A stretch of DNA of 64,000 bases from Lachnospiraceae bacterium. Lineage in GTDB: Bacteria > Bacillota > Clostridia > Lachnospirales > Lachnospiraceae. The stretch lies in NCBI GenBank assembly GCA_015057325.1, contig SVEQ01000005.1, forward strand, positions 1 to 64,000, given 5' to 3'. Under the pieces are notes generated by a model that was not told where the DNA came from, made no database searches, and was given only the letters and a program-made list of their open reading frames with translations. The translations under genes were made by a program, and so were the position numbers. Positions 1 through 64,000 of the stretch are shown here, one piece after another; position 1 is the stretch's first letter, and each line of letters opens with the position of its first letter.

Positions 1-155
1 TAAAAGAATTTCAGGGTTGTTTTGTTGTTTAATTATCATTCAATTTTGTAAGGTTCATTTGCTTATAAATCGATGTCGTGCAACTTATGTAAATCCTTTA
101 TTTATAAGCGATTGCGGTTCTTTCCGAAGTACCCTTCAGCACCGCAGCGAAGTTA
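1..155 (-). other. Probable rRNA-operon leader, transcribed off the left edge
   Basis: No open frame of note is present. Read on the minus strand, the segment follows directly on a strong promoter and contains a perfect 10-bp inverted repeat (GCTTATAAAT at 61-70 against ATTTATAAGC near 99-108), a GC-rich hairpin with GCGGT/ACCGC arms around 114-147, and an A-rich tract with ACCTTACAAAATTGAATGAT near 36-55, the type of sequence that precedes 16S or lies in 16S-23S spacers of Clostridia. The rRNA itself would lie outside the window, so this is an inference from promoter strength and leader style. A tRNA or other stable-RNA leader is possible. Confidence 0.4.
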
Positions 156-184
156 ATATTACCACAGTGAAATACCAAAGTCAA
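156..184 (-). promoter_or_regulatory. Strong sigma-A type promoter, leftward
   Basis: The minus strand reads TTGACT (184-179), a 17-nt spacer, and TAATAT (161-156). Immediately upstream (185-210) is an A/T-rich tract resembling an UP element. This is close to consensus and points out of the window, just downstream of the CvpA-like gene's stop codon. Confidence 0.65.
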
Positions 185-213
185 CACCTTTTTTAAATTT
201 TTTTTCGGTATTT

Positions 214-918
214 TTAAATGAATAGAATTTTAGTGAAATCACCCACAATATCTAGTATTAGATTGTTGTCGTACAACAACTTGAGCACCCAAACGTCAGA
301 AATTTGTTCAATCAATTCTTTGCTCCAACCCATAGTTGAGGTCAAAGATAGAACAAAAAAGAATAACCAGATAAGAAGCAGACCTTTGATACAACCAAGA
401 CCGGCTCCACCTAATTTATCCACCGAACCTACAATCGGAATCGATTGCACTCCTTTTGCAAAGACCTGCAAAAAGAAAAATGCCACCCTGCACACTAAAA
501 CAAGAAAAACATATACAAAGCCATTTATAATAAGAACTGCCAGCGACTTTGAGATATAATCATACACGCCGACAGCACCAAGCAAATCATAAGTTTCCTT
601 ATTATTGTTGTCCAACATATTCTTTTTCATTATGCCGGGAAGAGGCAAACTTTCAATAAGCGAAACCTGCACACCTTTTGAAACCTCCTTGCCTGTGTCA
701 GAAAACTCCAACTTCTCGGCAATATACATAGCAAGTTTTTCATCTGTATCGCTATGCTCAATCAGATTACTGCTGACATGCGGCGCAACATAAAAAGCAA
801 CAATCAATCCAACTACAAGTCCCGCTACAGAAATAAGCACACGGAATAATCCACGTGCCCATCCTGAAATTACACATATTAAAAATACAATGCCGATTAC
901 AATCGCAACTACATTCAT
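214..918 (-). CDS. CvpA family membrane protein
   Basis: A 234-residue integral membrane protein of the CvpA (colicin V production) family. Hydrophobic segments lie at about residues 1-20, 22-46, 120-150 and 172-195. The N-terminal glycine-rich helix pair with 'SGWARGLFR' is typical of the family. In Clostridia such proteins have an unclear role in the cell envelope; the E. coli homologue is needed for colicin V secretion. Its ATG overlaps the stop of the DUF5711 gene as ATGA, so the two are translationally coupled. No hairpin terminator is seen before the leftward promoter at 156-184. Confidence 0.8.
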   Translation of the reverse strand: MNVVAIVIGIVFLICVISGWARGLFRVLISVAGLVVGLIVAFYVAPHVSSNLIEHSDTDEKLAMYIAEKLEFSDTGKEVSKGVQVSLIESLPLPGIMKKNMLDNNNKETYDLLGAVGVYDYISKSLAVLIINGFVYVFLVLVCRVAFFFLQVFAKGVQSIPIVGSVDKLGGAGLGCIKGLLLIWLFFFVLSLTSTMGWSKELIEQISDVWVLKLLYDNNLILDIVGDFTKILFI

Positions 919-2213
919 TTATCTTTCTTATCCCCATCATGCTTGATTCGAATCACTTCGGAATCATTTTCATATAAAACAATATACCTTCTACTGTAAC
1001 CTGTAGGTATAACATCAACTACATTCTTATTAAATGAATACGAGAACTTAAGTCCTCCCTTGATAGAGAATATTCTGCATTCATTTCCACCGGTGAAAAC
1101 TATCTCCTTGTCGGTCATTCTGACATTGCTGTAGTCAAAGTCTATCTTTTGCGACATGACCCTGCGGCCATTGGTGTTGTACAGTTCAAGCACATAAGGC
1201 GCTTTCGTTTCATTATCCTTGACCGTCTCGTCATTAGGCACGATTACACCTACGTATTGCTGATTATAAACAACACTTCTAACCTCTTGTTTAAACTCAA
1301 TCCTCGCTTTCTCACTCGGTTTTTCCTTCATGGAATAAATGATAAACTGATTGTCACCAAATGCACAAATGGTATTATTATCTATAAACTCTACTTTTGG
1401 AACAACAGTATCTTCTAATTGATATCCACCCATTAAACGATCTGCATTTTCATTCACGCCCACCGGACCAAAGTTGTAGGCAGCCAAACCGTTCTTAATA
1501 TTAGCCCCATCAATGTATAAGTATGAAGAAAACAGTTTCTCACCATCATCAGACAAATCGATATCCATAGGGTAACCGCTCTTATCAAGAGTTGTCTGGA
1601 TTTCCGAAATCTTGTCTCCGTTTTTGTCGTATATATTAATGTAGTTAACCTTATCCCCTTCAAGAATTACTGCAAACTCACCCTGCGAAGCAACCGCAAT
1701 ATCACAAATCGTATAAGGCATTGACGTGTTGCTGACCTTGCCCGTGTCATCGAAAATATAAACATCGTTGCCGTTAAGATCAGCAATCGCCGCATATTTA
1801 CCGCATACATCTGCGGCCGGCATTTTCATAACGTAAGTTTCCGTCCACACTGCATCGCCCTTGTCACTTACATAAGTTGCACCATCCTTGCTGTACTTAA
1901 GCAGCGAGGTCTTGTAAGGAATATAATCAAGCATCGCACTATTTTTAATGCTTGTCTTCTCAACTACATCGTAAGCGTTGTAATTTCTTTGAGTTAAATA
2001 GTGGAGTATAAATGTAAAAAGTCCCACTACAACGACCAAGACAGCAACACGGACAATTGTCGAACCTTCTATAACAGGTCGTCCGCTTTCCTCTTCCTCA
2101 TCATCGTAGTATTCGTCATATTCTTCCTGTTCCTCTTCTATTTCTGCTCTTGTGCGAATCATGAAATATTTGAAGAATCCATCTTTTTCTTTATCAGGTG
2201 TATTATCTCTCAT
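915..2213 (-). CDS. DUF5711 family membrane-anchored protein
   Basis: A 432-residue protein with a very acidic N-terminal cytoplasmic tail (EEEQEEYDEYYDDEEEE around 25-42), one membrane helix at about 52-72, and a long extracytoplasmic region of repeated beta-strand blades such as 'VYIFDDTGKV' and 'INIYDKNGDK', which suggests a beta-propeller. I recognise it as the DUF5711 family of Lachnospiraceae, function unknown. It is coupled to the CvpA-like gene by a 4-base overlap. The start is preceded by AAAAAAGGTAGAAGTT, a reasonable ribosome binding site. Confidence 0.75.
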   Translation of the reverse strand: MRDNTPDKEKDGFFKYFMIRTRAEIEEEQEEYDEYYDDEEEESGRPVIEGSTIVRVAVLVVVVGLFTFILHYLTQRNYNAYDVVEKTSIKNSAMLDYIPYKTSLLKYSKDGATYVSDKGDAVWTETYVMKMPAADVCGKYAAIADLNGNDVYIFDDTGKVSNTSMPYTICDIAVASQGEFAVILEGDKVNYINIYDKNGDKISEIQTTLDKSGYPMDIDLSDDGEKLFSSYLYIDGANIKNGLAAYNFGPVGVNENADRLMGGYQLEDTVVPKVEFIDNNTICAFGDNQFIIYSMKEKPSEKARIEFKQEVRSVVYNQQYVGVIVPNDETVKDNETKAPYVLELYNTNGRRVMSQKIDFDYSNVRMTDKEIVFTGGNECRIFSIKGGLKFSYSFNKNVVDVIPTGYSRRYIVLYENDSEVIRIKHDGDKKDK

Positions 2214-2278
2214 AACTTCTACCTTTTTTCATAACTAATCGGATTCAAACATCCTGATATAGTTTATCACACACCCTT

Positions 2279-3400
2279 TTATTTCGCAACAGACGGAATA
2301 ACTATTTCATCACCTTCGTGAATCTCATCCGACTGCGTCAGACCGTTTGCCTCCATCAACTCTGCAACATATCCTACCGAATTGTACATTTTAAAGCTGA
2401 TTGATGAAAGTGTATCACCATCCTGTACCGTATAATATCTGGCAGGCACATCTTTGCACTCTGTAGTAGTTATATGTTCTTCCTGCGTAGTTACCGATGT
2501 GACTTTTTCCTTCCTGATTGTCAGATGTGATGAGGTGGTTTTGGGTGCATCATTTACTTTCATAACATCCTTCACATCCATAACATCATTTACAGCAAGA
2601 TAATGTTCAACCCTGCCGAGCATTCGATAATTGCTAAGTACCGCAACGCCAAGAGCTAGCACTGCCACAACAAGACATGCACTAAGTGCACACAGATGAC
2701 GGTTCACTCTTTCTATCCTTGCGGCTTTCGCACGTTCCTCCAACAGGTGCTTGTAGCGACCAAGAACCTCCTCGTCTTTGCTTTCGATATCATCCGCTTC
2801 ACGCTCATTTGCACCTTGTATATCAATCATGTAATTTTGCATTTCTTCATTGCGGGCATAATATATGTAATAACCCGTCTGACGACGAAGGTAATTTCCG
2901 TCTATCATATAGAAGGCATCCTCGTTTTCTAACGCATCCATAACAAATAGCACCTTGTTTTCTCCGGAGAAGTTTTCGACATGAAGTTTCTGAATCATAT
3001 CGTTAACCTCTGTCGAAAATCCCATTCGCGACAAAAACCAGCCGACAACCGACAGCTCCGGAAAATATTCTTTGACCTCTTTGTATATCAATCCCCATGT
3101 CTCATCGTCAAATGACGACTCCTGCAAGTCGAGTTCTAAGTTCTGTGCCGCAATCGCACCACTTATAAAAATGGCACTGCCCCTGCCACCTGTTTTCACC
3201 TCGCCTACCAGTATTGCTCCTCTTGCATATGTAGAATCAGGTGCCGCAAGTTTGGTTAAAAAAGTCATAACGTAGTCTTCAATATAAATGCGTTTTAAAC
3301 CGTGCGGTGCACCTATTTGTCTGATATTCTTCGGTAATTCAACTCCCGAAAAGAAGTCATTTGTTGTATCATTTCCCTTATCGTATACAATCTCTATCAT
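2279..3400 (-). CDS. LysM-domain membrane protein with MPN/JAB-like N-terminal domain
   Basis: The frame is open from 3526, but I place the start at the ATG ending at 3400, which has AAAGGAATAGAAGAA upstream; the earlier Met has no ribosome binding site. The product is 373 residues. Residues 1-180 look like an MPN/JAB-fold domain ('AILVGEV', 'VVGWFLSRMGF', 'KVLFVMDA') but lack the metal-binding His-x-His, so peptidase activity is unlikely. A charged stretch is followed by a membrane helix at about 235-255, a Thr/Ser-rich linker, and a C-terminal LysM domain ('YTVQDGDTLSSISFKMY') for peptidoglycan binding. The fold of the N-terminal part is an inference; the LysM call is secure. Confidence 0.8.
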   Translation of the reverse strand: MIEIVYDKGNDTTNDFFSGVELPKNIRQIGAPHGLKRIYIEDYVMTFLTKLAAPDSTYARGAILVGEVKTGGRGSAIFISGAIAAQNLELDLQESSFDDETWGLIYKEVKEYFPELSVVGWFLSRMGFSTEVNDMIQKLHVENFSGENKVLFVMDALENEDAFYMIDGNYLRRQTGYYIYYARNEEMQNYMIDIQGANEREADDIESKDEEVLGRYKHLLEERAKAARIERVNRHLCALSACLVVAVLALGVAVLSNYRMLGRVEHYLAVNDVMDVKDVMKVNDAPKTTSSHLTIRKEKVTSVTTQEEHITTTECKDVPARYYTVQDGDTLSSISFKMYNSVGYVAELMEANGLTQSDEIHEGDEIVIPSVAK

Positions 3401-3632
3401 TTCTTCTATTCCTTTCGTGGCATTTTGACCTTCTAATAAAATACCACTACGTGAAATCTTATCATGTCTAACCTTGTCCCGATAAACACTCAAATGTCCG
3501 CAAAATACGGAAGTTTTTTTCTTCATGTACGAAGAATCGACACGCTGTATTTTTTTAACAATTTGTGTTTAGAACAGGCTCAATAAGACAATACTCTACA
3601 TAAATTAATATTAGAGTCGGGAGGGGATATAT

Positions 3633-4175
3633 GTGAAAACTGTCTACCTTAACGCTTTTGAAAACGATTCGGATAAGAAACTTTGCAATGCAATCAAAAG
3701 ATCATTAAGAAAAAACAATACAGATATATGTGACGTTGTAATTCTTTGTATTGGAACAGATCGGGCAACCGGTGACTGTCTAGGACCGTTGGTGGGGAAT
3801 CATTTAAAAACCAATCTTCCCAACATTTGTGTATTTGGAACACTTGAGCATCCGGTACACGCTCTTAATTTGGAAGAAACCTTAGAAACAATATACAATC
3901 AATATAAAAAACCATTTATTATTGCCATCGATGCATCGCTTGGCGTACCCGAGCACATCGGTTACGCCACGTTATGTCAAAAGCCGTTATATCCGGGAAA
4001 AGGGGTAAATAAAAAACTGCCTGCGATAGGTAATATCTCTATCACAGGCATAGTAAATGTTGCCGGTTTCCCTAATTCAATTCTTCTGCAAAGCACGAGA
4101 CTTCATACCGTCATGACCCTTGCAGATTGTATAGGCAATGCAATAAGTATGTGTTATCTTCCCGCACCCTTGTAA
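3633..4175 (+). CDS. yyaC: YyaC family spore protein (GPR-fold)
   Basis: A 180-residue protein matching the YyaC family, which shares the fold of the germination protease GPR and is found in spore-forming Firmicutes. Recognisable blocks are 'LCIGTDRATGDCLGPLVG' (about 39-56), 'LEHPVHALNLEE' and 'IAIDASLG' (about 96-103). The start is GTG at 3633; the overlapping ATG at 3631 is followed at once by TGA. The ribosome binding site is GGGAGGGGATAT. The last 22 bases overlap convergently with the coiled-coil gene on the other strand. The exact biochemical role of YyaC is not settled. Confidence 0.8.
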   Translation: MKTVYLNAFENDSDKKLCNAIKRSLRKNNTDICDVVILCIGTDRATGDCLGPLVGNHLKTNLPNICVFGTLEHPVHALNLEETLETIYNQYKKPFIIAIDASLGVPEHIGYATLCQKPLYPGKGVNKKLPAIGNISITGIVNVAGFPNSILLQSTRLHTVMTLADCIGNAISMCYLPAPL

Positions 4176-5272
4176 GCGGCGATTGCTTCAGAAACTGTAT
4201 CAGCCGTTCCATCTTCCATAAGAGCAATCAAATCATCAACCTTTTCAGATGTGCAGAATTCCTTACCAAGAATAGCACCGTAATTGTTAGCCACCGCAAG
4301 TGAGGAGTTCTTGATGTCTTCATTAAGAAGTGCAATATCGTCCTCCAGTTTGTGAAGTCTGGCCTTCATGTCTTCGATAATTGGAAGTCTTCTGTCATTG
4401 ACCTCGTCTATGAGAACCGGTTTTGTCTCATTTTCAAAAGCAGTCATGGCATCCTGCTTCTCACGACTTATCTCATTAAGTTCTTCGTCAAGTTCTAACA
4501 GTTTGTCATCATACTTATCAAGTCCGTATTGACTGTCGTCCTTGTCCTTGTCGATTTTATTCTTAATTGCACGCATCTGTCGCTTGTTTGCTTCAATCTC
4601 ATCTCTGATATGACGCCCCTCTTTGATTGTGTCATAATTCTTAACTTTGATGGAGTTAAATATCAATACGTATACAAGCGTTATTATAAAAAGTATAAAT
4701 GCTGTTATAAGCACGCTTCCATAAGCAAGCATGCCGGGATTATTCTTGAAAAATACAGTCTTTCCAAGCAACCATATTAAAGATGGCACACCCGCAAAAA
4801 CAATCAATATTGTAAGAATCATCACCAAATACTCTGATATTCTTTTGGGCATATAGAGCGAGTAAAAGAAACCACTTCTGGCAAATGTCGGAATATGCTT
4901 GGCTTTAAACAAAGTCCTCATTTCAACCTGATACTGTCGATTCTCTTCCTGTATTTCCGCAGTCTCGTTGGAAAAACGTTCACCTATACGTTTAGTTTTG
5001 GTCTTGTCACGTTTAGCATTGACGCTTTTACTTCTTGCTTTGTTGGCATCAATTTGAACATCATACTCACGCTCGATTTCATTTTTTCTGCGTTTGATTG
5101 TTTGGGCAATCTCGTCCTGGATTGATTTTTCTTCGGAAATTATTCCTTTCTTAAGGCTCTTTTCCTGAAGTCTGTATTCAGCCATTTCTTTCTTAAGCTG
5201 TTCTACTGCCTCAAGGTCCGTTCGAACCTGATACAGATAATCTACATTTTCATAAAACACATTATTATGCAA
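4154..5272 (-). CDS. Unrecognised coiled-coil membrane protein
   Basis: A 372-residue protein I cannot assign to a family. It has an N-terminal coiled coil (about 15-125, rich in Lys, Glu and Gln), two membrane helices at about 147-170 and 183-207, and a second long coiled coil (about 215-330) ending in a small helical tail. The hairpin-like topology with both coils on the same side suggests a scaffold or membrane-organising role, but that is speculation. It is convergent with the YyaC gene and divergent from the CBS gene. Confidence 0.65.
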   Translation of the reverse strand: MHNNVFYENVDYLYQVRTDLEAVEQLKKEMAEYRLQEKSLKKGIISEEKSIQDEIAQTIKRRKNEIEREYDVQIDANKARSKSVNAKRDKTKTKRIGERFSNETAEIQEENRQYQVEMRTLFKAKHIPTFARSGFFYSLYMPKRISEYLVMILTILIVFAGVPSLIWLLGKTVFFKNNPGMLAYGSVLITAFILFIITLVYVLIFNSIKVKNYDTIKEGRHIRDEIEANKRQMRAIKNKIDKDKDDSQYGLDKYDDKLLELDEELNEISREKQDAMTAFENETKPVLIDEVNDRRLPIIEDMKARLHKLEDDIALLNEDIKNSSLAVANNYGAILGKEFCTSEKVDDLIALMEDGTADTVSEAIAAYKGAGR

Positions 5273-5442
5273 TTATATCGCCTCACTTTTTCTTATGTGT
5301 GTCATCATAAGTTATAATAACAAAGTTATTTTTCAAATACAACCTTTTGTATAACCTTCATAAAATGTTCATATGTTTTCCATTGTTTTTGAACTCATTT
5401 TATTATATACTGTAACTAATTTAAATATTATCAAACAGGGAG

Positions 5443-5856
5443 GTGAACACAATCAATATACTTTTTTTCCTTACGCCCAAGGCAGAGGTCGAATTTCTTG
5501 ATTGGAATTACTCTTTGCGTCAAGCACTTGAGAAAATGCAGGTACATAAGTATTCTTCAATTCCAATCATTAGCAATGAGGGCGAATATGTAGGCACGTT
5601 AACCGAAGGGGATATGTTATGGTATTTCTATAACAATAACGATACCCATATGAGTCAAGAAGAATTGGAAGAAATGCCCCTTACTGTTGTTCCTCGAAGA
5701 ATTGACTATGAAACAGTCAACGCAAGTTCGAACATGGAGGATCTACTTTCAAAAATTATGAAGCAGAACTTCGTACCGGTCGTGGATGATTGCGATAATT
5801 TCATCGGAATTATCAAGCGAAAGGACGTTATCCAATATTATTATGATCGTGCATAA
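5443..5856 (+). CDS. CBS-domain pair protein
   Basis: About 135 residues made of two CBS motifs ('SLRQALEKMQVHKYSSIPII' type at about 24-50, and 'MKQNFVPVVDDCDNFIGIIKRKDVI' region at the C terminus), a module that binds adenine nucleotides. The first possible conventional codon is GTG at 5443, but that GTG lies inside the AGGGAGGTGA ribosome binding site. Eight bases downstream of GGAGG comes ATC at 5452, which would give an N terminus of MNILFF, the start I associate with this Lachnospiraceae family. The true start may therefore be the non-standard AUC. A bidirectional hairpin terminator follows. Confidence 0.8.
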   Translation: MNTINILFFLTPKAEVEFLDWNYSLRQALEKMQVHKYSSIPIISNEGEYVGTLTEGDMLWYFYNNNDTHMSQEELEEMPLTVVPRRIDYETVNASSNMEDLLSKIMKQNFVPVVDDCDNFIGIIKRKDVIQYYYDRA

Positions 5857-5858
5857 CC

Positions 5859-5893
5859 AAGAAAAGAAGCTGATACTTTCAGCTTCTTTTCTT
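5859..5893. terminator. Bidirectional terminator between CBS and HD-GYP genes
   Basis: Perfect 15-bp stem (AAGAAAAGAAGCTGA at 5859-5873, complement at 5879-5893) with a 5-base loop, A-rich on the left and T-rich on the right. It serves the two convergent genes on either side. Confidence 0.8.
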
Positions 5894-5897
5894 ATTA

Positions 5898-6980
5898 TTA
5901 CAAATATTCTTTAAGTGTTTCCGGATCAACCTTGATACGATTATCCATCGTCTTCATTATATTAGCTATCTGAACTTCTGCGAATACAGAGTCACTGTTA
6001 AGATTAAGCATCTGATTTCTTGAGAAACTCAAGATTATCGGTCTTAATATATCTCTGTCATTCTCTGTGAGAACAAGTCCCTTTTCTCTGTTGGTAAGCT
6101 CAACACATACTCCCGGGTAAAGAATCTGAACACTATTAAGAAGGTGTCTTACCATGTCAGGATCATACAACTTGCTGTCACTTTGAAGAAGTCGAACTGC
6201 ATCTATCTCTGTATGTGGCTCAACGTCTAACTGCATAGCCGTACATTGGTCATAAGCATTAGCAACCATCAAAACTTTAACTGCAGGTAAAATCTTGTTT
6301 GGAGCATTCTCCGGAATATACTGAAGCTGGCATAACTGCATCAATATTCCCTTAACACCCACAGGCAAGCTAAATGTACTTGAAATCTTGTCTATTCCGG
6401 TAATAACCGCTCTTGCAACCTGAGCAACCTCATCATCTTCAAGACCATCAGTCTTACCTCTAAGCTGTGGTGGTAAAGTAAGTTTTCCAAGATCGTGAAG
6501 TATTGCAGCTACTATGACCTCTGTCTGCTCAACTATACCAAATCCTGCTCTGTGCGAAATCAGCGCAGCAAGTATTGCAACATTTAACGAATGTTTATAC
6601 ACATAGTCCTCAGGACTTCTTAAATTCTGGTTGAAGTGGATTTTGTGGTTTAAAGAACCAAATCTTCTGATAAGTTCATCCGCCTGAGACATCAACTGCT
6701 TAGGCTCGTTACCTTTAATAATGGCATCTAGAGAATCCTTAATAGCAAATACCGCCATTGTCTGAAATCTCTCAAACTCCATCTCTTCTTCCGTCATAGG
6801 TGGCAGAGGCTCTGCGGGTTCAAGTATATAAAGTCCAATTAATCCGAAATTGTTAACACTCTCTATTCCCTGTTTTGTAAGTCGGTCATCTCTGCTATAG
6901 AGAAGAACTCCTTTTTTGTTGTATATCGGTCGGGCAAGTCTCATTCCAACCTTAAGATCCTCTGTTTTAACGTAAATCAT
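5898..6980 (-). CDS. HD-GYP-like domain protein with degenerate GYP motif
   Basis: A 360-residue protein. I start it at the ATG ending at 6980 (GGAGGTGGTACG just upstream) rather than at the longer frame from 7037. The N terminus ('VKTEDLKVGMRLARPIYN') is the usual domain that precedes HD-GYP phosphodiesterases. The HD part is present ('YVYKHSLNVAILAALI', then 'AAILHDLGKLTLPPQLRG'), and the late 'VLMVANAYDQCTAM' helix is typical. The loop that should carry HHE and GYP is replaced by 'LQYIPENAPNKILPAVK', so c-di-GMP hydrolysis is doubtful. It may be a catalytically weak or sensory relative. Confidence 0.8.
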   Translation of the reverse strand: MIYVKTEDLKVGMRLARPIYNKKGVLLYSRDDRLTKQGIESVNNFGLIGLYILEPAEPLPPMTEEEMEFERFQTMAVFAIKDSLDAIIKGNEPKQLMSQADELIRRFGSLNHKIHFNQNLRSPEDYVYKHSLNVAILAALISHRAGFGIVEQTEVIVAAILHDLGKLTLPPQLRGKTDGLEDDEVAQVARAVITGIDKISSTFSLPVGVKGILMQLCQLQYIPENAPNKILPAVKVLMVANAYDQCTAMQLDVEPHTEIDAVRLLQSDSKLYDPDMVRHLLNSVQILYPGVCVELTNREKGLVLTENDRDILRPIILSFSRNQMLNLNSDSVFAEVQIANIMKTMDNRIKVDPETLKEYL

Positions 6981-7014
6981 CGTACCACCTCCAGCATGTG
7001 TATAGTCTATTGTA

Positions 7015-7830
7015 TCATTCCAGCTCGTAAATATCAATCACATTAACATGAAACTTTTCATACATCGAAGGCTTTTGCCATGCCATATTAACCCCAAGCT
7101 CATATGAAATAGGTTTCTTACTATTATAAACAAGTCCTGAAAATGTATTCTTTCCTTTTCCCCTCGTTCTCTTATGGTCTCTTGTATCATTTTCGATAAC
7201 GTATGCAGCATCATATCTTATGCGGTATTTCCACATCGGATTCCACCATTTTAACAAAAACAAAACAAAGTTCTGTTTCTCCGGCGGATAACATTCAAGC
7301 GGATATATGTTAATTACTGCGCCCCATTCATCATAAAAAACCTCTGCCAGATCACTTAAATCAGTCCTTTGGTTATCTGACAGAATCTTGATTTGACGAT
7401 AATGATCTTTTAAAGTAACCAATATCGAAAACAGTTCCTTGCGGTTCCATGTACTGTTGTCTATAACAATCGTTGCACTCTCACAGGATTTGTTGCCAAT
7501 AGTTTCTATTATGTAATCGCGATTATTTAAGAACTCATTTTTTCTTGCATGATACATCATATCAGATATGTGCAAAAGCCCCGACATTTTGTAATCGCCA
7601 AACACAACCACATCCGAATAATCAAAGTCTTTAAGTCTGCGTTTCAATCGGTCAAGTTCTCTGTTTCCTATTGTATGTATTATATCTTTATTTCTTACGA
7701 TTTTGATACCTGAAAAAACATCGCAGCTATCTTTTCTTATTTCCCAATCCTTCTTCCGAAAGCGGCAGGAATCTTTTTTGAGTTTCTCCATAGAAAAATT
7801 GATATAGTTAATCGGCATTTTTGTTCTCAT
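7015..7830 (-). CDS. Hypothetical protein, no recognised family
   Basis: About 271 residues; an alternative ATG lies 21 bases upstream at 7851, but the inner one has a TAAGG sequence at suitable spacing. It is rich in Arg, Lys, Asp and Tyr, with alternating beta and alpha character ('DVVVFGDYKMSGLLHISDMMYHARKN', 'SATIVIDNSTWNRKELFSIL', 'AVINIYPLECYP'). No signal peptide or membrane helix is seen. The alternating pattern resembles a Rossmann-like or NYN/PIN-like core, but no catalytic motif is convincing. It ends 34 bases before the HD-GYP-like gene on the same strand. Confidence 0.65.
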   Translation of the reverse strand: MRTKMPINYINFSMEKLKKDSCRFRKKDWEIRKDSCDVFSGIKIVRNKDIIHTIGNRELDRLKRRLKDFDYSDVVVFGDYKMSGLLHISDMMYHARKNEFLNNRDYIIETIGNKSCESATIVIDNSTWNRKELFSILVTLKDHYRQIKILSDNQRTDLSDLAEVFYDEWGAVINIYPLECYPPEKQNFVLFLLKWWNPMWKYRIRYDAAYVIENDTRDHKRTRGKGKNTFSGLVYNSKKPISYELGVNMAWQKPSMYEKFHVNVIDIYELE

Positions 7831-7909
7831 ATAAAACCTTACATTACGCATTATCTTATATAATATTCACCAAACCCGATAATATGATACCTCTTTAATA
7901 TATCAATCT

Positions 7910-8878
7910 TTATGCTCTGATATTATCTATATACGTTTGCAAAAGTTCTTCCAGCTCTGCATAACTTTCAATATGGTTTACCTTGTCTCTTAATTTTGAT
8001 GACTTCGGATATCCTGTCGTGTACCATGCGACATGCTTGCGCATCTCATGTATCCCCGAAAACTCGCCCTTGTGTTCAACCATCATCCTCGCATGGCGAA
8101 GCATTGTCTCCATCATAACAGTCACATCAGGTTTTTGAGGCACATAACCCATTTCAAAATACGTTTTCATTTGCGAGAAAATAAACGGATTACCTTTGGC
8201 ACCTCTTCCTATCATAAAAGCATCACACCCGGTTTGCTCCTTCATGGCTATGACATCATCAGGAGTTAACAGGTCCCCATTACCGATTACAGGAATTGAA
8301 ACCGCTTCCTTAACCTGTCTTATTATATCCCAATCCGCCTTGCCGGAATAGTACTCGCTTCTAAGTCTTCCATGTATAGCGATTGCCGATCCGCCACTTT
8401 GTTCGACAACCTTGGCAATCTCTACCGCATTTATATTATTCTCATCAAAACCTTTTCTAATCTTAACGGTTATCGGAACATCGCACGCCTTAACCATCGC
8501 AGAAACAATTTCACCGACAAGTTTGGGATTCTTCATGAGTGCAGAACCCTCACCGTTATTCACAATCTTTGGAACAGGACAACCCATGTTCACATCGATA
8601 AAATCATATCCCCTCTCCTGCATTCTAGCCGCAATGTCTGCCATAATTTCAGGCTCTGAACCAAAAAGCTGCAGTGCTATCGGATGCTCAATATCCTCAT
8701 AGTGTAATAACGGTTCCGTGTTTTTGTTCTTATAAAGAATTGCCTTGGCACTAACCATCTCAGTATACAAAATGTCGCAGCCCTGTTCTTTGCACAACAA
8801 GCGAAAAGGCAGGTCGGTAATACCTGCCATTGGCGCTAATATTAATTTGTTGGTTAAATCAATCATTGGTTTTTTCAT
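7910..8878 (-). CDS. dusB: tRNA-dihydrouridine synthase
   Basis: A 322-residue flavoenzyme that reduces uridines in the tRNA D-loop. Motifs are 'NKLILAPMAGITDLPFRLLC' near the N terminus (FMN site), 'DVNMGCPVPKIVNNGEGSAL' carrying the catalytic Cys, 'VTVKIRKGFD' and 'CDAFMIGRGAKGNPFIF'. The start is the ATG ending at 8878, 4 bases after the coaX stop, which suggests translational coupling; the longer open frame reads back into coaX and is rejected. The pairing of dus and coaX is common in Clostridia. Confidence 0.93.
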   Translation of the reverse strand: MKKPMIDLTNKLILAPMAGITDLPFRLLCKEQGCDILYTEMVSAKAILYKNKNTEPLLHYEDIEHPIALQLFGSEPEIMADIAARMQERGYDFIDVNMGCPVPKIVNNGEGSALMKNPKLVGEIVSAMVKACDVPITVKIRKGFDENNINAVEIAKVVEQSGGSAIAIHGRLRSEYYSGKADWDIIRQVKEAVSIPVIGNGDLLTPDDVIAMKEQTGCDAFMIGRGAKGNPFIFSQMKTYFEMGYVPQKPDVTVMMETMLRHARMMVEHKGEFSGIHEMRKHVAWYTTGYPKSSKLRDKVNHIESYAELEELLQTYIDNIRA

Positions 8879-8882
8879 ATTA

Positions 8883-9650
8883 TTACTTCTGTTTGTGATA
8901 TAAAATGTTAAGACCCTTAAGTGTAAGATTCGGGTCATAGTAGTCGATACAATCCGTCTCGTCTGCAATAATCTTTCCAAGTCCACCGGTTGCAACAACC
9001 GTCATCTCATCAAGACCTGCTTCCTCACGAACCTTCTTAATAATGTACTCCGTCTGTCCGATGTGACCGAATATAAGTCCTGACTGCATAGAGCTTATGG
9101 TATCCTTGCCAAGAACTTTCTCCGGTTTCATAATTTCAATCTTTGGAAGCTTAGCGGCATCCTGCCAGAGAGCATGCGCAGCAATTCTTATACCCGGCGA
9201 AGTAACACCGCCGACAAGACTTGCGTCCTCCAAAATAAGGTCATGTGTTGTTGCAGTACCGTAATCGATAACAAGTACAGGGCCTCCATATATCTCATAT
9301 GCAGCAACCGCATCAACAATACGGTCTGCACCCATTTCCTTAGGATTTGGGATGTTAATCTTAATACCTGTTTTGATTCCCGGTTCAACAAGAATCGGAT
9401 TAACATTAAAGTATTTGATAAGTCCGTTAATAATATGGTGATTAACATCAGGCACAACCGAAGCCATAATAGCCGCATCTACAACTTCACGGCTCATTCC
9501 TCTGCTGTGAAGAAGATTATAGAAAAAGATTCCGTACTCATCGGATGTTCTTGGTATCTTGGTGGTCATGCGGAAGGTACCTTCTATTTCATCTCCATTA
9601 AAAAGACCTATTGTTATGTTCGTATTTCCTATATCTATAGCAAGTAGCAT
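8883..9650 (-). CDS. coaX: Type III pantothenate kinase
   Basis: A 255-residue CoaX, which phosphorylates pantothenate as the first step of coenzyme A synthesis. It has the ASKHA phosphate motif '[12 protein letters not shown]' at residues 5-16, the '[17 protein letters not shown]' block, the '[13 protein letters not shown]' motif and 'GGVTSPGI'. The ribosome binding site is AAAGGAGAAAAAGC before ATG. It heads a two-gene unit with dusB. Upstream lies a large palindromic element (9675-9814) that may form part of its leader. Confidence 0.95.
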
Positions 9651-9674
9651 GCTTTTTCTCCTTTCATTTGCTTA

Positions 9675-9814
9675 TTTGCACCTGCCTTACAGTTCCAACG
9701 CAGGCCGCTTGCGCTGCGTATAAAACGTAGCGGTACTAGACTCACACTTCGTGTTCGTCAAGTGCCGACGTCTTATAAAGCACCTGCTTATGGAATCTGT
9801 AAGGCAGGTGCAAA
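9675..9814. repeat. Palindromic element with 18-bp perfect terminal inverted repeats
   Basis: TTTGCACCTGCCTTACAG at 9675-9692 is exactly complementary to 9797-9814, and the homology continues imperfectly inward (TTCCA and GCAGG blocks). The interior is GC-rich for this genome and has further internal hairpins. It sits between the DUF6145-like gene and coaX. The sequences CACCTGC and GGCACTTG recur in the hairpin terminators at 55-58 kb. It could be a non-autonomous mobile element, a structured RNA in the coaX leader, or a compound terminator. Confidence 0.6.
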
Positions 9815-9840
9815 ATCTACGTTATGACAGTATATGTACA

Positions 9841-10188
9841 TCATTCTGTCGCTATATCTTCAACATCCTCACCAAGCACGAATATACGATAGAAGAGGGA
9901 AATACTCTCTAACAATTCACGTTTCGTGGTTTGGTATTGTTTTATCTTGAGGGCACAGCCGATTTCGTCGTAGAGTAGGTCGTTTTCGTCGGCCATAGTT
10001 TTGAATATAAGTTCGTTATCTTCGTTAAACTCAAGGGTAAGTATTCCGCCGATGTCCTCGGTAAATAAGACACACATTACCTGGAGTTCTTCTTTGATTG
10101 CGTCCGGCAATTTATCAAAGACAGGATTTAAATAATATTTCTCTTCATATTTTGAGGATGCACAAAGCACAACCTTTTGTCTACCCAT
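9841..10188 (-). CDS. DUF6145-like small protein
   Basis: A 115-residue acidic protein. The conserved-looking blocks 'VVLCASSKYEEKYYLNPVF', 'EELQVMCVLFTEDIGGILTL' and 'DEIGCALKIKQYQ' match what I remember of DUF6145 from Lachnospiraceae. No signal, membrane helix or catalytic motif is seen. The start is supported by AAGGAAGTAAAAT upstream. It is divergent from the aminotransferase gene. Confidence 0.7.
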   Translation of the reverse strand: MGRQKVVLCASSKYEEKYYLNPVFDKLPDAIKEELQVMCVLFTEDIGGILTLEFNEDNELIFKTMADENDLLYDEIGCALKIKQYQTTKRELLESISLFYRIFVLGEDVEDIATE

Positions 10189-10302
10189 ATTTTACTTCCT
10201 TAACTTTTCTTCATTTTTGTGTGAAAACACGTTTTGCCTTCTCACACCAACTGCATACGAGTATAACATGTATCGGGTAACATTTCAACGCAAAATGGCA
10301 AG

Positions 10303-10331
10303 TTGCAACGAGTGTAAAAATCTGATAAGAT
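10303..10331 (+). promoter_or_regulatory. Probable promoter of the aminotransferase gene
   Basis: TTGCAA (10303-10308), a 17-nt spacer, then TAAGAT (10326-10331), lying about 60 bases before the ATG at 10393 in the divergent region 10189-10392. Nothing else in that 204-base interval is recognised. Confidence 0.4.
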
Positions 10332-10392
10332 AACATATTGTAACGACAAGAAACACATTTTTATTTATATAAGAAAAGAGGAATAAAACAAA

Positions 10393-11577
10393 ATGTTAAA
10401 TCAACACTTTATTGACATGTGTGGACAGAAATCTGTTATACGTGAACTTTTCATGTACGGCAAAGAGCGTGCTGCCGAAATCGGATACGAGAACGTTTTT
10501 GATTACAGTCTTGGTAATCCGTCAGTTGCACCACCGCAAAGTTTCACAGACGAAATGATAAAACTCCTTCAGGAGAGCGAACCTGTAAGTCTTCACGGCT
10601 ACTCACCGACACTCGGTATCGATTCTGTAAGAGAGGCCATTGCCAAATCATTAAATGATCGTTTTGATATGAACTACGAGAAGAAAGACATCTTTATGAC
10701 AAGTGGTGCTGCAGGTGCTATTGCTCATGCAGCTAGAGCCGTTACAGTTCCGGGCGACGAAATTATAACATTTGCTCCATTCTTCCCGGAGTACAGACCT
10801 TATATAGAAGAAACCGGAGCTAAACTTAAGATCGTTCCTGCCGATATAAGCAGTTTTCAGATTAACTTTGATGCATTCCTTGATATGCTTAATGAAAAGG
10901 TTATGGCCGTTCTTATCAACAGCCCTAATAATCCATCAGGAATTGTATATTCAACCGAAACAATCGACAAGCTTGCCATGATTCTTACAGAGAAAGAGGA
11001 AGAGTACGGTCATCCAATTTATATTATTTCCGATGAGCCATACAGAGAGATTGTATTTAACGGTTGCGACGCTCCGTTTGTTGCGGCACATTACAACAAC
11101 ACACTTACATGTTATTCATTTAGTAAGTCACTCTCACTTCCGGGTGAGCGTATCGGATACATCGCAGTTAATCCTGCATGCGGCGATTCTGCACTTATTG
11201 TTGACATGTGTGGTCAGATATCAAGAGGAACCGGTCACAACTGTCCACCTAGTATTATCCAGCTTGCAGTTTCAAAATGTCTTTACGAGACTTCTGATTT
11301 ATCAGTATATGAAGAGAATAAGAACATTCTCTACACAGAACTTACAAAACTCGGCTTTGAAATAGTTGAGCCCGGCGGAACATTCTATATGTTCCCGAAA
11401 TCATTAGAGCCGGATGCCGTTGCATTCTGTAATAAAGCAAAAGATTTCGACCTTATTATAGTTCCAAGTGATTCCTTTGGAGTTCCGGGACACTTCCGCA
11501 TAAGCTACTGCATCCCAACCGAGAAAGTTAAGCGTTCCATCGCAGCGTTTGAGAAGCTCGCAGCACTTTACAACTAA
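10393..11577 (+). CDS. Pyridoxal-phosphate-dependent aminotransferase, class I/II
   Basis: A 394-residue fold-type I aminotransferase of the aspartate aminotransferase class. Visible motifs are 'DYSLGNPSVAPP' near residue 39, 'HGYSPTLGIDSVREAIA', 'SGAAGAIAHAARAV', 'LINSPNNPSGIVYS', 'YIISDEPYREIVF', the Schiff-base lysine in 'YSFSKSLSLPGERIGY', and the carboxylate-binding Arg in 'GHFRISYC'. Substrate is not determined; this subtype in Clostridia is usually annotated simply as an aminotransferase. It is the only plus-strand gene in this part and shares a bidirectional terminator with the aldolase gene. Confidence 0.92.
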   Translation: MLNQHFIDMCGQKSVIRELFMYGKERAAEIGYENVFDYSLGNPSVAPPQSFTDEMIKLLQESEPVSLHGYSPTLGIDSVREAIAKSLNDRFDMNYEKKDIFMTSGAAGAIAHAARAVTVPGDEIITFAPFFPEYRPYIEETGAKLKIVPADISSFQINFDAFLDMLNEKVMAVLINSPNNPSGIVYSTETIDKLAMILTEKEEEYGHPIYIISDEPYREIVFNGCDAPFVAAHYNNTLTCYSFSKSLSLPGERIGYIAVNPACGDSALIVDMCGQISRGTGHNCPPSIIQLAVSKCLYETSDLSVYEENKNILYTELTKLGFEIVEPGGTFYMFPKSLEPDAVAFCNKAKDFDLIIVPSDSFGVPGHFRISYCIPTEKVKRSIAAFEKLAALYN

Positions 11578-11584
11578 ACAGCAA

Positions 11585-11616
11585 TAAAAAAGCTCGTGCA
11601 ATGCACGAGCTTTTCT
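11585..11616. terminator. Bidirectional terminator
   Basis: AAAAAGCTCGTGCA with its complement TGCACGAGCTTTT forms a stem flanked by A-run and T-run, placed between the convergent aminotransferase and aldolase genes. Confidence 0.85.
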
Positions 11617-11636
11617 TATATCCATCAATGTATGAA

Positions 11637-12500
11637 TCAAGCTTTGCCAACTGATCCGAAGAGTTCCATCTTCTCTTTAACAGTAGCCTTGATTGCTTCA
11701 GCGCCAGGAGCAAGAAGCTTACGAGGATCAAATCCTTTACCTTCTTTATCCTTACCTGCCTCGATGTACTCACGAGTAGCTTCCTGGAATGCAAGCTGAC
11801 ACTCTGTGTTAACATTTATCTTAGAAACACCAAGTGAGATAGCTTTCTTAATCATATCCTCAGGGATACCTGTACCACCGTGAAGAACTAATGGCATAAC
11901 ACCAGTCTTCTCCTGAACTGCTGCAAGTGTCTCGAATGAAAGACCAGCCCAGTTCTCAGGATACTTACCATGAATGTTACCGATACCTGCAGCAAGCATA
12001 TCTACACCAAGATCTGCAATTGCCTTACACTCATCAGGATCTGCACACTCACCTGCACCAACAACTCCGTCTTCTTCTCCACCGATTGAACCAACTTCTG
12101 CCTCGATAGAAAGACCAAGCTGATGAGCTACGTTAACAAGCTCTCTTGTCTTCTCGATGTTCTCCTCGATTGGATAGTGAGAACCATCAAACATAACTGA
12201 AGTAAATCCAGCCTTAATACACTTGTAGCATCCTTCGTATGTACCGTGATCAAGGTGAAGCGCTACAGGAACTGTAATTCCCAACTCTTCATCCATAGCC
12301 TTAACCATAGCTGATACAGTCTTGAAACCTGTCATATACTTACCTGCTCCCTCAGATACTCCAAGGATTACAGGGCTGTTTAACTCCTGTGCTGTTAAAA
12401 GAATAGACTTTGTCCACTCAAGGTTGTTGATGTTAAACTGACCAACTGCATACTTGCCTTCTTTTGCTTTCTTAAGCATCTCTGTTGCTGAAACTAACAT
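11637..12500 (-). CDS. fba: Class II fructose-1,6-bisphosphate aldolase
   Basis: A 287-residue zinc-dependent aldolase of glycolysis, cleaving fructose-1,6-bisphosphate to dihydroxyacetone phosphate and glyceraldehyde-3-phosphate. Motifs are 'AVGQFNINNLEW' at 18-29, the metal ligands in 'ALHLDHGTYEGC', 'SVMFDGSHYPIEENI', 'EAEVGSIGGEEDG', 'GIGNIHGKYP' and the phosphate-binding 'LVLHGGTGIPEDMI'. The ribosome binding site is CGGAGGATATGTC. The roughly 100-base leader contains ATGACCA/TGGTCAT arms (about 12530-12576) that could be an operator or hairpin, and a TATAAT box near 12589, but no clear -35. Confidence 0.95.
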   Translation of the reverse strand: MLVSATEMLKKAKEGKYAVGQFNINNLEWTKSILLTAQELNSPVILGVSEGAGKYMTGFKTVSAMVKAMDEELGITVPVALHLDHGTYEGCYKCIKAGFTSVMFDGSHYPIEENIEKTRELVNVAHQLGLSIEAEVGSIGGEEDGVVGAGECADPDECKAIADLGVDMLAAGIGNIHGKYPENWAGLSFETLAAVQEKTGVMPLVLHGGTGIPEDMIKKAISLGVSKINVNTECQLAFQEATREYIEAGKDKEGKGFDPRKLLAPGAEAIKATVKEKMELFGSVGKA

Positions 12501-12605
12501 GACATATCCTCCGTTTATTTATTATATTATTATGACCACTACATAAGATGTGGTGTGTTATAAAACAACATGGTCATCTGCCATGTGTATTATAACGCAA
12601 CTGTC

Positions 12606-12645
12606 AAAAAAAAGAAAGAGAAAGTTTATTCTTTCCCTTTCAGTA
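12606..12645 (-). terminator. Terminator overlapping the end of the cps-operon surface gene
   Basis: On the minus strand GAAAGGGAAAG, a short loop and CTTTCTCTTTC are followed by eight T. The stem includes the last codons and stop of the gene ending at 12626. Confidence 0.65.
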
Positions 12646-13231
12646 AATAAAATCCAGCAAATCCAAGCACTCCAAGCATTATTACCAATGCTGCAATTAA
12701 TATAATTTGAGAAAATGATGACTCTTCTTCCACCGAATCGGTATCATTTATTTCGGTTTCGACTTCAGTTTTTTCTTCCGTCTCCTCCGTCTCATCTGCA
12801 GTTGTTTCTTCAGAAGACTCCGTTGCAACTTCTGTTGTAACTTCAGTAGTAACTTCTTCTTTTTCCTGTATAGCTGCATCTTGCGATGTGGAATCAACTG
12901 TAGCTGCATCATCTCCATCAACGGAATCATTTATTATCCCCGAAACCGCGGCGGGAAATTTTTCTTTGATATCCTTTGGCGGCTCCGCCTTTTCCTCTGT
13001 TGTGGATCTGTTAATTCCAAGTTCTTCATCAAACTTACCGTTAAGATAATCCTGATAAGCTGCCGCAGCTCCACCCGCATCAGGAGAATAACCATGCGCC
13101 GAAAGCCACGCCTTTGCCTGTGCCTTCTCCTCTTCGGTATAGGCATAAGAACTCGTACTAACAGTAAATGCTAAAACCACAGCCAATGCTAATGTCAGAA
13201 GCAAAAATCTTAATTTATTTTGACGAATCAT
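12626..13231 (-). CDS. Secreted acidic protein with C-terminal membrane anchor
   Basis: About 201 residues. The start is taken at the ATG ending at 13231, giving a clear signal peptide ('LRFLLLTLALAVVLAFT..SSYAY'). A short helical domain (about 30-75, 'EEKAQAKAWLSAHGYSPDAGGAAAAYQDYLNGKF') is followed by a long Glu/Thr/Val-rich low-complexity linker and a membrane helix at about 178-196 with a basic tail. It overlaps the tyrosine kinase gene by 17 bases and is the last gene of the cps-type operon. Family not recognised; a surface partner of the polysaccharide machinery is an inference. Confidence 0.75.
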   Translation of the reverse strand: MIRQNKLRFLLLTLALAVVLAFTVSTSSYAYTEEEKAQAKAWLSAHGYSPDAGGAAAAYQDYLNGKFDEELGINRSTTEEKAEPPKDIKEKFPAAVSGIINDSVDGDDAATVDSTSQDAAIQEKEEVTTEVTTEVATESSEETTADETEETEEKTEVETEINDTDSVEEESSFSQIILIAALVIMLGVLGFAGFYLLKGKE

Positions 13232-13934
13232 TATTACCATAATCTCCATAACTACCGTAATACTTACCATAGTATCCGCCGTAATAACCGCCGTAGTATC
13301 CTTTACCACCCATTTCAACCTTATTAAGAACGGCACCAAGAATTCTACATCCACTCTGCTCTAATTGGCGTTTAACTCTTTGAACTACTTTATAACTTAC
13401 GTTATCTGTCTCTATAACAATTATTGCTCCATCACATTGTTTTGCAACGATTGCAGCATCAATTACACTTCCAAGCGGAGGACAGTCGATAATAACATAA
13501 TCAAATTCTTCTCTTGAATGATCAAGGAGTTGTTTAAAATAATCATTACCCAAAAGTTCAGCCGGATTAGGTGCAACCTGACCTGTAAATACAGCACTTA
13601 AATTTTCTACATTTGTCTCGCATATCACATCATCCAAACTACACTGTCCACTTAAAAAATGAGCAAGACCCTTTGTTTCTACATCAACTCCATATCTGAC
13701 AACTGTAACAGATTTACGAATATCAGCATCAATGTACAAAACTTTTTTCCCATCCTCTGCCAAAGAATTAGCAAGATTAAATGCTACCACAGATTTGCCC
13801 TCATTTGGAACAGAGCTTGTCACGCTAATTACACGGACATCATCACCGGAAAAAAACAAATTTGTACGCAGTGTCTTATATGCTTCATTTGTTTTAAAAT
13901 CAAGGTCTGTTTTCTTTTCAAAATTAATTTTCAT
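13215..13934 (-). CDS. CpsD/CapB-like bacterial tyrosine kinase
   Basis: A 239-residue cytoplasmic BY-kinase. Walker A is 'SSVPNEGKSVVAFNLA' (about 41-56), Walker A' is 'VLYIDADIRKS', and Walker B is 'YVIIDCPPLGSVID'. The C terminus is a run of Gly and Tyr with ten tyrosines in some 23 residues, the autophosphorylation cluster. Such kinases pair with a CpsC-type membrane partner and control chain length and export of capsule or exopolysaccharide; a CpsB phosphatase reverses the modification. Its gene overlaps the CpsC-like gene by 11 bases and the downstream secreted-protein gene by 17. Confidence 0.9.
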   Translation of the reverse strand: MKINFEKKTDLDFKTNEAYKTLRTNLFFSGDDVRVISVTSSVPNEGKSVVAFNLANSLAEDGKKVLYIDADIRKSVTVVRYGVDVETKGLAHFLSGQCSLDDVICETNVENLSAVFTGQVAPNPAELLGNDYFKQLLDHSREEFDYVIIDCPPLGSVIDAAIVAKQCDGAIIVIETDNVSYKVVQRVKRQLEQSGCRILGAVLNKVEMGGKGYYGGYYGGYYGKYYGSYGDYGNNDSSK

Positions 13935-14703
13935 CTGCGTTCACCTTCTTCTTTGCCTTTTTGGCTTTTTTTGCAGCCTTTCTTGCATCCTTATCATGTC
14001 CACGTGTTGCTTTTTTGGATGTTCCCTCGGCAAGAGGTATTAATCCGAGTGTATTCATACCAAGATACTTTTCAACATCCTCTGATGTATGAATTGAATC
14101 ATCCAAAAGATACAATACTGTTATTACCCCAGCCGATAATACAAATCCCAAAATTGCACCTATAAGTGCATTCTTTGTAAGACTTGGGCTTGTAGGGTGT
14201 TCTGCAAGATTACCGTAATCCGCAACACTTGGTTGTTGAGTTTCCATGACCGTTCCCATACGTTCCGCAGACACATCTGTAAGTTTATCAACTATAGTCT
14301 TTGCCATATATGGATCATGATTATTAACAGTTATGAAAATGAACCTTGTCCCTGTAGGATTTGAAACCGAAACAGTAGATACAAACTGTTCATAAGTCAT
14401 ATCAAGTTCCAATTCTTCAATTACTTTGTTAACTACAGGACGGCTTGTTATAAACACCTGATAATCCTGAGTAAGCGTTGAACCCATCTGCAAGTCCACC
14501 AATGATGCCAGGCTTGATGTTTTAGAAACAGCCCACAACATTGCAGTAGAACTATACACCGGCTCCATAAATGCTGTTGTATATCCGGCAGCAATTCCAA
14601 GTCCTAAAGCTGTTGCAAGAATAATTATCCAAATCTTACCAAGCAGCACATAAAACAGTTCCACCAAATCGATTTCAATTTCGTCATTTCTTTCTTCTAC
14701 CAT
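13924..14703 (-). CDS. Wzz/CpsC-like polysaccharide co-polymerase (kinase modulator)
   Basis: A 259-residue protein with the Wzz topology: N-terminal 'EIDLVELFYVLLGKIWIIILATALG' helix (about 10-36), an extracytoplasmic domain, and a second helix at about 180-202 after the 'PTSPSLTKNALIGAILGF' proline-rich block. The basic cytoplasmic tail ends in Lys/Ala repeats. It would anchor and activate the adjacent tyrosine kinase, with which it overlaps by 11 bases. The start has AGGGAG nine bases upstream. Confidence 0.88.
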   Translation of the reverse strand: MVEERNDEIEIDLVELFYVLLGKIWIIILATALGLGIAAGYTTAFMEPVYSSTAMLWAVSKTSSLASLVDLQMGSTLTQDYQVFITSRPVVNKVIEELELDMTYEQFVSTVSVSNPTGTRFIFITVNNHDPYMAKTIVDKLTDVSAERMGTVMETQQPSVADYGNLAEHPTSPSLTKNALIGAILGFVLSAGVITVLYLLDDSIHTSEDVEKYLGMNTLGLIPLAEGTSKKATRGHDKDARKAAKKAKKAKKKVNADEN

Positions 14704-14729
14704 CCCTTAATTCTCCCTATCCAAATATT

Positions 14730-15458
14730 CTAATCATTAATGTATTTATTCTCAACTATTCGTTCCGGATTATCCCAAAAAGTTTTTTCAAGATAATCCA
14801 AACCGCATTTTTTTTCAATCCAATTTGCATAATCTTTAATATAAGGCGCCCTGTCTTCCATATCATGCGCGTCTGTTCCAAAGAGGTCTATATATCCCTC
14901 CTTAACAAGTTTTTTACACCATCTTGCATTCTCGTCAAGAAAACCACCGTATACACTTGATACATTCATTTGAAGAAGAACTTCCATTCGCTTAAGTTCT
15001 TCGATGCGATCTATATGCTTAAAAAGGCATCTGTATCTTTCAACATGAGCTATTATCGGGCGAAATCTTGCATTTGCAAGTTTTTGCATAACTTCGTATA
15101 ACTGAATATAACTTGTTCTTATATTAAACTCAACAAGGACATATTTGGTATTGTTAATTGTCTGAATCAGTCCTTCTTTCAAATCAGAAACAACACCCTC
15201 CTCATATAGCACCTCATTTCCAAGGTATAGTTCCATATCAGGATGGACTTTCTCAACTTCTTTTTTGAAGTTTTCAAATATTATTGGAAGTTCACTCTCT
15301 TGATACTTGTTATCCCCACGTGCATAGTGCGGTGTGAGAATGAGTTTCCTTGTTCCTTCATTATAGGACAAATCTATCATTGACATTGCTTCCTCAAGAT
15401 TCTCGGCACCGTCATCGACACCCGGAAGCATATGACTATGAATATCAAAGTACTTCAT
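14730..15458 (-). CDS. CpsB/CapC-like (YwqE) protein-tyrosine phosphatase
   Basis: A 242-residue PHP-fold manganese-dependent phosphatase. Metal ligands are visible in 'DIHSHMLPGVDDGAENLEEAM' at the N terminus, 'LTPHYARG', 'PIIAHVERY' and 'LFGTDAHDMEDRAPY'. It dephosphorylates the BY-kinase encoded two genes downstream. The start is the ATG ending at 15458, preceded by AGGAGCGATCAA; the longer frame overlapping the upstream gene is not needed. Confidence 0.92.
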   Translation of the reverse strand: MKYFDIHSHMLPGVDDGAENLEEAMSMIDLSYNEGTRKLILTPHYARGDNKYQESELPIIFENFKKEVEKVHPDMELYLGNEVLYEEGVVSDLKEGLIQTINNTKYVLVEFNIRTSYIQLYEVMQKLANARFRPIIAHVERYRCLFKHIDRIEELKRMEVLLQMNVSSVYGGFLDENARWCKKLVKEGYIDLFGTDAHDMEDRAPYIKDYANWIEKKCGLDYLEKTFWDNPERIVENKYIND

Positions 15459-15468
15459 TTGATCGCTC

Positions 15469-16908
15469 CTACACATCCGAATTGCTATTCATAGACTTAA
15501 AAACGCCTACTAAAAACATTCCAAGCACAACTGTAAATGCAGATATACTTGTCATAACCTTAACACTCCATCTGATACACTGCATTATAAACAGATACAG
15601 ATAATCAGGTACAATGTATAGACTTGTATAAGGTTTTACAATTGCCATATATATCGTTATACACACAACAATAACGCTTGATACCAGCTCTGCTACGGCT
15701 ATGTGTTTAACTCCTCTTTCTCTTCTCTGATCCATAAATATCATAAATACCATTCCAAGAACAGCACTTATAATAAACATTACTCCTGCTACAGCAAATA
15801 ATTTCAAATAACTCTTTTTAACATTAGATATATACGGAGAAACATTACTGTCAGGTATTCTGATATCTGTTTCGCCATCTAATATTTTCATCGAATTCTG
15901 CTTGATTGTAAATACATAATCCTCATAGTTAACAATTGTATTGTCATTATTAACAGAAGTATCATTGGCAAATTCCGAAACGTACTCCGAATATGCAAAC
16001 CTAAAATAACCACTCATCTGCATATTCTGCATTATTTTATCTTTGTTAAACAAACTTATATATATACCTATCATAACAAACAACGAAACCAACGAAACTG
16101 TTGTTGTAATCGTTAATACGTTGCGTGTATGACGACGTATCTTTCTTCTTTTTGTGTGTCCCTTTCTGGCACGTCTGCTTTGTGGCTTTCTAAATACCAT
16201 ACATTTACCAATGAGCAAAACAACTATACAAATAAGGGTAATCACAAGCACAACTGCCGCTATCGTATCTGTTACCGTCAAAACCTTTGAAGGTACAAGT
16301 TGCTCATTCTTATTAAGTTCTACAACCTCATTGTTTTTGGTTGTAACTACTATACGATCCTCGTCAAGTTTGACAGATGCGTCTGCCTCTGTCTTATCGG
16401 GACGATTTTTAAGTTGGCTCTTCGCCTCTGTCTGGTTAGACATGGCATTCCAAACATCAACCCCATTATCTTTTGATTGAGATTTGTCAACAGGCTTATC
16501 TGTGTTGTCTTCTGAATCATCCTCATCTTCATCCGCATCTTCTTCTGTTGTTTCCGTAGTAGCAACCGCTTCTCCGTCATCGTGTATGTTCACTTCATAC
16601 AGATATCCGTTTTCAACACCCTCTGCAATACTGTTGTACATTTTATCGATAGCCTTTTGCGCCTGTTCAGCAGTCAAATCAACATCGTCTTCACACAAAT
16701 ATACAGTCAGAGAGTTGATATATGATGAACCGGCACGATATGATTTGCCATCATATTCAAATGTTGAGCTCGCAGCAGAAATTACTCCGGCCTCATTGCT
16801 GTTAATATCTCCTGCAAACGCAACAAAAGATGGAGAAAGAACAAGAAATGTAAGTACTAGCATTTTAAAACATATATTCATAAATACATTTTTCCCTTTA
16901 ATCTCCAT
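15469..16908 (-). CDS. Unrecognised secreted/membrane protein heading the cps operon
   Basis: A 479-residue protein with a signal peptide (about 10-32), an extracytoplasmic region of some 170 residues with an acidic Glu/Asp/Thr tract, a membrane helix at about 211-233, a strongly basic cytoplasmic stretch (RKPQSRRARKGHTKRRKIRR), then four more helices near 265-285, 365-390, 405-425 and 445-470. No family recognised. Its stop lies 10 bases before cpsB, so it is part of the same operon, and it may be an envelope sensor or a polymerase accessory. Start at 16908 is plausible; Met10 is an alternative. Confidence 0.7.
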   Translation of the reverse strand: MEIKGKNVFMNICFKMLVLTFLVLSPSFVAFAGDINSNEAGVISAASSTFEYDGKSYRAGSSYINSLTVYLCEDDVDLTAEQAQKAIDKMYNSIAEGVENGYLYEVNIHDDGEAVATTETTEEDADEDEDDSEDNTDKPVDKSQSKDNGVDVWNAMSNQTEAKSQLKNRPDKTEADASVKLDEDRIVVTTKNNEVVELNKNEQLVPSKVLTVTDTIAAVVLVITLICIVVLLIGKCMVFRKPQSRRARKGHTKRRKIRRHTRNVLTITTTVSLVSLFVMIGIYISLFNKDKIMQNMQMSGYFRFAYSEYVSEFANDTSVNNDNTIVNYEDYVFTIKQNSMKILDGETDIRIPDSNVSPYISNVKKSYLKLFAVAGVMFIISAVLGMVFMIFMDQRRERGVKHIAVAELVSSVIVVCITIYMAIVKPYTSLYIVPDYLYLFIMQCIRWSVKVMTSISAFTVVLGMFLVGVFKSMNSNSDV

Positions 16909-16948
16909 TTTATATACCCATCCTCATATCTGTTTTCTTTTACAAAAC

Positions 16949-16980
16949 ATAGGCTGTTGAACTTATGTCCAACAGCCTAT
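16949..16980 (-). terminator. Terminator of the Ig-like surface protein gene
   Basis: ATAGGCTGTTG (16949-16959) pairs with CAACAGCCTAT (16970-16980), an 11-bp perfect stem; on the minus strand it is followed by a T-containing run. Confidence 0.8.
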
Positions 16981-17015
16981 TAAAAATCATTAGTCAAACT
17001 ATTAAGTAACTAATA

Positions 17016-18134
17016 TTAGTTCTCTGTAGCTGTGATGATTTCATCCTTAACAAGAGTCTTAAATACATCTGCAACATGTCCGTCAACATCAACATTCTTT
17101 CCATCTACAGAATATGTATATGTCTTGTCGCCAATCTTGAACGAATCTGCCTTAATGTTTGTAAATGTAACATCTCCAACCTTAACGCTCTTAACTGAAG
17201 CAGGTGTAAACAATGTTCCTGCAAGACCAAGTGCAGCAGCCTTGTCATTCTTGATTGTAACAGTTACTTCAACCTTAGTGTTAGTCTTTGCATAGTCAAT
17301 AGCTTCCTTGAAGCTCTTCTCTTTGAGCTGACCGTTAACAGTAACCTGAATCTTGTCAGTATCCTTCTTACCGAGAAGTCCCTGAAGCTTAACCAAATCA
17401 TCTGCTGCCTTTTTAGCATCAGAAAGAACTATAGTAGCAGTAACATCCTTCTTGCCGAGTGCAAGAGTAGTCTTTGTAACCTTAACATCAATTGTCTTGC
17501 TTACGTTTGTACCGTCAGTAGACTTAACAACAACCTTAGTTGTTCCAGGTGCAACAGCTGTGATAACACCCTTCTGTGTTACAGTTGCAACTGTAGGATC
17601 AAGTGACTCCCAGAAAAGAACAGTATTAGCTTTCTTTTTCTTGTTAGCTGCTACTGCAGTAGCAGTAACTGTAGCATCCTCGCCCTTCTTAATCTCAACA
17701 GAAGTCTTATCAACCGTGATATTCTTAACTGTACCAGGCATTACCTTAACTTTGAATGTAAGTTTCTTCTGATTCTTAACAGAAGCCACAGTAACTTTGG
17801 CTGTACCCGTCTTCTTCTTACTAGCTGTAAGAGTAATCACGCCCTTTGAGTTAGCCTTAACACTAACGATCTTCTTGTTAGAAGTCTTAACAGTAACCTT
17901 CTGGTTCTTTTTTGTGTTAGGTGTTACTGTAACAAATGCTTTAACCTTGACCTTCTTACCCTTACCAATTGTAACAGTAGATTTCTTAGTAAGGTTCGCA
18001 CCTGTTATTTGGTTAGCAACAGTAAGTTTGCTTACTTTAACTTTCTTAGCAGCGTCTGCTGTAACGCCTGCTCCCAAGCTCAATGAAAGAGCCATTGCAA
18101 GTGCAACTACAGCTGTTTTTGCGATTCTCTTCAT
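17016..18134 (-). CDS. Secreted Ig-like (BIG2) surface protein
   Basis: A 372-residue secreted protein with a signal peptide (residues 1-28, ending TADAA). The mature part is very rich in Lys, Thr and Val and consists of two to three bacterial Ig-like domains; one clear BIG2 signature is 'LDPTVATVTQKGVITAVAPGTTKVVVKSTDGT' split around residues 185-217. A C-terminal alpha/beta domain of about 130 residues is unassigned. No sortase motif or membrane anchor is seen. It has a near-consensus promoter and AGGAGAGG ribosome binding site, so it is probably abundant. Confidence 0.82.
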   Translation of the reverse strand: MKRIAKTAVVALAMALSLSLGAGVTADAAKKVKVSKLTVANQITGANLTKKSTVTIGKGKKVKVKAFVTVTPNTKKNQKVTVKTSNKKIVSVKANSKGVITLTASKKKTGTAKVTVASVKNQKKLTFKVKVMPGTVKNITVDKTSVEIKKGEDATVTATAVAANKKKKANTVLFWESLDPTVATVTQKGVITAVAPGTTKVVVKSTDGTNVSKTIDVKVTKTTLALGKKDVTATIVLSDAKKAADDLVKLQGLLGKKDTDKIQVTVNGQLKEKSFKEAIDYAKTNTKVEVTVTIKNDKAAALGLAGTLFTPASVKSVKVGDVTFTNIKADSFKIGDKTYTYSVDGKNVDVDGHVADVFKTLVKDEIITATEN

Positions 18135-18173
18135 AGTAATATCCTCTCCTTTTTCAAATATAATTTCTTATTT

Positions 18174-18202
18174 AGAATACACCCGATTGTTTATTTTGTC
18201 AA
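18174..18202 (-). promoter_or_regulatory. Promoter of the Ig-like surface protein gene
   Basis: Minus-strand TTGACA (18202-18197), a 17-nt spacer, and TATTCT (18179-18174), about 40 bases before the start codon. Confidence 0.7.
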
Positions 18203-18247
18203 TATATATCGAATGTTTTGGCTATTTTTCCTACATAAAACCACATA

Positions 18248-18967
18248 TTATTTTAAAAAAACATTTTTTACATTTGCATTACTTTCAAAAGTCAGATTAA
18301 TCATTTTATCGCTTACCAAATCGCTTGTGCTGCATATCGATACCACATAATCATTGTCAAAATCAAACACACCAACATTAACTTTAGCATTTGGCATCTG
18401 CCCATCTAACAATTCTTCATCTTTTTCAATCATCCACCCCTGCCCATCGTTTTTAGCACAAAAGGAATTCATAGGAATGACAAGCCCTGTTCCGATACAC
18501 TTTACATAAGCTTCTTTTATTGTCCAGTAATGTAGGAAAAGTCTTTTTTGTTCTGTCTCGTCATCTATTTTCACAAGATTGTCATATTCTTCCTTACAAA
18601 AAAAACGTTTTGCCAATTTCATGCAATTTTTTGTCTTACACTCAATGTCAATTCCAACATCACTGTCACTTACCGCAATAACCGCATACTTGCCCGAGTG
18701 AGAGAGATTAAAATGAATATCATGCCCCACAACATTCGGCTTTCCATATTCATTTTCCGCAAGTCTTAAGTCCGAAGCATTTATCCCCAATTCCTTTGAA
18801 AGACAATGTTGTACAAATGTGCCTGTAAGAATCTGTCTCTTCTTCATGTCGGGATTTTTAATCTTATCAACTCTTATCTTTCTTGATTCATTTAATTGTT
18901 CATACAAGACAAGTGACTGCTCATCCGAGCAGCCACCTGTGTAATCCATATAATAACAGTTAAGCAT
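18248..18967 (-). CDS. 4'-phosphopantetheinyl transferase (Sfp-like)
   Basis: A 239-residue enzyme that transfers the phosphopantetheine arm of CoA to a carrier protein. Family motifs are 'FNLSHSGKYAVIAVSDSDVGIDIECK' region (split here as NLSHSGKY and VGIDIE), 'KRFFCKEEY' and 'HYWTIKEAYVKCIGTGL'. The start is the ATG ending at 18967 with GAGGTTATA upstream; the longer frame reads into the previous gene. It lies 16 bases after the BtrH-like gene, and its natural substrate is presumably the carrier protein encoded two genes upstream. Length fits the Sfp class rather than the short AcpS. Confidence 0.92.
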   Translation of the reverse strand: MLNCYYMDYTGGCSDEQSLVLYEQLNESRKIRVDKIKNPDMKKRQILTGTFVQHCLSKELGINASDLRLAENEYGKPNVVGHDIHFNLSHSGKYAVIAVSDSDVGIDIECKTKNCMKLAKRFFCKEEYDNLVKIDDETEQKRLFLHYWTIKEAYVKCIGTGLVIPMNSFCAKNDGQGWMIEKDEELLDGQMPNAKVNVGVFDFDNDYVVSICSTSDLVSDKMINLTFESNANVKNVFLK

Positions 18968-18983
18968 TATAACCTCATTTATT

Positions 18984-20030
18984 CTAGAGTAAGTCGGCAA
19001 CCTTTTTAAGAATTGCAACATCCTTAGTTCTTGCGTTGTTGATATGCTCTGCAATTCTTACGCCTGCCTCAATCTCGCCGGTTACTGATATTCTAACCAA
19101 GAGATTTCTTGCTGCAAGCATATCCTCAACAACCTCCGCATACTCATCAAGCATAGCCTGATCAAAAGGAATAACCTCGTTAGCCATGAGATATTTGAGT
19201 CTGTCAAGCATAAGCACTTTGTGGTCGTATGCAATATGAAGTGCACGAATATCAAAGTCAGGCTCCTCCTCGTGAAGCTGCTTGTCTATTCTCTTAAGGA
19301 TTGCGTCATATACATTAACACCAAAGATTGTATCATCAAAACGATTACGCATCATTCTGAAATGATCCTTTGTATCAAATCCATCGAGATACTCGTTAAT
19401 AGTTCTCTTAATAAGATCCTTATCAAGTTCGTAGTATCTGTTATCCGTATTCTTCTGAATTACATAAAGTCCTCTTGTTCCCTTATAATCTGTGTTAAAC
19501 ACGTGATCCTCGGTAGCTGTAAGGGCCTCGAATCCCTTCTTAACTTTGTCAAAAGGAACTGTTGTGTAAGAATACTTATCTTTAAATGTGAAGTCTCCAA
19601 CATAGAAAACTTCCTCATCCATATTATAACCGTATATGAAAAGTTCGTGAGAGAACTTGTAATCAACCTTAACGTCACAAAGCATTCTTGCCTCATCAAA
19701 CGCTCCGTATACATATCCGCCAAGATCAATCGTCTTAACGATAAAATCAATTACATCGCCACAATATCCCTCAATCTGCTGCTTAGTTATAAGAGAGAAA
19801 ATAAGGTATGGACACTCTTTCATAGAACTGCTTCCGGGCATCATATCACAAAGTAATATCTCTTCACCCGTAGTGTACTCATCTATGTTATAACAGCGTA
19901 ACTGTATGTAATTACTGTAAATCCATCTCTTTGCGTTCTCGTCGTCTCCCAAAATTGAAAATAATGTTGCATGCCACTGCCATGACGTGATAGCAGGGTA
20001 CTTAACCGGTAATACTGCTTTGTTTGCCAT
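18984..20030 (-). CDS. BtrH-like / C39-like papain-fold protein in a carrier-protein operon
   Basis: A 348-residue protein. The N-terminal 190 residues resemble the BtrH N-terminal domain seen next to stand-alone carrier proteins: 'PAITSWQWHATLFSIL', then 'FSHELFIYGYNMDEEVFYVGDFTFKDKYSY' split around residues 125-155, which would hold the His and Asp of a papain-like site. The position where I expect the nucleophilic Cys reads Trp-His. The C-terminal half is helical. BtrH itself moves an acyl group from a carrier protein to an aminoglycoside. A role in acyl transfer from the neighbouring ACP is therefore likely but unproven. Confidence 0.65.
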   Translation of the reverse strand: MANKAVLPVKYPAITSWQWHATLFSILGDDENAKRWIYSNYIQLRCYNIDEYTTGEEILLCDMMPGSSSMKECPYLIFSLITKQQIEGYCGDVIDFIVKTIDLGGYVYGAFDEARMLCDVKVDYKFSHELFIYGYNMDEEVFYVGDFTFKDKYSYTTVPFDKVKKGFEALTATEDHVFNTDYKGTRGLYVIQKNTDNRYYELDKDLIKRTINEYLDGFDTKDHFRMMRNRFDDTIFGVNVYDAILKRIDKQLHEEEPDFDIRALHIAYDHKVLMLDRLKYLMANEVIPFDQAMLDEYAEVVEDMLAARNLLVRISVTGEIEAGVRIAEHINNARTKDVAILKKVADLL

Positions 20031-20065
20031 AATCCTCGACTCCTTTATAATATAATTTTCCTAAA

Positions 20066-20317
20066 TTATTTCAACTTCTCTTCGATGATGTCTACAACAT
20101 CCTCAAAGCTGTGATATTTATTAAGTGCCAATTCTTTGTCATCAAACTTCACATCAAATGTTTTCTCTGCATCAACTATAACTTTGATAAGCGAAACAGA
20201 ATCAACCCCATACTCATCAGTAAATGATGCATCCATATCTACCTTATTGGCCTCGATATCCGGCATTTCTTCCTCAACGATTTCAAGCAATTTCTCTTTG
20301 ATTTCACTCTTTTCCAT
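20066..20317 (-). CDS. Stand-alone acyl carrier protein
   Basis: An 83-residue four-helix carrier protein with the phosphopantetheine attachment site 'YGVDSVSLIKVI' (Ser at about residue 40). The start is the ATG ending at 20317 with GGAGGTTAGGTAT upstream. The DSV motif and neighbours (BtrH-like protein, Sfp-type transferase, no fab genes) indicate a dedicated secondary pathway rather than the fatty-acid ACP. First gene of a three-gene operon with gaps of 35 and 16 bases. Confidence 0.92.
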   Translation of the reverse strand: MEKSEIKEKLLEIVEEEMPDIEANKVDMDASFTDEYGVDSVSLIKVIVDAEKTFDVKFDDKELALNKYHSFEDVVDIIEEKLK

Positions 20318-20359
20318 ATACCTAACCTCCATCTTGAAATTTTCTGACTTAACAGTTCT

Positions 20360-20388
20360 ATTTTAATACGAGATACCATAATATTCAA
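20360..20388 (-). promoter_or_regulatory. Promoter of the carrier-protein operon
   Basis: Minus-strand TTGAAT (20388-20383), 17-nt spacer, TAAAAT (20365-20360), about 40 bases before the ACP start codon. Confidence 0.55.
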
Positions 20389-20449
20389 TAAATTTTTTTG
20401 AATTATCCAAATAATTTTGTTAAATATATTCAAAGCACATCTTTACAAA

Positions 20450-20487
20450 CAAAAAAGCCCCTCTACCGGGCAAAATCCGGTAAAGAG
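20450..20487 (-). terminator. Terminator of the DUF1002 gene
   Basis: CTCTACCGG and CCGGTAAAGAG form a stem at 20461-20487; on the minus strand it continues GGGGC and a run of six T. It lies 22 bases after the stop of the DUF1002 gene. Confidence 0.85.
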
Positions 20488-20508
20488 ACTTATAAGTTCA
20501 TTTACAAA

Positions 20509-21420
20509 TTAATTAAAAAGATTTCCGAAGAACTCTGAAAGTGCATCTACTATCTTCTGGAAAAAGTTCTTGGCCTGCTCTTTGTCAATTCCCATATCAT
20601 CAAGCTTGTTGAAGAGATCCTTTGCCTGCTCCTTCATGCTGTCAAGATCAAGGTCAAGTCCGTTAATCTTCTTCATAAGAGAGATAATTGTCTGCTTTTC
20701 CTCGTCTGTTACCGTAATGCCAAGTTCCTCTGCGCCCTGATCAATTGCTTTGCTGATGGCCTCATCATTATCAAGATTTTCCTCAACAACTTTAGCCTTA
20801 ACAAATGCCATAAGCTGCTCAACATCCTGTGCACTGATATTACCATCCTGTGCCATCTGGCTTGTAACAACGAGCTCATTTACAGCTGTATCCATGCTTT
20901 CTGCAGAGATTGTCTCACCTGTAAGTTCTGAATATGCCTTCATTGCACCGACAAGTGCAGCAGTTCCTGTTATTTCAAACGGTCCCGCAACGATTACATC
21001 TGCATCCTTAATACCTGCAGTAATTAATGCGTTTGTGTACATACCCGGTGTACAATATGAAATGTTCTTTGTCTCAACATCGATACCATCACCCTCCTGA
21101 CCAATAACAACAACAACCGAAGAAAGTGCACGTGAACCGATTACGCTATCATCAAGATAATCACCAAGGTATTTATGCTCGTCCTCATTGGTTATCTCAC
21201 CAACCGTATAATTCTCAAGTTCATCCTCGTCAACACCGAGCAAATCCATTACTTTCTCTTTCTCGTCATCCTCTAAGTCTGCTCCAAAGGATACATAAAC
21301 ATCTTCAGGTGCCGCATCAGATACCGCATCAGCCTTAACTGTAAGCCCTGCTACAGGAAGGCTAAGCACCATTGCTGCAACCAATGCGCATGACAAAGTC
21401 TTATTATATAATTTTCTCAT
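20509..21420 (-). CDS. Secreted DUF1002 (YpuA-like) protein
   Basis: About 303 residues with a signal peptide (1-30, 'ALVAAMVLSLPVAGLTVKADA'). The DUF1002 hallmarks are visible: 'VYVSFGADLEDDEKEKVMDLLG', 'YLGDYLDDSVIGSRALSSVVV', 'ISYCTPGMYTNALITAGIKDADVIVAGPFEITGTAALVG' region (about 120-158). Function is unknown. I choose the second ATG (21420) because it lies 8 bases from GGAGG; the first is only 2 bases away. The C-terminal 80 residues are helical. Confidence 0.88.
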   Translation of the reverse strand: MRKLYNKTLSCALVAAMVLSLPVAGLTVKADAVSDAAPEDVYVSFGADLEDDEKEKVMDLLGVDEDELENYTVGEITNEDEHKYLGDYLDDSVIGSRALSSVVVVIGQEGDGIDVETKNISYCTPGMYTNALITAGIKDADVIVAGPFEITGTAALVGAMKAYSELTGETISAESMDTAVNELVVTSQMAQDGNISAQDVEQLMAFVKAKVVEENLDNDEAISKAIDQGAEELGITVTDEEKQTIISLMKKINGLDLDLDSMKEQAKDLFNKLDDMGIDKEQAKNFFQKIVDALSEFFGNLFN

Positions 21421-21467
21421 TCTCATGTCCTCCTTATATTGTCTGTATTATTCAAACAACCATGGTG

Positions 21468-21496
21468 AGTTTACCACCATATTGTCACTACGTCAA
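21468..21496 (-). promoter_or_regulatory. Promoter of the DUF1002 gene with overlapping palindrome
   Basis: Minus-strand TTGACG (21496-21491), 17-nt spacer, TAAACT (21473-21468). ATGGTG and CACCAT arms (21462-21480) flank the -10 box and could be an operator. Confidence 0.55.
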
Positions 21497-21515
21497 ATTA
21501 AGATTTTATGAAGAA

Positions 21516-23021
<1,506 letters not shown>

Positions 23022-23981
23022 TTATTCTTCGTCCAAACATTTCATTAACATTTTCTTATATTCGTCAACCACCCGAAAGGGGCTTGCAATCTTCATTCGA
23101 CCGTTAAATGATGCCACCCACGCAAAAAACCTGTAACTGACATACACATCCACAACTGCATTTATTTTTCCCTCGCATTTGTGCAGCCAAACATCATTGC
23201 CAAAGTGATCAATAAGCGCTCCGGCACACTCTTTGTCTGCGACAAGCGTCACGGTTTCGAGTTTGCCGCCAAACATACCAAAGTTTTTGCAGTTTACATC
23301 ATATATGGAATGATACTTTGCACTGCCTTCGCGTTTTGTTTTTTCTATTATTACATTATTCATTTTATCTACACGGTAATGTTTTATCAAGTCCTCTTTT
23401 TCATCATATCCAACCATGTAGTATCTCTCGTTTTCCCATATAAGACACCATGGAGAAATGACGTACCTGCTGCCCCCTGCTTTGGGAACTAATCGTTTAT
23501 TGGCATCCCACATCATGTAGGTAAAACTAATTTTTTTATTTTTACTGATAGCTTCCCTAATTCCGTCTATATTAAAATATATGTTTTCGTTTGGAGTTTT
23601 AGATTGATCGACCAAATAATTTGAAGCTTGTATTTGTTTTGCTTCGTATTTATTGGTCATAGTAAGAATTTTTTTGATTAGTTTTTCTGTTTTGGGAGTA
23701 GTTATTGTTCTTGAAGATGTTACTGCATCGATGAGCAGTTTTATTTCCGATTCCTCTAGCAGACGAGTTTGAAGGTACGCACCCTTTTTAACCCTTACAA
23801 TATCAAACCCGAAATCATGTAGGCTATCCAAATATGGATACACACTTCTTCGCTCACACGAAAAACCGTAGTCTTCAAGACGCTTTGCAATGAAAGGTGC
23901 GGACAGCGGATGAGCTTTGTCCGACTCCTCCCAAAGAATCTTTAGAATATATAATACCTTTATTTTCTGGTCGTTTATAAT
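23022..23981 (-). CDS. WYL-domain transcriptional regulator with probable AUU start
   Basis: The frame contains a GTG only at 23843, but reading further upstream it stays open and encodes an N-terminal winged helix ('KIKVLYILKILWEESDKAHP', 'IAKRLEDYGFSCERRSVYPY'), as WYL proteins have. No ATG, GTG or TTG occurs between the preceding stop and that helix. ATT at 23981-23979 lies 8 bases after a GGAGGGGG ribosome binding site, so AUU initiation is my best reading, giving about 319 residues. The WYL core ('KISFTYMMWDANKR', 'YVISPWCLIWENERYYMVGYD', 'HYRVDKMNNV') and C-terminal WCX part are intact. It follows gatD by 17 bases. WYL repressors of this architecture often control phage-defence operons. 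Confidence 0.85.
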   Translation of the reverse strand: MINDQKIKVLYILKILWEESDKAHPLSAPFIAKRLEDYGFSCERRSVYPYLDSLHDFGFDIVRVKKGAYLQTRLLEESEIKLLIDAVTSSRTITTPKTEKLIKKILTMTNKYEAKQIQASNYLVDQSKTPNENIYFNIDGIREAISKNKKISFTYMMWDANKRLVPKAGGSRYVISPWCLIWENERYYMVGYDEKEDLIKHYRVDKMNNVIIEKTKREGSAKYHSIYDVNCKNFGMFGGKLETVTLVADKECAGALIDHFGNDVWLHKCEGKINAVVDVYVSYRFFAWVASFNGRMKIASPFRVVDEYKKMLMKCLDEE

Positions 23982-23998
23982 ACCGTTTGCCCCCTCCG

Positions 23999-24751
23999 TT
24001 ATATGTTGTTATATCCCAACTGATGTGCTATATCGATAAGCGCAGCGTCCTCCATCTCATGCTCAAGCGGTGATAATTCCTCATCATACTTACGCTTATA
24101 TGCAATGGAAAGAAGCTCATCTGCAATTCTTGCATTTTTAGGAAGAAGCGGGCCGTGTGAATAAGTTGCAAACACATTCTTATAGCGTGCACCCTCAGTC
24201 TTATCCTCACCGTTATTACCAAAGCCCTTAACGATTGTGCCCATAGGTCTTACGCCCTCGCCAAGCCAAGTCTGGCCGTTGTGATTTTCAAAACCGACAA
24301 TAGGAAAAGTCTCGCCGTCCTCTGTCGTATATTCATAAATGAAATTACCAATCATTCTCTTATCATTGGCGGTTGTATATACATTTATTCCTCCAAGGAA
24401 ATCAACCTTAGTTCCGTCAGCTGCCTCGTAGTATTTGCCAAGCATCTGATAACCACCGCAGATTGCAAGGATAACCGTCCCCTTCTCAATCTCTGCCTTT
24501 AACCAGTCAGCCTTATACTCGAACAAATCCTTAACAAGTATCTCCTGCTCAAAGTCCTGTCCACCGCCGATGAAAATGATATCGTAATCGTTATCTTCAG
24601 GCACAGGTCCAAAGGTTACTCTAGACACCTTCGTATCAATTCCGCGCATGCTAAGACGCTTCTCTAAAGTACGGATATTACCGTTATCACCGTAGAGATT
24701 CAATATATCGTAATACAAATGGCAAATGTGTATTGTCTTTTCCGCCATCAT
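23999..24751 (-). CDS. gatD: Lipid II isoglutaminyl synthase, glutaminase subunit
   Basis: A 250-residue class I glutamine amidotransferase. The catalytic Cys is in 'ILAICGGYQMLG' (about Cys98), the oxyanion block is 'IIFIGGGQDFEQEIL', and the catalytic His is in 'FATYSHGPLLPKNARIAD'. GatD supplies ammonia to MurT for amidation of D-iGlu in lipid II, which helps peptidoglycan cross-linking. Two adjacent ATG codons follow AGGAGGAGAAA. The partner murT is upstream, separated by an acyltransferase gene, an unusual insertion. Confidence 0.93.
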   Translation of the reverse strand: MMAEKTIHICHLYYDILNLYGDNGNIRTLEKRLSMRGIDTKVSRVTFGPVPEDNDYDIIFIGGGQDFEQEILVKDLFEYKADWLKAEIEKGTVILAICGGYQMLGKYYEAADGTKVDFLGGINVYTTANDKRMIGNFIYEYTTEDGETFPIVGFENHNGQTWLGEGVRPMGTIVKGFGNNGEDKTEGARYKNVFATYSHGPLLPKNARIADELLSIAYKRKYDEELSPLEHEMEDAALIDIAHQLGYNNI

Positions 24752-24760
24752 TTTCTCCTC

Positions 24761-26674
24761 CTAATATACCTTGTTACAGTTAACCCAGACCACAGGTCTT
24801 ACTGCACCGCCCGTTCTGTTGACCTCTTTAAAGTGCTCGTCAATCGTTCCATCAACGGTTACCACCGGTGCATAAACGTCAGCCTCTCCGGTGCCTCTTA
24901 ACCACCACCAGGAAGAACGGTAGCCTTTCATATCCCACTCATTAACCTTACTGAGTTCATTGATGTTAACGCCCTCAATTCTTGCTTCCTCAGTGATGTG
25001 AAGCTGTCTTTCCTTATCTGTCTTAAAATAGTTTGCAGCCTCATCGACTGTAAGCAGTGTGAATACATCCTCATTCTTAACAACGACACTTGCAAGTTCG
25101 TATTTACTAAGAATTCCCGAAATATAATCCCTGTCATTAAGCATCGCTCTCAAATCAGAATCTTCCCACGTTACCGACTTGTGTTTTTGATTATAAAAAT
25201 AACCGTCTATTCCTTCTTTTGTGACTAGGCACACCTCGTCTCCAACCTTTTTCACAACAAGCCATGTAAGTCTTTCCTTACCGACCGCAGGGTCTGTCTC
25301 AAAAGTGCCCCACAAGACCTCGTCTCCGACTTTTGCGTTGTTGATTGCCTCACACTCCTCGGCATATCGTTTACCCGCAAACATTCTGTAACTAAACTCA
25401 GCACATATAAATGCTACCGAACCGATTATTACAACAACGGCAGTGACAGTTCGCAGTACCTTGCTACGTTTCTTTCTCTTCTCTTCGGCTATTGCGGCTT
25501 CTAATGTATCATTTATGAACTTCTTAGGATTAAGAAGCTTAACTGTTTTCTTAACAAGCCATCTTACAATAGGCGAAATGACAGCCGTACATGCAATACT
25601 GCTTGCAAGCACGACAGCAAATCTTGTTGCATCCGTCATTCTTACACTTCCAAACACGGTACCGACAAAGTATCCGTGAATAAGGAAAAGCTCTACACTC
25701 ATGCCACTTATGTACTTAAGAACCTTGTTGCCAATAGTAATACGCATATTCAGAAGTATTATAAACATTGTAGAGACTATACAATAAATGCTCTGCACAA
25801 TAAGAGTGATAAGCTTATCATGAACGCCAAAGCCCGTCGTATAATAACCGTATCTTACAACAACAAAGACCGCGCCCTGCAAAAGTATTAACGTAAGCAC
25901 TGTGGTAATTGGCATAATAATCTTGTAGTGCTTGCTGCAAAAGGCAGCGATTTTGTCCTTAAATCTTGCAAAATACATACCAAACACAAACACGATTGTT
26001 GAGTTAAACCACCACTCACCCTTAAACCAGTGAGATTTGACACCGTCTGCATCATGTCCCTGGAAGAAGCTGTACACAATGATAAGCACAACAACAATGC
26101 TTAAGAAAAACAATGCCACGTCCTTTTTGCTAAAAAGCGAGAACAACAAATAAAAGAAAAGATATATAAACAATATCTCGATAATAAACCATCCGTTGCT
26201 GTTAACCAACGTATAACCCGAGATATCGCTTATCACTTCAAGCTTGGTGTATCTTACTCCAAAGCCGAAAGCCTTGAGCATAACCCCCAAAATGTTGATA
26301 ACCCAGAAAGGAATAAGTACTGTCGGAAGTCTTTTTGTAAGGAAGGAATCGAGATAATCTTCCTTCGTATAAACGCTTGTAATAAGTCCGTAGCCTGAAG
26401 AAAAGAAGAATATTGATGTAAATGCAATACCGCAATAATTAAGTATCGTAATAGGGCCTTTGATATATACGCCGTACCCGGTCACCTGCTGCGTTAAATG
26501 ATGCAGGACTACAACTATACAGGCAAATCCCTGAATAAGCTTAGTCTGTTCAAGTGATAAGAAGTCAGAAGCCAATTTCCCCTTGCCGGAAAACTTTGCC
26601 CCAAAGAAAGTTATAATGAGCAGTATTACGGGAAAGAGATTTAGCAACACTATATTTAGTAACATTTTATTCAT
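24761..26674 (-). CDS. Membrane acyltransferase with extracellular DUF6273-like domain
   Basis: About 637 residues. Residues 1-370 are an acyltransferase-3 type membrane domain of about ten helices: 'QTKLIQGFACIVVVLHHLTQQ' carries the catalytic-type His, and 'FFFSSGYGLI' follows. A basic loop and a further helix (about 400-420) lead to a C-terminal soluble domain of about 210 residues ('DEVLWGTFETDP', 'RLTWLVVKKVGDEVCLVTKEGIDGY', 'YRSSWWWLRGTG', 'GAVRPVVWVNC'), which I recognise as DUF6273. Such enzymes O-acylate envelope glycans. The ATG ending at 26674 lies 8 bases from an AAGGAG that overlaps the end of murT. Position between murT and gatD hints at a peptidoglycan or wall-polymer substrate. 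Confidence 0.85.
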   Translation of the reverse strand: MNKMLLNIVLLNLFPVILLIITFFGAKFSGKGKLASDFLSLEQTKLIQGFACIVVVLHHLTQQVTGYGVYIKGPITILNYCGIAFTSIFFFSSGYGLITSVYTKEDYLDSFLTKRLPTVLIPFWVINILGVMLKAFGFGVRYTKLEVISDISGYTLVNSNGWFIIEILFIYLFFYLLFSLFSKKDVALFFLSIVVVLIIVYSFFQGHDADGVKSHWFKGEWWFNSTIVFVFGMYFARFKDKIAAFCSKHYKIIMPITTVLTLILLQGAVFVVVRYGYYTTGFGVHDKLITLIVQSIYCIVSTMFIILLNMRITIGNKVLKYISGMSVELFLIHGYFVGTVFGSVRMTDATRFAVVLASSIACTAVISPIVRWLVKKTVKLLNPKKFINDTLEAAIAEEKRKKRSKVLRTVTAVVVIIGSVAFICAEFSYRMFAGKRYAEECEAINNAKVGDEVLWGTFETDPAVGKERLTWLVVKKVGDEVCLVTKEGIDGYFYNQKHKSVTWEDSDLRAMLNDRDYISGILSKYELASVVVKNEDVFTLLTVDEAANYFKTDKERQLHITEEARIEGVNINELSKVNEWDMKGYRSSWWWLRGTGEADVYAPVVTVDGTIDEHFKEVNRTGGAVRPVVWVNCNKVY

Positions 26675-26680
26675 CAAGCC

Positions 26681-28060
26681 TTACTCCTTAGCGTATTTTT
26701 GTAGTGGGACAAACTCAGAAAGTTTGTCACGAAACTCTAACATACATGTATAAGATAACACGAGAAACGTTTCCTTACCCTGCTGTTTTAACATTGTAAT
26801 TAACGTTTTATAATCTTTTTCAACATGGAACTTTTGGGTATCAAAATCAGCAAGTTTAAGTCTAAGCTGCATATCGTAAGCACGTTTTCCCGTAAAGTAG
26901 AAGTGCTCGGCGCCTGATGCAGCCTCCGTTAATCTTTCAAACTCAACATCATATATCCATGAGATATCCTTGCCGTCGGCAAAGTTATCATTTAATCCGA
27001 AAACAATATTACCTGTAGGTCTTTGCTGGATGAGGAACTGAACTACTTCATTAAAACCTGCCGGATTTTTGACAAGCACCATGTGAAGCTTAGACTCTCC
27101 AAGCATCACTTCCTCCATACGTCCAAAGTGCGTTGACAAACTGCCTAGCACGGAAACTATCTGCTCATTGGAAAGTCCGATATTATGCGCAACTGCTGTT
27201 GCAGCCAGTGCGTTGTAAAGATTGTATCCACCGGGAAGCATAACCTCTGCCTTAACCGTCTGCCCAAAAACGTTCATTTCGACAACCTCGGAACCATCCT
27301 TCCACTCTAAAACCTTGGAAAGTGCAACATCTGCGTCGTGTCTCTTGTAACCGCACTTTTCACAATAAAAGCCTCCAAGATGTCCGAAGGTGTGATAATT
27401 GTATTGGTATTTTGTCTTACAGTGAATACAGTAAACCGCATCCGATATATCCTTAGATGTACCCTCATAAAGCGGTGCATCCACTCCAAAATAATGTATC
27501 TCCTTGTGTGGCAAATCCTGTAATGAAGATGTAAGTGAGCAGTCCGCATTAAGAATGAGCTTAACATTCGGTAACTGTTCAAGACCTGCTCTGATCTTAT
27601 TAACCGTGGTTAAAACCTCGCCGTAACGGTCAAGCTGATCGCGGAATACATTAGTTACTACCGCTGTCACATCAAGTTCTCCGAAATGCTCCACGATATA
27701 TCTTAATGCCGCTTCATCGCATTCAAGAAGCGCATAGTCCTTATCAACCTTGCCATTCATTCCCGCTGCCGATACAAATGCAGACACAACACCACCAAGC
27801 ATGTTAGCTCCTGCATCATTACAAAAGACAGTATTACCGCCTGCCTCAATCATATCTCTTATAACGTGACAAGTCGTTGTCTTTCCGTTGGTACCCGTAA
27901 CGCAGATAACCTTCATGTCCTTTGCAAGATGCTTAAGGATGTCGGGACAAAGCTTAAGCACCACCTTGCCCGGAAGACTTGTTCCTCCACTTCCCGTCAT
28001 TTTCAATATTTTAGTTGTAAACTTACCTGCCCATACGGCAAATGTTGAACGTGCGCTCAT
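26681..28060 (-). CDS. murT: Lipid II isoglutaminyl synthase, Mur-ligase subunit
   Basis: A 459-residue Mur-ligase family enzyme. The P-loop is 'VTGTNGKTTTCHVI' (54-67), followed by 'LLECDEAALRYI' and 'VTNVFRDQLDRYGE'. A zinc ribbon with two CxxC pairs (CIHC and CEKC, about 212-236) is the insertion that distinguishes MurT from other Mur ligases. The C-terminal DUF1727 part ends 'FLVLSYTCMLEFRDKL'. With GatD it amidates lipid II. Start is 12 bases after the SMC-like gene's stop, so it is in the same operon as the Jet-like genes. Confidence 0.94.
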   Translation of the reverse strand: MSARSTFAVWAGKFTTKILKMTGSGGTSLPGKVVLKLCPDILKHLAKDMKVICVTGTNGKTTTCHVIRDMIEAGGNTVFCNDAGANMLGGVVSAFVSAAGMNGKVDKDYALLECDEAALRYIVEHFGELDVTAVVTNVFRDQLDRYGEVLTTVNKIRAGLEQLPNVKLILNADCSLTSSLQDLPHKEIHYFGVDAPLYEGTSKDISDAVYCIHCKTKYQYNYHTFGHLGGFYCEKCGYKRHDADVALSKVLEWKDGSEVVEMNVFGQTVKAEVMLPGGYNLYNALAATAVAHNIGLSNEQIVSVLGSLSTHFGRMEEVMLGESKLHMVLVKNPAGFNEVVQFLIQQRPTGNIVFGLNDNFADGKDISWIYDVEFERLTEAASGAEHFYFTGKRAYDMQLRLKLADFDTQKFHVEKDYKTLITMLKQQGKETFLVLSYTCMLEFRDKLSEFVPLQKYAKE

Positions 28061-28072
28061 CTTTCTCTCCTA

Positions 28073-31000
28073 TTATATAAAGTCAAATGTTCCCTGACTG
28101 TATTCAAGATCCTGGTATTCCATCTCGGTTGCTTCAACCTGACTTCTGTAATCTACAACTACCGTCTGCTGACGCCCGCCAACAAGCTGCTGGCCGAGAA
28201 TGTAGTTGACATCGAAACGGTTTGTGATTGCAGGTGTTGCACCACGTGCCGGAACAATAAGCTGAACATTGTTCGTTGCAAGAAGCGCAAATATCGGCTC
28301 CCAAATATATATATCCTTGGCTGCACCAAACGGGTTATCAATAAAGATAACCTTCTTAAGATCGGATGACTCTGCTTCAGGCGCATACATACCGGAAATG
28401 TAGTTAATTATCGACACAAGGAACTGAATGTAGATACCCTGCGACTGTCCGGTACTACCAACTGCCTCCTCATAGCGAAGATAACGGCTCTGATCTTTAA
28501 TTCTCTCGCGCTTATAAAGCTTAAGCTTGATAGCATTCATATCTGTAACCATTACACCGAAAAGCTTCTTTAAGAGAAGTCTGCTCTTCATATATTTGAT
28601 ACGGTCATTGTTGTCATCAAACTTATCCGCACCTGTTACAACCTCATCAATGTAATCAGACATTCTCTGTTTGATGAACTCATCCTTAACATACGGAATT
28701 GTAAGGTTGACCATCTGAATCATTTCGCCGTCTAACTGAATGCGCGAAAGCTTAGGAAGCTTCTCAAGCTCGGTACGAACGTCCTTGCATCTTTCGATAC
28801 ACTGATCCTCGAAATTATTCTTAATAGTCTCCATGTCGGAGATTCCCTGTTCAACTCTTTCCTTCTCAAGCTCGATATACGAAATCATATCGCGAATGTT
28901 GGCAAGAAGCGCTTTTGCCTCCTCATAGGTTTCGGGGATTACGACATCATCCTTCATCGCCTTAGAAAGTTCAAAGGCTCCCATTGCAAAGAATGTGTTC
29001 GCAGTCTGCGACTTAAAGTTGATAAGTTCCTGCTTAGCTCTTGATAAAGTCTTATTGGTCTTATCATAAGTAAGCAAGCTTTCCTCAAATGTTTCTCTAA
29101 CCGCCTCACGATTACCCGAAAGCACTCTGGCATTTCTTGTGTCTATTCCCTCTGACGCAATAATTCTCTTGATATCCTTATAAAGATCAATAATTGTCTC
29201 GTGCTCTTTGATATACTGTTTAAACTCAGCCTCAAAATGCTGCATCTCAGAAACAAGACTCTTAACAACACGGCTTCCCTCTGCAAGTGCCTGCTCTGCC
29301 TCATGCTTGGTTACAGTCTCGGTATTTACCTCTTCTCCTGCATCCTCACCAAAGCGTTCCTTTAATGCACTTAAAGCCTGCTCAATACGACCCTCAACAC
29401 GGGTAACCTCATGTTCTTTCTTCTTTGCCTCATCCTTAAGCTGTTCACATCTAACCGAAAGTTGCGACAAGTGAGAAGAAAGCTCATTGATATACTTCTC
29501 ATCCGTAGGATGAAGTTCACCCTTGTCCTTCATTGCATCAAGTGTCTTAAAGTCAACGCCGCGTCGCTCTATCATTTTGCGTCCGCGCTCCATACTTTTC
29601 TCTAATGTTGCAATAAGCTTCTTCTTATCCTCAAGTGCTACGTTGGCATCCTCATATAAAGCTTTGGCTGCCACAAACTCAGCACGCAATTTATCCTCAT
29701 CAAAAGGAAGCGCCTTGTAGTTACCCTCTACGTAATACTCTTTATAGAGGTTGTCCCAATCGGCAGTTATTTCTTCAAGCTGCTTATTTAAATGTTCAAC
29801 CTGTCCTTTAAGGTCTAACTCCTTAAGTCTTATGCTCTCGCTGTCATTTCCGGCATCATTTGTTGCCGACTCTAATCTTCTAACCTCTGACTCGTAGAAA
29901 TCAAGGTTTGCCTTAAGTTCATCGGACTGGTCACATTTTGCAATGATACCTGCAATCTTAACCTGCTCCTTCTTGTTAAGTTCAAGCAATTCTTTGGCCT
30001 TACTTACATCCTCGCGGGAGGTTTCAATATGAGCTGTTACCTCGTTAATCTCCTTCGTAAGCTTCTCAATCGTCCTTGATAAATCAAGCTGCTGCTCGTT
30101 AATTCTTGTAAGCTCCTCTTCCGCATTCTCGATTGAGCCTGCATTAAGTAAAGCGGCATACTCCATATCGTCATTGTATGTTTCAAGACGAAGTTCCATG
30201 TGCTCCTTGTCATTTTTAAGCTCGGAAAGTTCGCTTTTAAGTCTCTCAATTTCTGCCTTAAGTGCGTCTTCTTCAACAAACACCTTCTTATCCTTTGCAA
30301 GAATAAGCATACCGTCTGTTTCCTCCGGCATATAAGGCGACTCAATCACATTCTTATCAAATACAGGAACTGCCACAGAGCCCAGATCAATCTCGGAAAT
30401 CTTGACATCCTCGCTTATACGGTCAAAATCCTTGGTGACAATTCCGTAAGGAAGCAACGGGAATCTGTCAAGCAAATCCTCTCTGTTAGATGCTGGAAGT
30501 GCCGACAAATAATCTACACCCGAAAGCACAAGCTCACCATGTCTTGTCTCCATATAATCCTTAACCCTGCTTACGGCATACGACTCTTCAAGTATTCTTC
30601 CTTCAGCCATAGCCTCAAGATGCTTCTCGTCTTTGGCAATCTTTTCAGAAAGCTTTGCAAGCTCCACCGAACAATTAAACGCACGCTCTCTTATATTCTC
30701 ATACAACTCGCCTGTCTCTTTGACCTCATATATCTGAAGCATTTTCTTAAGACGGTCTTTGTTCTCAGGATACTTATCATATTTTGCCTTGGCAGCTTCA
30801 AGTGTGGCGTCTGCCTGCTTCTTTTCTTCCTTGGCTATAAAAAGCTCCTGCTCATATTTATTAATCGCCTCCATATCGGCGCGATAATCCTCTTCCGCCT
30901 TGGCAAGCTTTTCATTAATCTCTTCCTCTTCGCCAAGCAAGTCGCCCATCAAGTCCTTCGTATCCGTAATAACCAAAAGTTCGATTCCGGCACGAACTTT

Positions 31001-32554
31001 GCGGATATCCTCCATACATTTGATGTACTCATCGTAGTAACGCTCCTTGTGGCTTCTCGCAACGGCAAGTGCTATGTCGCCCTCTTCCTTAACTTTGAGT
31101 GCCTTCTCAAGCTCTTCAAAAACCAGGTCATACTCTTTTTTCTTGGCATCAAGCTTCTTCTTAAGGTCTGCGGTCTTCTTCTCGTCCAGCTTAAGCTTGG
31201 TATATGCATATAAATGAAGCTTCTCAATAAGCTCCTTGTCGTCCTTGCCCTCCGCGTTAATTATCGCGCGGTTAGCCTCAATCTCTTCCTTGTCCTTAAT
31301 ATACTGAATGTAGTCGTTAACACTTTCCTTAAGCTCTAATTCACTTCTTGCGGCATCGGCCTCTTCGATTGCCTTATCCACCTGCGAAAGAACAACCGAA
31401 AGATCGTCAGAAAGCTCCTTAAGTTCGTAGCGATCCTTTAAAACCTTAAGCTCTTCAAGACGCTTTCTCTCCTTGTGGATTCTCTTCTCATAAGTCTCTC
31501 TGGCAAGGCGGCGTTTCTCAATCTCTTCCTCGCCCCACTTAAGCAAATGTTCCCCTGTCACATAAATATCTGCAAGCGTACCAATTGCCTTGTCCTTCTC
31601 CTCACAATAAGAAAGGAAAGAAGACACACGACCTTCGAGCACGTGCATAAGCTCTGTTTCTTTATCATAATTGGCAATCTCTTTCTTCTTTTTAGAAAGC
31701 TCCATAAGCTTATCCTTAATATCAAGAAGTGTTCTTGCCATGTCCTCATTTACATCATTTTGCTCGGTCTTAACAAGGAATGCTTTCTCAATAATCTCCT
31801 CAATCAAGAGATCCTCGACAACCTTACGGGTAGTCTTATACTGCATCTCAAAGTAAGTTCTTACATGACCCTCCGTCTTGTTAATACCTCTTATAATCTC
31901 CCACTGACTCTCGAAAAGTCCGTATCTGCTTATAAAGCGCTGATACTCACCCTTTCTCTCAAACACGTACACCTTAATGTTAAGATTGCGTCTTGATAAG
32001 TCCTTGAGATAATTCTTAAGTCCTGTATATGTAATTCTCTCCTTGCTGTTTTGCAAAGGAAGATTAACGATATCATTCTCATTGTAGTCTCTATAGAAAA
32101 TGCAGTAGTTAAAATACTCAATAGACGCACTGTCCTTAACGACAGACTTAGAAGGCTTTCCCGCCGCGCCCGCGCTTTCCATAACCTCATCAGGAAGTGA
32201 CATAGTCCCGTCATCAACTCCTGCTTCCTTAGCCTTTCTTGCACAGAAGCCTGTAGTCATGTAGCGGAGTCCTTCCTTGATATCCTTGTCATCAAGCTTC
32301 CACTCCACAAGTGAATGAATGGTAGTGTTACCGCCACCACTTCTAAAAAGTTTCTCAATAGGCTGCTTGTCATCAAGCGTACAGTTAGGAATAAGATTTT
32401 GCAAAAGCAAAAGCATGAGCACACTCTTACCACCACCATTTGCAAGGTCATAGAGCGTGTTCTTACCATACATACGCATGGAAAAATCATCATAGCCCTG
32501 AGTTCCGAAATTATATTTTACATTGTTAACACGAATTCTATTAATATTTGGCAT
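28073..32554 (-). CDS. MukB/JetC-like SMC ATPase
   Basis: A 1493-residue SMC-type ATPase, about the length of MukB and longer than typical JetC. The N-terminal head has a relaxed P-loop 'YDLANGGGKSVLML' (35-48). Coiled coil 1 spans about 290-640, a hinge domain about 650-770 ('GIVTKDFDRISED'), coiled coil 2 about 770-1280, and the C-terminal head has a signature-like 'GSTGQSQGIYIQFLVS' and a Walker B 'KVIFIDNPFGAAKD' (Asp1406). The residue after the Walker B Asp is Asn1407 instead of Glu. Together with the two upstream genes this resembles a Wadjet JetABC or MksBEF complex that loads on and loops DNA. No JetD gene follows. Confidence 0.85.
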   Translation of the reverse strand: MPNINRIRVNNVKYNFGTQGYDDFSMRMYGKNTLYDLANGGGKSVLMLLLLQNLIPNCTLDDKQPIEKLFRSGGGNTTIHSLVEWKLDDKDIKEGLRYMTTGFCARKAKEAGVDDGTMSLPDEVMESAGAAGKPSKSVVKDSASIEYFNYCIFYRDYNENDIVNLPLQNSKERITYTGLKNYLKDLSRRNLNIKVYVFERKGEYQRFISRYGLFESQWEIIRGINKTEGHVRTYFEMQYKTTRKVVEDLLIEEIIEKAFLVKTEQNDVNEDMARTLLDIKDKLMELSKKKKEIANYDKETELMHVLEGRVSSFLSYCEEKDKAIGTLADIYVTGEHLLKWGEEEIEKRRLARETYEKRIHKERKRLEELKVLKDRYELKELSDDLSVVLSQVDKAIEEADAARSELELKESVNDYIQYIKDKEEIEANRAIINAEGKDDKELIEKLHLYAYTKLKLDEKKTADLKKKLDAKKKEYDLVFEELEKALKVKEEGDIALAVARSHKERYYDEYIKCMEDIRKVRAGIELLVITDTKDLMGDLLGEEEEINEKLAKAEEDYRADMEAINKYEQELFIAKEEKKQADATLEAAKAKYDKYPENKDRLKKMLQIYEVKETGELYENIRERAFNCSVELAKLSEKIAKDEKHLEAMAEGRILEESYAVSRVKDYMETRHGELVLSGVDYLSALPASNREDLLDRFPLLPYGIVTKDFDRISEDVKISEIDLGSVAVPVFDKNVIESPYMPEETDGMLILAKDKKVFVEEDALKAEIERLKSELSELKNDKEHMELRLETYNDDMEYAALLNAGSIENAEEELTRINEQQLDLSRTIEKLTKEINEVTAHIETSREDVSKAKELLELNKKEQVKIAGIIAKCDQSDELKANLDFYESEVRRLESATNDAGNDSESIRLKELDLKGQVEHLNKQLEEITADWDNLYKEYYVEGNYKALPFDEDKLRAEFVAAKALYEDANVALEDKKKLIATLEKSMERGRKMIERRGVDFKTLDAMKDKGELHPTDEKYINELSSHLSQLSVRCEQLKDEAKKKEHEVTRVEGRIEQALSALKERFGEDAGEEVNTETVTKHEAEQALAEGSRVVKSLVSEMQHFEAEFKQYIKEHETIIDLYKDIKRIIASEGIDTRNARVLSGNREAVRETFEESLLTYDKTNKTLSRAKQELINFKSQTANTFFAMGAFELSKAMKDDVVIPETYEEAKALLANIRDMISYIELEKERVEQGISDMETIKNNFEDQCIERCKDVRTELEKLPKLSRIQLDGEMIQMVNLTIPYVKDEFIKQRMSDYIDEVVTGADKFDDNNDRIKYMKSRLLLKKLFGVMVTDMNAIKLKLYKRERIKDQSRYLRYEEAVGSTGQSQGIYIQFLVSIINYISGMYAPEAESSDLKKVIFIDNPFGAAKDIYIWEPIFALLATNNVQLIVPARGATPAITNRFDVNYILGQQLVGGRQQTVVVDYRSQVEATEMEYQDLEYSQGTFDFI

Positions 32555-32591
32555 TTTAATCCCTCATATTTCTATTCATTATATAATGAAA

Positions 32592-33317
32592 TTACTTCTC
32601 CTCTTGTGCCTCTTCCTTCTTGTTGGAAAGTGCATCAAATATCTCCCCGCGATACTCCTCAAAATAATGTTCAACTATTGCAGAAAAACGTCCCGTCGGA
32701 TAATATCTCTTATCAACCTCAACAAACAGATTCTCACCTACTAAGAAGTTAAAAACCAACTTGATAAAACTAACCTTCGAAGCACGCGACGCCTTAATAT
32801 CTTCCTGACTTTCTCCCGTACTTACAGGAAGCTCATCCCAGAAAAGTGCTACCGATTTGAAACTCTCTTCCTTATCTTCTTCCATATCATAAATAATTAT
32901 ATCCTTGGTAAATACGGAAAGCGCCTTGTCAACTTCCGAAAGCACATCCTCCGACTTGATATACTCCTTAAACTGATAAGTGCCCGAGTCCGAATAAAAC
33001 TGAAGCAGTATCTCGTATATAAGGAAGTAACAAAGATATAACTCCTTGTTAAGCCTGACACCTATCGCACGTCTTAACTCCTCATTGGTATAACCAAAAA
33101 TCCTGTTTCCTTCTCCGGGCGATAAAAACAAGCTGTCCTTATACTCATATATATGAAGATTAAGCTTCTTAAGAAGCACTCCCAAAATCTCATACACCTC
33201 GGCGTTACCGTAATAATCGTCATAAAGCTGCGAATTATTACCGCCTCTTTCTATCTCTTCACCTGTCACAAGGCGGGCATATATGTCCATCGCCTTTTCA
33301 ATATTTTTCATCTCCAT
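32592..33317 (-). CDS. JetB/MukE-like subunit (DUF6063)
   Basis: A 241-residue acidic protein that I recognise as DUF6063, the partner found between a JetA-like and an SMC-like gene. It is helical with winged-helix character ('MDIYARLVTGEEIERGGNN', 'VYEILGVLLKKLNLHIYEYKDSLFLSPGEGNRIFGYTNEELRR' region at about 40-85, 'FIKLVFNFLVGENLFVEVDKRYYPT' near 185-210). In MukBEF and Wadjet the equivalent subunit bridges kleisin and SMC heads. Gaps to its neighbours are 40 and 37 bases. The role is inferred from gene order and size. Confidence 0.75.
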   Translation of the reverse strand: MEMKNIEKAMDIYARLVTGEEIERGGNNSQLYDDYYGNAEVYEILGVLLKKLNLHIYEYKDSLFLSPGEGNRIFGYTNEELRRAIGVRLNKELYLCYFLIYEILLQFYSDSGTYQFKEYIKSEDVLSEVDKALSVFTKDIIIYDMEEDKEESFKSVALFWDELPVSTGESQEDIKASRASKVSFIKLVFNFLVGENLFVEVDKRYYPTGRFSAIVEHYFEEYRGEIFDALSNKKEEAQEEK

Positions 33318-33357
33318 AGCGGGTCCCTCTCATTTATCTTAAGTCCGATTACAACAA

Positions 33358-34899
33358 TCACGAAGCCATCACAAAATTCATATCTGTTATCGAATACTCC
33401 TCATTCGGTCCAAAGGAAAGCACTTTGCTTTCATCAAACGTGATGTTAAATGCTACCTGTCCGAAGCGGTCCTTCTTCTGAGCACTCAACTGCTCCATGA
33501 TTATTCCCTCAAGAAATGTATCCTGCTTCGTTGCCATTTTTGAAAGGTCATACGAATCCTTCTGCGCCAAATGTACAAAGAACGAATACAAATCACCGTT
33601 GTTATAAATGTCCTTGCCAAACTTAATCTCGTATATCGCAATAAGCTCGGAAAGCGTGGTCTTGCCGTGTTTCCAGAGTTGCTCAAGAAGTTCTCCGTAA
33701 AGCACTCCGTAGTTTTTCGATATTCTCTTATCCTCTATCTCATCTTCATAGACAAAATCAGGATCTAATACTTTCTTCTCAACCTTCTCACCGTAATCAC
33801 CGTTGTCCGTCTTGCCCTCTAACATTCTGTCTATGCACTCTGCATTGAAGGTCTTGTTAAGTCGTGGCATAAGCATCGGTGCGATAAGAAATGATAAGTC
33901 GTCGATTCTGTCTCTCTTCATGGCACCCTCTAGGGCATTTCTAAAATCAAAGACTGGTCTTAACTTTCTAAGTTTTGCTCTGCCTATCATCTCGTCGGCA
34001 ATATTTTGAAGTTCTATTGTCTCACGGATAAGCTCACCGTGACGGATAATCGTTTTCTTAAGCTCAGTATCAAGCTTATGAATCTTAGACAGAACAACAT
34101 TCTCACCCGACTCAGTATTCATGCCCTGCTCGTTTGCCTTGGCAAAAGCCTTGTCGATAAGTGCTCTGTTCTTCTCAAAAAGCTTCGACTCTTCTCTAAA
34201 CCACTTAGCAACGGTTGCCATATACTCTTCACTTGCCTTGGCACCCGCCATAATGTCATAGCTTAAAAGGTCTAACACTTCCTTCTTCTGCAAAGAAAGC
34301 TTGCTAACCTCGTTATTAATACGCTTAACAACCTCGATACCGCCCGCGAAGTTCTCTGAACGAATCATTTTCTCAAGCAACACCTGCTGAACGGAAATGT
34401 TACTCTCGTCCTTAATCTCCTTCGTATCAAGATAAAACTCAATGCCGTCGGTAGTTACATGATAAAGCACAATCCCGTGAACAATACGACTGTCGATAAG
34501 CTTGACTCTTGCGGTTTTCTTCTTCTTCTCCTCAGGGTCAAAATAGTTAAACGTAAACGCCTTACCGTCATTTTTGATCTTGTCAAAAATGTAGCCGCAA
34601 AGCTCGTGCTCCTCCGCCGGGCCTTCATTTATCAAGAACTCCCTATGTAAGAGCTCAAGAAGAAAGTCCTCGTACTCCTCGTAGGTTACCTCGCGCTCCT
34701 GGAAACTGTTCTCATGTATAAGAAAACGAAGCGTCGCCATCGTGATGTAACCCATGTCGAGATTGCTGTATCTCCCGTCCTTATACTGGGTAAATGTTGT
34801 CTCCGACAGCACAAAAAACGGATAATATTTTTTTATATTAATCATTCGATCACGATGCTCACTTAGAATATCGTGAATCATTATGTATTTCTCAGCCAT
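33358..34899 (-). CDS. JetA-like kleisin-type subunit (DUF5716)
   Basis: A 513-residue protein; the ATG ending at 34899 has GAGGAAGCATTT upstream and is preferred over the longer frame. I recognise the family as DUF5716, also named JetA. The N terminus holds winged-helix elements ('MGYITMATLRFLIHENSFQEREVTYEEYEDFLLELL' region, about 50-90), the middle is a helical/coiled segment (about 175-330), and the C terminus contains another winged helix ('GELLEQLWKHGKTTLSELIAIYEI') and a beta-rich tail. This is the kleisin-like organisation of MukF/JetA. First gene of the operon. Confidence 0.78.
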   Translation of the reverse strand: MAEKYIMIHDILSEHRDRMINIKKYYPFFVLSETTFTQYKDGRYSNLDMGYITMATLRFLIHENSFQEREVTYEEYEDFLLELLHREFLINEGPAEEHELCGYIFDKIKNDGKAFTFNYFDPEEKKKKTARVKLIDSRIVHGIVLYHVTTDGIEFYLDTKEIKDESNISVQQVLLEKMIRSENFAGGIEVVKRINNEVSKLSLQKKEVLDLLSYDIMAGAKASEEYMATVAKWFREESKLFEKNRALIDKAFAKANEQGMNTESGENVVLSKIHKLDTELKKTIIRHGELIRETIELQNIADEMIGRAKLRKLRPVFDFRNALEGAMKRDRIDDLSFLIAPMLMPRLNKTFNAECIDRMLEGKTDNGDYGEKVEKKVLDPDFVYEDEIEDKRISKNYGVLYGELLEQLWKHGKTTLSELIAIYEIKFGKDIYNNGDLYSFFVHLAQKDSYDLSKMATKQDTFLEGIIMEQLSAQKKDRFGQVAFNITFDESKVLSFGPNEEYSITDMNFVMAS

Positions 34900-34987
34900 A
34901 AATGCTTCCTCTTCATATATAAATACGATAAAACACAATCATTACAATTTTAATATTTCATCGATTAATTGTAAAGCATTTTCCGAT

Positions 34988-35038
34988 GGGTACAAAAAAA
35001 GAACCGACCCAATGTTCTAAGACATCAAACCGATTCCT
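34988..35038 (-). terminator. Terminator of the tRNA-Lys gene
   Basis: On the minus strand GAATCGGTTTGATGTC pairs, with several G-U pairs, to GAACATTGGGTCGGTTC and is followed by seven T. It lies directly downstream of the tRNA. Confidence 0.65.
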
Positions 35039-35042
35039 TCAG

Positions 35043-35115
35043 TGGGCCGCCGGGGGCTCGAACCCCGCACACCCTGATTAAGAGTCAGGTGCTCTACCAA
35101 ATGAGCTAGCGGCCC
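35043..35115 (-). tRNA. tRNA-Lys (CUU anticodon)
   Basis: 73-nt cloverleaf on the minus strand: acceptor stem GGGCCGC/GCGGCCC, D-arm GCTCATTTGGTAGAGC, anticodon arm CTGACTCTTAATCAG with anticodon CTT, T-arm GCGGGGTTCGAGCCCCCG type, discriminator A. The CCA end is not encoded. Confidence 0.95.
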
Positions 35116-35259
35116 GTACCACTGTCGTGTTTTTCACACAACAGTGATGATTATATATTATCATAAACTAAAATGCAAGCCTTTTTTTTAATTTTTTTAT
35201 TTTTATTGTAAATGCACTAACAAACCGTCGATTTTAGCTTATTTTATACAAAAGTCAAA

Positions 35260-36810
35260 TCACTTGCTAACCTTTGTCTTTTTAGAAAGTCCACCCTTCT
35301 TAAAGAGTTTCTTATATACAGAAAGCTTAGCCTTAGGAACTTTAATCTTAACTTTTGCAGACAAGCCCTTGAATGCCTTCTTACCTACAGTTTTAATATC
35401 CGTTGTCTTAATGGTAACCTTCTTAGCTTTGCTCATACCATTAAATGCTTTTGCATTAATAGCTGTTATTTTAAATGTACCATCTCCGAGTTCAACACTT
35501 GCAGGAATTGTTATGTTCTTAAGTGACTTCTTGGCAAATCCGACAACCGCTACTGTTCCTGTTCCGTCAAGTGCAGCATTTGTCACTTTGAACTTAACAT
35601 CACCAACAGTATATGTCTTGCCCTTTACAGGTACAACGTACTCTTTGTATACGTAAGAATACTTGCCTGACTTAAACTTATTAACAATTTCCTTTGCCTT
35701 CGAAGAAGCAGAACCTATAACAACAACCTTATCATACTTCAATGGGTTAATTGCAAGTTCAGCAAAAGCGTTCTCGCCATACTCCTTAAGGCTGTCAGGA
35801 ATGTAAAGTTTTGCAACATAATCCTGATTCTTTGAAAATGCACCCTTTCCAACCTTAGTTACAGTATCAGGAATAATGATCTCGCTAAGCTTGGTAATAT
35901 GGAAAGCAAAATCTCCAATTTCAGTAACACCTTCAGGCCAGTTAACCTTCTTAAGCGATGTAACGCTCTCACAGCAGCTGTTAGGAATCTTAGTCGTTCC
36001 TGCCTCAAAACTAATCTCTGTAATACCGCCAAAAGGATGTTCGAACACTGTCATGTTCTTAGGGACGGTAAATGTTGTATCTTTACACATAAGGAATGCG
36101 TCACCCTTAACGGCTGTAACTGTTGCAGGAAGTGTACCGACTGTGTAATCTCTAGCATTTTCAAATGCTTCTTTTCCGATAGTCGTTACGCCTGCAGGCC
36201 ATTTAATCTTAGTGATTGCGAAGCATCCCATACATATTCTGTCCGGAATAACTGCAAGTCCATCCTCAAAATTAACTGTAGTTAATTTGCTACATCCGGC
36301 AAATGGTCCTGTAGTCTCGCCTTCTATTGAAACAACAGTCTTAGGAATAGTAACTTCTGTAATAGAAGTACACTTTTGGAATGCCTTTTGACGAATCTTT
36401 ATTATACCTGAAGGGAACTTAACTGTTGTAAGCTCGCTACATTCAGCAAATGCAGAAACACCAATCTCTGTAACAGTATCAGCAAACTCTACCGTCTTAA
36501 CTTTGGAATATCCCTTAAATACATCGTCACCTATTGTAGTTACAACACCTTCAACCTTGATAGTTGTAACTTCATCTTTATGCGCTGCCCATGCCTTAGC
36601 ATCAGCAGAGTCAACCTTTTTAAGCTTACCCTGGCTTCCGCCACCTGTTACAGTAAGAACACCCGCGTCATCGATAGACCAGCCTTCACCTTTGTCTGTA
36701 GCGGCAAACGTCGTGGCACTAAAGACACAAGCCATGGCAAAAGTAAATACTACAGTCATAACTGTGCAAAATAACATTTTACATGTCTTTTTTGTGTAAT
36801 TTTGTTTCAT
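35260..36810 (-). CDS. BspA-like leucine-rich-repeat surface protein
   Basis: A 516-residue secreted protein with a signal peptide (about 10-36). Residues 45-360 are BspA/LRR_5 type repeats, for example 'VTTIGDDVFKGYSKVKTVEF', 'VTEIGVSAFAECSELTTVKF', 'IIKIRQKAFQKCTSITEVTI'. The C-terminal 120 residues form a beta domain ('KGKTYTVGDVKFKVTNAAL') plus a last LRR unit with the basic ending 'KKTDIKTVGKKAF..KVKIKVPKAKL'. That ending is shared with the proteins at 45838-50847 and 50876-53959. AAAAAGGGGGATTTGTAA precedes the ATG. Such proteins mediate adhesion or wall binding; no sortase motif is present. Confidence 0.85.
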   Translation of the reverse strand: MKQNYTKKTCKMLFCTVMTVVFTFAMACVFSATTFAATDKGEGWSIDDAGVLTVTGGGSQGKLKKVDSADAKAWAAHKDEVTTIKVEGVVTTIGDDVFKGYSKVKTVEFADTVTEIGVSAFAECSELTTVKFPSGIIKIRQKAFQKCTSITEVTIPKTVVSIEGETTGPFAGCSKLTTVNFEDGLAVIPDRICMGCFAITKIKWPAGVTTIGKEAFENARDYTVGTLPATVTAVKGDAFLMCKDTTFTVPKNMTVFEHPFGGITEISFEAGTTKIPNSCCESVTSLKKVNWPEGVTEIGDFAFHITKLSEIIIPDTVTKVGKGAFSKNQDYVAKLYIPDSLKEYGENAFAELAINPLKYDKVVVIGSASSKAKEIVNKFKSGKYSYVYKEYVVPVKGKTYTVGDVKFKVTNAALDGTGTVAVVGFAKKSLKNITIPASVELGDGTFKITAINAKAFNGMSKAKKVTIKTTDIKTVGKKAFKGLSAKVKIKVPKAKLSVYKKLFKKGGLSKKTKVSK

Positions 36811-37018
36811 TTACAAATCCCCCTTTTTAATGCGATTTTTTATCTTTTTCATTATAACAAATCCGGGCAAAAATAAAAGTATCAATAATATTAAGAAATC
36901 CTTACAATTTTGGCTTGCCATATACTTCTACTGGATTTTTACTAAATTGTAGTATATAATGTGGAGCATATTCTTTGAAAAGTTTACTATCATTTAGAAA
37001 CAAAGGAGATATTATTAT

Positions 37019-38860
37019 ATGAAATTATTTACAAAAAGATTGCTTGTTGGTTCAACCGCCTTGCTGTTGACAATAAGTTGTGCGGTTACGCAGACATTTA
37101 CATCAAAGGCTGCTATTCAGCCTGCAAATGATGACCCGGGATACGGAAGACTTTCCGGAACCGATGTTCCAGAAGAGTTTTACGAAGACGGACGAACAGG
37201 ACTTGATAATAGCGAGCTATCCAACATTCCTTTTAATATGTATGGGAGCTCACAGACAGCAAGCACGTTTACAAACAAAACTTACACGCATCAAGATAAG
37301 TTTGATGGCATGGCAATTGTTAACGGTATCGACGTAAGTCAGTATCAGAATATTAGTGCTATCGACTGGGCAAAAGTAAAGGCATCAGGTATAGAGTTTG
37401 CTTTCATTCGTGTCGGCGGTCGCGGCTATGGTTCGGCAGGAACACTCTATAACGATTCCTACTATGCTAAAAATGTTGACGGCGCACTTGCTGCAGGAAT
37501 AAATGTTGGATTATACATCTACTCTCAAGCTACCACCGAAGCAGAAGCTGTCGAGGAAGCACAGTTCATCCTTGATAGAATCGATGGAAGAAAAATAACT
37601 TATCCGATTGTACTTGATTACGAGTTTGCATCACCAAAAGACAGCAGACTTAGAGCTGCTAATCTTTCAAAGGAAGCAGCTACTAATGTTTGTCTTGCTT
37701 TCTGTAAGAAGATTCAGGAAGCCGGATACACCCCTATGGTATATGCTAACCCGGACATGCTTAACAATCATTTAAATGCTGACGTACTTAGCGGCTACTA
37801 TCCAATATGGCTTGCCAACTACACTACAGCAACCACTTATCCGGGAACATTTACATATTGGCAGTATGCAAGCAACGGAACAGTGCCCGGAATTAACGCC
37901 AAGGTTGATATGAACTTCTACTATGTTGCTGCAGCCAACAATATCGCAAATGCAATCGTTACACCGATTGACGACCAGATATATACAGGAGCACCATTTA
38001 CTCCCGCTCCAGTTGTAACAATGAACGGAGCAGCCCTCAAAAACGGTGTTGATTATACGGTTGCTTTCGACAACAATATTAATATCGGAAATGCAAAAAT
38101 TACGATTACCGGAACCGGCGCATATACAGGAACCAAGACCATTACTTTCCGCATAACACCCGTTCCGATAAGTGACCTGGCAGTCAGTGCCAAGACAAAG
38201 AACAGTTTAACACTTTCATGGAGCGCCGTAAGTGGAGTTGACGGATACGAATTATACAGATGTGACAGACCAAACGGGGAATACGCACTTGTCAAAAAGA
38301 TTGCGGGCGCATCAAAAACTTCCTATAAGAATACAAAGCTTACCGAAGGTCAGAAATACTATTACAAGATACGCGTTTACAAAACAGTTATAAATGATAA
38401 TGTTTACGGAGATTTCTCAAACGTAATTACGACTTATACAAAAACAAGTTACACAAGACTTGCACTTCCAAAAACCGATACGGTTATTTACACAGACATG
38501 AATCCCGATTCAGAAGTTGCGGGCGATATTGATGCTAACAACTTTGCAAAAGTTACATTTAAAACCTTTGATGATTACGGCACAACCTGGTATCGAGTAA
38601 GCTACGACGGCGTTGTAGGATACATGTATGCCGGACAGATCAAAATTGCTAAGCAAGGAAAGATTGTCAAAGGCAAGAAGATAAATATAAGAAAGAAAGC
38701 CTCTACTAAGTCAAAGATACTTACAACCATTAAGAAAAATAAAAAGGTTGCCGTTCTTAAGACCAAGAAGGTTAAAGGTGTTACATGGTATAATGTAATG
38801 TACATCAAAAACGATGAGGCTAAGAAAGGCTGGATATCAGCACCATATGTTAAGATTTGA
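37019..38860 (+). CDS. Secreted GH25 lysozyme with Fn3 and SH3-like domains
   Basis: A 613-residue secreted muramidase. A signal peptide (1-32) is followed by a low-complexity linker and a GH25 domain at about 95-300: 'IVNGIDVSQYQNISAIDWAKVKASG', 'FAFIRVGGRGYG', 'YPIVLDYEF' with the catalytic Asp/Glu pair, and 'YPIWLANYTTATTYPG'. Next come a 'YTGAPFTPAPVVTMNG' beta-domain (about 320-380) found in many clostridial wall proteins, a fibronectin type III domain ('LSWSAVSGVDGYELYRCD'), and one or two bacterial SH3-like domains at the C terminus. It likely cleaves peptidoglycan during wall turnover. Confidence 0.9.
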   Translation: MKLFTKRLLVGSTALLLTISCAVTQTFTSKAAIQPANDDPGYGRLSGTDVPEEFYEDGRTGLDNSELSNIPFNMYGSSQTASTFTNKTYTHQDKFDGMAIVNGIDVSQYQNISAIDWAKVKASGIEFAFIRVGGRGYGSAGTLYNDSYYAKNVDGALAAGINVGLYIYSQATTEAEAVEEAQFILDRIDGRKITYPIVLDYEFASPKDSRLRAANLSKEAATNVCLAFCKKIQEAGYTPMVYANPDMLNNHLNADVLSGYYPIWLANYTTATTYPGTFTYWQYASNGTVPGINAKVDMNFYYVAAANNIANAIVTPIDDQIYTGAPFTPAPVVTMNGAALKNGVDYTVAFDNNINIGNAKITITGTGAYTGTKTITFRITPVPISDLAVSAKTKNSLTLSWSAVSGVDGYELYRCDRPNGEYALVKKIAGASKTSYKNTKLTEGQKYYYKIRVYKTVINDNVYGDFSNVITTYTKTSYTRLALPKTDTVIYTDMNPDSEVAGDIDANNFAKVTFKTFDDYGTTWYRVSYDGVVGYMYAGQIKIAKQGKIVKGKKINIRKKASTKSKILTTIKKNKKVAVLKTKKVKGVTWYNVMYIKNDEAKKGWISAPYVKI

Positions 38861-38874
38861 AAGCTATGAACATA

Positions 38875-38905
38875 AAAAAGCTCGGTAATATATACCGAGC
38901 TTTTT
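38875..38905. terminator. Bidirectional terminator
   Basis: AAAAAGCTCGGTA and its complement TACCGAGCTTTTT flank a short A/T loop, between the convergent lysozyme and thrS genes. Confidence 0.88.
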
Positions 38906-38908
38906 ACT

Positions 38909-40942
38909 TTATTTATCCATTTGCGTAAGGGACTTTGTTCTTATTTCTTCGCAGATCTTGTTGATGAATGTGTTAAGTTCCATTGAACCCAAATCACCGT
39001 CTTCACCACGCTTACGAACGGATACAGTCTTGCTCTCCTGCTCGTTAGCACCAACTACAAGCATGTAAGGAAGCTTCTGAAGTCTTGCCTCACGGATCTT
39101 GTAACCAATCTTCTCTGCTCTGTCATCCATCGTTGCAAGGATACCGTTTTTCTTAAGCTCTTTAAGAATCTCCTCACCATACTCATGGAACTTCTCTGAA
39201 ATAGGAAGGATACGAACCTGCTCAGGAGCAAGCCATGTAGGGAACGCACCTGCGTACTTCTCAATAAGCCATGCGAGTGTTCTCTCATAACAACCCATTG
39301 AAGTTCTGTGGATAATGTAAGGATATTTCTTCTCGCCATCCTTATCAACATAAGTCATATCGTAACGTCTTGAAAGGAACATATCAAGCTGGATAGTAAT
39401 CATTGTGTCTTCCTTGCCGTATACATTCTTAGCCTGGATATCAAGCTTAGGTCCGTAGAAAGCAGCCTCACCTTCAGCCTCAACATACTCAAGACCAATC
39501 TCGTCTAAGATTTCTCTCATGTAGTCCTGAACCTTATTCCAATCTTCAGCTGTACCAAGGTACTTTCCTGAATCGTTTGGATCCCATTTTGACATACGGT
39601 AAGTAACATCCTCTTCAACACCGAGAGTTGTAAGGCAGTATTTTGCAAGAGCAACACAGTTCTTGAACTCGTCCTTAATCTGCTCAGGTGTACATACAAG
39701 GTGTCCTTCAGAAATGGTGAACTGACGAACACGAGTAAGACCGTGCATCTCGCCGGAATCCTCGTTACGGAAAAGTGTTGAAGTCTCACCCATTCTGTAT
39801 GGAAGATCACGGTAACTCTTAGGCTTTGCCTTATATACGAAATACTGGAATGGACAAGTCATAGGACGAAGCGCCATAACCTCCTTGCCATCCTCGTTAA
39901 GATGAACGTTCTCCTGTGCATGCTTCATGCATGTATCAGGGTCTGCGTATGCAGAAGGATCATCACTATCGCTATCATCATCATTTAATACAAACATTCC
40001 ATCTTTGTAGTGGAACCAGTGATCTGAAAGCTTGTAGAGATTACTCTTAGCCATAAGCGGTGTACGAGTTCTTACATAGCCCCACTCATTATCCTCAAGG
40101 TCCTCAATCCAACGCTGCAATGTCTGGATGATTTTTGTTCCTTTCGGCATGAAGAGTGGAAGTCCCTGTCCGATAACATCAACAGTTGTGAAAAGCTCAA
40201 GCTCACGACCAAGTCTGTTGTGGTCACGCTCCTTGATTGTCTCTAAGAATGCGAGACGCTCCTCAAGGTCTTCTTTCTTTGTATAAGCTGTTCCGTAAAT
40301 ACGGGTAAGCATTTTCTTGCTTGAATCGCCTCTCCAATATGCACCTGATGAAGATGTAAGCTTAAAGTATTTAACAGGCTTTGTGCTCATAAGATGTGGT
40401 CCCGCGCAGAGGTCTGTAAACTCTCCCTGCTCGTAGAAAGAAAGCTCTGCATCTTCCGGAAGGTCCTCAATAAGTTCAACTTTATAAGGCTCATTTCTAT
40501 CCTGCATGAACTTGATAGCCTCTGCTCTTGATAAAGTAAAACGCTTAATTGGAAGATTCTCTTTGACAACCTTCTTCATCTCTGCCTCAATCTTATCAAG
40601 GTCTTCACGAGATAATGACTGCATATCAAAGTCATAGTAGAAGCCCTCGTCAATTGCAGGTCCGATTGTACATTTTGCATCGGGGTAAAGACGCTTAACA
40701 GCCTGTGCCATAATGTGAGCTGCAGTATGTCTGAAAGCCTTCTTACCCTCGTCATCGTTAAATGTAAGAATGTTAAGTGTGCAGTCTGTGCTAATCTCTG
40801 TACGAAGGTCAACCACCTTACCGTCAACTTCTCCTGCACATGCATTTCTTGCAAGTCCCTCACTGATATCCTTTGCGATATCAAGCACACTCATTGTTCC
40901 TTCATATTCTTTGAAGGAGCCGTCTTTTAATGTGATTTTCAT
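38909..40942 (-). CDS. thrS: Threonyl-tRNA synthetase
   Basis: About 677 residues: N-terminal TGS domain ('KITLKDGSFKEYEGTMSVLDIAKDIS', first 30 residues), editing domain with 'HTAAHIMAQAVKRLYP', class II catalytic core with the zinc ligand Cys in 'LRPMTCPFQYFVY', motif 2 'TRVRQFTISEGHLVC', motif 3 'GCYERTLAWLIEKYAG', and the anticodon-binding domain at the C terminus. The ATG ending at 40942 has AAAGGAGATTGAAT upstream. Expression is controlled by the T-box leader directly upstream. Confidence 0.97.
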   Translation of the reverse strand: MKITLKDGSFKEYEGTMSVLDIAKDISEGLARNACAGEVDGKVVDLRTEISTDCTLNILTFNDDEGKKAFRHTAAHIMAQAVKRLYPDAKCTIGPAIDEGFYYDFDMQSLSREDLDKIEAEMKKVVKENLPIKRFTLSRAEAIKFMQDRNEPYKVELIEDLPEDAELSFYEQGEFTDLCAGPHLMSTKPVKYFKLTSSSGAYWRGDSSKKMLTRIYGTAYTKKEDLEERLAFLETIKERDHNRLGRELELFTTVDVIGQGLPLFMPKGTKIIQTLQRWIEDLEDNEWGYVRTRTPLMAKSNLYKLSDHWFHYKDGMFVLNDDDSDSDDPSAYADPDTCMKHAQENVHLNEDGKEVMALRPMTCPFQYFVYKAKPKSYRDLPYRMGETSTLFRNEDSGEMHGLTRVRQFTISEGHLVCTPEQIKDEFKNCVALAKYCLTTLGVEEDVTYRMSKWDPNDSGKYLGTAEDWNKVQDYMREILDEIGLEYVEAEGEAAFYGPKLDIQAKNVYGKEDTMITIQLDMFLSRRYDMTYVDKDGEKKYPYIIHRTSMGCYERTLAWLIEKYAGAFPTWLAPEQVRILPISEKFHEYGEEILKELKKNGILATMDDRAEKIGYKIREARLQKLPYMLVVGANEQESKTVSVRKRGEDGDLGSMELNTFINKICEEIRTKSLTQMDK

Positions 40943-40984
40943 ATTCAATCTCCTTTCACAACATTATTCTTTGTCAGGTATAAA

Positions 40985-41280
40985 TGTATAAAAAAATCCC
41001 CTGACATAAGTATTCTTACGTCAGGGGCGATTAATCGCGGTTCCACCCTGCTTTCCGTCTTGACTTGTTATATAACACAATCAAAGACGCTTCATTACGA
41101 CTATATCGGAGTCACCGGCCTGTATTAGAGGCTGCTTAGAGGTGGTTTTCCAAAAGCATCCGTATAGGCTTATTCCAGAACCCTCAACCACATATTAACC
41201 ATGGTCAAATTGTAAGCCTTCTCTGGAAACAGATTGCAGATGTACTGTCCTCATCAACGCATTATCATATATAATTGATA
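40985..41280 (-). promoter_or_regulatory. T-box riboswitch leader of thrS
   Basis: The minus strand contains the T-box core GGGTGGAACCGCG (41035-41049), a Stem I region from about 41270 to 41130, and a terminator CCCCTGACGTAAG/CTTATGTCAGGGG followed by seven T (40987-41027). Uncharged tRNA-Thr binding to the leader would favour the antiterminator. I did not identify the specifier codon with certainty. The leader fills most of the 380 bases between thrS and the preceding gene. Confidence 0.93.
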
Positions 41281-41286
41281 GAATGA

Positions 41287-41315
41287 ATTGTAGCCCAACA
41301 AGAGTGGGTTGTCAA
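41287..41315 (-). promoter_or_regulatory. thrS promoter
   Basis: Minus-strand TTGACA (41315-41310), 17-nt spacer, TACAAT (41292-41287). It begins only 8 bases beyond the stop codon of the CapD-like gene and would start transcription near 41280. Confidence 0.85.
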
Positions 41316-41322
41316 GCACATA

Positions 41323-43305
41323 TTACATCGGATGATATGTTGTAACGACCTTTTGAACAAACTCTCTTATACTGTCTTTGTTTTTGTATGCAATTTCCAT
41401 TAGTTCGGAAAGTTCAGCAAGGAACTCCTCCACATCAAAAGGAATAGGACAACCAATATGTATAAGTTCATTTTGGGTCTTCTTAAGGCCTTCTTCAGCC
41501 ATAAGTTTTTCCTCAAAAAGTTTCTCTCCCGGTCTTAATCCCGAATACTCAATCTTAATATCCACATCCGGCTTATGCCCTGAAAGTCTTATAAGGTTTC
41601 TCGCAAGAGTATCAATCTTAACAGGTTCTCCCATATCAAGAACGAATATCTCTCCACCGTTAGCATAAGTTCCTGCCTGCATAACAAGACTAACCGCTTC
41701 CGGTATGGTCATAAAATATCGGATTATGTCAGGATGCGTTACCGTTACCGGTCCACCCAATTCTATCTGTCGCTTAAAGAGCGGAATAACCGAACCGTTA
41801 CTTCCAAGAACATTTCCAAATCTTACTGCAACAAACTCTGTCTTTGCATTAACCACGCCATCATTAATATTCTTTTTCTTTTCCTCATCTTTAGTTAAAT
41901 GAGTAAATAACTGAGGAATCTCTGCTGCCTTGCCCGCCTTAATCTTGGCATCAAAGGCCTGCACTATCATCTCACAAAGCCTCTTTGATGCACCCATTAT
42001 ATTCGTAGGATTGACAGCCTTATCAGTACTTATCAATACAAACTTAGAGCATCCGTGTGCCATTGCCGCATATGCAGTCTTATAAGTTCCGATAGCATTA
42101 TTCTTAATCGCCTCGCACGGGCTGTCTTCCATAAGAGGTACATGCTTATGAGCGGCTGCGTGATATACAATATCAGGCTTATATTTCTCAAACACCTGAA
42201 AAATCTTTCGACTGTCTCTGACAGAACCGATAAGCACTTCAAGATTAAGATTTGGGAACTTTCTTCTTAATTCCAACTGTATCGTATATGCACTATTCTC
42301 ATATATATCAAATAATATTAACTTCTTCGGTCCATGTGCAGCAACCTGTCTTGCAAGTTCGCTACCTATCGAACCGCCACCACCTGTTATAAGAACAGTT
42401 TTGCCGGAAATATAATTGAATATTTCATTCATATCTACTTTGATGGCATCTCGCCCAAGAAGATCTTCCACTTCAACCTTCTTCATGGAAGCAACCGTAA
42501 CTCGTCCGGTCATAAACTCATAAAGACCCGGCAGATTCATAAGTTCGGCATTAGTTTCACTACACACTGCCAGTATATTACGTCTTTCATCTATTGTTGC
42601 GCTTGGAATTGCAACGTATATTTTCTCGATAGCATACTCTTCACAGGCTTTGAGAATACTTTCGGTTCCACCCACAACAGGAACCCCGTCAATATAACGG
42701 TTCCATTTATTAATATCATCATCAATAAGACAGTAGACCTTCTCTTCAACCACATGTGAGTTCTTAATATCGCGAAGAATCATTCGTCCGGCTTCGCCCG
42801 CACCAATTATCATAACGCGTCGAAGGTATGTCTTATCCTCCTTAACAACACTTCTAAGAAGTAGAACAAAACGATACGAAAATCGAACAAGTGCCACAAA
42901 AAACAACTGTAACATTACGCCGATAAAAATATATGAAATAGGCATTCTTTCGAATAAAACAAGTATACCTACCCAATGAATAACGGCGGTAATACCTGTT
43001 GCAATTATAATTTTGGTAAGCTCATCAAAACTTGCGTACTGCCATATAGAACTGTACAAACGCAAAATGTGAAATACTACAATACATACAACAACGTATA
43101 TTGGAATAAAATTTAAATAAGCACTAAGATATGATTCCGGTATCTGACTTATCGCACAGTCAAACCTTATCCAAAGCGCTAGAAAATACGCAATTGTGAT
43201 GGTTGCCGCGTCATATAACATCAAATATAAAACCACGAGTTTCCCGTGTGTTAGTTTTTTCAATTTGTTTGTAAATTGTGTCTGTTCCTTGTCATCTGTA
43301 TACAT
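41323..43305 (-). CDS. CapD/EpsC-like nucleotide-sugar 4,6-dehydratase
   Basis: A 660-residue membrane-anchored enzyme. Four N-terminal helices (about 22-135) are followed by a first Rossmann domain ('RVMIIGAGEAGRMILRDIKN') and then the catalytic SDR domain: 'VLITGGGGSIGSELARQVA', 'DIVYHAAAHKHVPLMEDSP', 'STDKAVNPTNIMGASKRLCE', 'FVAVRFGNVLGSNGSVIPLF'. Proteins of this type act on UDP-GlcNAc or UDP-GlcNAc-like sugars to start synthesis of modified amino sugars for capsule or glycoprotein glycans. The start has GAGGGAGAATAGAT upstream. The exact product cannot be told. Confidence 0.92.
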   Translation of the reverse strand: MYTDDKEQTQFTNKLKKLTHGKLVVLYLMLYDAATITIAYFLALWIRFDCAISQIPESYLSAYLNFIPIYVVVCIVVFHILRLYSSIWQYASFDELTKIIIATGITAVIHWVGILVLFERMPISYIFIGVMLQLFFVALVRFSYRFVLLLRSVVKEDKTYLRRVMIIGAGEAGRMILRDIKNSHVVEEKVYCLIDDDINKWNRYIDGVPVVGGTESILKACEEYAIEKIYVAIPSATIDERRNILAVCSETNAELMNLPGLYEFMTGRVTVASMKKVEVEDLLGRDAIKVDMNEIFNYISGKTVLITGGGGSIGSELARQVAAHGPKKLILFDIYENSAYTIQLELRRKFPNLNLEVLIGSVRDSRKIFQVFEKYKPDIVYHAAAHKHVPLMEDSPCEAIKNNAIGTYKTAYAAMAHGCSKFVLISTDKAVNPTNIMGASKRLCEMIVQAFDAKIKAGKAAEIPQLFTHLTKDEEKKKNINDGVVNAKTEFVAVRFGNVLGSNGSVIPLFKRQIELGGPVTVTHPDIIRYFMTIPEAVSLVMQAGTYANGGEIFVLDMGEPVKIDTLARNLIRLSGHKPDVDIKIEYSGLRPGEKLFEEKLMAEEGLKKTQNELIHIGCPIPFDVEEFLAELSELMEIAYKNKDSIREFVQKVVTTYHPM

Positions 43306-43340
43306 ATCTATTCTCCCTCAAAGGAAATCTAATACCAAGA

Positions 43341-45752
43341 TTATTTCACTTTCATCTTAAGCTTTCTGCTTGCTCCACCAACCTTAAGTGTAAGTGTAGT
43401 ACTTCCCTTCTTCAACGTCTTAATCTGCAATATATTATTCTTTTTGGTTATTTTAATAATATTTTTAGAACCAAGTTTATAAGCAACTTTTCCTGCCGTT
43501 GTTATTTTCAGTTTGTACTTTTTGTTGCGTTTTAATGTAATCTTATCCGATTTGACATTTTTGTATTTAAGTTTCTTGCCAACAGTAGTTATTTTGATAT
43601 TTACCTGTTTGGCTTTGGCTTGTTTGTCATCGACTTCTTTTTCCTCAGAAGTAATTACTTGTTCAGTCGTGGCAGGAACAGCGATGTTATTCTCTTCTTT
43701 GGTATCTGCTTGCGTTGTCGTCTCTTGTGTTGAAATAATAGTGGGCACATATATTGGCGCCTTCTTTATCTCGTCAACTTGAGCAACAGTTACAAAATTA
43801 GTATATGTTGCTTCGCCGGAATCATTATATCCGATTACCGATATGACGTTCGCACTATCTTTGTCTGCAGTCAAATCCTCTTTTGGAACAGTTAGTGCAA
43901 TCGGCAAAACGTCGTTTGATTGTTCTTTATAAAAAAGACCGTTAATATATATTTTAATCGACGTTGTTAATTCATCTTTGACATTGATTGTCAAATTCAA
44001 ATCTTCATCATCAAGAATTACCCCGTTGTTCTTAATAATTTCCCCTTGATTATCATCTACAGCATTTTCAAGCGTTATCCCAATTATATCAGGTGATTTT
44101 GTGTACGGATTACTACTACTTGCGAAATGAAGACTGGCAATAATACTGTTTTGGTCGTTAAATATACCGTCAAGCCATGAAAGACGTTTCTTCATACTTT
44201 CATATAAACGCACATACGCTGAAACATATCCGTAGTCTTTCCCCCACAAAGAAGAATTTGCATGTCCGGACTCATAAAGATAAGTATAATACTGCTCAAG
44301 CTTTCCGTTAGAAGAAAGTATTTTATTCATATACGGTCGTATTTTCCAATACTCCTCCTGAGCTTTAATCAAGAAATACGGATCATCGACCAGTTCCTTA
44401 AACAAATTGTCATTCATCTTGACAGGCGTATACTTCCATCCTATATCTCCATTTGTTCCAAAACCATAATCATGATCCCAAACCGGGCCAAAGTAAATCA
44501 GTCCGTCGGTGTCCATGTAACACCATCTGCTTCGAGCTGCCATATCAGTATTTCCGGATATTTCTTCCAATAGCCAGTAACGAACTAACGAATCCATATC
44601 TACATATTGACTGTAATGCTTCCCTTCTTTGTTATATCCGTCAACAGAATAGTACGCTTCTTCGAAATCATCCCAATACTTCCTGACAAAAGACATCATT
44701 TCATCGTTGGTTACAGCCATTTCAGGTTTATCTACTATAACGCGCATCCCACGATTAGTTTTAAAAACCGATTCAACATTGTCAAGGTCATAGCGAGGAT
44801 TAAACATGGATAATTCAAATAAATATCCGCCTTTAATATTAGTATTGTATTCATAATAATCACTGATTTTATACTCTTTGTTGTTGTATTCAAGCTTATC
44901 GGTGTTTATCCATGAAAAATCATTTTCCAACAATTCATCTATTGTATCACGCTCATCTTTGGTCATTCCATTTTGTTTTTCAACCTTGTAAATGGCCTTT
45001 GCAATAGCTTCGGCTTCGTCTTCCCAATTAAATATATCTACTCTGTTTTTATCAACACGAATCTGCTCGCTGAATTGATAATTACCAATATATGTACCAT
45101 TTAACACGACATCCACCCATGTCGTATCCGCTCCGACGAGCCCCATTTTAGCAGAGATATCCTGAGCTATTGTATTTTTCACAAGCGACTCATCCTGATA
45201 ATTAGCCAGCAAAACCCAATGCTTACTTTTTCCAAACCCAAACATATCCGTACCGTCATCGAGTTTTAGTTTATATGATTTCTTGGGAAACAATGTATAG
45301 CTTTGTTTTCCACGCGCTTTAATACTGATACTTCCATTATACTGCAAGTCATACTCATCGTTACCTTGCACATTCATCTCAGCTTTTATATAGTTTTCTC
45401 TATCAACTATTGTTTCATTATTTACAGTATTAATATATGCCACAGGAAGCCTGCTAAAGTATATTTCATCTTCACCAATCAACTCATCATTACTGTCATA
45501 AGCTTTTACCGAAATCCACTTTTCATAGTCAGACGTTTTGAGTTTATACAAATCCGAGCTGCCGGTATTAACAGCCCTTCCATTTACATACCACTTCACC
45601 GAAGTAACGCTATCGTCTTTTGATATATGAATCGATTGGCCAACCTTAAATCTGTCGTCGGTAATTGTAACTGCAGCATCTGCTTTTGCAATATTGCAAT
45701 TTCCAATCAAACACATTATTAAAGTTATAAATAATATTCCAAACTTTCGCAT
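43341..45752 (-). CDS. Secreted CotH-kinase family protein
   Basis: About 803 residues with a signal peptide. I use the ATG ending at 45752 (GAGGTATATT upstream). An Ig-like N-terminal part is followed by the CotH kinase domain (about 120-480): 'ISIKARGKQSYTLFPKKSYKLKL', 'HWVLLANYQDESLVKNTIAQDIS', 'VVLNGTYIGNYQFSEQIRVDKNRVDI' region, and 'YFGPVWDHDYGFG' with the metal-binding Asp residues. The C-terminal 160 residues have a Thr/Glu-rich linker and a Lys-rich Ig-like domain with 'SKNIIKITKKNNILQIKTLKKGSTTLTLKVG' type BIG2 sequence. CotH kinases phosphorylate proteins in spore coats; in Lachnospiraceae they are also secreted surface proteins of unknown target. Confidence 0.88.
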   Translation of the reverse strand: MRKFGILFITLIMCLIGNCNIAKADAAVTITDDRFKVGQSIHISKDDSVTSVKWYVNGRAVNTGSSDLYKLKTSDYEKWISVKAYDSNDELIGEDEIYFSRLPVAYINTVNNETIVDRENYIKAEMNVQGNDEYDLQYNGSISIKARGKQSYTLFPKKSYKLKLDDGTDMFGFGKSKHWVLLANYQDESLVKNTIAQDISAKMGLVGADTTWVDVVLNGTYIGNYQFSEQIRVDKNRVDIFNWEDEAEAIAKAIYKVEKQNGMTKDERDTIDELLENDFSWINTDKLEYNNKEYKISDYYEYNTNIKGGYLFELSMFNPRYDLDNVESVFKTNRGMRVIVDKPEMAVTNDEMMSFVRKYWDDFEEAYYSVDGYNKEGKHYSQYVDMDSLVRYWLLEEISGNTDMAARSRWCYMDTDGLIYFGPVWDHDYGFGTNGDIGWKYTPVKMNDNLFKELVDDPYFLIKAQEEYWKIRPYMNKILSSNGKLEQYYTYLYESGHANSSLWGKDYGYVSAYVRLYESMKKRLSWLDGIFNDQNSIIASLHFASSSNPYTKSPDIIGITLENAVDDNQGEIIKNNGVILDDEDLNLTINVKDELTTSIKIYINGLFYKEQSNDVLPIALTVPKEDLTADKDSANVISVIGYNDSGEATYTNFVTVAQVDEIKKAPIYVPTIISTQETTTQADTKEENNIAVPATTEQVITSEEKEVDDKQAKAKQVNIKITTVGKKLKYKNVKSDKITLKRNKKYKLKITTAGKVAYKLGSKNIIKITKKNNILQIKTLKKGSTTLTLKVGGASRKLKMKVK

Positions 45753-45837
45753 AATATACCTCATACCCAGTTATATCTGCCTAAATAATTTACAAAGTAT
45801 CAACAGCAATTATAACACACTACATATTAATAATCTA

Positions 45838-48800
45838 TCAACCCTTCTTAATTTTGACTGTTTTAGGTGCTCCCGCATTTCTTATCATTTTCTTATATGC
45901 ATTAAATTGTTTTTTCGTAAGAGACTTCGGCACTTTGATAACTGCTTTTTTATTAATTCCCGAAAATGCATTTTTGCCTATTTTCTTAAGGTCTTTTGAC
46001 TTAATTGTAATTGTCTTTAGTTTCTTGTCACCTGAAAATGCCTTCGTACCAATTGTTGTTATATTTTTCCCGAGAGTAACTTTTGTTATTTTGGTATTCT
46101 TGCTAAATGCTTCCTTAGCAACGGAAGTAATCTTTGCAATCGTTCCGTCATCAAGAACTATTTTGTCGGATACAACAACCGCAGTTGATTTCTTAGCGGA
46201 ATCATTTTGTTTGGTGTATTCCACTTCGACAACTTTTTGGCCTAATGCATCGATACTGCTTTTGCTAACTTTGTAAGTTGCCGTAGTGTCAGATGACGAT
46301 TCTATTATCGAACCTTTCTTTACTTCAACAGCAATCACTTCCTGATTGCCACCTTGCGAAGAGTTTCCGCCTTGACTAACGGTATCGGGATTCGTCCCCT
46401 GTTTATCTCCACCGGAAGTGTCCGGATCCTTTATAACAGGATCTTGCGATTGTTGATTACCTGAGCCATCGTCTACAACGTTATAAGGATAATCTGCATC
46501 ATCACCCTTTACAACCTTGTAATTAGCTGCAATCGCCAATCCATAAATCGTGCCAACAGTTTCGTCTCCGACAGCAAAGTATCCTCCCTTAATTACAGGA
46601 TTACATTTAATTGCTCCTGTTTTTCCGGTAGCCTTTATCTTACCACCGGTTACAACAAAATCGCTATCAGTTGCAATGGCATAACTCTCTATTCCTCCGG
46701 TGCCGGCGGTCGCATCGATGCTTCCGTTCTTTATTACAATATCTCCGCCTGCATAAATACCGTGACTGGCTCCAACGGTTTCTCCCATCGAAGCTATCAC
46801 ATTACCGTCATTTATGGTAAGTTTTCCGTCCACAGACAGTGCAGCACCGGTTGTATAATCATTATCCAAAGAATCGCCACCCGGGATAGTAGCCTTAAGT
46901 GTTCCACCGTTCATCGTAAAGTTGCCGTTACCGGCAATCTTATTTCCATTGTATATTTGAACCTTAACGGAACGGAATCCCACACCTTCTTTTCCCGAAA
47001 TAACATCCAATGTGCCACCGTTCATGACAACCTCTCCCGCAACAATACCGGTAGAGAAGTAAGAAGAATTGGGCTCTGTTATCTTGAGTTTTCCTTTTCC
47101 GGAAACCGTGAGTTTTCCGTACTCAACATATATACCTGTATTCAAACCCCCGGCACCTGATCGTAGTGTTGAACCTGATATCTCATTATCTCCTTTGACA
47201 GTGAGTTTTAGGTTACCTTTTGCGACGTCAATAACAGCATCCGTCATATATGTTCCAACATCCACAAATGTCACATTGCTTCTGTCAATTTTGACATTAT
47301 CAAGAGTAATGTTATATGTCATATTCTCGTCTACATCAGCAACGATTATATCACTTGCCACATCAACGCCATCTGCCATACCGATTGTCAATGGTGTGTC
47401 GGAAAGAATCTTAACCTTACCCTGTTCATACTCATAGTCATCACCAATCAAACCACCTGTTATTACAAGCCCTTTGACATACTTCGACGTAACCCTATAC
47501 AGAGTCTTCCCATCTTTAACTTCTGATGCAATGATACTGTCGTTGGCTATTGTGCATCCGTAAACTGTTCTTGCATCCACATCGCCTTCATTAAACAGAC
47601 CACTTTCTATTGTTGCCGTATTCGGAATCTTAACATTAGCCGTTGTTCCTGTGGCAGTTAATGTTGCATTCTTGATGCTTAATGTTGTTACAGCATTTAT
47701 TCCATACACATCACCGTCAGCAACAATATCACCGTCCGAAATGTTAACATTATTCGACCATATAGCTGCATGATATGCTATTACATAATCAGCCGGATCA
47801 GTTGAACTTTTCGAAGTTTCAATGTTAAGGCTTCCGCCCTTCATATTAAAGTTAGAACTGCTTATCCCGGCATTACAGAATAATCCCTTTGCATCAGACA
47901 ATCCTTTTCCGGCTTTAATTGAAACAGTTCCTGCCAATTGCGTATATGAACCAACGCCGTCTATTTTCACTCCGGTAGCATATGACATATATACCTTGTC
48001 AGTAGCCTCGGAAACTATACTTATATTGCCGCCTTTGACCTTCATTCCATTACAATATAATCCGTAATTGTCTACAGAAGTCACATCATTAGCTTCCGAC
48101 AGCCCACTGTTAACTGCAAGACTACCCATACCTGAAAAGATATACTCACCGTTATAAATGGTCGCAAAATAATCAACCTTACTGCCTGTGGCAGATCCCG
48201 AAAGCATGTTATCACCTTCAAGAACAATCGAAACCTGTTGTGATTTTGACTCGGCAGAGAGAGCCGCTGTAAGGAGCATATTACGTTCTCCACCGGCAAC
48301 CAGATTGTATGATTCATCATAGGCTTTCTCAGTCCCCGTAACCGCAATAGCACTTCTATCAATATGAACATTAGATAATGTTAATTTGACATTTGTTCCT
48401 GCCGACTCGGCTATCATTATTCTATCGTCTGATTCGATTGATGCTTCCGACATTGAAATAGTCATCGGTGCATCTGATTTGATAAGCAAAATACCGGAAC
48501 CGGGAATATTCTCATCCTCTGTATAGGAATAATCAACACCGACCTCGAGAGTGCCACCGCCCGTTCTTGAAAGCACGAAATCTCCTGCAGTGTATACGCT
48601 TTCCTTAAGGATGGATAGTGCAATCTCCGTCTTGGATGCTCTGTATCCTTCCTGTCCGGCATACTCCGCAACTATTAGATATTCGCCCTCGGCAAGTCCG
48701 GCGAAAGAAAATGCCGCTTCACCGTTGTCATCAGTTGTTGCACCGGTGCTGTCTACTGTCACATCACCCTTCTTGATTTGGAAGCTTATTATCTTGTCAG

Positions 48801-50847
48801 ATAAAGGTACATCCGCATTGGTTGTCAACTTCACAGAGCCATTTGCTTTTGCACCTGCTTTAATGGAAAGAGAACTCTTATTCGGTTCAAGTTTTGTTGA
48901 TACCTTACTTCCCACTTTGTATGATACAGTAATCTCCACATTAGCACTACAACTGTCTATAATATGGTAAAAACTACCATCGGCATCCTCTGTGAATGTT
49001 ACAGCAGCACCATTAATCGTTATAGTATCAATAGTTTTATCTTCCTCAGGGATAACCGTTATCCTAACAGGTGAATTAGCCACAACCTGTATATCTGACG
49101 GATAAACGTTTCCACCTGCTACTGCCGTGCTATAAACCCTTCTTGTAGTCTGTTGCAGCGCCAAAGTGCTTGATGCTGACGCCGGCAGGTCATATCCCAT
49201 ATCATCTCGATACACGGTATGTTGTTGCGAAATATCATTTTCATCAAGCATAAAATTGTTAAATGTTGCCGTATCTCCCAGACCATCCCAAGTCGGATCA
49301 CAGTAGTAGTACTTACCGTCACATTTGACGATTACCCATGCATGTGCTCCACCTTGACCGTCACCCGGAACTCCCCATCCTTCAACGTAACTGGCGGACA
49401 CGCCTGCTTTTCTTAAAAGATGAATATATGCTTTGGCATAACCGTCACATACAGCCTTGCCATATATAAACGCAGAGTTTGCCGATTGATCCATATAACC
49501 AAGATCATAGCTTACATGTGCAGCCAACGCCTGATACAATACATACGCCTTTTGATAATCTGTCATCGATTCGGTAACACCCGATGATAACAAAACTTTA
49601 TTTACGGCTTTTTCAAACTTCTCATTTCCGGAAACAACTTTCGAGTATGAATAGCCGTTTTCAAGCATAATGGTCGCACCATCAGTTCCCGGGCTTACGG
49701 AGTTTTGCCACAACCACCAATACTCAGGGTGATCATTTCTAAGAGCATTGACAACCGTTAACGACTGCGACATATCAAAACCGTAATTCATACCGTAATC
49801 AACAGAAACATAATTGCCCGACTTATAACCATCCAAAGATGTAAGACCTATATCATATGAACTGACATAATTGTCGCCATTTTCAAGCCTTGAAATACAA
49901 TTTCTCGCTATCATTGTTGAAAGATATGCTGTTGCCTTGTCTGTATATTTAATCGTATACGGATACGTATCTTTGGTTGCTGCATCAGTATTGACAACCT
50001 TTTCACATAAAGGTATTTCTCCGTTATCAAGTGTTCCGTTATAAACCTTAAATCCGTATAACTTCTCATCAGCATATGAACCACCGATAAGTTTTGCAGA
50101 TGATGCATTAATCTTCTTTCTCGAACCGGAAGCCATGATACATCCGCCTCCGATTGTAAGAGATTTCTTAGTGTATATTCCGTATTCCTGTCCCGAAACA
50201 TCTAGCATTCCGTCACCGTCTATATCTAGATTCATCGCCCAAATTCCAGATAAAACATCATCAACCCCCGGCGTGTAAATATCACCGTATGACTGTGTCG
50301 AGTTACTTGACCTTGCACCCTTTAACACGTTATTACCCTTTAATGTTATACGAAGTTTTCCTCGATAATCCTTGGCACCATTTGCACCTGTAACATAGAC
50401 TTCACCCGGATAATAAATTGCCGAAAGTGCAGCCATACCGGTATCACTTATTCCACCGTTTGCAAGATCTGCCCATTGAAAGAACAGTTCCTGTGATGAA
50501 CGGTCAATAACGACATCTTCAAGAATAATATGGCGTGCTTCATTAGTTTGTCTAGGTGTCATTACGTATACGCAATCCTTTGTGCTTTGCACACCGGCTT
50601 TCATTTTAATCGTAACGTCTTTGCTTGTGTTTACAAACATCATACCAACCGTTGTGTTTGAGGAATCCAATGAAAATGTAGAAAAATATACTTCATTTTC
50701 TTCTCCGTCCTCAACGGTTGCAACAAGATCACTGTAATCTGATGTGTACTGTCTTGTTGCCGCATGTGCTCTTCCCCCAAGGCACGACACAGTCACCAGT
50801 GCCGCAGCAAATACAATAGTTTTACATAGTCTAAACTTTTCTCCCAT
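45838..50847 (-). CDS. Giant secreted transglutaminase-fold / beta-helix surface protein
   Basis: A 1669-residue secreted protein with a signal peptide (about 8-29). Three related beta-helix-like blocks carry 'LKGNNVLKGARSSNS', 'LEGDNMLSGSATGS' and 'VKGDNEISGSTLRSG' (about 165-270, 870-1000 and 1195-1400). Between the first and second lies a transglutaminase-like domain with Cys in 'GKAVCDGYAKAYIHLL', His in 'GGAHAWVIVKCDGKYYYCDPTWDG' and its Asp (about 455-530), and Ig-like domains ('LEPNKSSLSIKAGAKANGSVKL'). The C-terminal 110 residues are an LRR unit with a basic tail shared with two other surface proteins. Start has AGGAGGATGTATT upstream. Role at the cell surface is inferred. Confidence 0.82.
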   Translation of the reverse strand: MGEKFRLCKTIVFAAALVTVSCLGGRAHAATRQYTSDYSDLVATVEDGEENEVYFSTFSLDSSNTTVGMMFVNTSKDVTIKMKAGVQSTKDCVYVMTPRQTNEARHIILEDVVIDRSSQELFFQWADLANGGISDTGMAALSAIYYPGEVYVTGANGAKDYRGKLRITLKGNNVLKGARSSNSTQSYGDIYTPGVDDVLSGIWAMNLDIDGDGMLDVSGQEYGIYTKKSLTIGGGCIMASGSRKKINASSAKLIGGSYADEKLYGFKVYNGTLDNGEIPLCEKVVNTDAATKDTYPYTIKYTDKATAYLSTMIARNCISRLENGDNYVSSYDIGLTSLDGYKSGNYVSVDYGMNYGFDMSQSLTVVNALRNDHPEYWWLWQNSVSPGTDGATIMLENGYSYSKVVSGNEKFEKAVNKVLLSSGVTESMTDYQKAYVLYQALAAHVSYDLGYMDQSANSAFIYGKAVCDGYAKAYIHLLRKAGVSASYVEGWGVPGDGQGGAHAWVIVKCDGKYYYCDPTWDGLGDTATFNNFMLDENDISQQHTVYRDDMGYDLPASASSTLALQQTTRRVYSTAVAGGNVYPSDIQVVANSPVRITVIPEEDKTIDTITINGAAVTFTEDADGSFYHIIDSCSANVEITVSYKVGSKVSTKLEPNKSSLSIKAGAKANGSVKLTTNADVPLSDKIISFQIKKGDVTVDSTGATTDDNGEAAFSFAGLAEGEYLIVAEYAGQEGYRASKTEIALSILKESVYTAGDFVLSRTGGGTLEVGVDYSYTEDENIPGSGILLIKSDAPMTISMSEASIESDDRIMIAESAGTNVKLTLSNVHIDRSAIAVTGTEKAYDESYNLVAGGERNMLLTAALSAESKSQQVSIVLEGDNMLSGSATGSKVDYFATIYNGEYIFSGMGSLAVNSGLSEANDVTSVDNYGLYCNGMKVKGGNISIVSEATDKVYMSYATGVKIDGVGSYTQLAGTVSIKAGKGLSDAKGLFCNAGISSSNFNMKGGSLNIETSKSSTDPADYVIAYHAAIWSNNVNISDGDIVADGDVYGINAVTTLSIKNATLTATGTTANVKIPNTATIESGLFNEGDVDARTVYGCTIANDSIIASEVKDGKTLYRVTSKYVKGLVITGGLIGDDYEYEQGKVKILSDTPLTIGMADGVDVASDIIVADVDENMTYNITLDNVKIDRSNVTFVDVGTYMTDAVIDVAKGNLKLTVKGDNEISGSTLRSGAGGLNTGIYVEYGKLTVSGKGKLKITEPNSSYFSTGIVAGEVVMNGGTLDVISGKEGVGFRSVKVQIYNGNKIAGNGNFTMNGGTLKATIPGGDSLDNDYTTGAALSVDGKLTINDGNVIASMGETVGASHGIYAGGDIVIKNGSIDATAGTGGIESYAIATDSDFVVTGGKIKATGKTGAIKCNPVIKGGYFAVGDETVGTIYGLAIAANYKVVKGDDADYPYNVVDDGSGNQQSQDPVIKDPDTSGGDKQGTNPDTVSQGGNSSQGGNQEVIAVEVKKGSIIESSSDTTATYKVSKSSIDALGQKVVEVEYTKQNDSAKKSTAVVVSDKIVLDDGTIAKITSVAKEAFSKNTKITKVTLGKNITTIGTKAFSGDKKLKTITIKSKDLKKIGKNAFSGINKKAVIKVPKSLTKKQFNAYKKMIRNAGAPKTVKIKKG

Positions 50848-50875
50848 AATACATCCTCCTCATATCCGTCAACTG

Positions 50876-53800
50876 CTATTTTATTTTCTGCTTCTTACCT
50901 TTCAAGCCCCTCTTTCTAAGTATGTTTGTGTATGACTTTTTCATTTTTTTAGGAACCGTTGCGGTTGCCTTTTTATTGACTTTGCCAAAGGCATCTTTAC
51001 CAACACTTTTTAACGTAAGCTTGGAAGTTTTAATGTTAATAGTCTTAAGATTGGTACACCCATAGAATGCTTTTGCACCAATCTTATTAACATTCTCACC
51101 AATAGTAATCTTAGTAAGTTTCTTTGATCCGGAAAAAGCATTAGCCTTGATTTCCGTAACTTTGTACGTCTGTCCTTCAACATCAATAGTCGAAGGAACA
51201 GTTGCCGTTTTGCTTTTCTTTGATACAGGTGCAATATAAGCAACAGTAGGTGAATCCGATGCAGAAGTCACAATATACTTGGCCGTTTTTTTGTTATCCT
51301 GAATAGGTGAATCGACAGGATAAACATTACTTGTAGGTATGGCAACCGTTATGGGATTCTGAACTACGGGATTGTCAGCAGGGTTTGCCGGAGGATTAGT
51401 TTGCGGTTCTTCAGGACCGCCTGTTGCAGCTATTACCTCCGGGACTTTTTCTCCACATCTTTTACATGTACATACTCTTTCACCCGGTTCTGTCTTAGTC
51501 GGTTCCTTGGTCACTACACCATTATCCAAATCATGTCCGAGTGGTGGCAACTCGTACTCACCACAGACTCCACAAACCGCACATCTGTTACGAGCAATTC
51601 CCGGTTCGGTACAGGTTCTCTCTTTTATTATGACCTCTCCGGTAAGACTCCAATAGTGTTCTCCGTCTGCAGGAACATACACCGTTGCTTCTTGGTTACA
51701 GTGGCTGCATGTTCCCCTTACGATAGTCGGAATACTTATGCAGTCTGTCATTTGTACAATTACTTTAGTATCTTCAATAAGTTCGTGTTCAAGTACAGTG
51801 ATGTTTGCGCTAACAGTCTTATTTCCCTGCCTAGCAGTATCTGCTGTTGCATATATTGTAACACCACCTTCTCCCAACGTTGTTAAAATACCGTTTTCAT
51901 CAATAGTTGCTATATTAGGATCACTTGTTGACCACTTAATTCCCTTTCTTATGTAAGTAGTATCGCCGCCATTAATAGCAGTATTAACCGACAACTGAAC
52001 CAGAGAGCCTTCGCAATAAAAATTCTCACAATTAATATTGTTCAAAAAATCTAATTGTCCCGCGCTGTAATTAGCTACAACAGTTACGTCCGCATCGGGC
52101 ATTGTCAAAGTTACACTTTTGGCATAAACAAGATTCGGATTATTATTAAGTGCTGTTAAACTTTCCGGGAAAGTCCAATTTGAAAAGTAACTATTATCAA
52201 TTTCCTCGTTTGCAACAATAGTTATTGTATCTCCGACATTAACATATGCCTCTTTTTTTCCTTTGTCAGCACCGTTTGCAACAACACCACCGGTTATTAT
52301 AATTTTGCGTCCTGCATTAGTAACCTCAACATTTATATCCTGTGTAAAACCTCCATCAGCAGTTTGAGCAGTTATTGTACAGATTCCCTTACCTCTTGCT
52401 TCAATAACACCATCCTCATCAACCTGTGCAATTATTTTGTCGCTTGTTTTATAGTAAATCTTTTGGTTTACTGCGTTAGCAGGAGCGACTGAAGCATCAA
52501 TCTGAAGCTTGCTTCCACGACCCGAGATTTGTATGGAAGGATTGGTAACACTAATTCCGGTTACACGTGTTGTACCAAATAAAACAGTCACCTTATCTTT
52601 CGCTTTTTCAGGAATCGCAAGGCCTTTACCATTCCATGATGCCTTATCTCCACCATAATATATATATAAGTCCGAAACATCATCAAATGCAGAATCATCA
52701 ATTGATTGTATGTCATCAGGATTGGTTATCATGAGTGAATTTGTTGCAGGCGGAACATAGAGAAGCTTACCGTTTTTTTCAAATAGGGATCCATCAACAG
52801 ATTTGTAATTAGCATTGCCCGCAGCAACCACTATATTTTTAAGATTAGGCGCACCTGATAATACTTTTTTATTGATTTTGGTTATACCCGAAGGAATATT
52901 AACCTGCTCAACCGGACATTCCATATCAACCTTGCTGTAGAACATCGGGGCAAAAGCATTTTCATCAAATCTGTCAACCTTACCAAGCGTAGTAATGTCG
53001 TTACCATTAATCTTATCTGGTATTGTTATGTTTTTTTCAAAACCATCATACTGGAAAACAGTCGACGCATCTTCACACCATACGTAAAAGCCCTCCGGGT
53101 CAGGATTTAATATGTATCCTCGGCCTCTCTCACCGGCCCAAACATCAACTTCGTATCCGCCTGCTTTTTCTCCGACCTTACATTCAACATACGAATTAAC
53201 ATGACCCGATCCACATATATTGTCATCCTGAAATGCTCTTCTTAGACGCGCATTTTTTATTCCTACAGATTTACACATTTGCGTAATGTACCACGAATTG
53301 GCAATGCAGTCTCCTTTTTCCGAAAGAACAATATTATGAAGAAGAGAATAATCTACACTATAATCGGTATTATCTGCAACCCATTTTGTAATTGCTTCAA
53401 GCTTTTCGTAGTCACTTGTAAGTCCCGCCGTTATTTCGGAAGCTGTTTTCTCCAAACGTTTCTGCGCTTCTATCTCTGCATAATTCTTAACGTATACATC
53501 TATTTCTTTGTGATAACTTCCGCAGTCAACCACAACAATATCGTAACAAGGAGAATATCTAAATGTATTAAGACGATCGGTTCTTTCAAAATAATGAACA
53601 CAATCCAAATCCTCAATATACCCCATAGATATTGCGATTCCCACGTTTCTCTGACATGGTGCTATAAGACCCTTGTCGTTAGCATATACAAATGCTCCCA
53701 CAGCTGCGCTAACAGTTGTGTTTGCCGGCAACTGTGACATATCTATATGATAACTTGTTGGGTACTCATTAGGTATGTCAATTTTTTTAGAATATTCATT

Positions 53801-53959
53801 CTGAACATAATAAAGCGTTATCTCATCCGGAAGCGAGGCTAGAGGTCCCTCATCCGCATGTACAACCATGCCGAAGTTTTTTCCGGCAAGAACAATAAAC
53901 GCTACCATAACAACAGACCATATTAATAATAATGACCTTCTCTTAATTTGTGTTTTCAT
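50876..53959 (-). CDS. Secreted transglutaminase-fold protein with BIG2 and LRR domains
   Basis: A 1027-residue secreted protein with a signal peptide (about 10-35). Residues 165-290 are a transglutaminase-like domain with Cys in 'EKGDCIANSWYITQMCKSVG' and His in 'GSGHVNSYVECKVG'. An LRR_5 segment ('FDENAFAPMF', 'ITKINKKVLSGAPNLKNIVV'), two BIG2 domains ('TSDKIIAQVDEDGVIEARGKGICTITAQ' region and 'WSTSDPNIATIDENGILTTLGEG'), CxxC-bearing modules ('GTCSHCNQEA', 'NRCAVCGVCGEYELPPLGHDL', 'CTCKRCGEKVPEV') and a C-terminal LRR module with basic tail follow. It lies 28 bases upstream of the giant protein gene, so the two form a unit. Confidence 0.82.
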   Translation of the reverse strand: MKTQIKRRSLLLIWSVVMVAFIVLAGKNFGMVVHADEGPLASLPDEITLYYVQNEYSKKIDIPNEYPTSYHIDMSQLPANTTVSAAVGAFVYANDKGLIAPCQRNVGIAISMGYIEDLDCVHYFERTDRLNTFRYSPCYDIVVVDCGSYHKEIDVYVKNYAEIEAQKRLEKTASEITAGLTSDYEKLEAITKWVADNTDYSVDYSLLHNIVLSEKGDCIANSWYITQMCKSVGIKNARLRRAFQDDNICGSGHVNSYVECKVGEKAGGYEVDVWAGERGRGYILNPDPEGFYVWCEDASTVFQYDGFEKNITIPDKINGNDITTLGKVDRFDENAFAPMFYSKVDMECPVEQVNIPSGITKINKKVLSGAPNLKNIVVAAGNANYKSVDGSLFEKNGKLLYVPPATNSLMITNPDDIQSIDDSAFDDVSDLYIYYGGDKASWNGKGLAIPEKAKDKVTVLFGTTRVTGISVTNPSIQISGRGSKLQIDASVAPANAVNQKIYYKTSDKIIAQVDEDGVIEARGKGICTITAQTADGGFTQDINVEVTNAGRKIIITGGVVANGADKGKKEAYVNVGDTITIVANEEIDNSYFSNWTFPESLTALNNNPNLVYAKSVTLTMPDADVTVVANYSAGQLDFLNNINCENFYCEGSLVQLSVNTAINGGDTTYIRKGIKWSTSDPNIATIDENGILTTLGEGGVTIYATADTARQGNKTVSANITVLEHELIEDTKVIVQMTDCISIPTIVRGTCSHCNQEATVYVPADGEHYWSLTGEVIIKERTCTEPGIARNRCAVCGVCGEYELPPLGHDLDNGVVTKEPTKTEPGERVCTCKRCGEKVPEVIAATGGPEEPQTNPPANPADNPVVQNPITVAIPTSNVYPVDSPIQDNKKTAKYIVTSASDSPTVAYIAPVSKKSKTATVPSTIDVEGQTYKVTEIKANAFSGSKKLTKITIGENVNKIGAKAFYGCTNLKTINIKTSKLTLKSVGKDAFGKVNKKATATVPKKMKKSYTNILRKRGLKGKKQKIK

Positions 53960-54033
53960 AAATAGCCCTTTCCTGATTATTCGTGTTTTTATGTAATATA
54001 TCCATTAATTATATCATAGTGCATTATAATAAT

Positions 54034-55107
54034 CTATCTGCTACTTTCTTTTGATAATGCTTTATCCACTAGCTTTAAGTACCATTTTTCGATAAAACGA
54101 ATTCTTAGCATGTCAATTGCTGTACAGATTATATACACTCCGATTGTGCATACAAACAAATGAAGAAACGCAAAACGCGTATTATACCAACCCGCGTTGT
54201 CACATACATCATCCCAAAGCCAACGCTGCATAGTCAGAGAATGCCCGTGTATCAAAAGCACAGCAAACGAAGATGCCGCAATCTTATTAATCACTTTGTT
54301 TGAACCAAGTTTTAGACTTTTAAAGAAAATAAATGTAGATATAGCAGGTATAATAGCAAAGAACTTGTTGCATTCATTTAAGAAGTAATATGCGGCATGT
54401 ATATTATCTCCCCAAAAATGAGCATACAGATAAGAACAAGCAACCGTGCTAATTGCCGAAACAACAAAAATAAATAGTGTTAAAGTCCCCCAAAAGGAAG
54501 TGGTTCGTTTCGTATTTTCGTGGTAAATGCGAATGTAGGCACCAATAAGATAGACTATCATGAACCAACCCACATATCCTATTTTCACGTCTGCCGACAC
54601 ACAAAAAGTCGGTACTACAGAAAAGAAAAATATAGAAAGTATGATGATTGCAAAATGCTGTTTCTTATTGATATTCTTAATTAAAATGTTAAGAAATGGA
54701 ATGAACCAATAAAATGCAAGATAAGAACCGACAAAGCCTACTCCGATTGCAAACACAGGGAAAACATATGACAAGAAATCACTTAACACAAATCTGTCGT
54801 ATCCGGTCATAGGAAATACAAGGTATATAATCACTCCATATAACTCCACTTCCAAAAACAGCTTTAAAAACTTCCTTATGCTGATATTGGATTTGCACAT
54901 AAAATATCCTGTTATCAGCACAAAACAGTTAATGCTGTATTTGCCGCCACAACATAGTATGACCATTAAAATATCTTTGGGTAGCGCAGCATCCCCGCCT
55001 GCAAAAAGGACGTCAGCAAGCTTACTGTTAACCATATAATGATACATAACAATTATTAGCATTGAATAAATGCGCAATAATTCTATTGATGATTCTCTTT
55101 TTTCCAT
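54034..55107 (-). CDS. Acyltransferase-3 family membrane protein
   Basis: About 357 residues and ten membrane helices. The N terminus 'SSIELLRIYSMLIIVMYHYMVNSK' carries the family's His, followed by 'FVLITGYFMCKSNISIRKFLKLFL'. I start it at the ATG ending at 55107 (GGAGAAATAGT upstream); the longer open frame is translated hairpin-repeat sequence and is not real. Such enzymes O-acylate surface polysaccharides. No terminator is seen after it. Confidence 0.88.
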   Translation of the reverse strand: MEKRESSIELLRIYSMLIIVMYHYMVNSKLADVLFAGGDAALPKDILMVILCCGGKYSINCFVLITGYFMCKSNISIRKFLKLFLEVELYGVIIYLVFPMTGYDRFVLSDFLSYVFPVFAIGVGFVGSYLAFYWFIPFLNILIKNINKKQHFAIIILSIFFFSVVPTFCVSADVKIGYVGWFMIVYLIGAYIRIYHENTKRTTSFWGTLTLFIFVVSAISTVACSYLYAHFWGDNIHAAYYFLNECNKFFAIIPAISTFIFFKSLKLGSNKVINKIAASSFAVLLIHGHSLTMQRWLWDDVCDNAGWYNTRFAFLHLFVCTIGVYIICTAIDMLRIRFIEKWYLKLVDKALSKESSR

Positions 55108-55123
55108 ACTATTTCTCCGTGTT

Positions 55124-55155
55124 AAAAACCGGCACCCGCTTTCGCAGATACCGGT
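55124..55155 (-). terminator. Repeat-type hairpin terminator, copy 1
   Basis: ACCGGCACCCGC/GCAGATACCGGT stem; minus strand runs into five T. One of four near-identical hairpins in 55.1-57.8 kb. Confidence 0.75.
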
Positions 55156-55170
55156 AATAACTATCACTTT

Positions 55171-55248
55171 TTAATCTTTGTAGATTTTGCTTTGCTCCAT
55201 GGTGAATAATAACGCTATCTTTTTACGACATAAAATACTTTTTCTCAT
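55171..55248 (-). CDS. Possible 25-residue peptide gene
   Basis: A short frame (MRKSILCRKKIALLF, then TMEQSKIYKD) with an unusually good ribosome binding site, GGAGGAATTTATTT before ATG. It lies between the esterase and acyltransferase genes and ends 16 bases before the repeat hairpin terminator. The peptide is basic with a short hydrophobic core. No family recognised; it may be a small peptide or a leader, or chance. Confidence 0.35.
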   Translation of the reverse strand: MRKSILCRKKIALLFTMEQSKIYKD

Positions 55249-55315
55249 AAATAAATTCCTCCATTTGATAGTAATTACGCAATCAATAGTTTAAGTTTAC
55301 TACGTCTTATAAATA

Positions 55316-56170
55316 TTAGCAACTTCTATTAAAAAACTCACAAGTCTCGTCATTACAAAGGGTTGCTTCTGCCATCTGAATATCACAATGAAATACATGC
55401 TTAAGAGGATGTTCTTCGCTACCATAGACTCTACTTACATAAGGAATCCCCAATTGCTTTAGACGCTCCTCCAATAATGGCGCCTGGCTTTTTAGGAAAT
55501 CTCCGTAACACGTCATAAGAAACACCGGTGGGAATTGCTCATTTATTTGCGAAATGATATCCAGCATAGCTAACTCTTCGGTTGTGCCCATATTCGGCAT
55601 AAGTTCCGACATAAAGCCTCTCATTTCTCGTTTGACTTCATTTACATTATAGACTCCGCAATTAAGAGCAACCGCCTTAGGAAGTGGCAGATTGTTTTCC
55701 TTGTTACACATAATACAGTACAAACTCAAAATATTGGCTCCCGCCGAATCGCCAACAGCGTATAAATGTTCAAGATCAAATCCATACTTAAAAGCATTTT
55801 CCTTAACCCACTTAAAAGCAAGTACCGTATCTTCAACCTGGGCAGGATGCTTGTGCTCAGGCGCAAGTCTGTATGAGAAATTAACAACTGCAAAACCGCG
55901 ACGGCATAAATCCATACAATAATACTGGTACACATCTTTGTCGCCATACACCCAGCCACCTCCGTGGACACTAACAATCACGGGAAGTTTCGCATCACCT
56001 GCAGACTTGGGGCGATACACATCAAGAAGATGCCAGAAATCCGATCTATTCCCTTCTTCAAGATAAGATATGTCATCGTATCTTACCACCCCATCACTCG
56101 TTGTTAATCCCTTGTCTCTTGCTTCGTCACTTGCTCTAAACTCTCTTCTAACTACATCTGAAAATGCCAT
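55316..56170 (-). CDS. Alpha/beta hydrolase (HSL-like esterase)
   Basis: About 284 residues, cytoplasmic. The oxyanion motif 'VSVHGGGWVYGDKD' (about 68-81), 'NFSYRLAPEHKHPAQ', nucleophile elbow 'AVGDSAGANILSLY' and the late 'EEHPLKHVFHCD' with the catalytic His are all present. The ATG ending at 56170 has AGGAGAAAGTGT upstream; the frame beyond it is translated repeat sequence. Substrate unknown, probably a short-chain ester; it might remove acyl groups added by the neighbouring acyltransferase, which is speculation. Confidence 0.9.
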   Translation of the reverse strand: MAFSDVVRREFRASDEARDKGLTTSDGVVRYDDISYLEEGNRSDFWHLLDVYRPKSAGDAKLPVIVSVHGGGWVYGDKDVYQYYCMDLCRRGFAVVNFSYRLAPEHKHPAQVEDTVLAFKWVKENAFKYGFDLEHLYAVGDSAGANILSLYCIMCNKENNLPLPKAVALNCGVYNVNEVKREMRGFMSELMPNMGTTEELAMLDIISQINEQFPPVFLMTCYGDFLKSQAPLLEERLKQLGIPYVSRVYGSEEHPLKHVFHCDIQMAEATLCNDETCEFFNRSC

Positions 56171-56185
56171 ACACTTTCTCCTTTT

Positions 56186-56221
56186 AAAAAACCGGCACCT
56201 GCTTTCACAAGTGCCGCGGCG
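56186..56221 (-). terminator. Repeat-type hairpin terminator, copy 2
   Basis: GGCACCTG/CAAGTGCC core stem with flanking CCGG; minus strand continues into six T. Located just after the GIY-YIG gene. Confidence 0.78.
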
Positions 56222-56242
56222 TTGTGTCATAATTTCATTGTT

Positions 56243-56494
56243 TCACAAAGTGTGAATAAGCTTTAATTTGTCTTTGCGGCTCAACTTCTTAATTGCCGCT
56301 TCCCGCTTCATAGCTTCCGATCTATTGCCATGAATCTCATAATAAACTAACCTCACAGGTAAGCGTGAACGTGTATACTTTGCACCCTTCCCTTCATTAT
56401 GAGTTTCGATTCTCTTTTCTATATCCGTAGTCCAGCCGGTATACAAAGTTCCGTCTGCACACTCAACTATATAGGTATATGCCTTGTCGTCCAT
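56243..56494 (-). CDS. GIY-YIG nuclease family protein (UPF0213/YhbQ type)
   Basis: An 83-residue single-domain protein: '[28 protein letters not shown]' region at 6-33 holds the GIY and YIG equivalents (YIV and YTG) and the conserved Arg, followed by '[18 protein letters not shown]' and Glu in '[13 protein letters not shown]'. Such small proteins are housekeeping or DNA-repair-linked nucleases of uncertain role. Ribosome binding site GAGGAATC lies rather far (about 13 bases) from the ATG. Confidence 0.9.
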
Positions 56495-56566
56495 TGGGAA
56501 AAATGATTCCTCTCTTATTCCTTATTACAGTTTCACAATACCCCATTTTAACCACAACGTCAACAA

Positions 56567-56601
56567 ACAAAAAACCGGCACCTGCTTTTGCAAGTACCGG
56601 T
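56567..56601 (-). terminator. Repeat-type hairpin terminator, copy 3
   Basis: ACCGGCACCTGC/GCAAGTACCGGT stem; minus strand GCAGGTGCCGG then six T. Directly after the Rpn-like gene. Confidence 0.82.
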
Positions 56602-56616
56602 CAAACATCTTCAATA

Positions 56617-57600
56617 TTAACTTACCACTGCCTCTTTCATCTCTTTGTATGCTTCAAAGACCTTTTCGACATCATAATCAGGAGCATACTTAACAGCAAC
56701 ATCATACATGGGCTTGATTACTTCTACATCTTCCTCAAGCTCATCTGCAATCTCATCAAGATTCTTACCCTTAGCAAGTTTCTTGCAGACCTGACTAACA
56801 AGATGAAGAGTCTCTCCTTCTGCTCTTCCCTCTGCTCTTCCTTCATTCCATCCTTGCTTAATATACGATGCCTTGTCATGCTCATAACGCTCTCTTGCTT
56901 CACATTGCATCTTTATCTTTTCATCATCGGAAAGCTTTTTTAGTCGTACTACCGTTCCCGCTATATACTCATTATTCTCTGCCAGCATCTTGATTTCCTC
57001 CCACTTTGTGGCTTTGAAAAACTTGGCCCACTCAAACAATTCCTTAGGTTCCTTAACAATAGACTCATCCTCTATTGCCTTTAAGTTTAACACACGCAAA
57101 GACATCTTGTCACTATATATTTCATGATTCTTACGATTCATAAACACATATTCCGAGTAGAACTCATGTGCTTTCCCCGGCAACCAGAAATCAAGTATTC
57201 CAATGTGATATGCAGGAAGCACTTCTCCATAATCATCACCCACCGACAAATTATCGAATATCCTGCAAAGATACACCAGCGATCTTTCAACCCAATATTC
57301 AAACCTCGACACCTGCAACTCAATATTGATAATACGATAATTATTAAGTCTCAGTTTCAAATCCAAAACGCACGTCTTATCGTCAACAGCCTGCCCTAGT
57401 TCTATGGGGTTTAACGTTTCAATGTCAACTATACTTTCTACAGGTATTTGTAGCAACACCGCCAACAATCCTCGAAGTGCATATTCATTATCCTGCAAAA
57501 CCGCCTTGAACATATAATCATTACGCATTGTGTAGCGCAACTCACCCTTTGGAAGAGACTCCAACTCCTTTTTGTAATCAACAGTATCCTCTCTTATCAT
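56617..57600 (-). CDS. Rpn-family (PD-(D/E)XK) recombination-promoting nuclease/transposase-like protein
   Basis: About 327 residues from the first ATG at 57600; the frame upstream (to a TTG at 57705) has no ATG. The N-terminal 'YTMRNDYMFKAVLQDNEYALRGLLAVLLQ' region (about 22-50) and the nuclease core 'KTCVLDLKLRLNNYRIINIELQVSR' region with Asp and Glu-x-Gln identify the family. The C terminus is helical with an Arg/Glu/Gly repeat ('NEGRAEGRAEGET') as often seen in Rpn proteins. Related proteins cut DNA and can act in anti-phage defence or in recombination. No inverted repeats of an insertion sequence are visible. Confidence 0.85.
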   Translation of the reverse strand: MIREDTVDYKKELESLPKGELRYTMRNDYMFKAVLQDNEYALRGLLAVLLQIPVESIVDIETLNPIELGQAVDDKTCVLDLKLRLNNYRIINIELQVSRFEYWVERSLVYLCRIFDNLSVGDDYGEVLPAYHIGILDFWLPGKAHEFYSEYVFMNRKNHEIYSDKMSLRVLNLKAIEDESIVKEPKELFEWAKFFKATKWEEIKMLAENNEYIAGTVVRLKKLSDDEKIKMQCEARERYEHDKASYIKQGWNEGRAEGRAEGETLHLVSQVCKKLAKGKNLDEIADELEEDVEVIKPMYDVAVKYAPDYDVEKVFEAYKEMKEAVVS

Positions 57601-57797
57601 TAAATGTTTCCCATCCTTTGTACAATAAATTTCCGATGCATCTGATACACCAATTCTACGTGGGAAAATTATGACAATCAATGAAATTTCTTTGGAAAAT
57701 TTCAAGAATTTTCGGCTTTTATGTAATTTTACAATGAAATTATGAACAAAAGTTCATAATTATGTATTTTTTCTTAAGAATAAATGATTCCACAACA

Positions 57798-57831
57798 GAA
57801 AAACCGGCACCTGCTTTCACAAGTACTGGCC
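57798..57831 (-). terminator. Repeat-type hairpin terminator, copy 4
   Basis: CCGGCACCTG/CAAGTACTGG stem; minus strand GCAGGTGCCGG then five T. Lies 7 bases after the PD-(D/E)XK gene's stop. Confidence 0.8.
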
Positions 57832-57837
57832 ATAGTT

Positions 57838-58872
57838 TTAATTAATAATTTTTTTACTTCTCGCTTCTGCAACCAACGGAATCAGCCCATTATCAAGTGA
57901 TTCCAAAACCTTATTTTTCAATTCATCAGATGTGCTACACCTCGTTTCATACCAACCTATTGTCATAATGTTCGCAAATCTCGTTCTGTTAGGACTCACA
58001 AAACCATGCTTCAACATTATTTCCGTAAGATTATTTTTTAATTCTCGTAATTCCTCATCCTTGCCGTCTTTTCTTTCATATTTAAGACATATATTTATAT
58101 CATATACATTAGTATCATTATTCCATGATATTTCAGTCTGCAAATACAAAACCGCTGAACACTTGCCATAATTAATTTGACCGTCATTTATACCATACCA
58201 AAATCCCCAGAATCCACCGCCGCGGTTATTAACCCAGCCATATCCTGCCCAACAATCTTCACGCGACGATATATCATTCTGCAAGGCGTCGTAGAAACAG
58301 TTAACCTGGCTACCTTCATTCCACTTAGCAAGCGGTAAGCGTTTATAACTCTTTGCAATATCATCATAATTCTTCCAATATGAATAGTAATCGAGGAAAA
58401 TATTATTTGTAATCTTGTCAACATATTGACCGAGCAATTCCAAAATCTGTTCTCTACCAAATATCCTATATCCCGCTGCTTCAACAACTTTATAGTTTGA
58501 TTGGAAACCTGTCTTGTAGTATATGCATACTATTTGTTCATCAATATTATCCTTCGACAATGCTTCTTTATACCGTTTCAACTGATTATCATGCTCTGAT
58601 GAATATACCTTGTCTTCAACAATGATTGCGTACTTTTCACTTTTATATTCCACATGAAGCAAAACATCGATATTCTTGTATTGCCTGCATACTTTAGTTA
58701 ATCTCACCTCATTCGAGTTATCAGCTTCCAAAAAATCTGCAAGCAGTTGTTTGGCGCATTTTTTCAGTTCATCCTCCCCTTGTGCGTTATCCATAGCAAA
58801 TGAACATAACCAACATATAAATGCGTCCTGCGAAAGTTCTTTTGTTGCGTAAAAAAATAAATTATTGATCAT
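57838..58872 (-). CDS. PD-(D/E)XK nuclease superfamily protein
   Basis: A 344-residue protein. The N-terminal third has the nuclease core: 'DAFICWLCSFA', 'YKNIDVLLHVEYKSEKYAIIVEDKVYSSEHDNQLKRYKEAL' region with Asp in 'IDVLL' and Glu-x-Lys in 'VEDKV' (about 70-105). The rest is alpha/beta with 'WGGGFWGFWYG'-like aromatic glycine-rich sequence and no recognised domain. It resembles the PD-(D/E)XK family often found in defence islands. GGGGGCACATAT precedes the ATG. Confidence 0.85.
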   Translation of the reverse strand: MINNLFFYATKELSQDAFICWLCSFAMDNAQGEDELKKCAKQLLADFLEADNSNEVRLTKVCRQYKNIDVLLHVEYKSEKYAIIVEDKVYSSEHDNQLKRYKEALSKDNIDEQIVCIYYKTGFQSNYKVVEAAGYRIFGREQILELLGQYVDKITNNIFLDYYSYWKNYDDIAKSYKRLPLAKWNEGSQVNCFYDALQNDISSREDCWAGYGWVNNRGGGFWGFWYGINDGQINYGKCSAVLYLQTEISWNNDTNVYDINICLKYERKDGKDEELRELKNNLTEIMLKHGFVSPNRTRFANIMTIGWYETRCSTSDELKNKVLESLDNGLIPLVAEARSKKIIN

Positions 58873-58987
58873 ATATGTGCCCCCAGTTTATTCAACGAAA
58901 TTTCTCTATATAATTATTGAATATTTTTAAGAGCTTGTAAATTTACGGGTTAATCATGTACATACTTTTATATTTTTAAGATTAAAC

Positions 58988-59533
58988 TTATCCCATCTTA
59001 TCAAACAGCACTTCAAAAACAGGTTGTCCCATCACTACTGCTGTGACATAAAAAGCCACAACTGCAATCCATACAATTGCTACAATTACCTTTTCAACCT
59101 TTACGCCTACTTTATCAGAAGAGACTATTCCCATCATTATAATATAAATCCCATAACCAAGTATTACACCAACAACATTGTTGAAAATATCATCAAATTC
59201 AAATAAACCTCTATGCAACACCAACTGGGTTACTTCAACCATAGAAGAAAAAACAAAACCAGCTATTCCGGTATACAACAAACTTCTCATTTTTTCAAAA
59301 CAAAATGGAATTAGCAACCCTAAAGGAACAAACGCCAATGTATTACCAACTATAAAATACCAATCAAGACTGCTCTTAAAACTCCAAGCCTCCTTTATAC
59401 ACCAAAACAATTCAAGATTGAACGATGCATTTGGTTGCGAAACTCTATTAAATAAAGCAACACTCAAGAAAAAATATATCCATATTATTAAAAAAATAAC
59501 TCCTATTATGTTTAATAAAAGTTTTCTAGTCAT
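58988..59533 (-). CDS. VanZ family membrane protein
   Basis: A 181-residue protein with five membrane helices. The family signatures 'FYFIVGNTLAFVPLGLLIPF'-like block ('NTLAFVPLGLLIP'), 'SSMVEVTQLVLHRGLFEFDDIFNNVVG' region are seen at about 60-130. VanZ-type proteins are linked to glycopeptide resistance in Enterococcus, but most are general envelope proteins of unknown activity. It precedes cell-surface polysaccharide genes. Confidence 0.92.
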   Translation of the reverse strand: MTRKLLLNIIGVIFLIIWIYFFLSVALFNRVSQPNASFNLELFWCIKEAWSFKSSLDWYFIVGNTLAFVPLGLLIPFCFEKMRSLLYTGIAGFVFSSMVEVTQLVLHRGLFEFDDIFNNVVGVILGYGIYIIMMGIVSSDKVGVKVEKVIVAIVWIAVVAFYVTAVVMGQPVFEVLFDKMG

Positions 59534-59740
59534 TTCTTTTCAAGCGCCCCTTATTCATTTACTTCCATCTTGTTTTGACATTGTTATTAATAACCAACAC
59601 CCATACAACGAACTTTCTTCCCTTATTCCTCTTGAAACCAATCATCAAATAAATGTTTTGGTAGAGTTAGACAATCGATAATCCTTTCTCTAACTATTTA
59701 TTCAGTTAACAGTCATCATTTTAACACTACCCCCTGTTGT

Positions 59741-60748
59741 TCATCTGAATTGAGCCTTAAAATCTTCAATTCTACTACGATCAACTATTATATTTGTTTC
59801 GAACTTTCCCATAATTCTTCTCTCAAGGTGAGTCTGAAGTTCTTTTCTATTAATGCAATTTAGATTGTTAGACAAATCCATATCTTCTGCTCTGTTATCA
59901 ATAGATATAATTATTGATCTATTACCGTTTTTAATAGCAAAAACCCCACCATGTAATCTAGTTCCGCAATAATCAATGTTGCCTTGTTTGAGAATTTTTT
60001 CATATGCATCTAAATTAGCTGGAATGATTTTGATATCCTTTATTCCGCTTAACGAACACAAATATGGGTAATCCCCTATACTTTGCGGCCAAAAATACAC
60101 CTCATCATACAATCTATTAAGGGTGTTTACTAAATACTGATCGTTTTCAACATCCCTTTTATAACCTGTCAAAGTAAACACAACACAATCATTCTTTTCA
60201 ACTGGTATGCGTTCACAATGTTCTCTAGTCAGAGACCATAATGTCACGCACCCTGTATTAATCGCCCTTCCTCCCAAGTTTTCTATGAGTTTTTTTGACT
60301 TTTCGTCCCTTACAGAATGAAAATATTTTTTGTTAAGAATTTTCCCATATAAGTTTTTTGTATAGTAATCCGTGGAAAAACTATCTTTTAATGATGACCC
60401 ACATCCAATAGTAATTACGTCCTTATAAAATCGATAATCAAAGGCATTAATATTCCAATCTGATCTTATTACCCTAACAGACCTCTTAAAAATGTTCGAC
60501 CCACCTATAAATTTATACTTTGCATAATCAAAATAATCATACTCTGAATCATATTTTGAAATATGTTGATAACAATGCATTATCGGTGTATGCGTAGAAA
60601 ACTGCATAACGAAATGATCATCAAACAAAAAACTCATTTCAGAAAAAACAGATTTCATTATAATCTGATCTCCTATATTATCCGATGAAATTGCTGGATC
60701 AAACAAGATTATTCTGTCTATATCATTATCAGATTTTAATTTAATCAT
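59741..60748 (-). CDS. Polysaccharide pyruvyl transferase family protein
   Basis: A 335-residue GT-B-like enzyme. Family features are the N-terminal 'SSDNIGDQIIMKSV' block, 'VITIGCGSSLKDSF', 'HSVRDEKSKKLIENLGGRAINTGC' region, and 'NIDYCGTRLHGGVFAIKNGNRSIII' region with the conserved Arg-Leu-His-Gly. It adds pyruvyl or related groups to surface polysaccharide from phosphoenolpyruvate; some members act otherwise. GAGGTAAGAGA precedes the ATG. Intervals 59534-59740 and 60749-60940 show no further gene. Confidence 0.9.
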   Translation of the reverse strand: MIKLKSDNDIDRIILFDPAISSDNIGDQIIMKSVFSEMSFLFDDHFVMQFSTHTPIMHCYQHISKYDSEYDYFDYAKYKFIGGSNIFKRSVRVIRSDWNINAFDYRFYKDVITIGCGSSLKDSFSTDYYTKNLYGKILNKKYFHSVRDEKSKKLIENLGGRAINTGCVTLWSLTREHCERIPVEKNDCVVFTLTGYKRDVENDQYLVNTLNRLYDEVYFWPQSIGDYPYLCSLSGIKDIKIIPANLDAYEKILKQGNIDYCGTRLHGGVFAIKNGNRSIIISIDNRAEDMDLSNNLNCINRKELQTHLERRIMGKFETNIIVDRSRIEDFKAQFR

Positions 60749-60940
60749 TCTCTTACCTCTTTTTTTACTTCCATTGTATACTATCTATAAATACTTTATT
60801 AGGCGGCGTTATAATTAAAATTGAGTAAATATTCTTCATAAAGGATTAGCAATATCGTAAATACTTATTGCAATATTAACATATCAATTGATACGTATTT
60901 TGTCTACAGTTTGCTCCCGGACACCAATATAATGATGCCA

Positions 60941-62530
60941 TTATTCTATATTTATTTTTTTTATTTTACTCCACTTAGAATAGATAATCCTTTGACCAAC
61001 TTTTGTATACACTCTAATCCGAAACTCATATTTCTTTTTTCTTTTTAGACTCGTTGTTATACTGCAATTCTTTTTTTTTGTTATTATTACTTTATATATT
61101 TTATTATTCCCTTTTATTCTGTATTGAATTTCATATCCAGTCCCATACGTAGACTTTTTCCAATAAATCTTCGATTTCTTTTTTTTAACCTGCACCTTTG
61201 TTATTTTTGTCGATGGTGGAACTATAATAAATTTTTTAAAAATTGTATCCTTATATTCTCCTATACCCGTAATAACAACTGTTGCGATTCCTGGTTTTTC
61301 ATTATTCATGTAAGATACTGTATAGTCAATATCCTTCTTTAATTTGATGCCGTCATAAGATATCGTGGGATTCTGTTCGATTAGAGACCCAGTATATTTT
61401 CTATCTATAATTCCACTTACGGAAAAAGTTTCAATGGATTTCCTTTCTAAAATAGGGATTTCCTCTTTTTTTGTTTCGCCACAAATAAAGCAAGTATATT
61501 TTTTTAAGCCCGCCTCCGAAAATGTAGGCTCTTTTATAATTACTTCATCATTCCATTTATGCTTTTCTGAAAGACTGAAAGAAAAAAGATTTCCATATGC
61601 GTCTGAATAATAAAACAAACCATTTTCTTGTGCTATCATTTCTGGCTCCCCTACAGCAAAAACATCTCCAATATTATATGTCGTTATAACTTTTTCTGTA
61701 TTAAGATCAACAATCTTAAGTTTACCCGAATTTTCAAACCCCTCTAACAATAATAGATTATTCTCATAATAGCACACACCTTGTATATAGTAGGAATATG
61801 GGATGTCAAAATATCCAAGAATTTCCTCTTTGGACAACATTACGACATTACACCCCAAAGAATCATCATACTCACCAGAATTTAATGACGGAACCTCAAA
61901 TCGAAAAAAACGGGTGGTATCGGTTTTATCACGCATTGTGTACACAATCAAAGTATTACTATCTGTATCAATAATAAAATTGCCATATGGTCTCACGTCC
62001 TCTCCCGTCGACCAAATCTCATTATCATTAGTAAAGTCTATCTTGATTACCTGAACAAGTTCACAACTAAAATGTTTATTCTCTTTTATTATCCTATATA
62101 CACAACACATGCCAGGCTTTGAATCGTTCTCATTTTTGTAATTGTTATATATATTGCAATATAACAACGGAAAATCGTCATCAATAGAATATGAAATACT
62201 ACCAAAGCAAACCGAATTACTATGCGGCGTTAGAATATTATTCTTGTTGAGCCTGATTTCTTGTATTAATTCATATCTACTATTGTATATAGAACAAGTC
62301 CCATTCGACTTACATCTAAACAAATATCCATTATATAATATCCCGTCCTGTCCTCCACAGATAGTAGAAACCTTTTTAACTGATTCAATATGTACTTTCT
62401 TAGTTGTTGTAGCTAATGCACAAATCGGGGTCAAGAATAAACACAAAAAAAAGATACTCCACAAAAGAACTAACTTCACTTTACTATTATTTATCCATTT
62501 CATATAGTCTTTATAAACATCTATATACAA
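60941..62530 (-). CDS. Secreted beta-propeller-like protein with CxxC and Fn3-like modules
   Basis: About 529 residues. No strong ATG start exists; TTG ending at 62530 lies 7 bases after AAAGGAG, and ATG at 62503 lacks a ribosome binding site. A signal peptide (about 15-40) is followed by a probable beta-propeller (about 50-330: 'DGILYNGYLFRCKSNG', 'DTDSNTLIVYTMRDKTD', 'FYYSDAYGNLFSF'). Then come a CxxC module ('KKYTCFICGETKKEEIPIL'), a 'YTGSLIEQNPTISYDG' beta domain like that in the GH25 lysozyme, and a C-terminal fibronectin-like domain rich in Lys. The function is unknown. Confidence 0.75.
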   Translation of the reverse strand: MYIDVYKDYMKWINNSKVKLVLLWSIFFLCLFLTPICALATTTKKVHIESVKKVSTICGGQDGILYNGYLFRCKSNGTCSIYNSRYELIQEIRLNKNNILTPHSNSVCFGSISYSIDDDFPLLYCNIYNNYKNENDSKPGMCCVYRIIKENKHFSCELVQVIKIDFTNDNEIWSTGEDVRPYGNFIIDTDSNTLIVYTMRDKTDTTRFFRFEVPSLNSGEYDDSLGCNVVMLSKEEILGYFDIPYSYYIQGVCYYENNLLLLEGFENSGKLKIVDLNTEKVITTYNIGDVFAVGEPEMIAQENGLFYYSDAYGNLFSFSLSEKHKWNDEVIIKEPTFSEAGLKKYTCFICGETKKEEIPILERKSIETFSVSGIIDRKYTGSLIEQNPTISYDGIKLKKDIDYTVSYMNNEKPGIATVVITGIGEYKDTIFKKFIIVPPSTKITKVQVKKKKSKIYWKKSTYGTGYEIQYRIKGNNKIYKVIITKKKNCSITTSLKRKKKYEFRIRVYTKVGQRIIYSKWSKIKKINIE

Positions 62531-62595
62531 ACCCAAACTCCTTTAAAAAAACACAACTGTTCGAAAACAATAACTGTAACTCTTCCATCTTCTTA

Positions 62596-64000
62596 TTATA
62601 CTTTTTGCTTTATTACTCTTTTTAACACTCCCTTAAACACGTTTGTGTGCCAAAAAAGACCAAGCATGAATGAATTATAAATAGCAAATATAATAAACGC
62701 ATACATTATTAATCCTATTATTCCCGATATATTCCAACATCCAACCAAATTGTTACATATAAAATAAATAATAATATTAATTATTGTATACGAAACTAGT
62801 TTAAAGAAATACTCATACGGTTTTTGTTTAAAACATCTACTATATACTAAATATGGGTCAACAATTCCTATAGTCAAAAAACGTGAAATAGGGGTTGCAA
62901 TAAAAATACCAGGTAGACCAATATAATAATATAGAATCACCGAAAGTATAATGTTTAAAAAAGCCGCAATAATAGGCGCTAATCTACCATATCTAAACAA
63001 ACCTAAGGTATTCCTGTATGTACTGCATGCAAAATTCATATTTTCTAAATAAAAAGCAAAAACAATAGCCGAATGACTCATATTGTCAAGTAAATACTCT
63101 TCACCAATCCATATTGGTATTAATTTCTTTGTTAAAATAAGTAACATAATCGAGACAAGCCCGTATAACCATGCTGAAATAAACATCATTTCATCAAATA
63201 CTTTTTTTTGTTTATTTTCTTCTGAAATTGCGTTTAAATTGCCCACACTTGCAGTGAAAGAATCATTTATTTTCTTCATCAATGCATTGACTGACGAGTT
63301 TATCAGAACATAATTAGAGAGAGTCCCAACTGTCTTAATACTATCAAGAACAGAAACTAATATACTATCGGTACCATCAAGAATTACATTTCCAAATTTA
63401 TAGGCTGCCAAAGATTTAACATTTACAAATATTTCTCTCTTTTCATCTGACGATAGTTTCGTATGCTCTTCCTTTATAAATGGATACATCCTATTTGCAA
63501 CACATGAAGAAATAATATTTATCAATACTGTCCCTAATATTTCTAGTATAAGGTATGTTATATAGTTATGCGTTGTTACCAAAAAAAATATTTGTATAGA
63601 TTTTTGTATTATTTTTACTATCTCATTTATCAAAAGAACTATATAATTTTTTTGATCCGCAATAATAATTGATTTCTTATATGTCAAAACATAGGACATA
63701 ATGGTGTTAAATAAAACCAACACGTATAGTAAAACAATACTCTCTGGAATATCTGGCGTTTCATGAATAATATATCCTAAAAAGGGTATGACTAACAAAC
63801 CGCAACAAGAAATTACTATTGCAATATATTTATATACTGTCCTATATAAATCCACTAGGGATCCTATTTTTTTTGTATCCCCTACTGCTAAAGGTTTATA
63901 CATGCTATATACTAATGCATTTCCTATTCCTAACTCCGCAAACGAAAGAACTGATAAAATATTACTAAAAAGTCCATTAACACCTAGATAAGCCTTTCCC
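62596..64000 (-). CDS. Polysaccharide flippase (Wzx/MATE-like), truncated by window end
   Basis: At least 468 residues and about twelve membrane helices. The first Met in the window is at 63903, but the frame stays open to the edge and encodes the family's N-terminal block ('AYLGVNGLFSNILSVLSFAE' and 'LGIGNALVYSMYKPLA'), so the 5' end lies outside. Other blocks are 'LAAYKFGNVILDGTDSILVS' and 'AVIVFAFYLENMNFACSTY'-like sequence. It would export lipid-linked oligosaccharide across the membrane for surface polysaccharide assembly, fitting the pyruvyl transferase downstream. Confidence 0.9.
   Translation of the reverse strand, partial: GKAYLGVNGLFSNILSVLSFAELGIGNALVYSMYKPLAVGDTKKIGSLVDLYRTVYKYIAIVISCCGLLVIPFLGYIIHETPDIPESIVLLYVLVLFNTIMSYVLTYKKSIIIADQKNYIVLLINEIVKIIQKSIQIFFLVTTHNYITYLILEILGTVLINIISSCVANRMYPFIKEEHTKLSSDEKREIFVNVKSLAAYKFGNVILDGTDSILVSVLDSIKTVGTLSNYVLINSSVNALMKKINDSFTASVGNLNAISEENKQKKVFDEMMFISAWLYGLVSIMLLILTKKLIPIWIGEEYLLDNMSHSAIVFAFYLENMNFACSTYRNTLGLFRYGRLAPIIAAFLNIILSVILYYYIGLPGIFIATPISRFLTIGIVDPYLVYSRCFKQKPYEYFFKLVSYTIINIIIYFICNNLVGCWNISGIIGLIMYAFIIFAIYNSFMLGLFWHTNVFKGVLKRVIKQKV

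Follow-up and report, generated by a model that had tools for sequence, protein, structure and literature searches.

The window, a stretch of 64,000 nucleotides from a Lachnospiraceae bacterium (contig SVEQ01000005.1), carries a three-gene operon encoding the core of a type III Wadjet system, namely JetA, JetB and JetC, for which no nuclease JetD could be detected. Judged from the sequence, this JetD-less core is probably a chromosomal SMC complex of the MukBEF/MksBEF kind that is inherited vertically. The original prediction of a three-gene SMC operon of the Wadjet/MukBEF kind that lacks JetD is upheld, and among the functions it had offered, that of a housekeeping loop extruder is favoured by the presence of JetC across the genus, by its Smc-congruent inheritance and by strong purifying selection. 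According to the model that we prefer, a type III Wadjet core consisting of a kleisin (JetA), a KITE subunit (JetB) and an SMC ATPase (JetC) would have lost JetD, and the nuclease-free JetABC would then have passed vertically through the lineage. JetA would join JetC dimers, to which JetB would bind, and the assembly would hydrolyse ATP and extrude DNA loops, acting as a second loop extruder next to Smc-ScpAB. The lack of a cutter, together with the housekeeping-like inheritance, suggests that the complex works on the cell's own chromosome.

The operon encodes a type III Wadjet core

The jetA, jetB and jetC genes are three intact ORFs forming a tight operon on the minus strand (34899-28073), between a tRNA-Lys gene (35042..35115, minus strand) upstream of jetA and murT (26681..28060, minus strand). 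The first gene, jetA (33358..34899, minus strand), encodes a 513 aa protein and starts with an ATG preceded by an AGGAAG-like site. It is followed by jetB (32592..33317, minus strand; 241 aa) and jetC (28073..32554, minus strand; 1493 aa), with 40 bases between jetA and jetB, 37 between jetB and jetC and 12 between jetC and murT. Both flanking genes had been named from the sequence and both were confirmed, murT by matches to MurT_C (117 bits) and Mur_ligase_M, and the tRNA as tRNA-Lys, which also lies upstream of jetA in 9 of the 21 relative loci scanned. We consider murT, 12 bp behind jetC, as a neighbour outside the system, together with its partner gatD (23999..24751, minus strand), which matches GATase_3 (145 bits) and scores 217.5 bits with NCBIfam isoglutsynth_GatD, under the cut-off of 400.

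In agreement with the proposed order of JetA-like, JetB-like and MukB/JetC-like genes, all three proteins match the type III profiles of PADLOC: JetA the model PDLC00560 (JetA3, 706 bits), JetB the model PDLC00571 (JetB3, 329 bits) and JetC, across its full length, the model PDLC00581 (JetC3, 1819 bits). The large ATPase is thus placed within the Wadjet SMC group, and not outside the SMC/MukB group. Of the domain labels given previously, DUF6063 was recovered for JetB (Pfam, 167.7 bits) while DUF5716 was not reproduced for JetA, as Pfam returned no match for JetA or JetC at E<=0.001. Sequence searches against solved structures gave no match with JetC alone and only weak, unrelated ones with the JetA and JetB profiles. 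The seven best PDB matches of an AlphaFold model of JetA (mean pLDDT 79, pTM 0.39) are all chains of MukBEF or MukE-MukF entries (E 2e-6 to 1.4e-3). Chain length indicates that these are probably MukF, and from the resemblance of its model to MukF, JetA is predicted to be a MukF-like kleisin.

Composition and conservation along the chain give JetC the layout of a head, a coiled coil, a hinge-like middle (about aa 676-750), a second coiled coil and a second head. The ATPase motifs expected of a MksBEF/MukBEF-like complex are kept. In the Walker A motif (LANGGGKS, aa 37-44; 32423..32446, minus strand), N39, G40, G41, G42, K43 and S44 are present in 55/55 aligned JetC proteins. The SMC signature motif (GSTGQSQ, aa 1366-1372; 28439..28459, minus strand) is found in 54/55 rows, as are D1406 and N1407 of the Walker B region (around FIDNPFG, aa 1402-1410; 28325..28351, minus strand), the G164 row of this alignment being cut by the contig end. 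A Leu replaces the first classical Gly of the P-loop and Walker B reads DN, both as in the JetD-bearing G038, and DNPFG is also present in some JetD-bearing type III JetC.

JetD is not found in the genome or beside the locus in relatives

The original prediction had seen no candidate for JetD near the locus, and the genome-wide search agrees with it: JetD, a TOPRIM nuclease, was found neither nearby nor anywhere in the 99%-complete genome with Pfam JetD_C (PF09983), PADLOC PDLC00592 or a profile built from 27 JetD sequences. The suggestion of a nuclease elsewhere in the genome consequently fails for JetD, with 0 matches by the three models. JetD is present in 8/26 genus genomes, and these coincide fully with the set of 8 that also carry another, divergent Wadjet (second JetC), while the 27-sequence profile detected none in the other 17/26 that are without a second Wadjet. 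Close relatives likewise have no JetD beside the locus, since we found no JetD ORF in the 25 genus loci fetched, four of which (L066, L067, L089 and L091) are on contigs ending at or inside JetA or JetB. In the closest JetD-bearing sisters, G038 and G1070, JetD adjoins the locus.

A profile survey of 397 Lachnospiraceae genomes identified this JetC type (>900 bits) in 50, among which 40 have no JetD match, 8 have weak matches only (19-38 bits) and 2 have a strong one; in both of the latter, JetD lies beside a co-resident second-type JetC. The restriction of this JetC type to a minority of family genomes counts against the chromosomal reading. Strong JetD matches accompany the second-type JetC in 25/26 genomes. 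The weak matches (19-38 bits), most of which lie in ORFs some 400 aa long, are equally frequent in genomes without this JetC (48/347) and with it (8/50), and we took them to represent a different TOPRIM family. Among the 48 family loci, four (L155, L158, L176 and L188) have a contig ending at or before the expected place of JetD. PF11795, tried as a JetD marker, had 0 matches in 60 genomes; this carries no information on JetD, since genomes with a type III JetD detected by other models were missed too. Besides, the second-type JetABC of G393 is accompanied by no JetD, either within 18 kb or elsewhere in the genome, and in G902, from another family, JetD is absent from about 3.7 kb upstream of JetA.

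The nuclease-free JetABC is inherited vertically

JetC is present in 26/26 genus genomes. In the rest of the family, a single-sequence query matched it at E<=0.001 in 1/10 other genera, which may be an underestimate, the 397-genome profile survey being the better count. JetC proteins without a JetD group in a single clade, next to which stand G038 and G1070, both of which retain JetD. Support for this clade varies between three quick trees built without bootstrap (SH-aLRT 99, 96 and 89), with G164 omitted from the second and third and with G141, G659, G627, G902 and same-genus duplicates also left out of the third. A JetD-less clade with JetD-keeping sisters implies that JetD was probably lost once, and most likely this single loss goes back to an ancestor of one lineage within the Lachnospiraceae. 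The contig of G141, a genome branching below G038, begins within JetB and gives no view of JetD at the locus.

With one genome per genus, the tree of JetD-less JetC agrees with the Smc tree in 0.908 of quartets (18155/20000, n=37, G038 and G141 left out), compared with 0.376 (7518/20000, n=23) for the second-type JetC, most of which come with JetD, and 0.33 for shuffled labels, which represents chance. Together with the occurrence of JetC in every genus genome, this agreement denotes stable vertical inheritance, and the nuclease-free state of JetABC is a lineage trait. Searches of 72,556 plasmid and 50,697 phage records gave no match to JetC.

In the window species, dN/dS is 0.026 for JetA, 0.016 for JetB and 0.036 for JetC, and 0.035 and 0.032 for the reference genes MurT and GlpK; purifying selection on JetABC is of housekeeping strength. 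No stop was found inside jetC in the 26 genus genomes, the gene being read in two frames in G005 (76% complete) and cut by the contig in G011.

In the window, the SMC, kleisin and KITE genes stand together without a nuclease, whereas in some other loci of the genus the kleisin gene is not next to the other two: a tblastn search of the locus did not find JetA beside jetB-jetC in 7/25 genus loci (L068, L073, L074, L077, L078, L081 and L090), and a further locus, L091, is cut by its contig end. The seven loci are spread over several branches of the genus tree, requiring at least 3 changes, and keep JetB and JetC with all motifs. JetC dN/dS is 0.06-0.14 in three pairs that include a genome with such a locus and 0.04 in two pairs without, at dS values near saturation and with two further pairs giving no value. 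In these seven cases jetA may have moved, a substitute may be used, or JetBC may act without a kleisin. The missing adjacent jetA slightly lowered our confidence in the chromosomal reading.

JetABC coexists with Smc-ScpAB and has no dedicated partner gene

Smc was detected in 75/76 genomes, and the genome under study has a full-length Smc as well as ScpB. Replacement of Smc-ScpAB by JetABC, as in MukBEF sensu stricto, is thus ruled out. The identified neighbours of JetABC are metabolic or core genes, the locus is on the recR side in 20/46 family loci, and no dedicated gene travelling with JetABC was identified among the genus and family loci. The commonest gene behind jetC encodes a 650-1300 aa TPR-AAA protein, found near JetC in 36/48 family loci. 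We rejected it as a fourth subunit, as it has matches in 80/80 genomes, 56 of which are without this JetC type, although in some genomes, including that of the window, the best match, which covers the C-terminal part only, could be a paralogue. In the JetC-negative G127, one of 8 JetC-negative genomes with the flank examined, the TPR-AAA gene lies directly after recR. An aldose-1-epimerase, which accounts for 4/10 scanned proteins behind jetC in genus loci, was also discarded as an effector, being an ordinary metabolic enzyme that is not behind jetC in the window. A PdaC/DUF3298 lipoprotein occupies this place in some other loci.

Alternative functions

JetABC could still serve in defence, restricting invading circular DNA without cutting it, for instance via compaction or with the help of a recruited host nuclease of general function, a role that we consider rather unlikely here. 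Compaction has been proposed as the action of Smc5/6 on viral DNA, the core is that of Wadjet, and the recR-side placement could provide a link to general repair; since this JetC occurs without JetD in 18/26 genus genomes, a JetD-independent defence is conceivable. However, defence genes tend to be mobile and patchily distributed, unlike a JetC that is universal in the genus and tracks Smc, and neither the metabolic or core neighbours nor the TPR-AAA gene, widespread in genomes without this JetC, point to a defence locus. A Wadjet-like complex whose operon supplies a novel effector of its own is far less probable: the lipoprotein, epimerase and TPR-AAA genes behind jetC in some loci would suit it, but no identified gene accompanies JetABC consistently while being limited to it, and in the window it is murT that comes after jetC.

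We give hardly any credence to a decaying Wadjet remnant left by the loss of JetD. JetD is gone, jetA is not adjacent to jetB at some genus loci and the G005 jetC is in two frames, but the dN/dS values of 0.016-0.036 contradict decay for the window lineage, jetC is free of internal stops across the genus, and the ATPase motifs are kept even in the seven loci lacking an adjacent jetA. Equally far-fetched is a system completed by a JetD encoded elsewhere or borrowed from a second Wadjet. Such a donor exists in 8/26 genus genomes, yet the own genome and 17 others of the genus have no JetD, which strongly disfavours this scenario. A vertically inherited chromosomal SMC complex remains our preferred explanation.

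Relation to known SMC systems

The type III JetABCD of G038, G1070 and the second-type loci has the same core subunits, A-B-C order, type III profiles and Walker A as the operon of the window, which differs from it in having no JetD and in being inherited vertically instead of as a mobile system. Smc and ScpB are retained here, as Smc-ScpAB is in the JetD-less P. system. The chromosomal role described for that system in PMC10586767 would be shared by JetABC, for which it is predicted, in another lineage (Bacillota) and with a type III profile class. According to the same review, E. coli MukBEF took over from Smc-ScpAB, whereas Smc and ScpB persist here; neither complex has a nuclease, and among solved structures MukF is closest to the JetA model. 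In C. glutamicum, MksBEFG has a kleisin-KITE-SMC core next to Smc-ScpAB, as here, but it includes the nuclease MksG and is described as targeting plasmids and not chromosome folding (PMC7083940). The SMC-like MksB of Borrelia burgdorferi acts beside Smc, promotes long-range chromosomal contacts and is described as being without MksE and MksF (PMC10406323), which makes it relevant to the genus loci without adjacent jetA. Deletion of jetABCD in C. cellulovorans is reported to raise plasmid uptake by orders of magnitude (PMC12287153).

MksBEF, and perhaps MukBEF, have been proposed to derive from Wadjet via loss of JetD (PMC10586767). In our case this step can be located in a phylogeny whose JetD-bearing sisters are still extant, and along with the loss of the nuclease, inheritance in this lineage turned from mobile to vertical. 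The transition from defence to housekeeping is therefore testable by subunit swaps between sisters. More tentatively, the lineage might represent an independent case in Bacillota of a type III plasmid-defence Wadjet being converted into a chromosomal condensin. In part of the lineage it would be integrated in the dnaX-ybaB-recR cluster and maybe coupled to replication or recombination rather than to ParB-type loading, with the kleisin gene loosened from the operon in some species of the window's genus, as if the three genes had ceased to be a defence cassette. In gut Lachnospiraceae, JetABC matches unaccompanied by JetD are not to be taken as evidence of plasmid defence. Finally, when conserved columns were compared for proteins with and without a JetD, with only 11 JetD-bearing JetA rows recovered, the comparison revealed no loss of JetA or JetB residues tied to the loss of JetD. 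The two groups differ at 1, 2 and 10 columns in JetA, JetB and JetC, respectively, and these columns mark the type and not the loss, because all of them have also changed in the JetD-bearing G038 or G1070.

An intact type III Wadjet core in the window

The window's minus strand carries three closely spaced and intact ORFs, jetA (34899-33358), jetB (33317-32592) and jetC (32554-28073), with tRNA-Lys (35115-35042, minus strand) upstream of jetA and with jetC 12 bases ahead of murT. By profile search, JetA, JetB and JetC match the PADLOC type III Wadjet models PDLC00560 (706 bits), PDLC00571 (329 bits) and PDLC00581 (1819 bits), each far above every other model listed, which bears out the predicted order of the three genes. 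The Pfam labels of the original prediction held in part: DUF6063 was recovered for JetB, the only one of the three proteins that Pfam recognises, while DUF5716 was not found for JetA. The composition and conservation of JetC along the chain follow the layout of an SMC protein: its ends are conserved, and its long charged stretches contrast with a middle region near residue 700 that has less charge and more Pro and Gly. No related solved structure was detected by sequence search for any of the three proteins. In the predicted structure of JetA (mean pLDDT 79, pTM 0.39), the seven best PDB matches are chains of MukBEF or MukE-MukF entries (E 2e-6 to 1.4e-3), which are probably MukF judging from chain length; the Wadjet entries 8dk2_A and 8as8_E match at E 0.02, and TM-scores stay low, the best match having 0.24 of the query.

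The three genes appear constrained. Compared with its closest relative, G004, the window genome has dN/dS values (Nei-Gojobori) of 0.026 for JetA, 0.016 for JetB and 0.036 for JetC, comparable to MurT (0.035) and GlpK (0.032). All 55 aligned JetC rows have the Walker A motif NGGGKS unchanged, and 54 conserve the SMC signature and the Walker B Asp. The Walker B region reads FIDNPFG (28325-28351, JetC aa 1402-1410), with an Asn where SMC ATPases usually have a catalytic Glu; D1406-N1407 is kept in 54 of the 55 rows and DNPFG also occurs in some JetD-bearing type III JetC proteins, so the Asn is a trait of the type and not of JetD loss. We detected no residue losses in JetA or JetB specific to the JetD-less clade; the JetD-binding face may thus have been kept or reused.

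JetD is associated with a second system

The absence of the nuclease JetD, claimed for the vicinity of the locus, extends to the whole genome (99.3% complete, 24 contigs), in which Pfam JetD_C, the PADLOC model PDLC00592 and a profile built from 27 JetD proteins of related loci all gave no match. The 27-protein profile does find JetD in close relatives, at 405-470 bits in 8 of the 26 genus genomes, and these are exactly the genomes with a second, divergent JetC (22-25% identity). Seven of these second JetCs (all but that of G006) were fetched with their surroundings: JetD lies ahead of the JetA position in six, and in the seventh, from G014, JetA and JetD are at contig ends. This position, together with the identity of the two sets of genomes, indicates that JetD accompanies the second system and not that of the window. 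The original prediction hinged in part on whether close relatives carry JetD beside the locus; when all ORFs of at least 60 aa in the 25 genus loci fetched for the window's system were searched at E ≤ 0.01 with a profile built from 23 JetDs, no JetD ORF was detected, four of these loci (L066, L067, L089 and L091) being on contigs that end at or inside JetA or JetB.

Among 397 Lachnospiraceae genomes, the window's JetC type (>900 bits to PDLC00581) is found in 50 and the second type (112-190 bits) in 26, both together in G200 and G223 only. Strong JetD (>80 bits) occurs in 25 of the 26 second-type genomes, G393 being the exception, in none of the 48 genomes with the window's type alone, and in four further genomes without any JetC at E ≤ 1e-30. 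Likewise, no JetD ORF was detected in the 48 fetched window-type family loci (L142-L188 and L087), 44 of which make the place upstream of JetA visible, and JetA is present in all 46 whose contig extends that far. Among 391 genomes sampled from the class and 363 from the order, the window's type exceeds 900 bits only in Lachnospiraceae and in G038, a member of another family of the same order. Separately, 56 of the 397 genomes contain weak matches (about 19-38 bits) to JetD's C-terminal half, for instance G239:C1:537397-537849; the ORFs concerned mostly have about 400-440 aa, and the matches are unlinked to JetABC.

Loss of jetD and inheritance of the core

The JetD-less rows group together in the JetC tree as a single clade (53 rows, SH-aLRT 99), which was recovered again once G1070 was included (SH-aLRT 96) and in a thinned tree of 40 rows (SH-aLRT 89). 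Immediately outside it are, as mutual sisters (support 99), two genomes that combine the window's JetC type with JetD: G038, with the order jetD-jetA-jetB-jetC, and G1070, a Lachnospiraceae genome whose JetD (190 bits) keeps the ENK and GDxD motifs. JetD is also ahead of JetA in the outgroup loci of G705, G627, G542, G659 and G806, the last of which has its JetD truncated by the contig start; G141, whose contig starts inside jetB, branches lower. The simplest account of this topology is a single jetD loss on the stem of the clade. Outside the clade, no JetD was found for the second-type JetABC of G393 (L319) in 18 kb or in the genome, nor within the roughly 3.7 kb of sequence ahead of JetA for the JetABC of G902 (L334, L341); since both also seem JetD-less, JetD may have been lost more than once.

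We used the Smc tree as a species proxy, with Smc matches at E ≤ 1e-100 in 75 of the 76 genomes searched, and sampled quartets with one genome per genus, G038 and G141 left out of the main run. Of 20000 quartets, 18155 have the same topology for JetD-less JetC as for Smc (n = 37 genera, Spearman 0.866); with G038 and G141 added, the count is 17654 of 20000 (n = 39). The second type reaches 7518 of 20000 (n = 23, Spearman 0.458), which lies within what shuffled labels give (mean 0.334, maximum 0.415). An earlier unthinned run gave 18135/19993 for the JetD-less type versus 8814/20000 for the second. From this agreement, the JetD-less type appears to be chromosome-inherited and the JetD-bearing type to pass from one lineage to another. 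The window's JetC had no tblastn match (E ≤ 1e-5) in 72,556 plasmid and 50,697 phage records.

By inspection, at least one flanking gene (murT, GH25, threonyl-tRNA synthetase or others) is shared with the window in 17 of the 25 genus loci; L078 and L081 have no such gene on either flank, nor was one seen in six loci on short or one-sided contigs. In other genera, recR is at most four ORFs from jetA in 20 of 46 loci, mostly as dnaX-ybaB-recR-jetA-jetB-jetC and often with gaps of only a few tens of bases. A TPR-AAA gene is near jetC in 36 of 48 family loci and has matches in 80 of 80 genomes tested; no gene both restricted to and conserved with JetABC was found in the neighbourhoods. The TPR-AAA protein (L087:12296-15385 and homologues), widespread in Lachnospiraceae, has about 650-1300 aa, N-terminal TPRs, an extended variable middle and a C-terminal AAA-like domain; the first member has no Pfam domain above the cut-off.

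The kleisin gene is missing from some genus loci

By tblastn, jetA is beside jetB-jetC at 17 of the 25 genus loci and missing from seven (L068, L073, L074, L077, L078, L081 and L090, from G001, G009, G011, G016, G018, G020 and G025), one locus (G005) being cut. It is also absent from the other loci checked in those seven genomes, which fall in several branches of the genus tree. As read from the letters, a zinc-ribbon-like gene adjoins jetB in L074, L078 and L090, followed by a pyruvate-kinase-like gene. The jetA-less loci keep JetB and JetC, the latter with all three motifs. JetC dN/dS is 0.059, 0.063 and 0.139 for three pairs with jetA-less genomes, and 0.042 and 0.039 for two pairs without them, all at dS 1.8-2.6. 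In G005 (76% complete), jetC is read in two frames.

A putative chromosomal SMC complex

On sequence grounds, the system is an intact, selected and vertically inherited type III JetABC without detectable JetD, beside Smc-ScpAB. As inferred from the families, JetC dimers would be bridged by the MukF-like kleisin JetA, bound by the KITE subunit JetB, and would extrude DNA loops. In Wadjet, extrusion and shape sensing are the work of JetABC and cutting is that of JetD (PMC12287153; PMC10586767); without JetD, the remaining activity would be loop extrusion on any DNA, with the chromosome as main substrate. Corynebacterium glutamicum MksBEFG is the opposite case, in which the nuclease is present, linked to the complex by the MksF kleisin (PMC10123090), and the system acts on plasmids rather than on the folding of the chromosome (PMC7083940). 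Borrelia burgdorferi MksB, which is reported to lack MksE and MksF, promotes long-range chromosomal contacts (PMC10406323). In the literature searched, which covers few subscription papers and excludes preprints, we found no description of a Lachnospiraceae type III Wadjet core that lacks JetD. Because JetD was tested for and none was found, we do not file the locus as a Wadjet defence system; this nuclease-free, vertically inherited core is best read as a chromosomal SMC complex.

Other features of the window

Downstream of jetC in the window, an acyltransferase-3 gene with a DUF6273 end (24761-26677) separates murT from gatD. It does so in two relatives as well (L065, L069), while in others, such as L071 and L075, the two genes are neighbours. 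Two adjacent, very large surface-type proteins (45838-53959; 1669 and 1027 aa) both carry transglutaminase-core, bacterial Ig-like and BspA-type LRR domains. The window end is AT-rich (58001-64000, GC 0.29-0.33) and holds a polysaccharide pyruvyl transferase gene together with two ORFs that match no Pfam family, with a PD-(D/E)XK nuclease-like ORF nearby (57838-58872, PDDEXK_4 at 38 bits).
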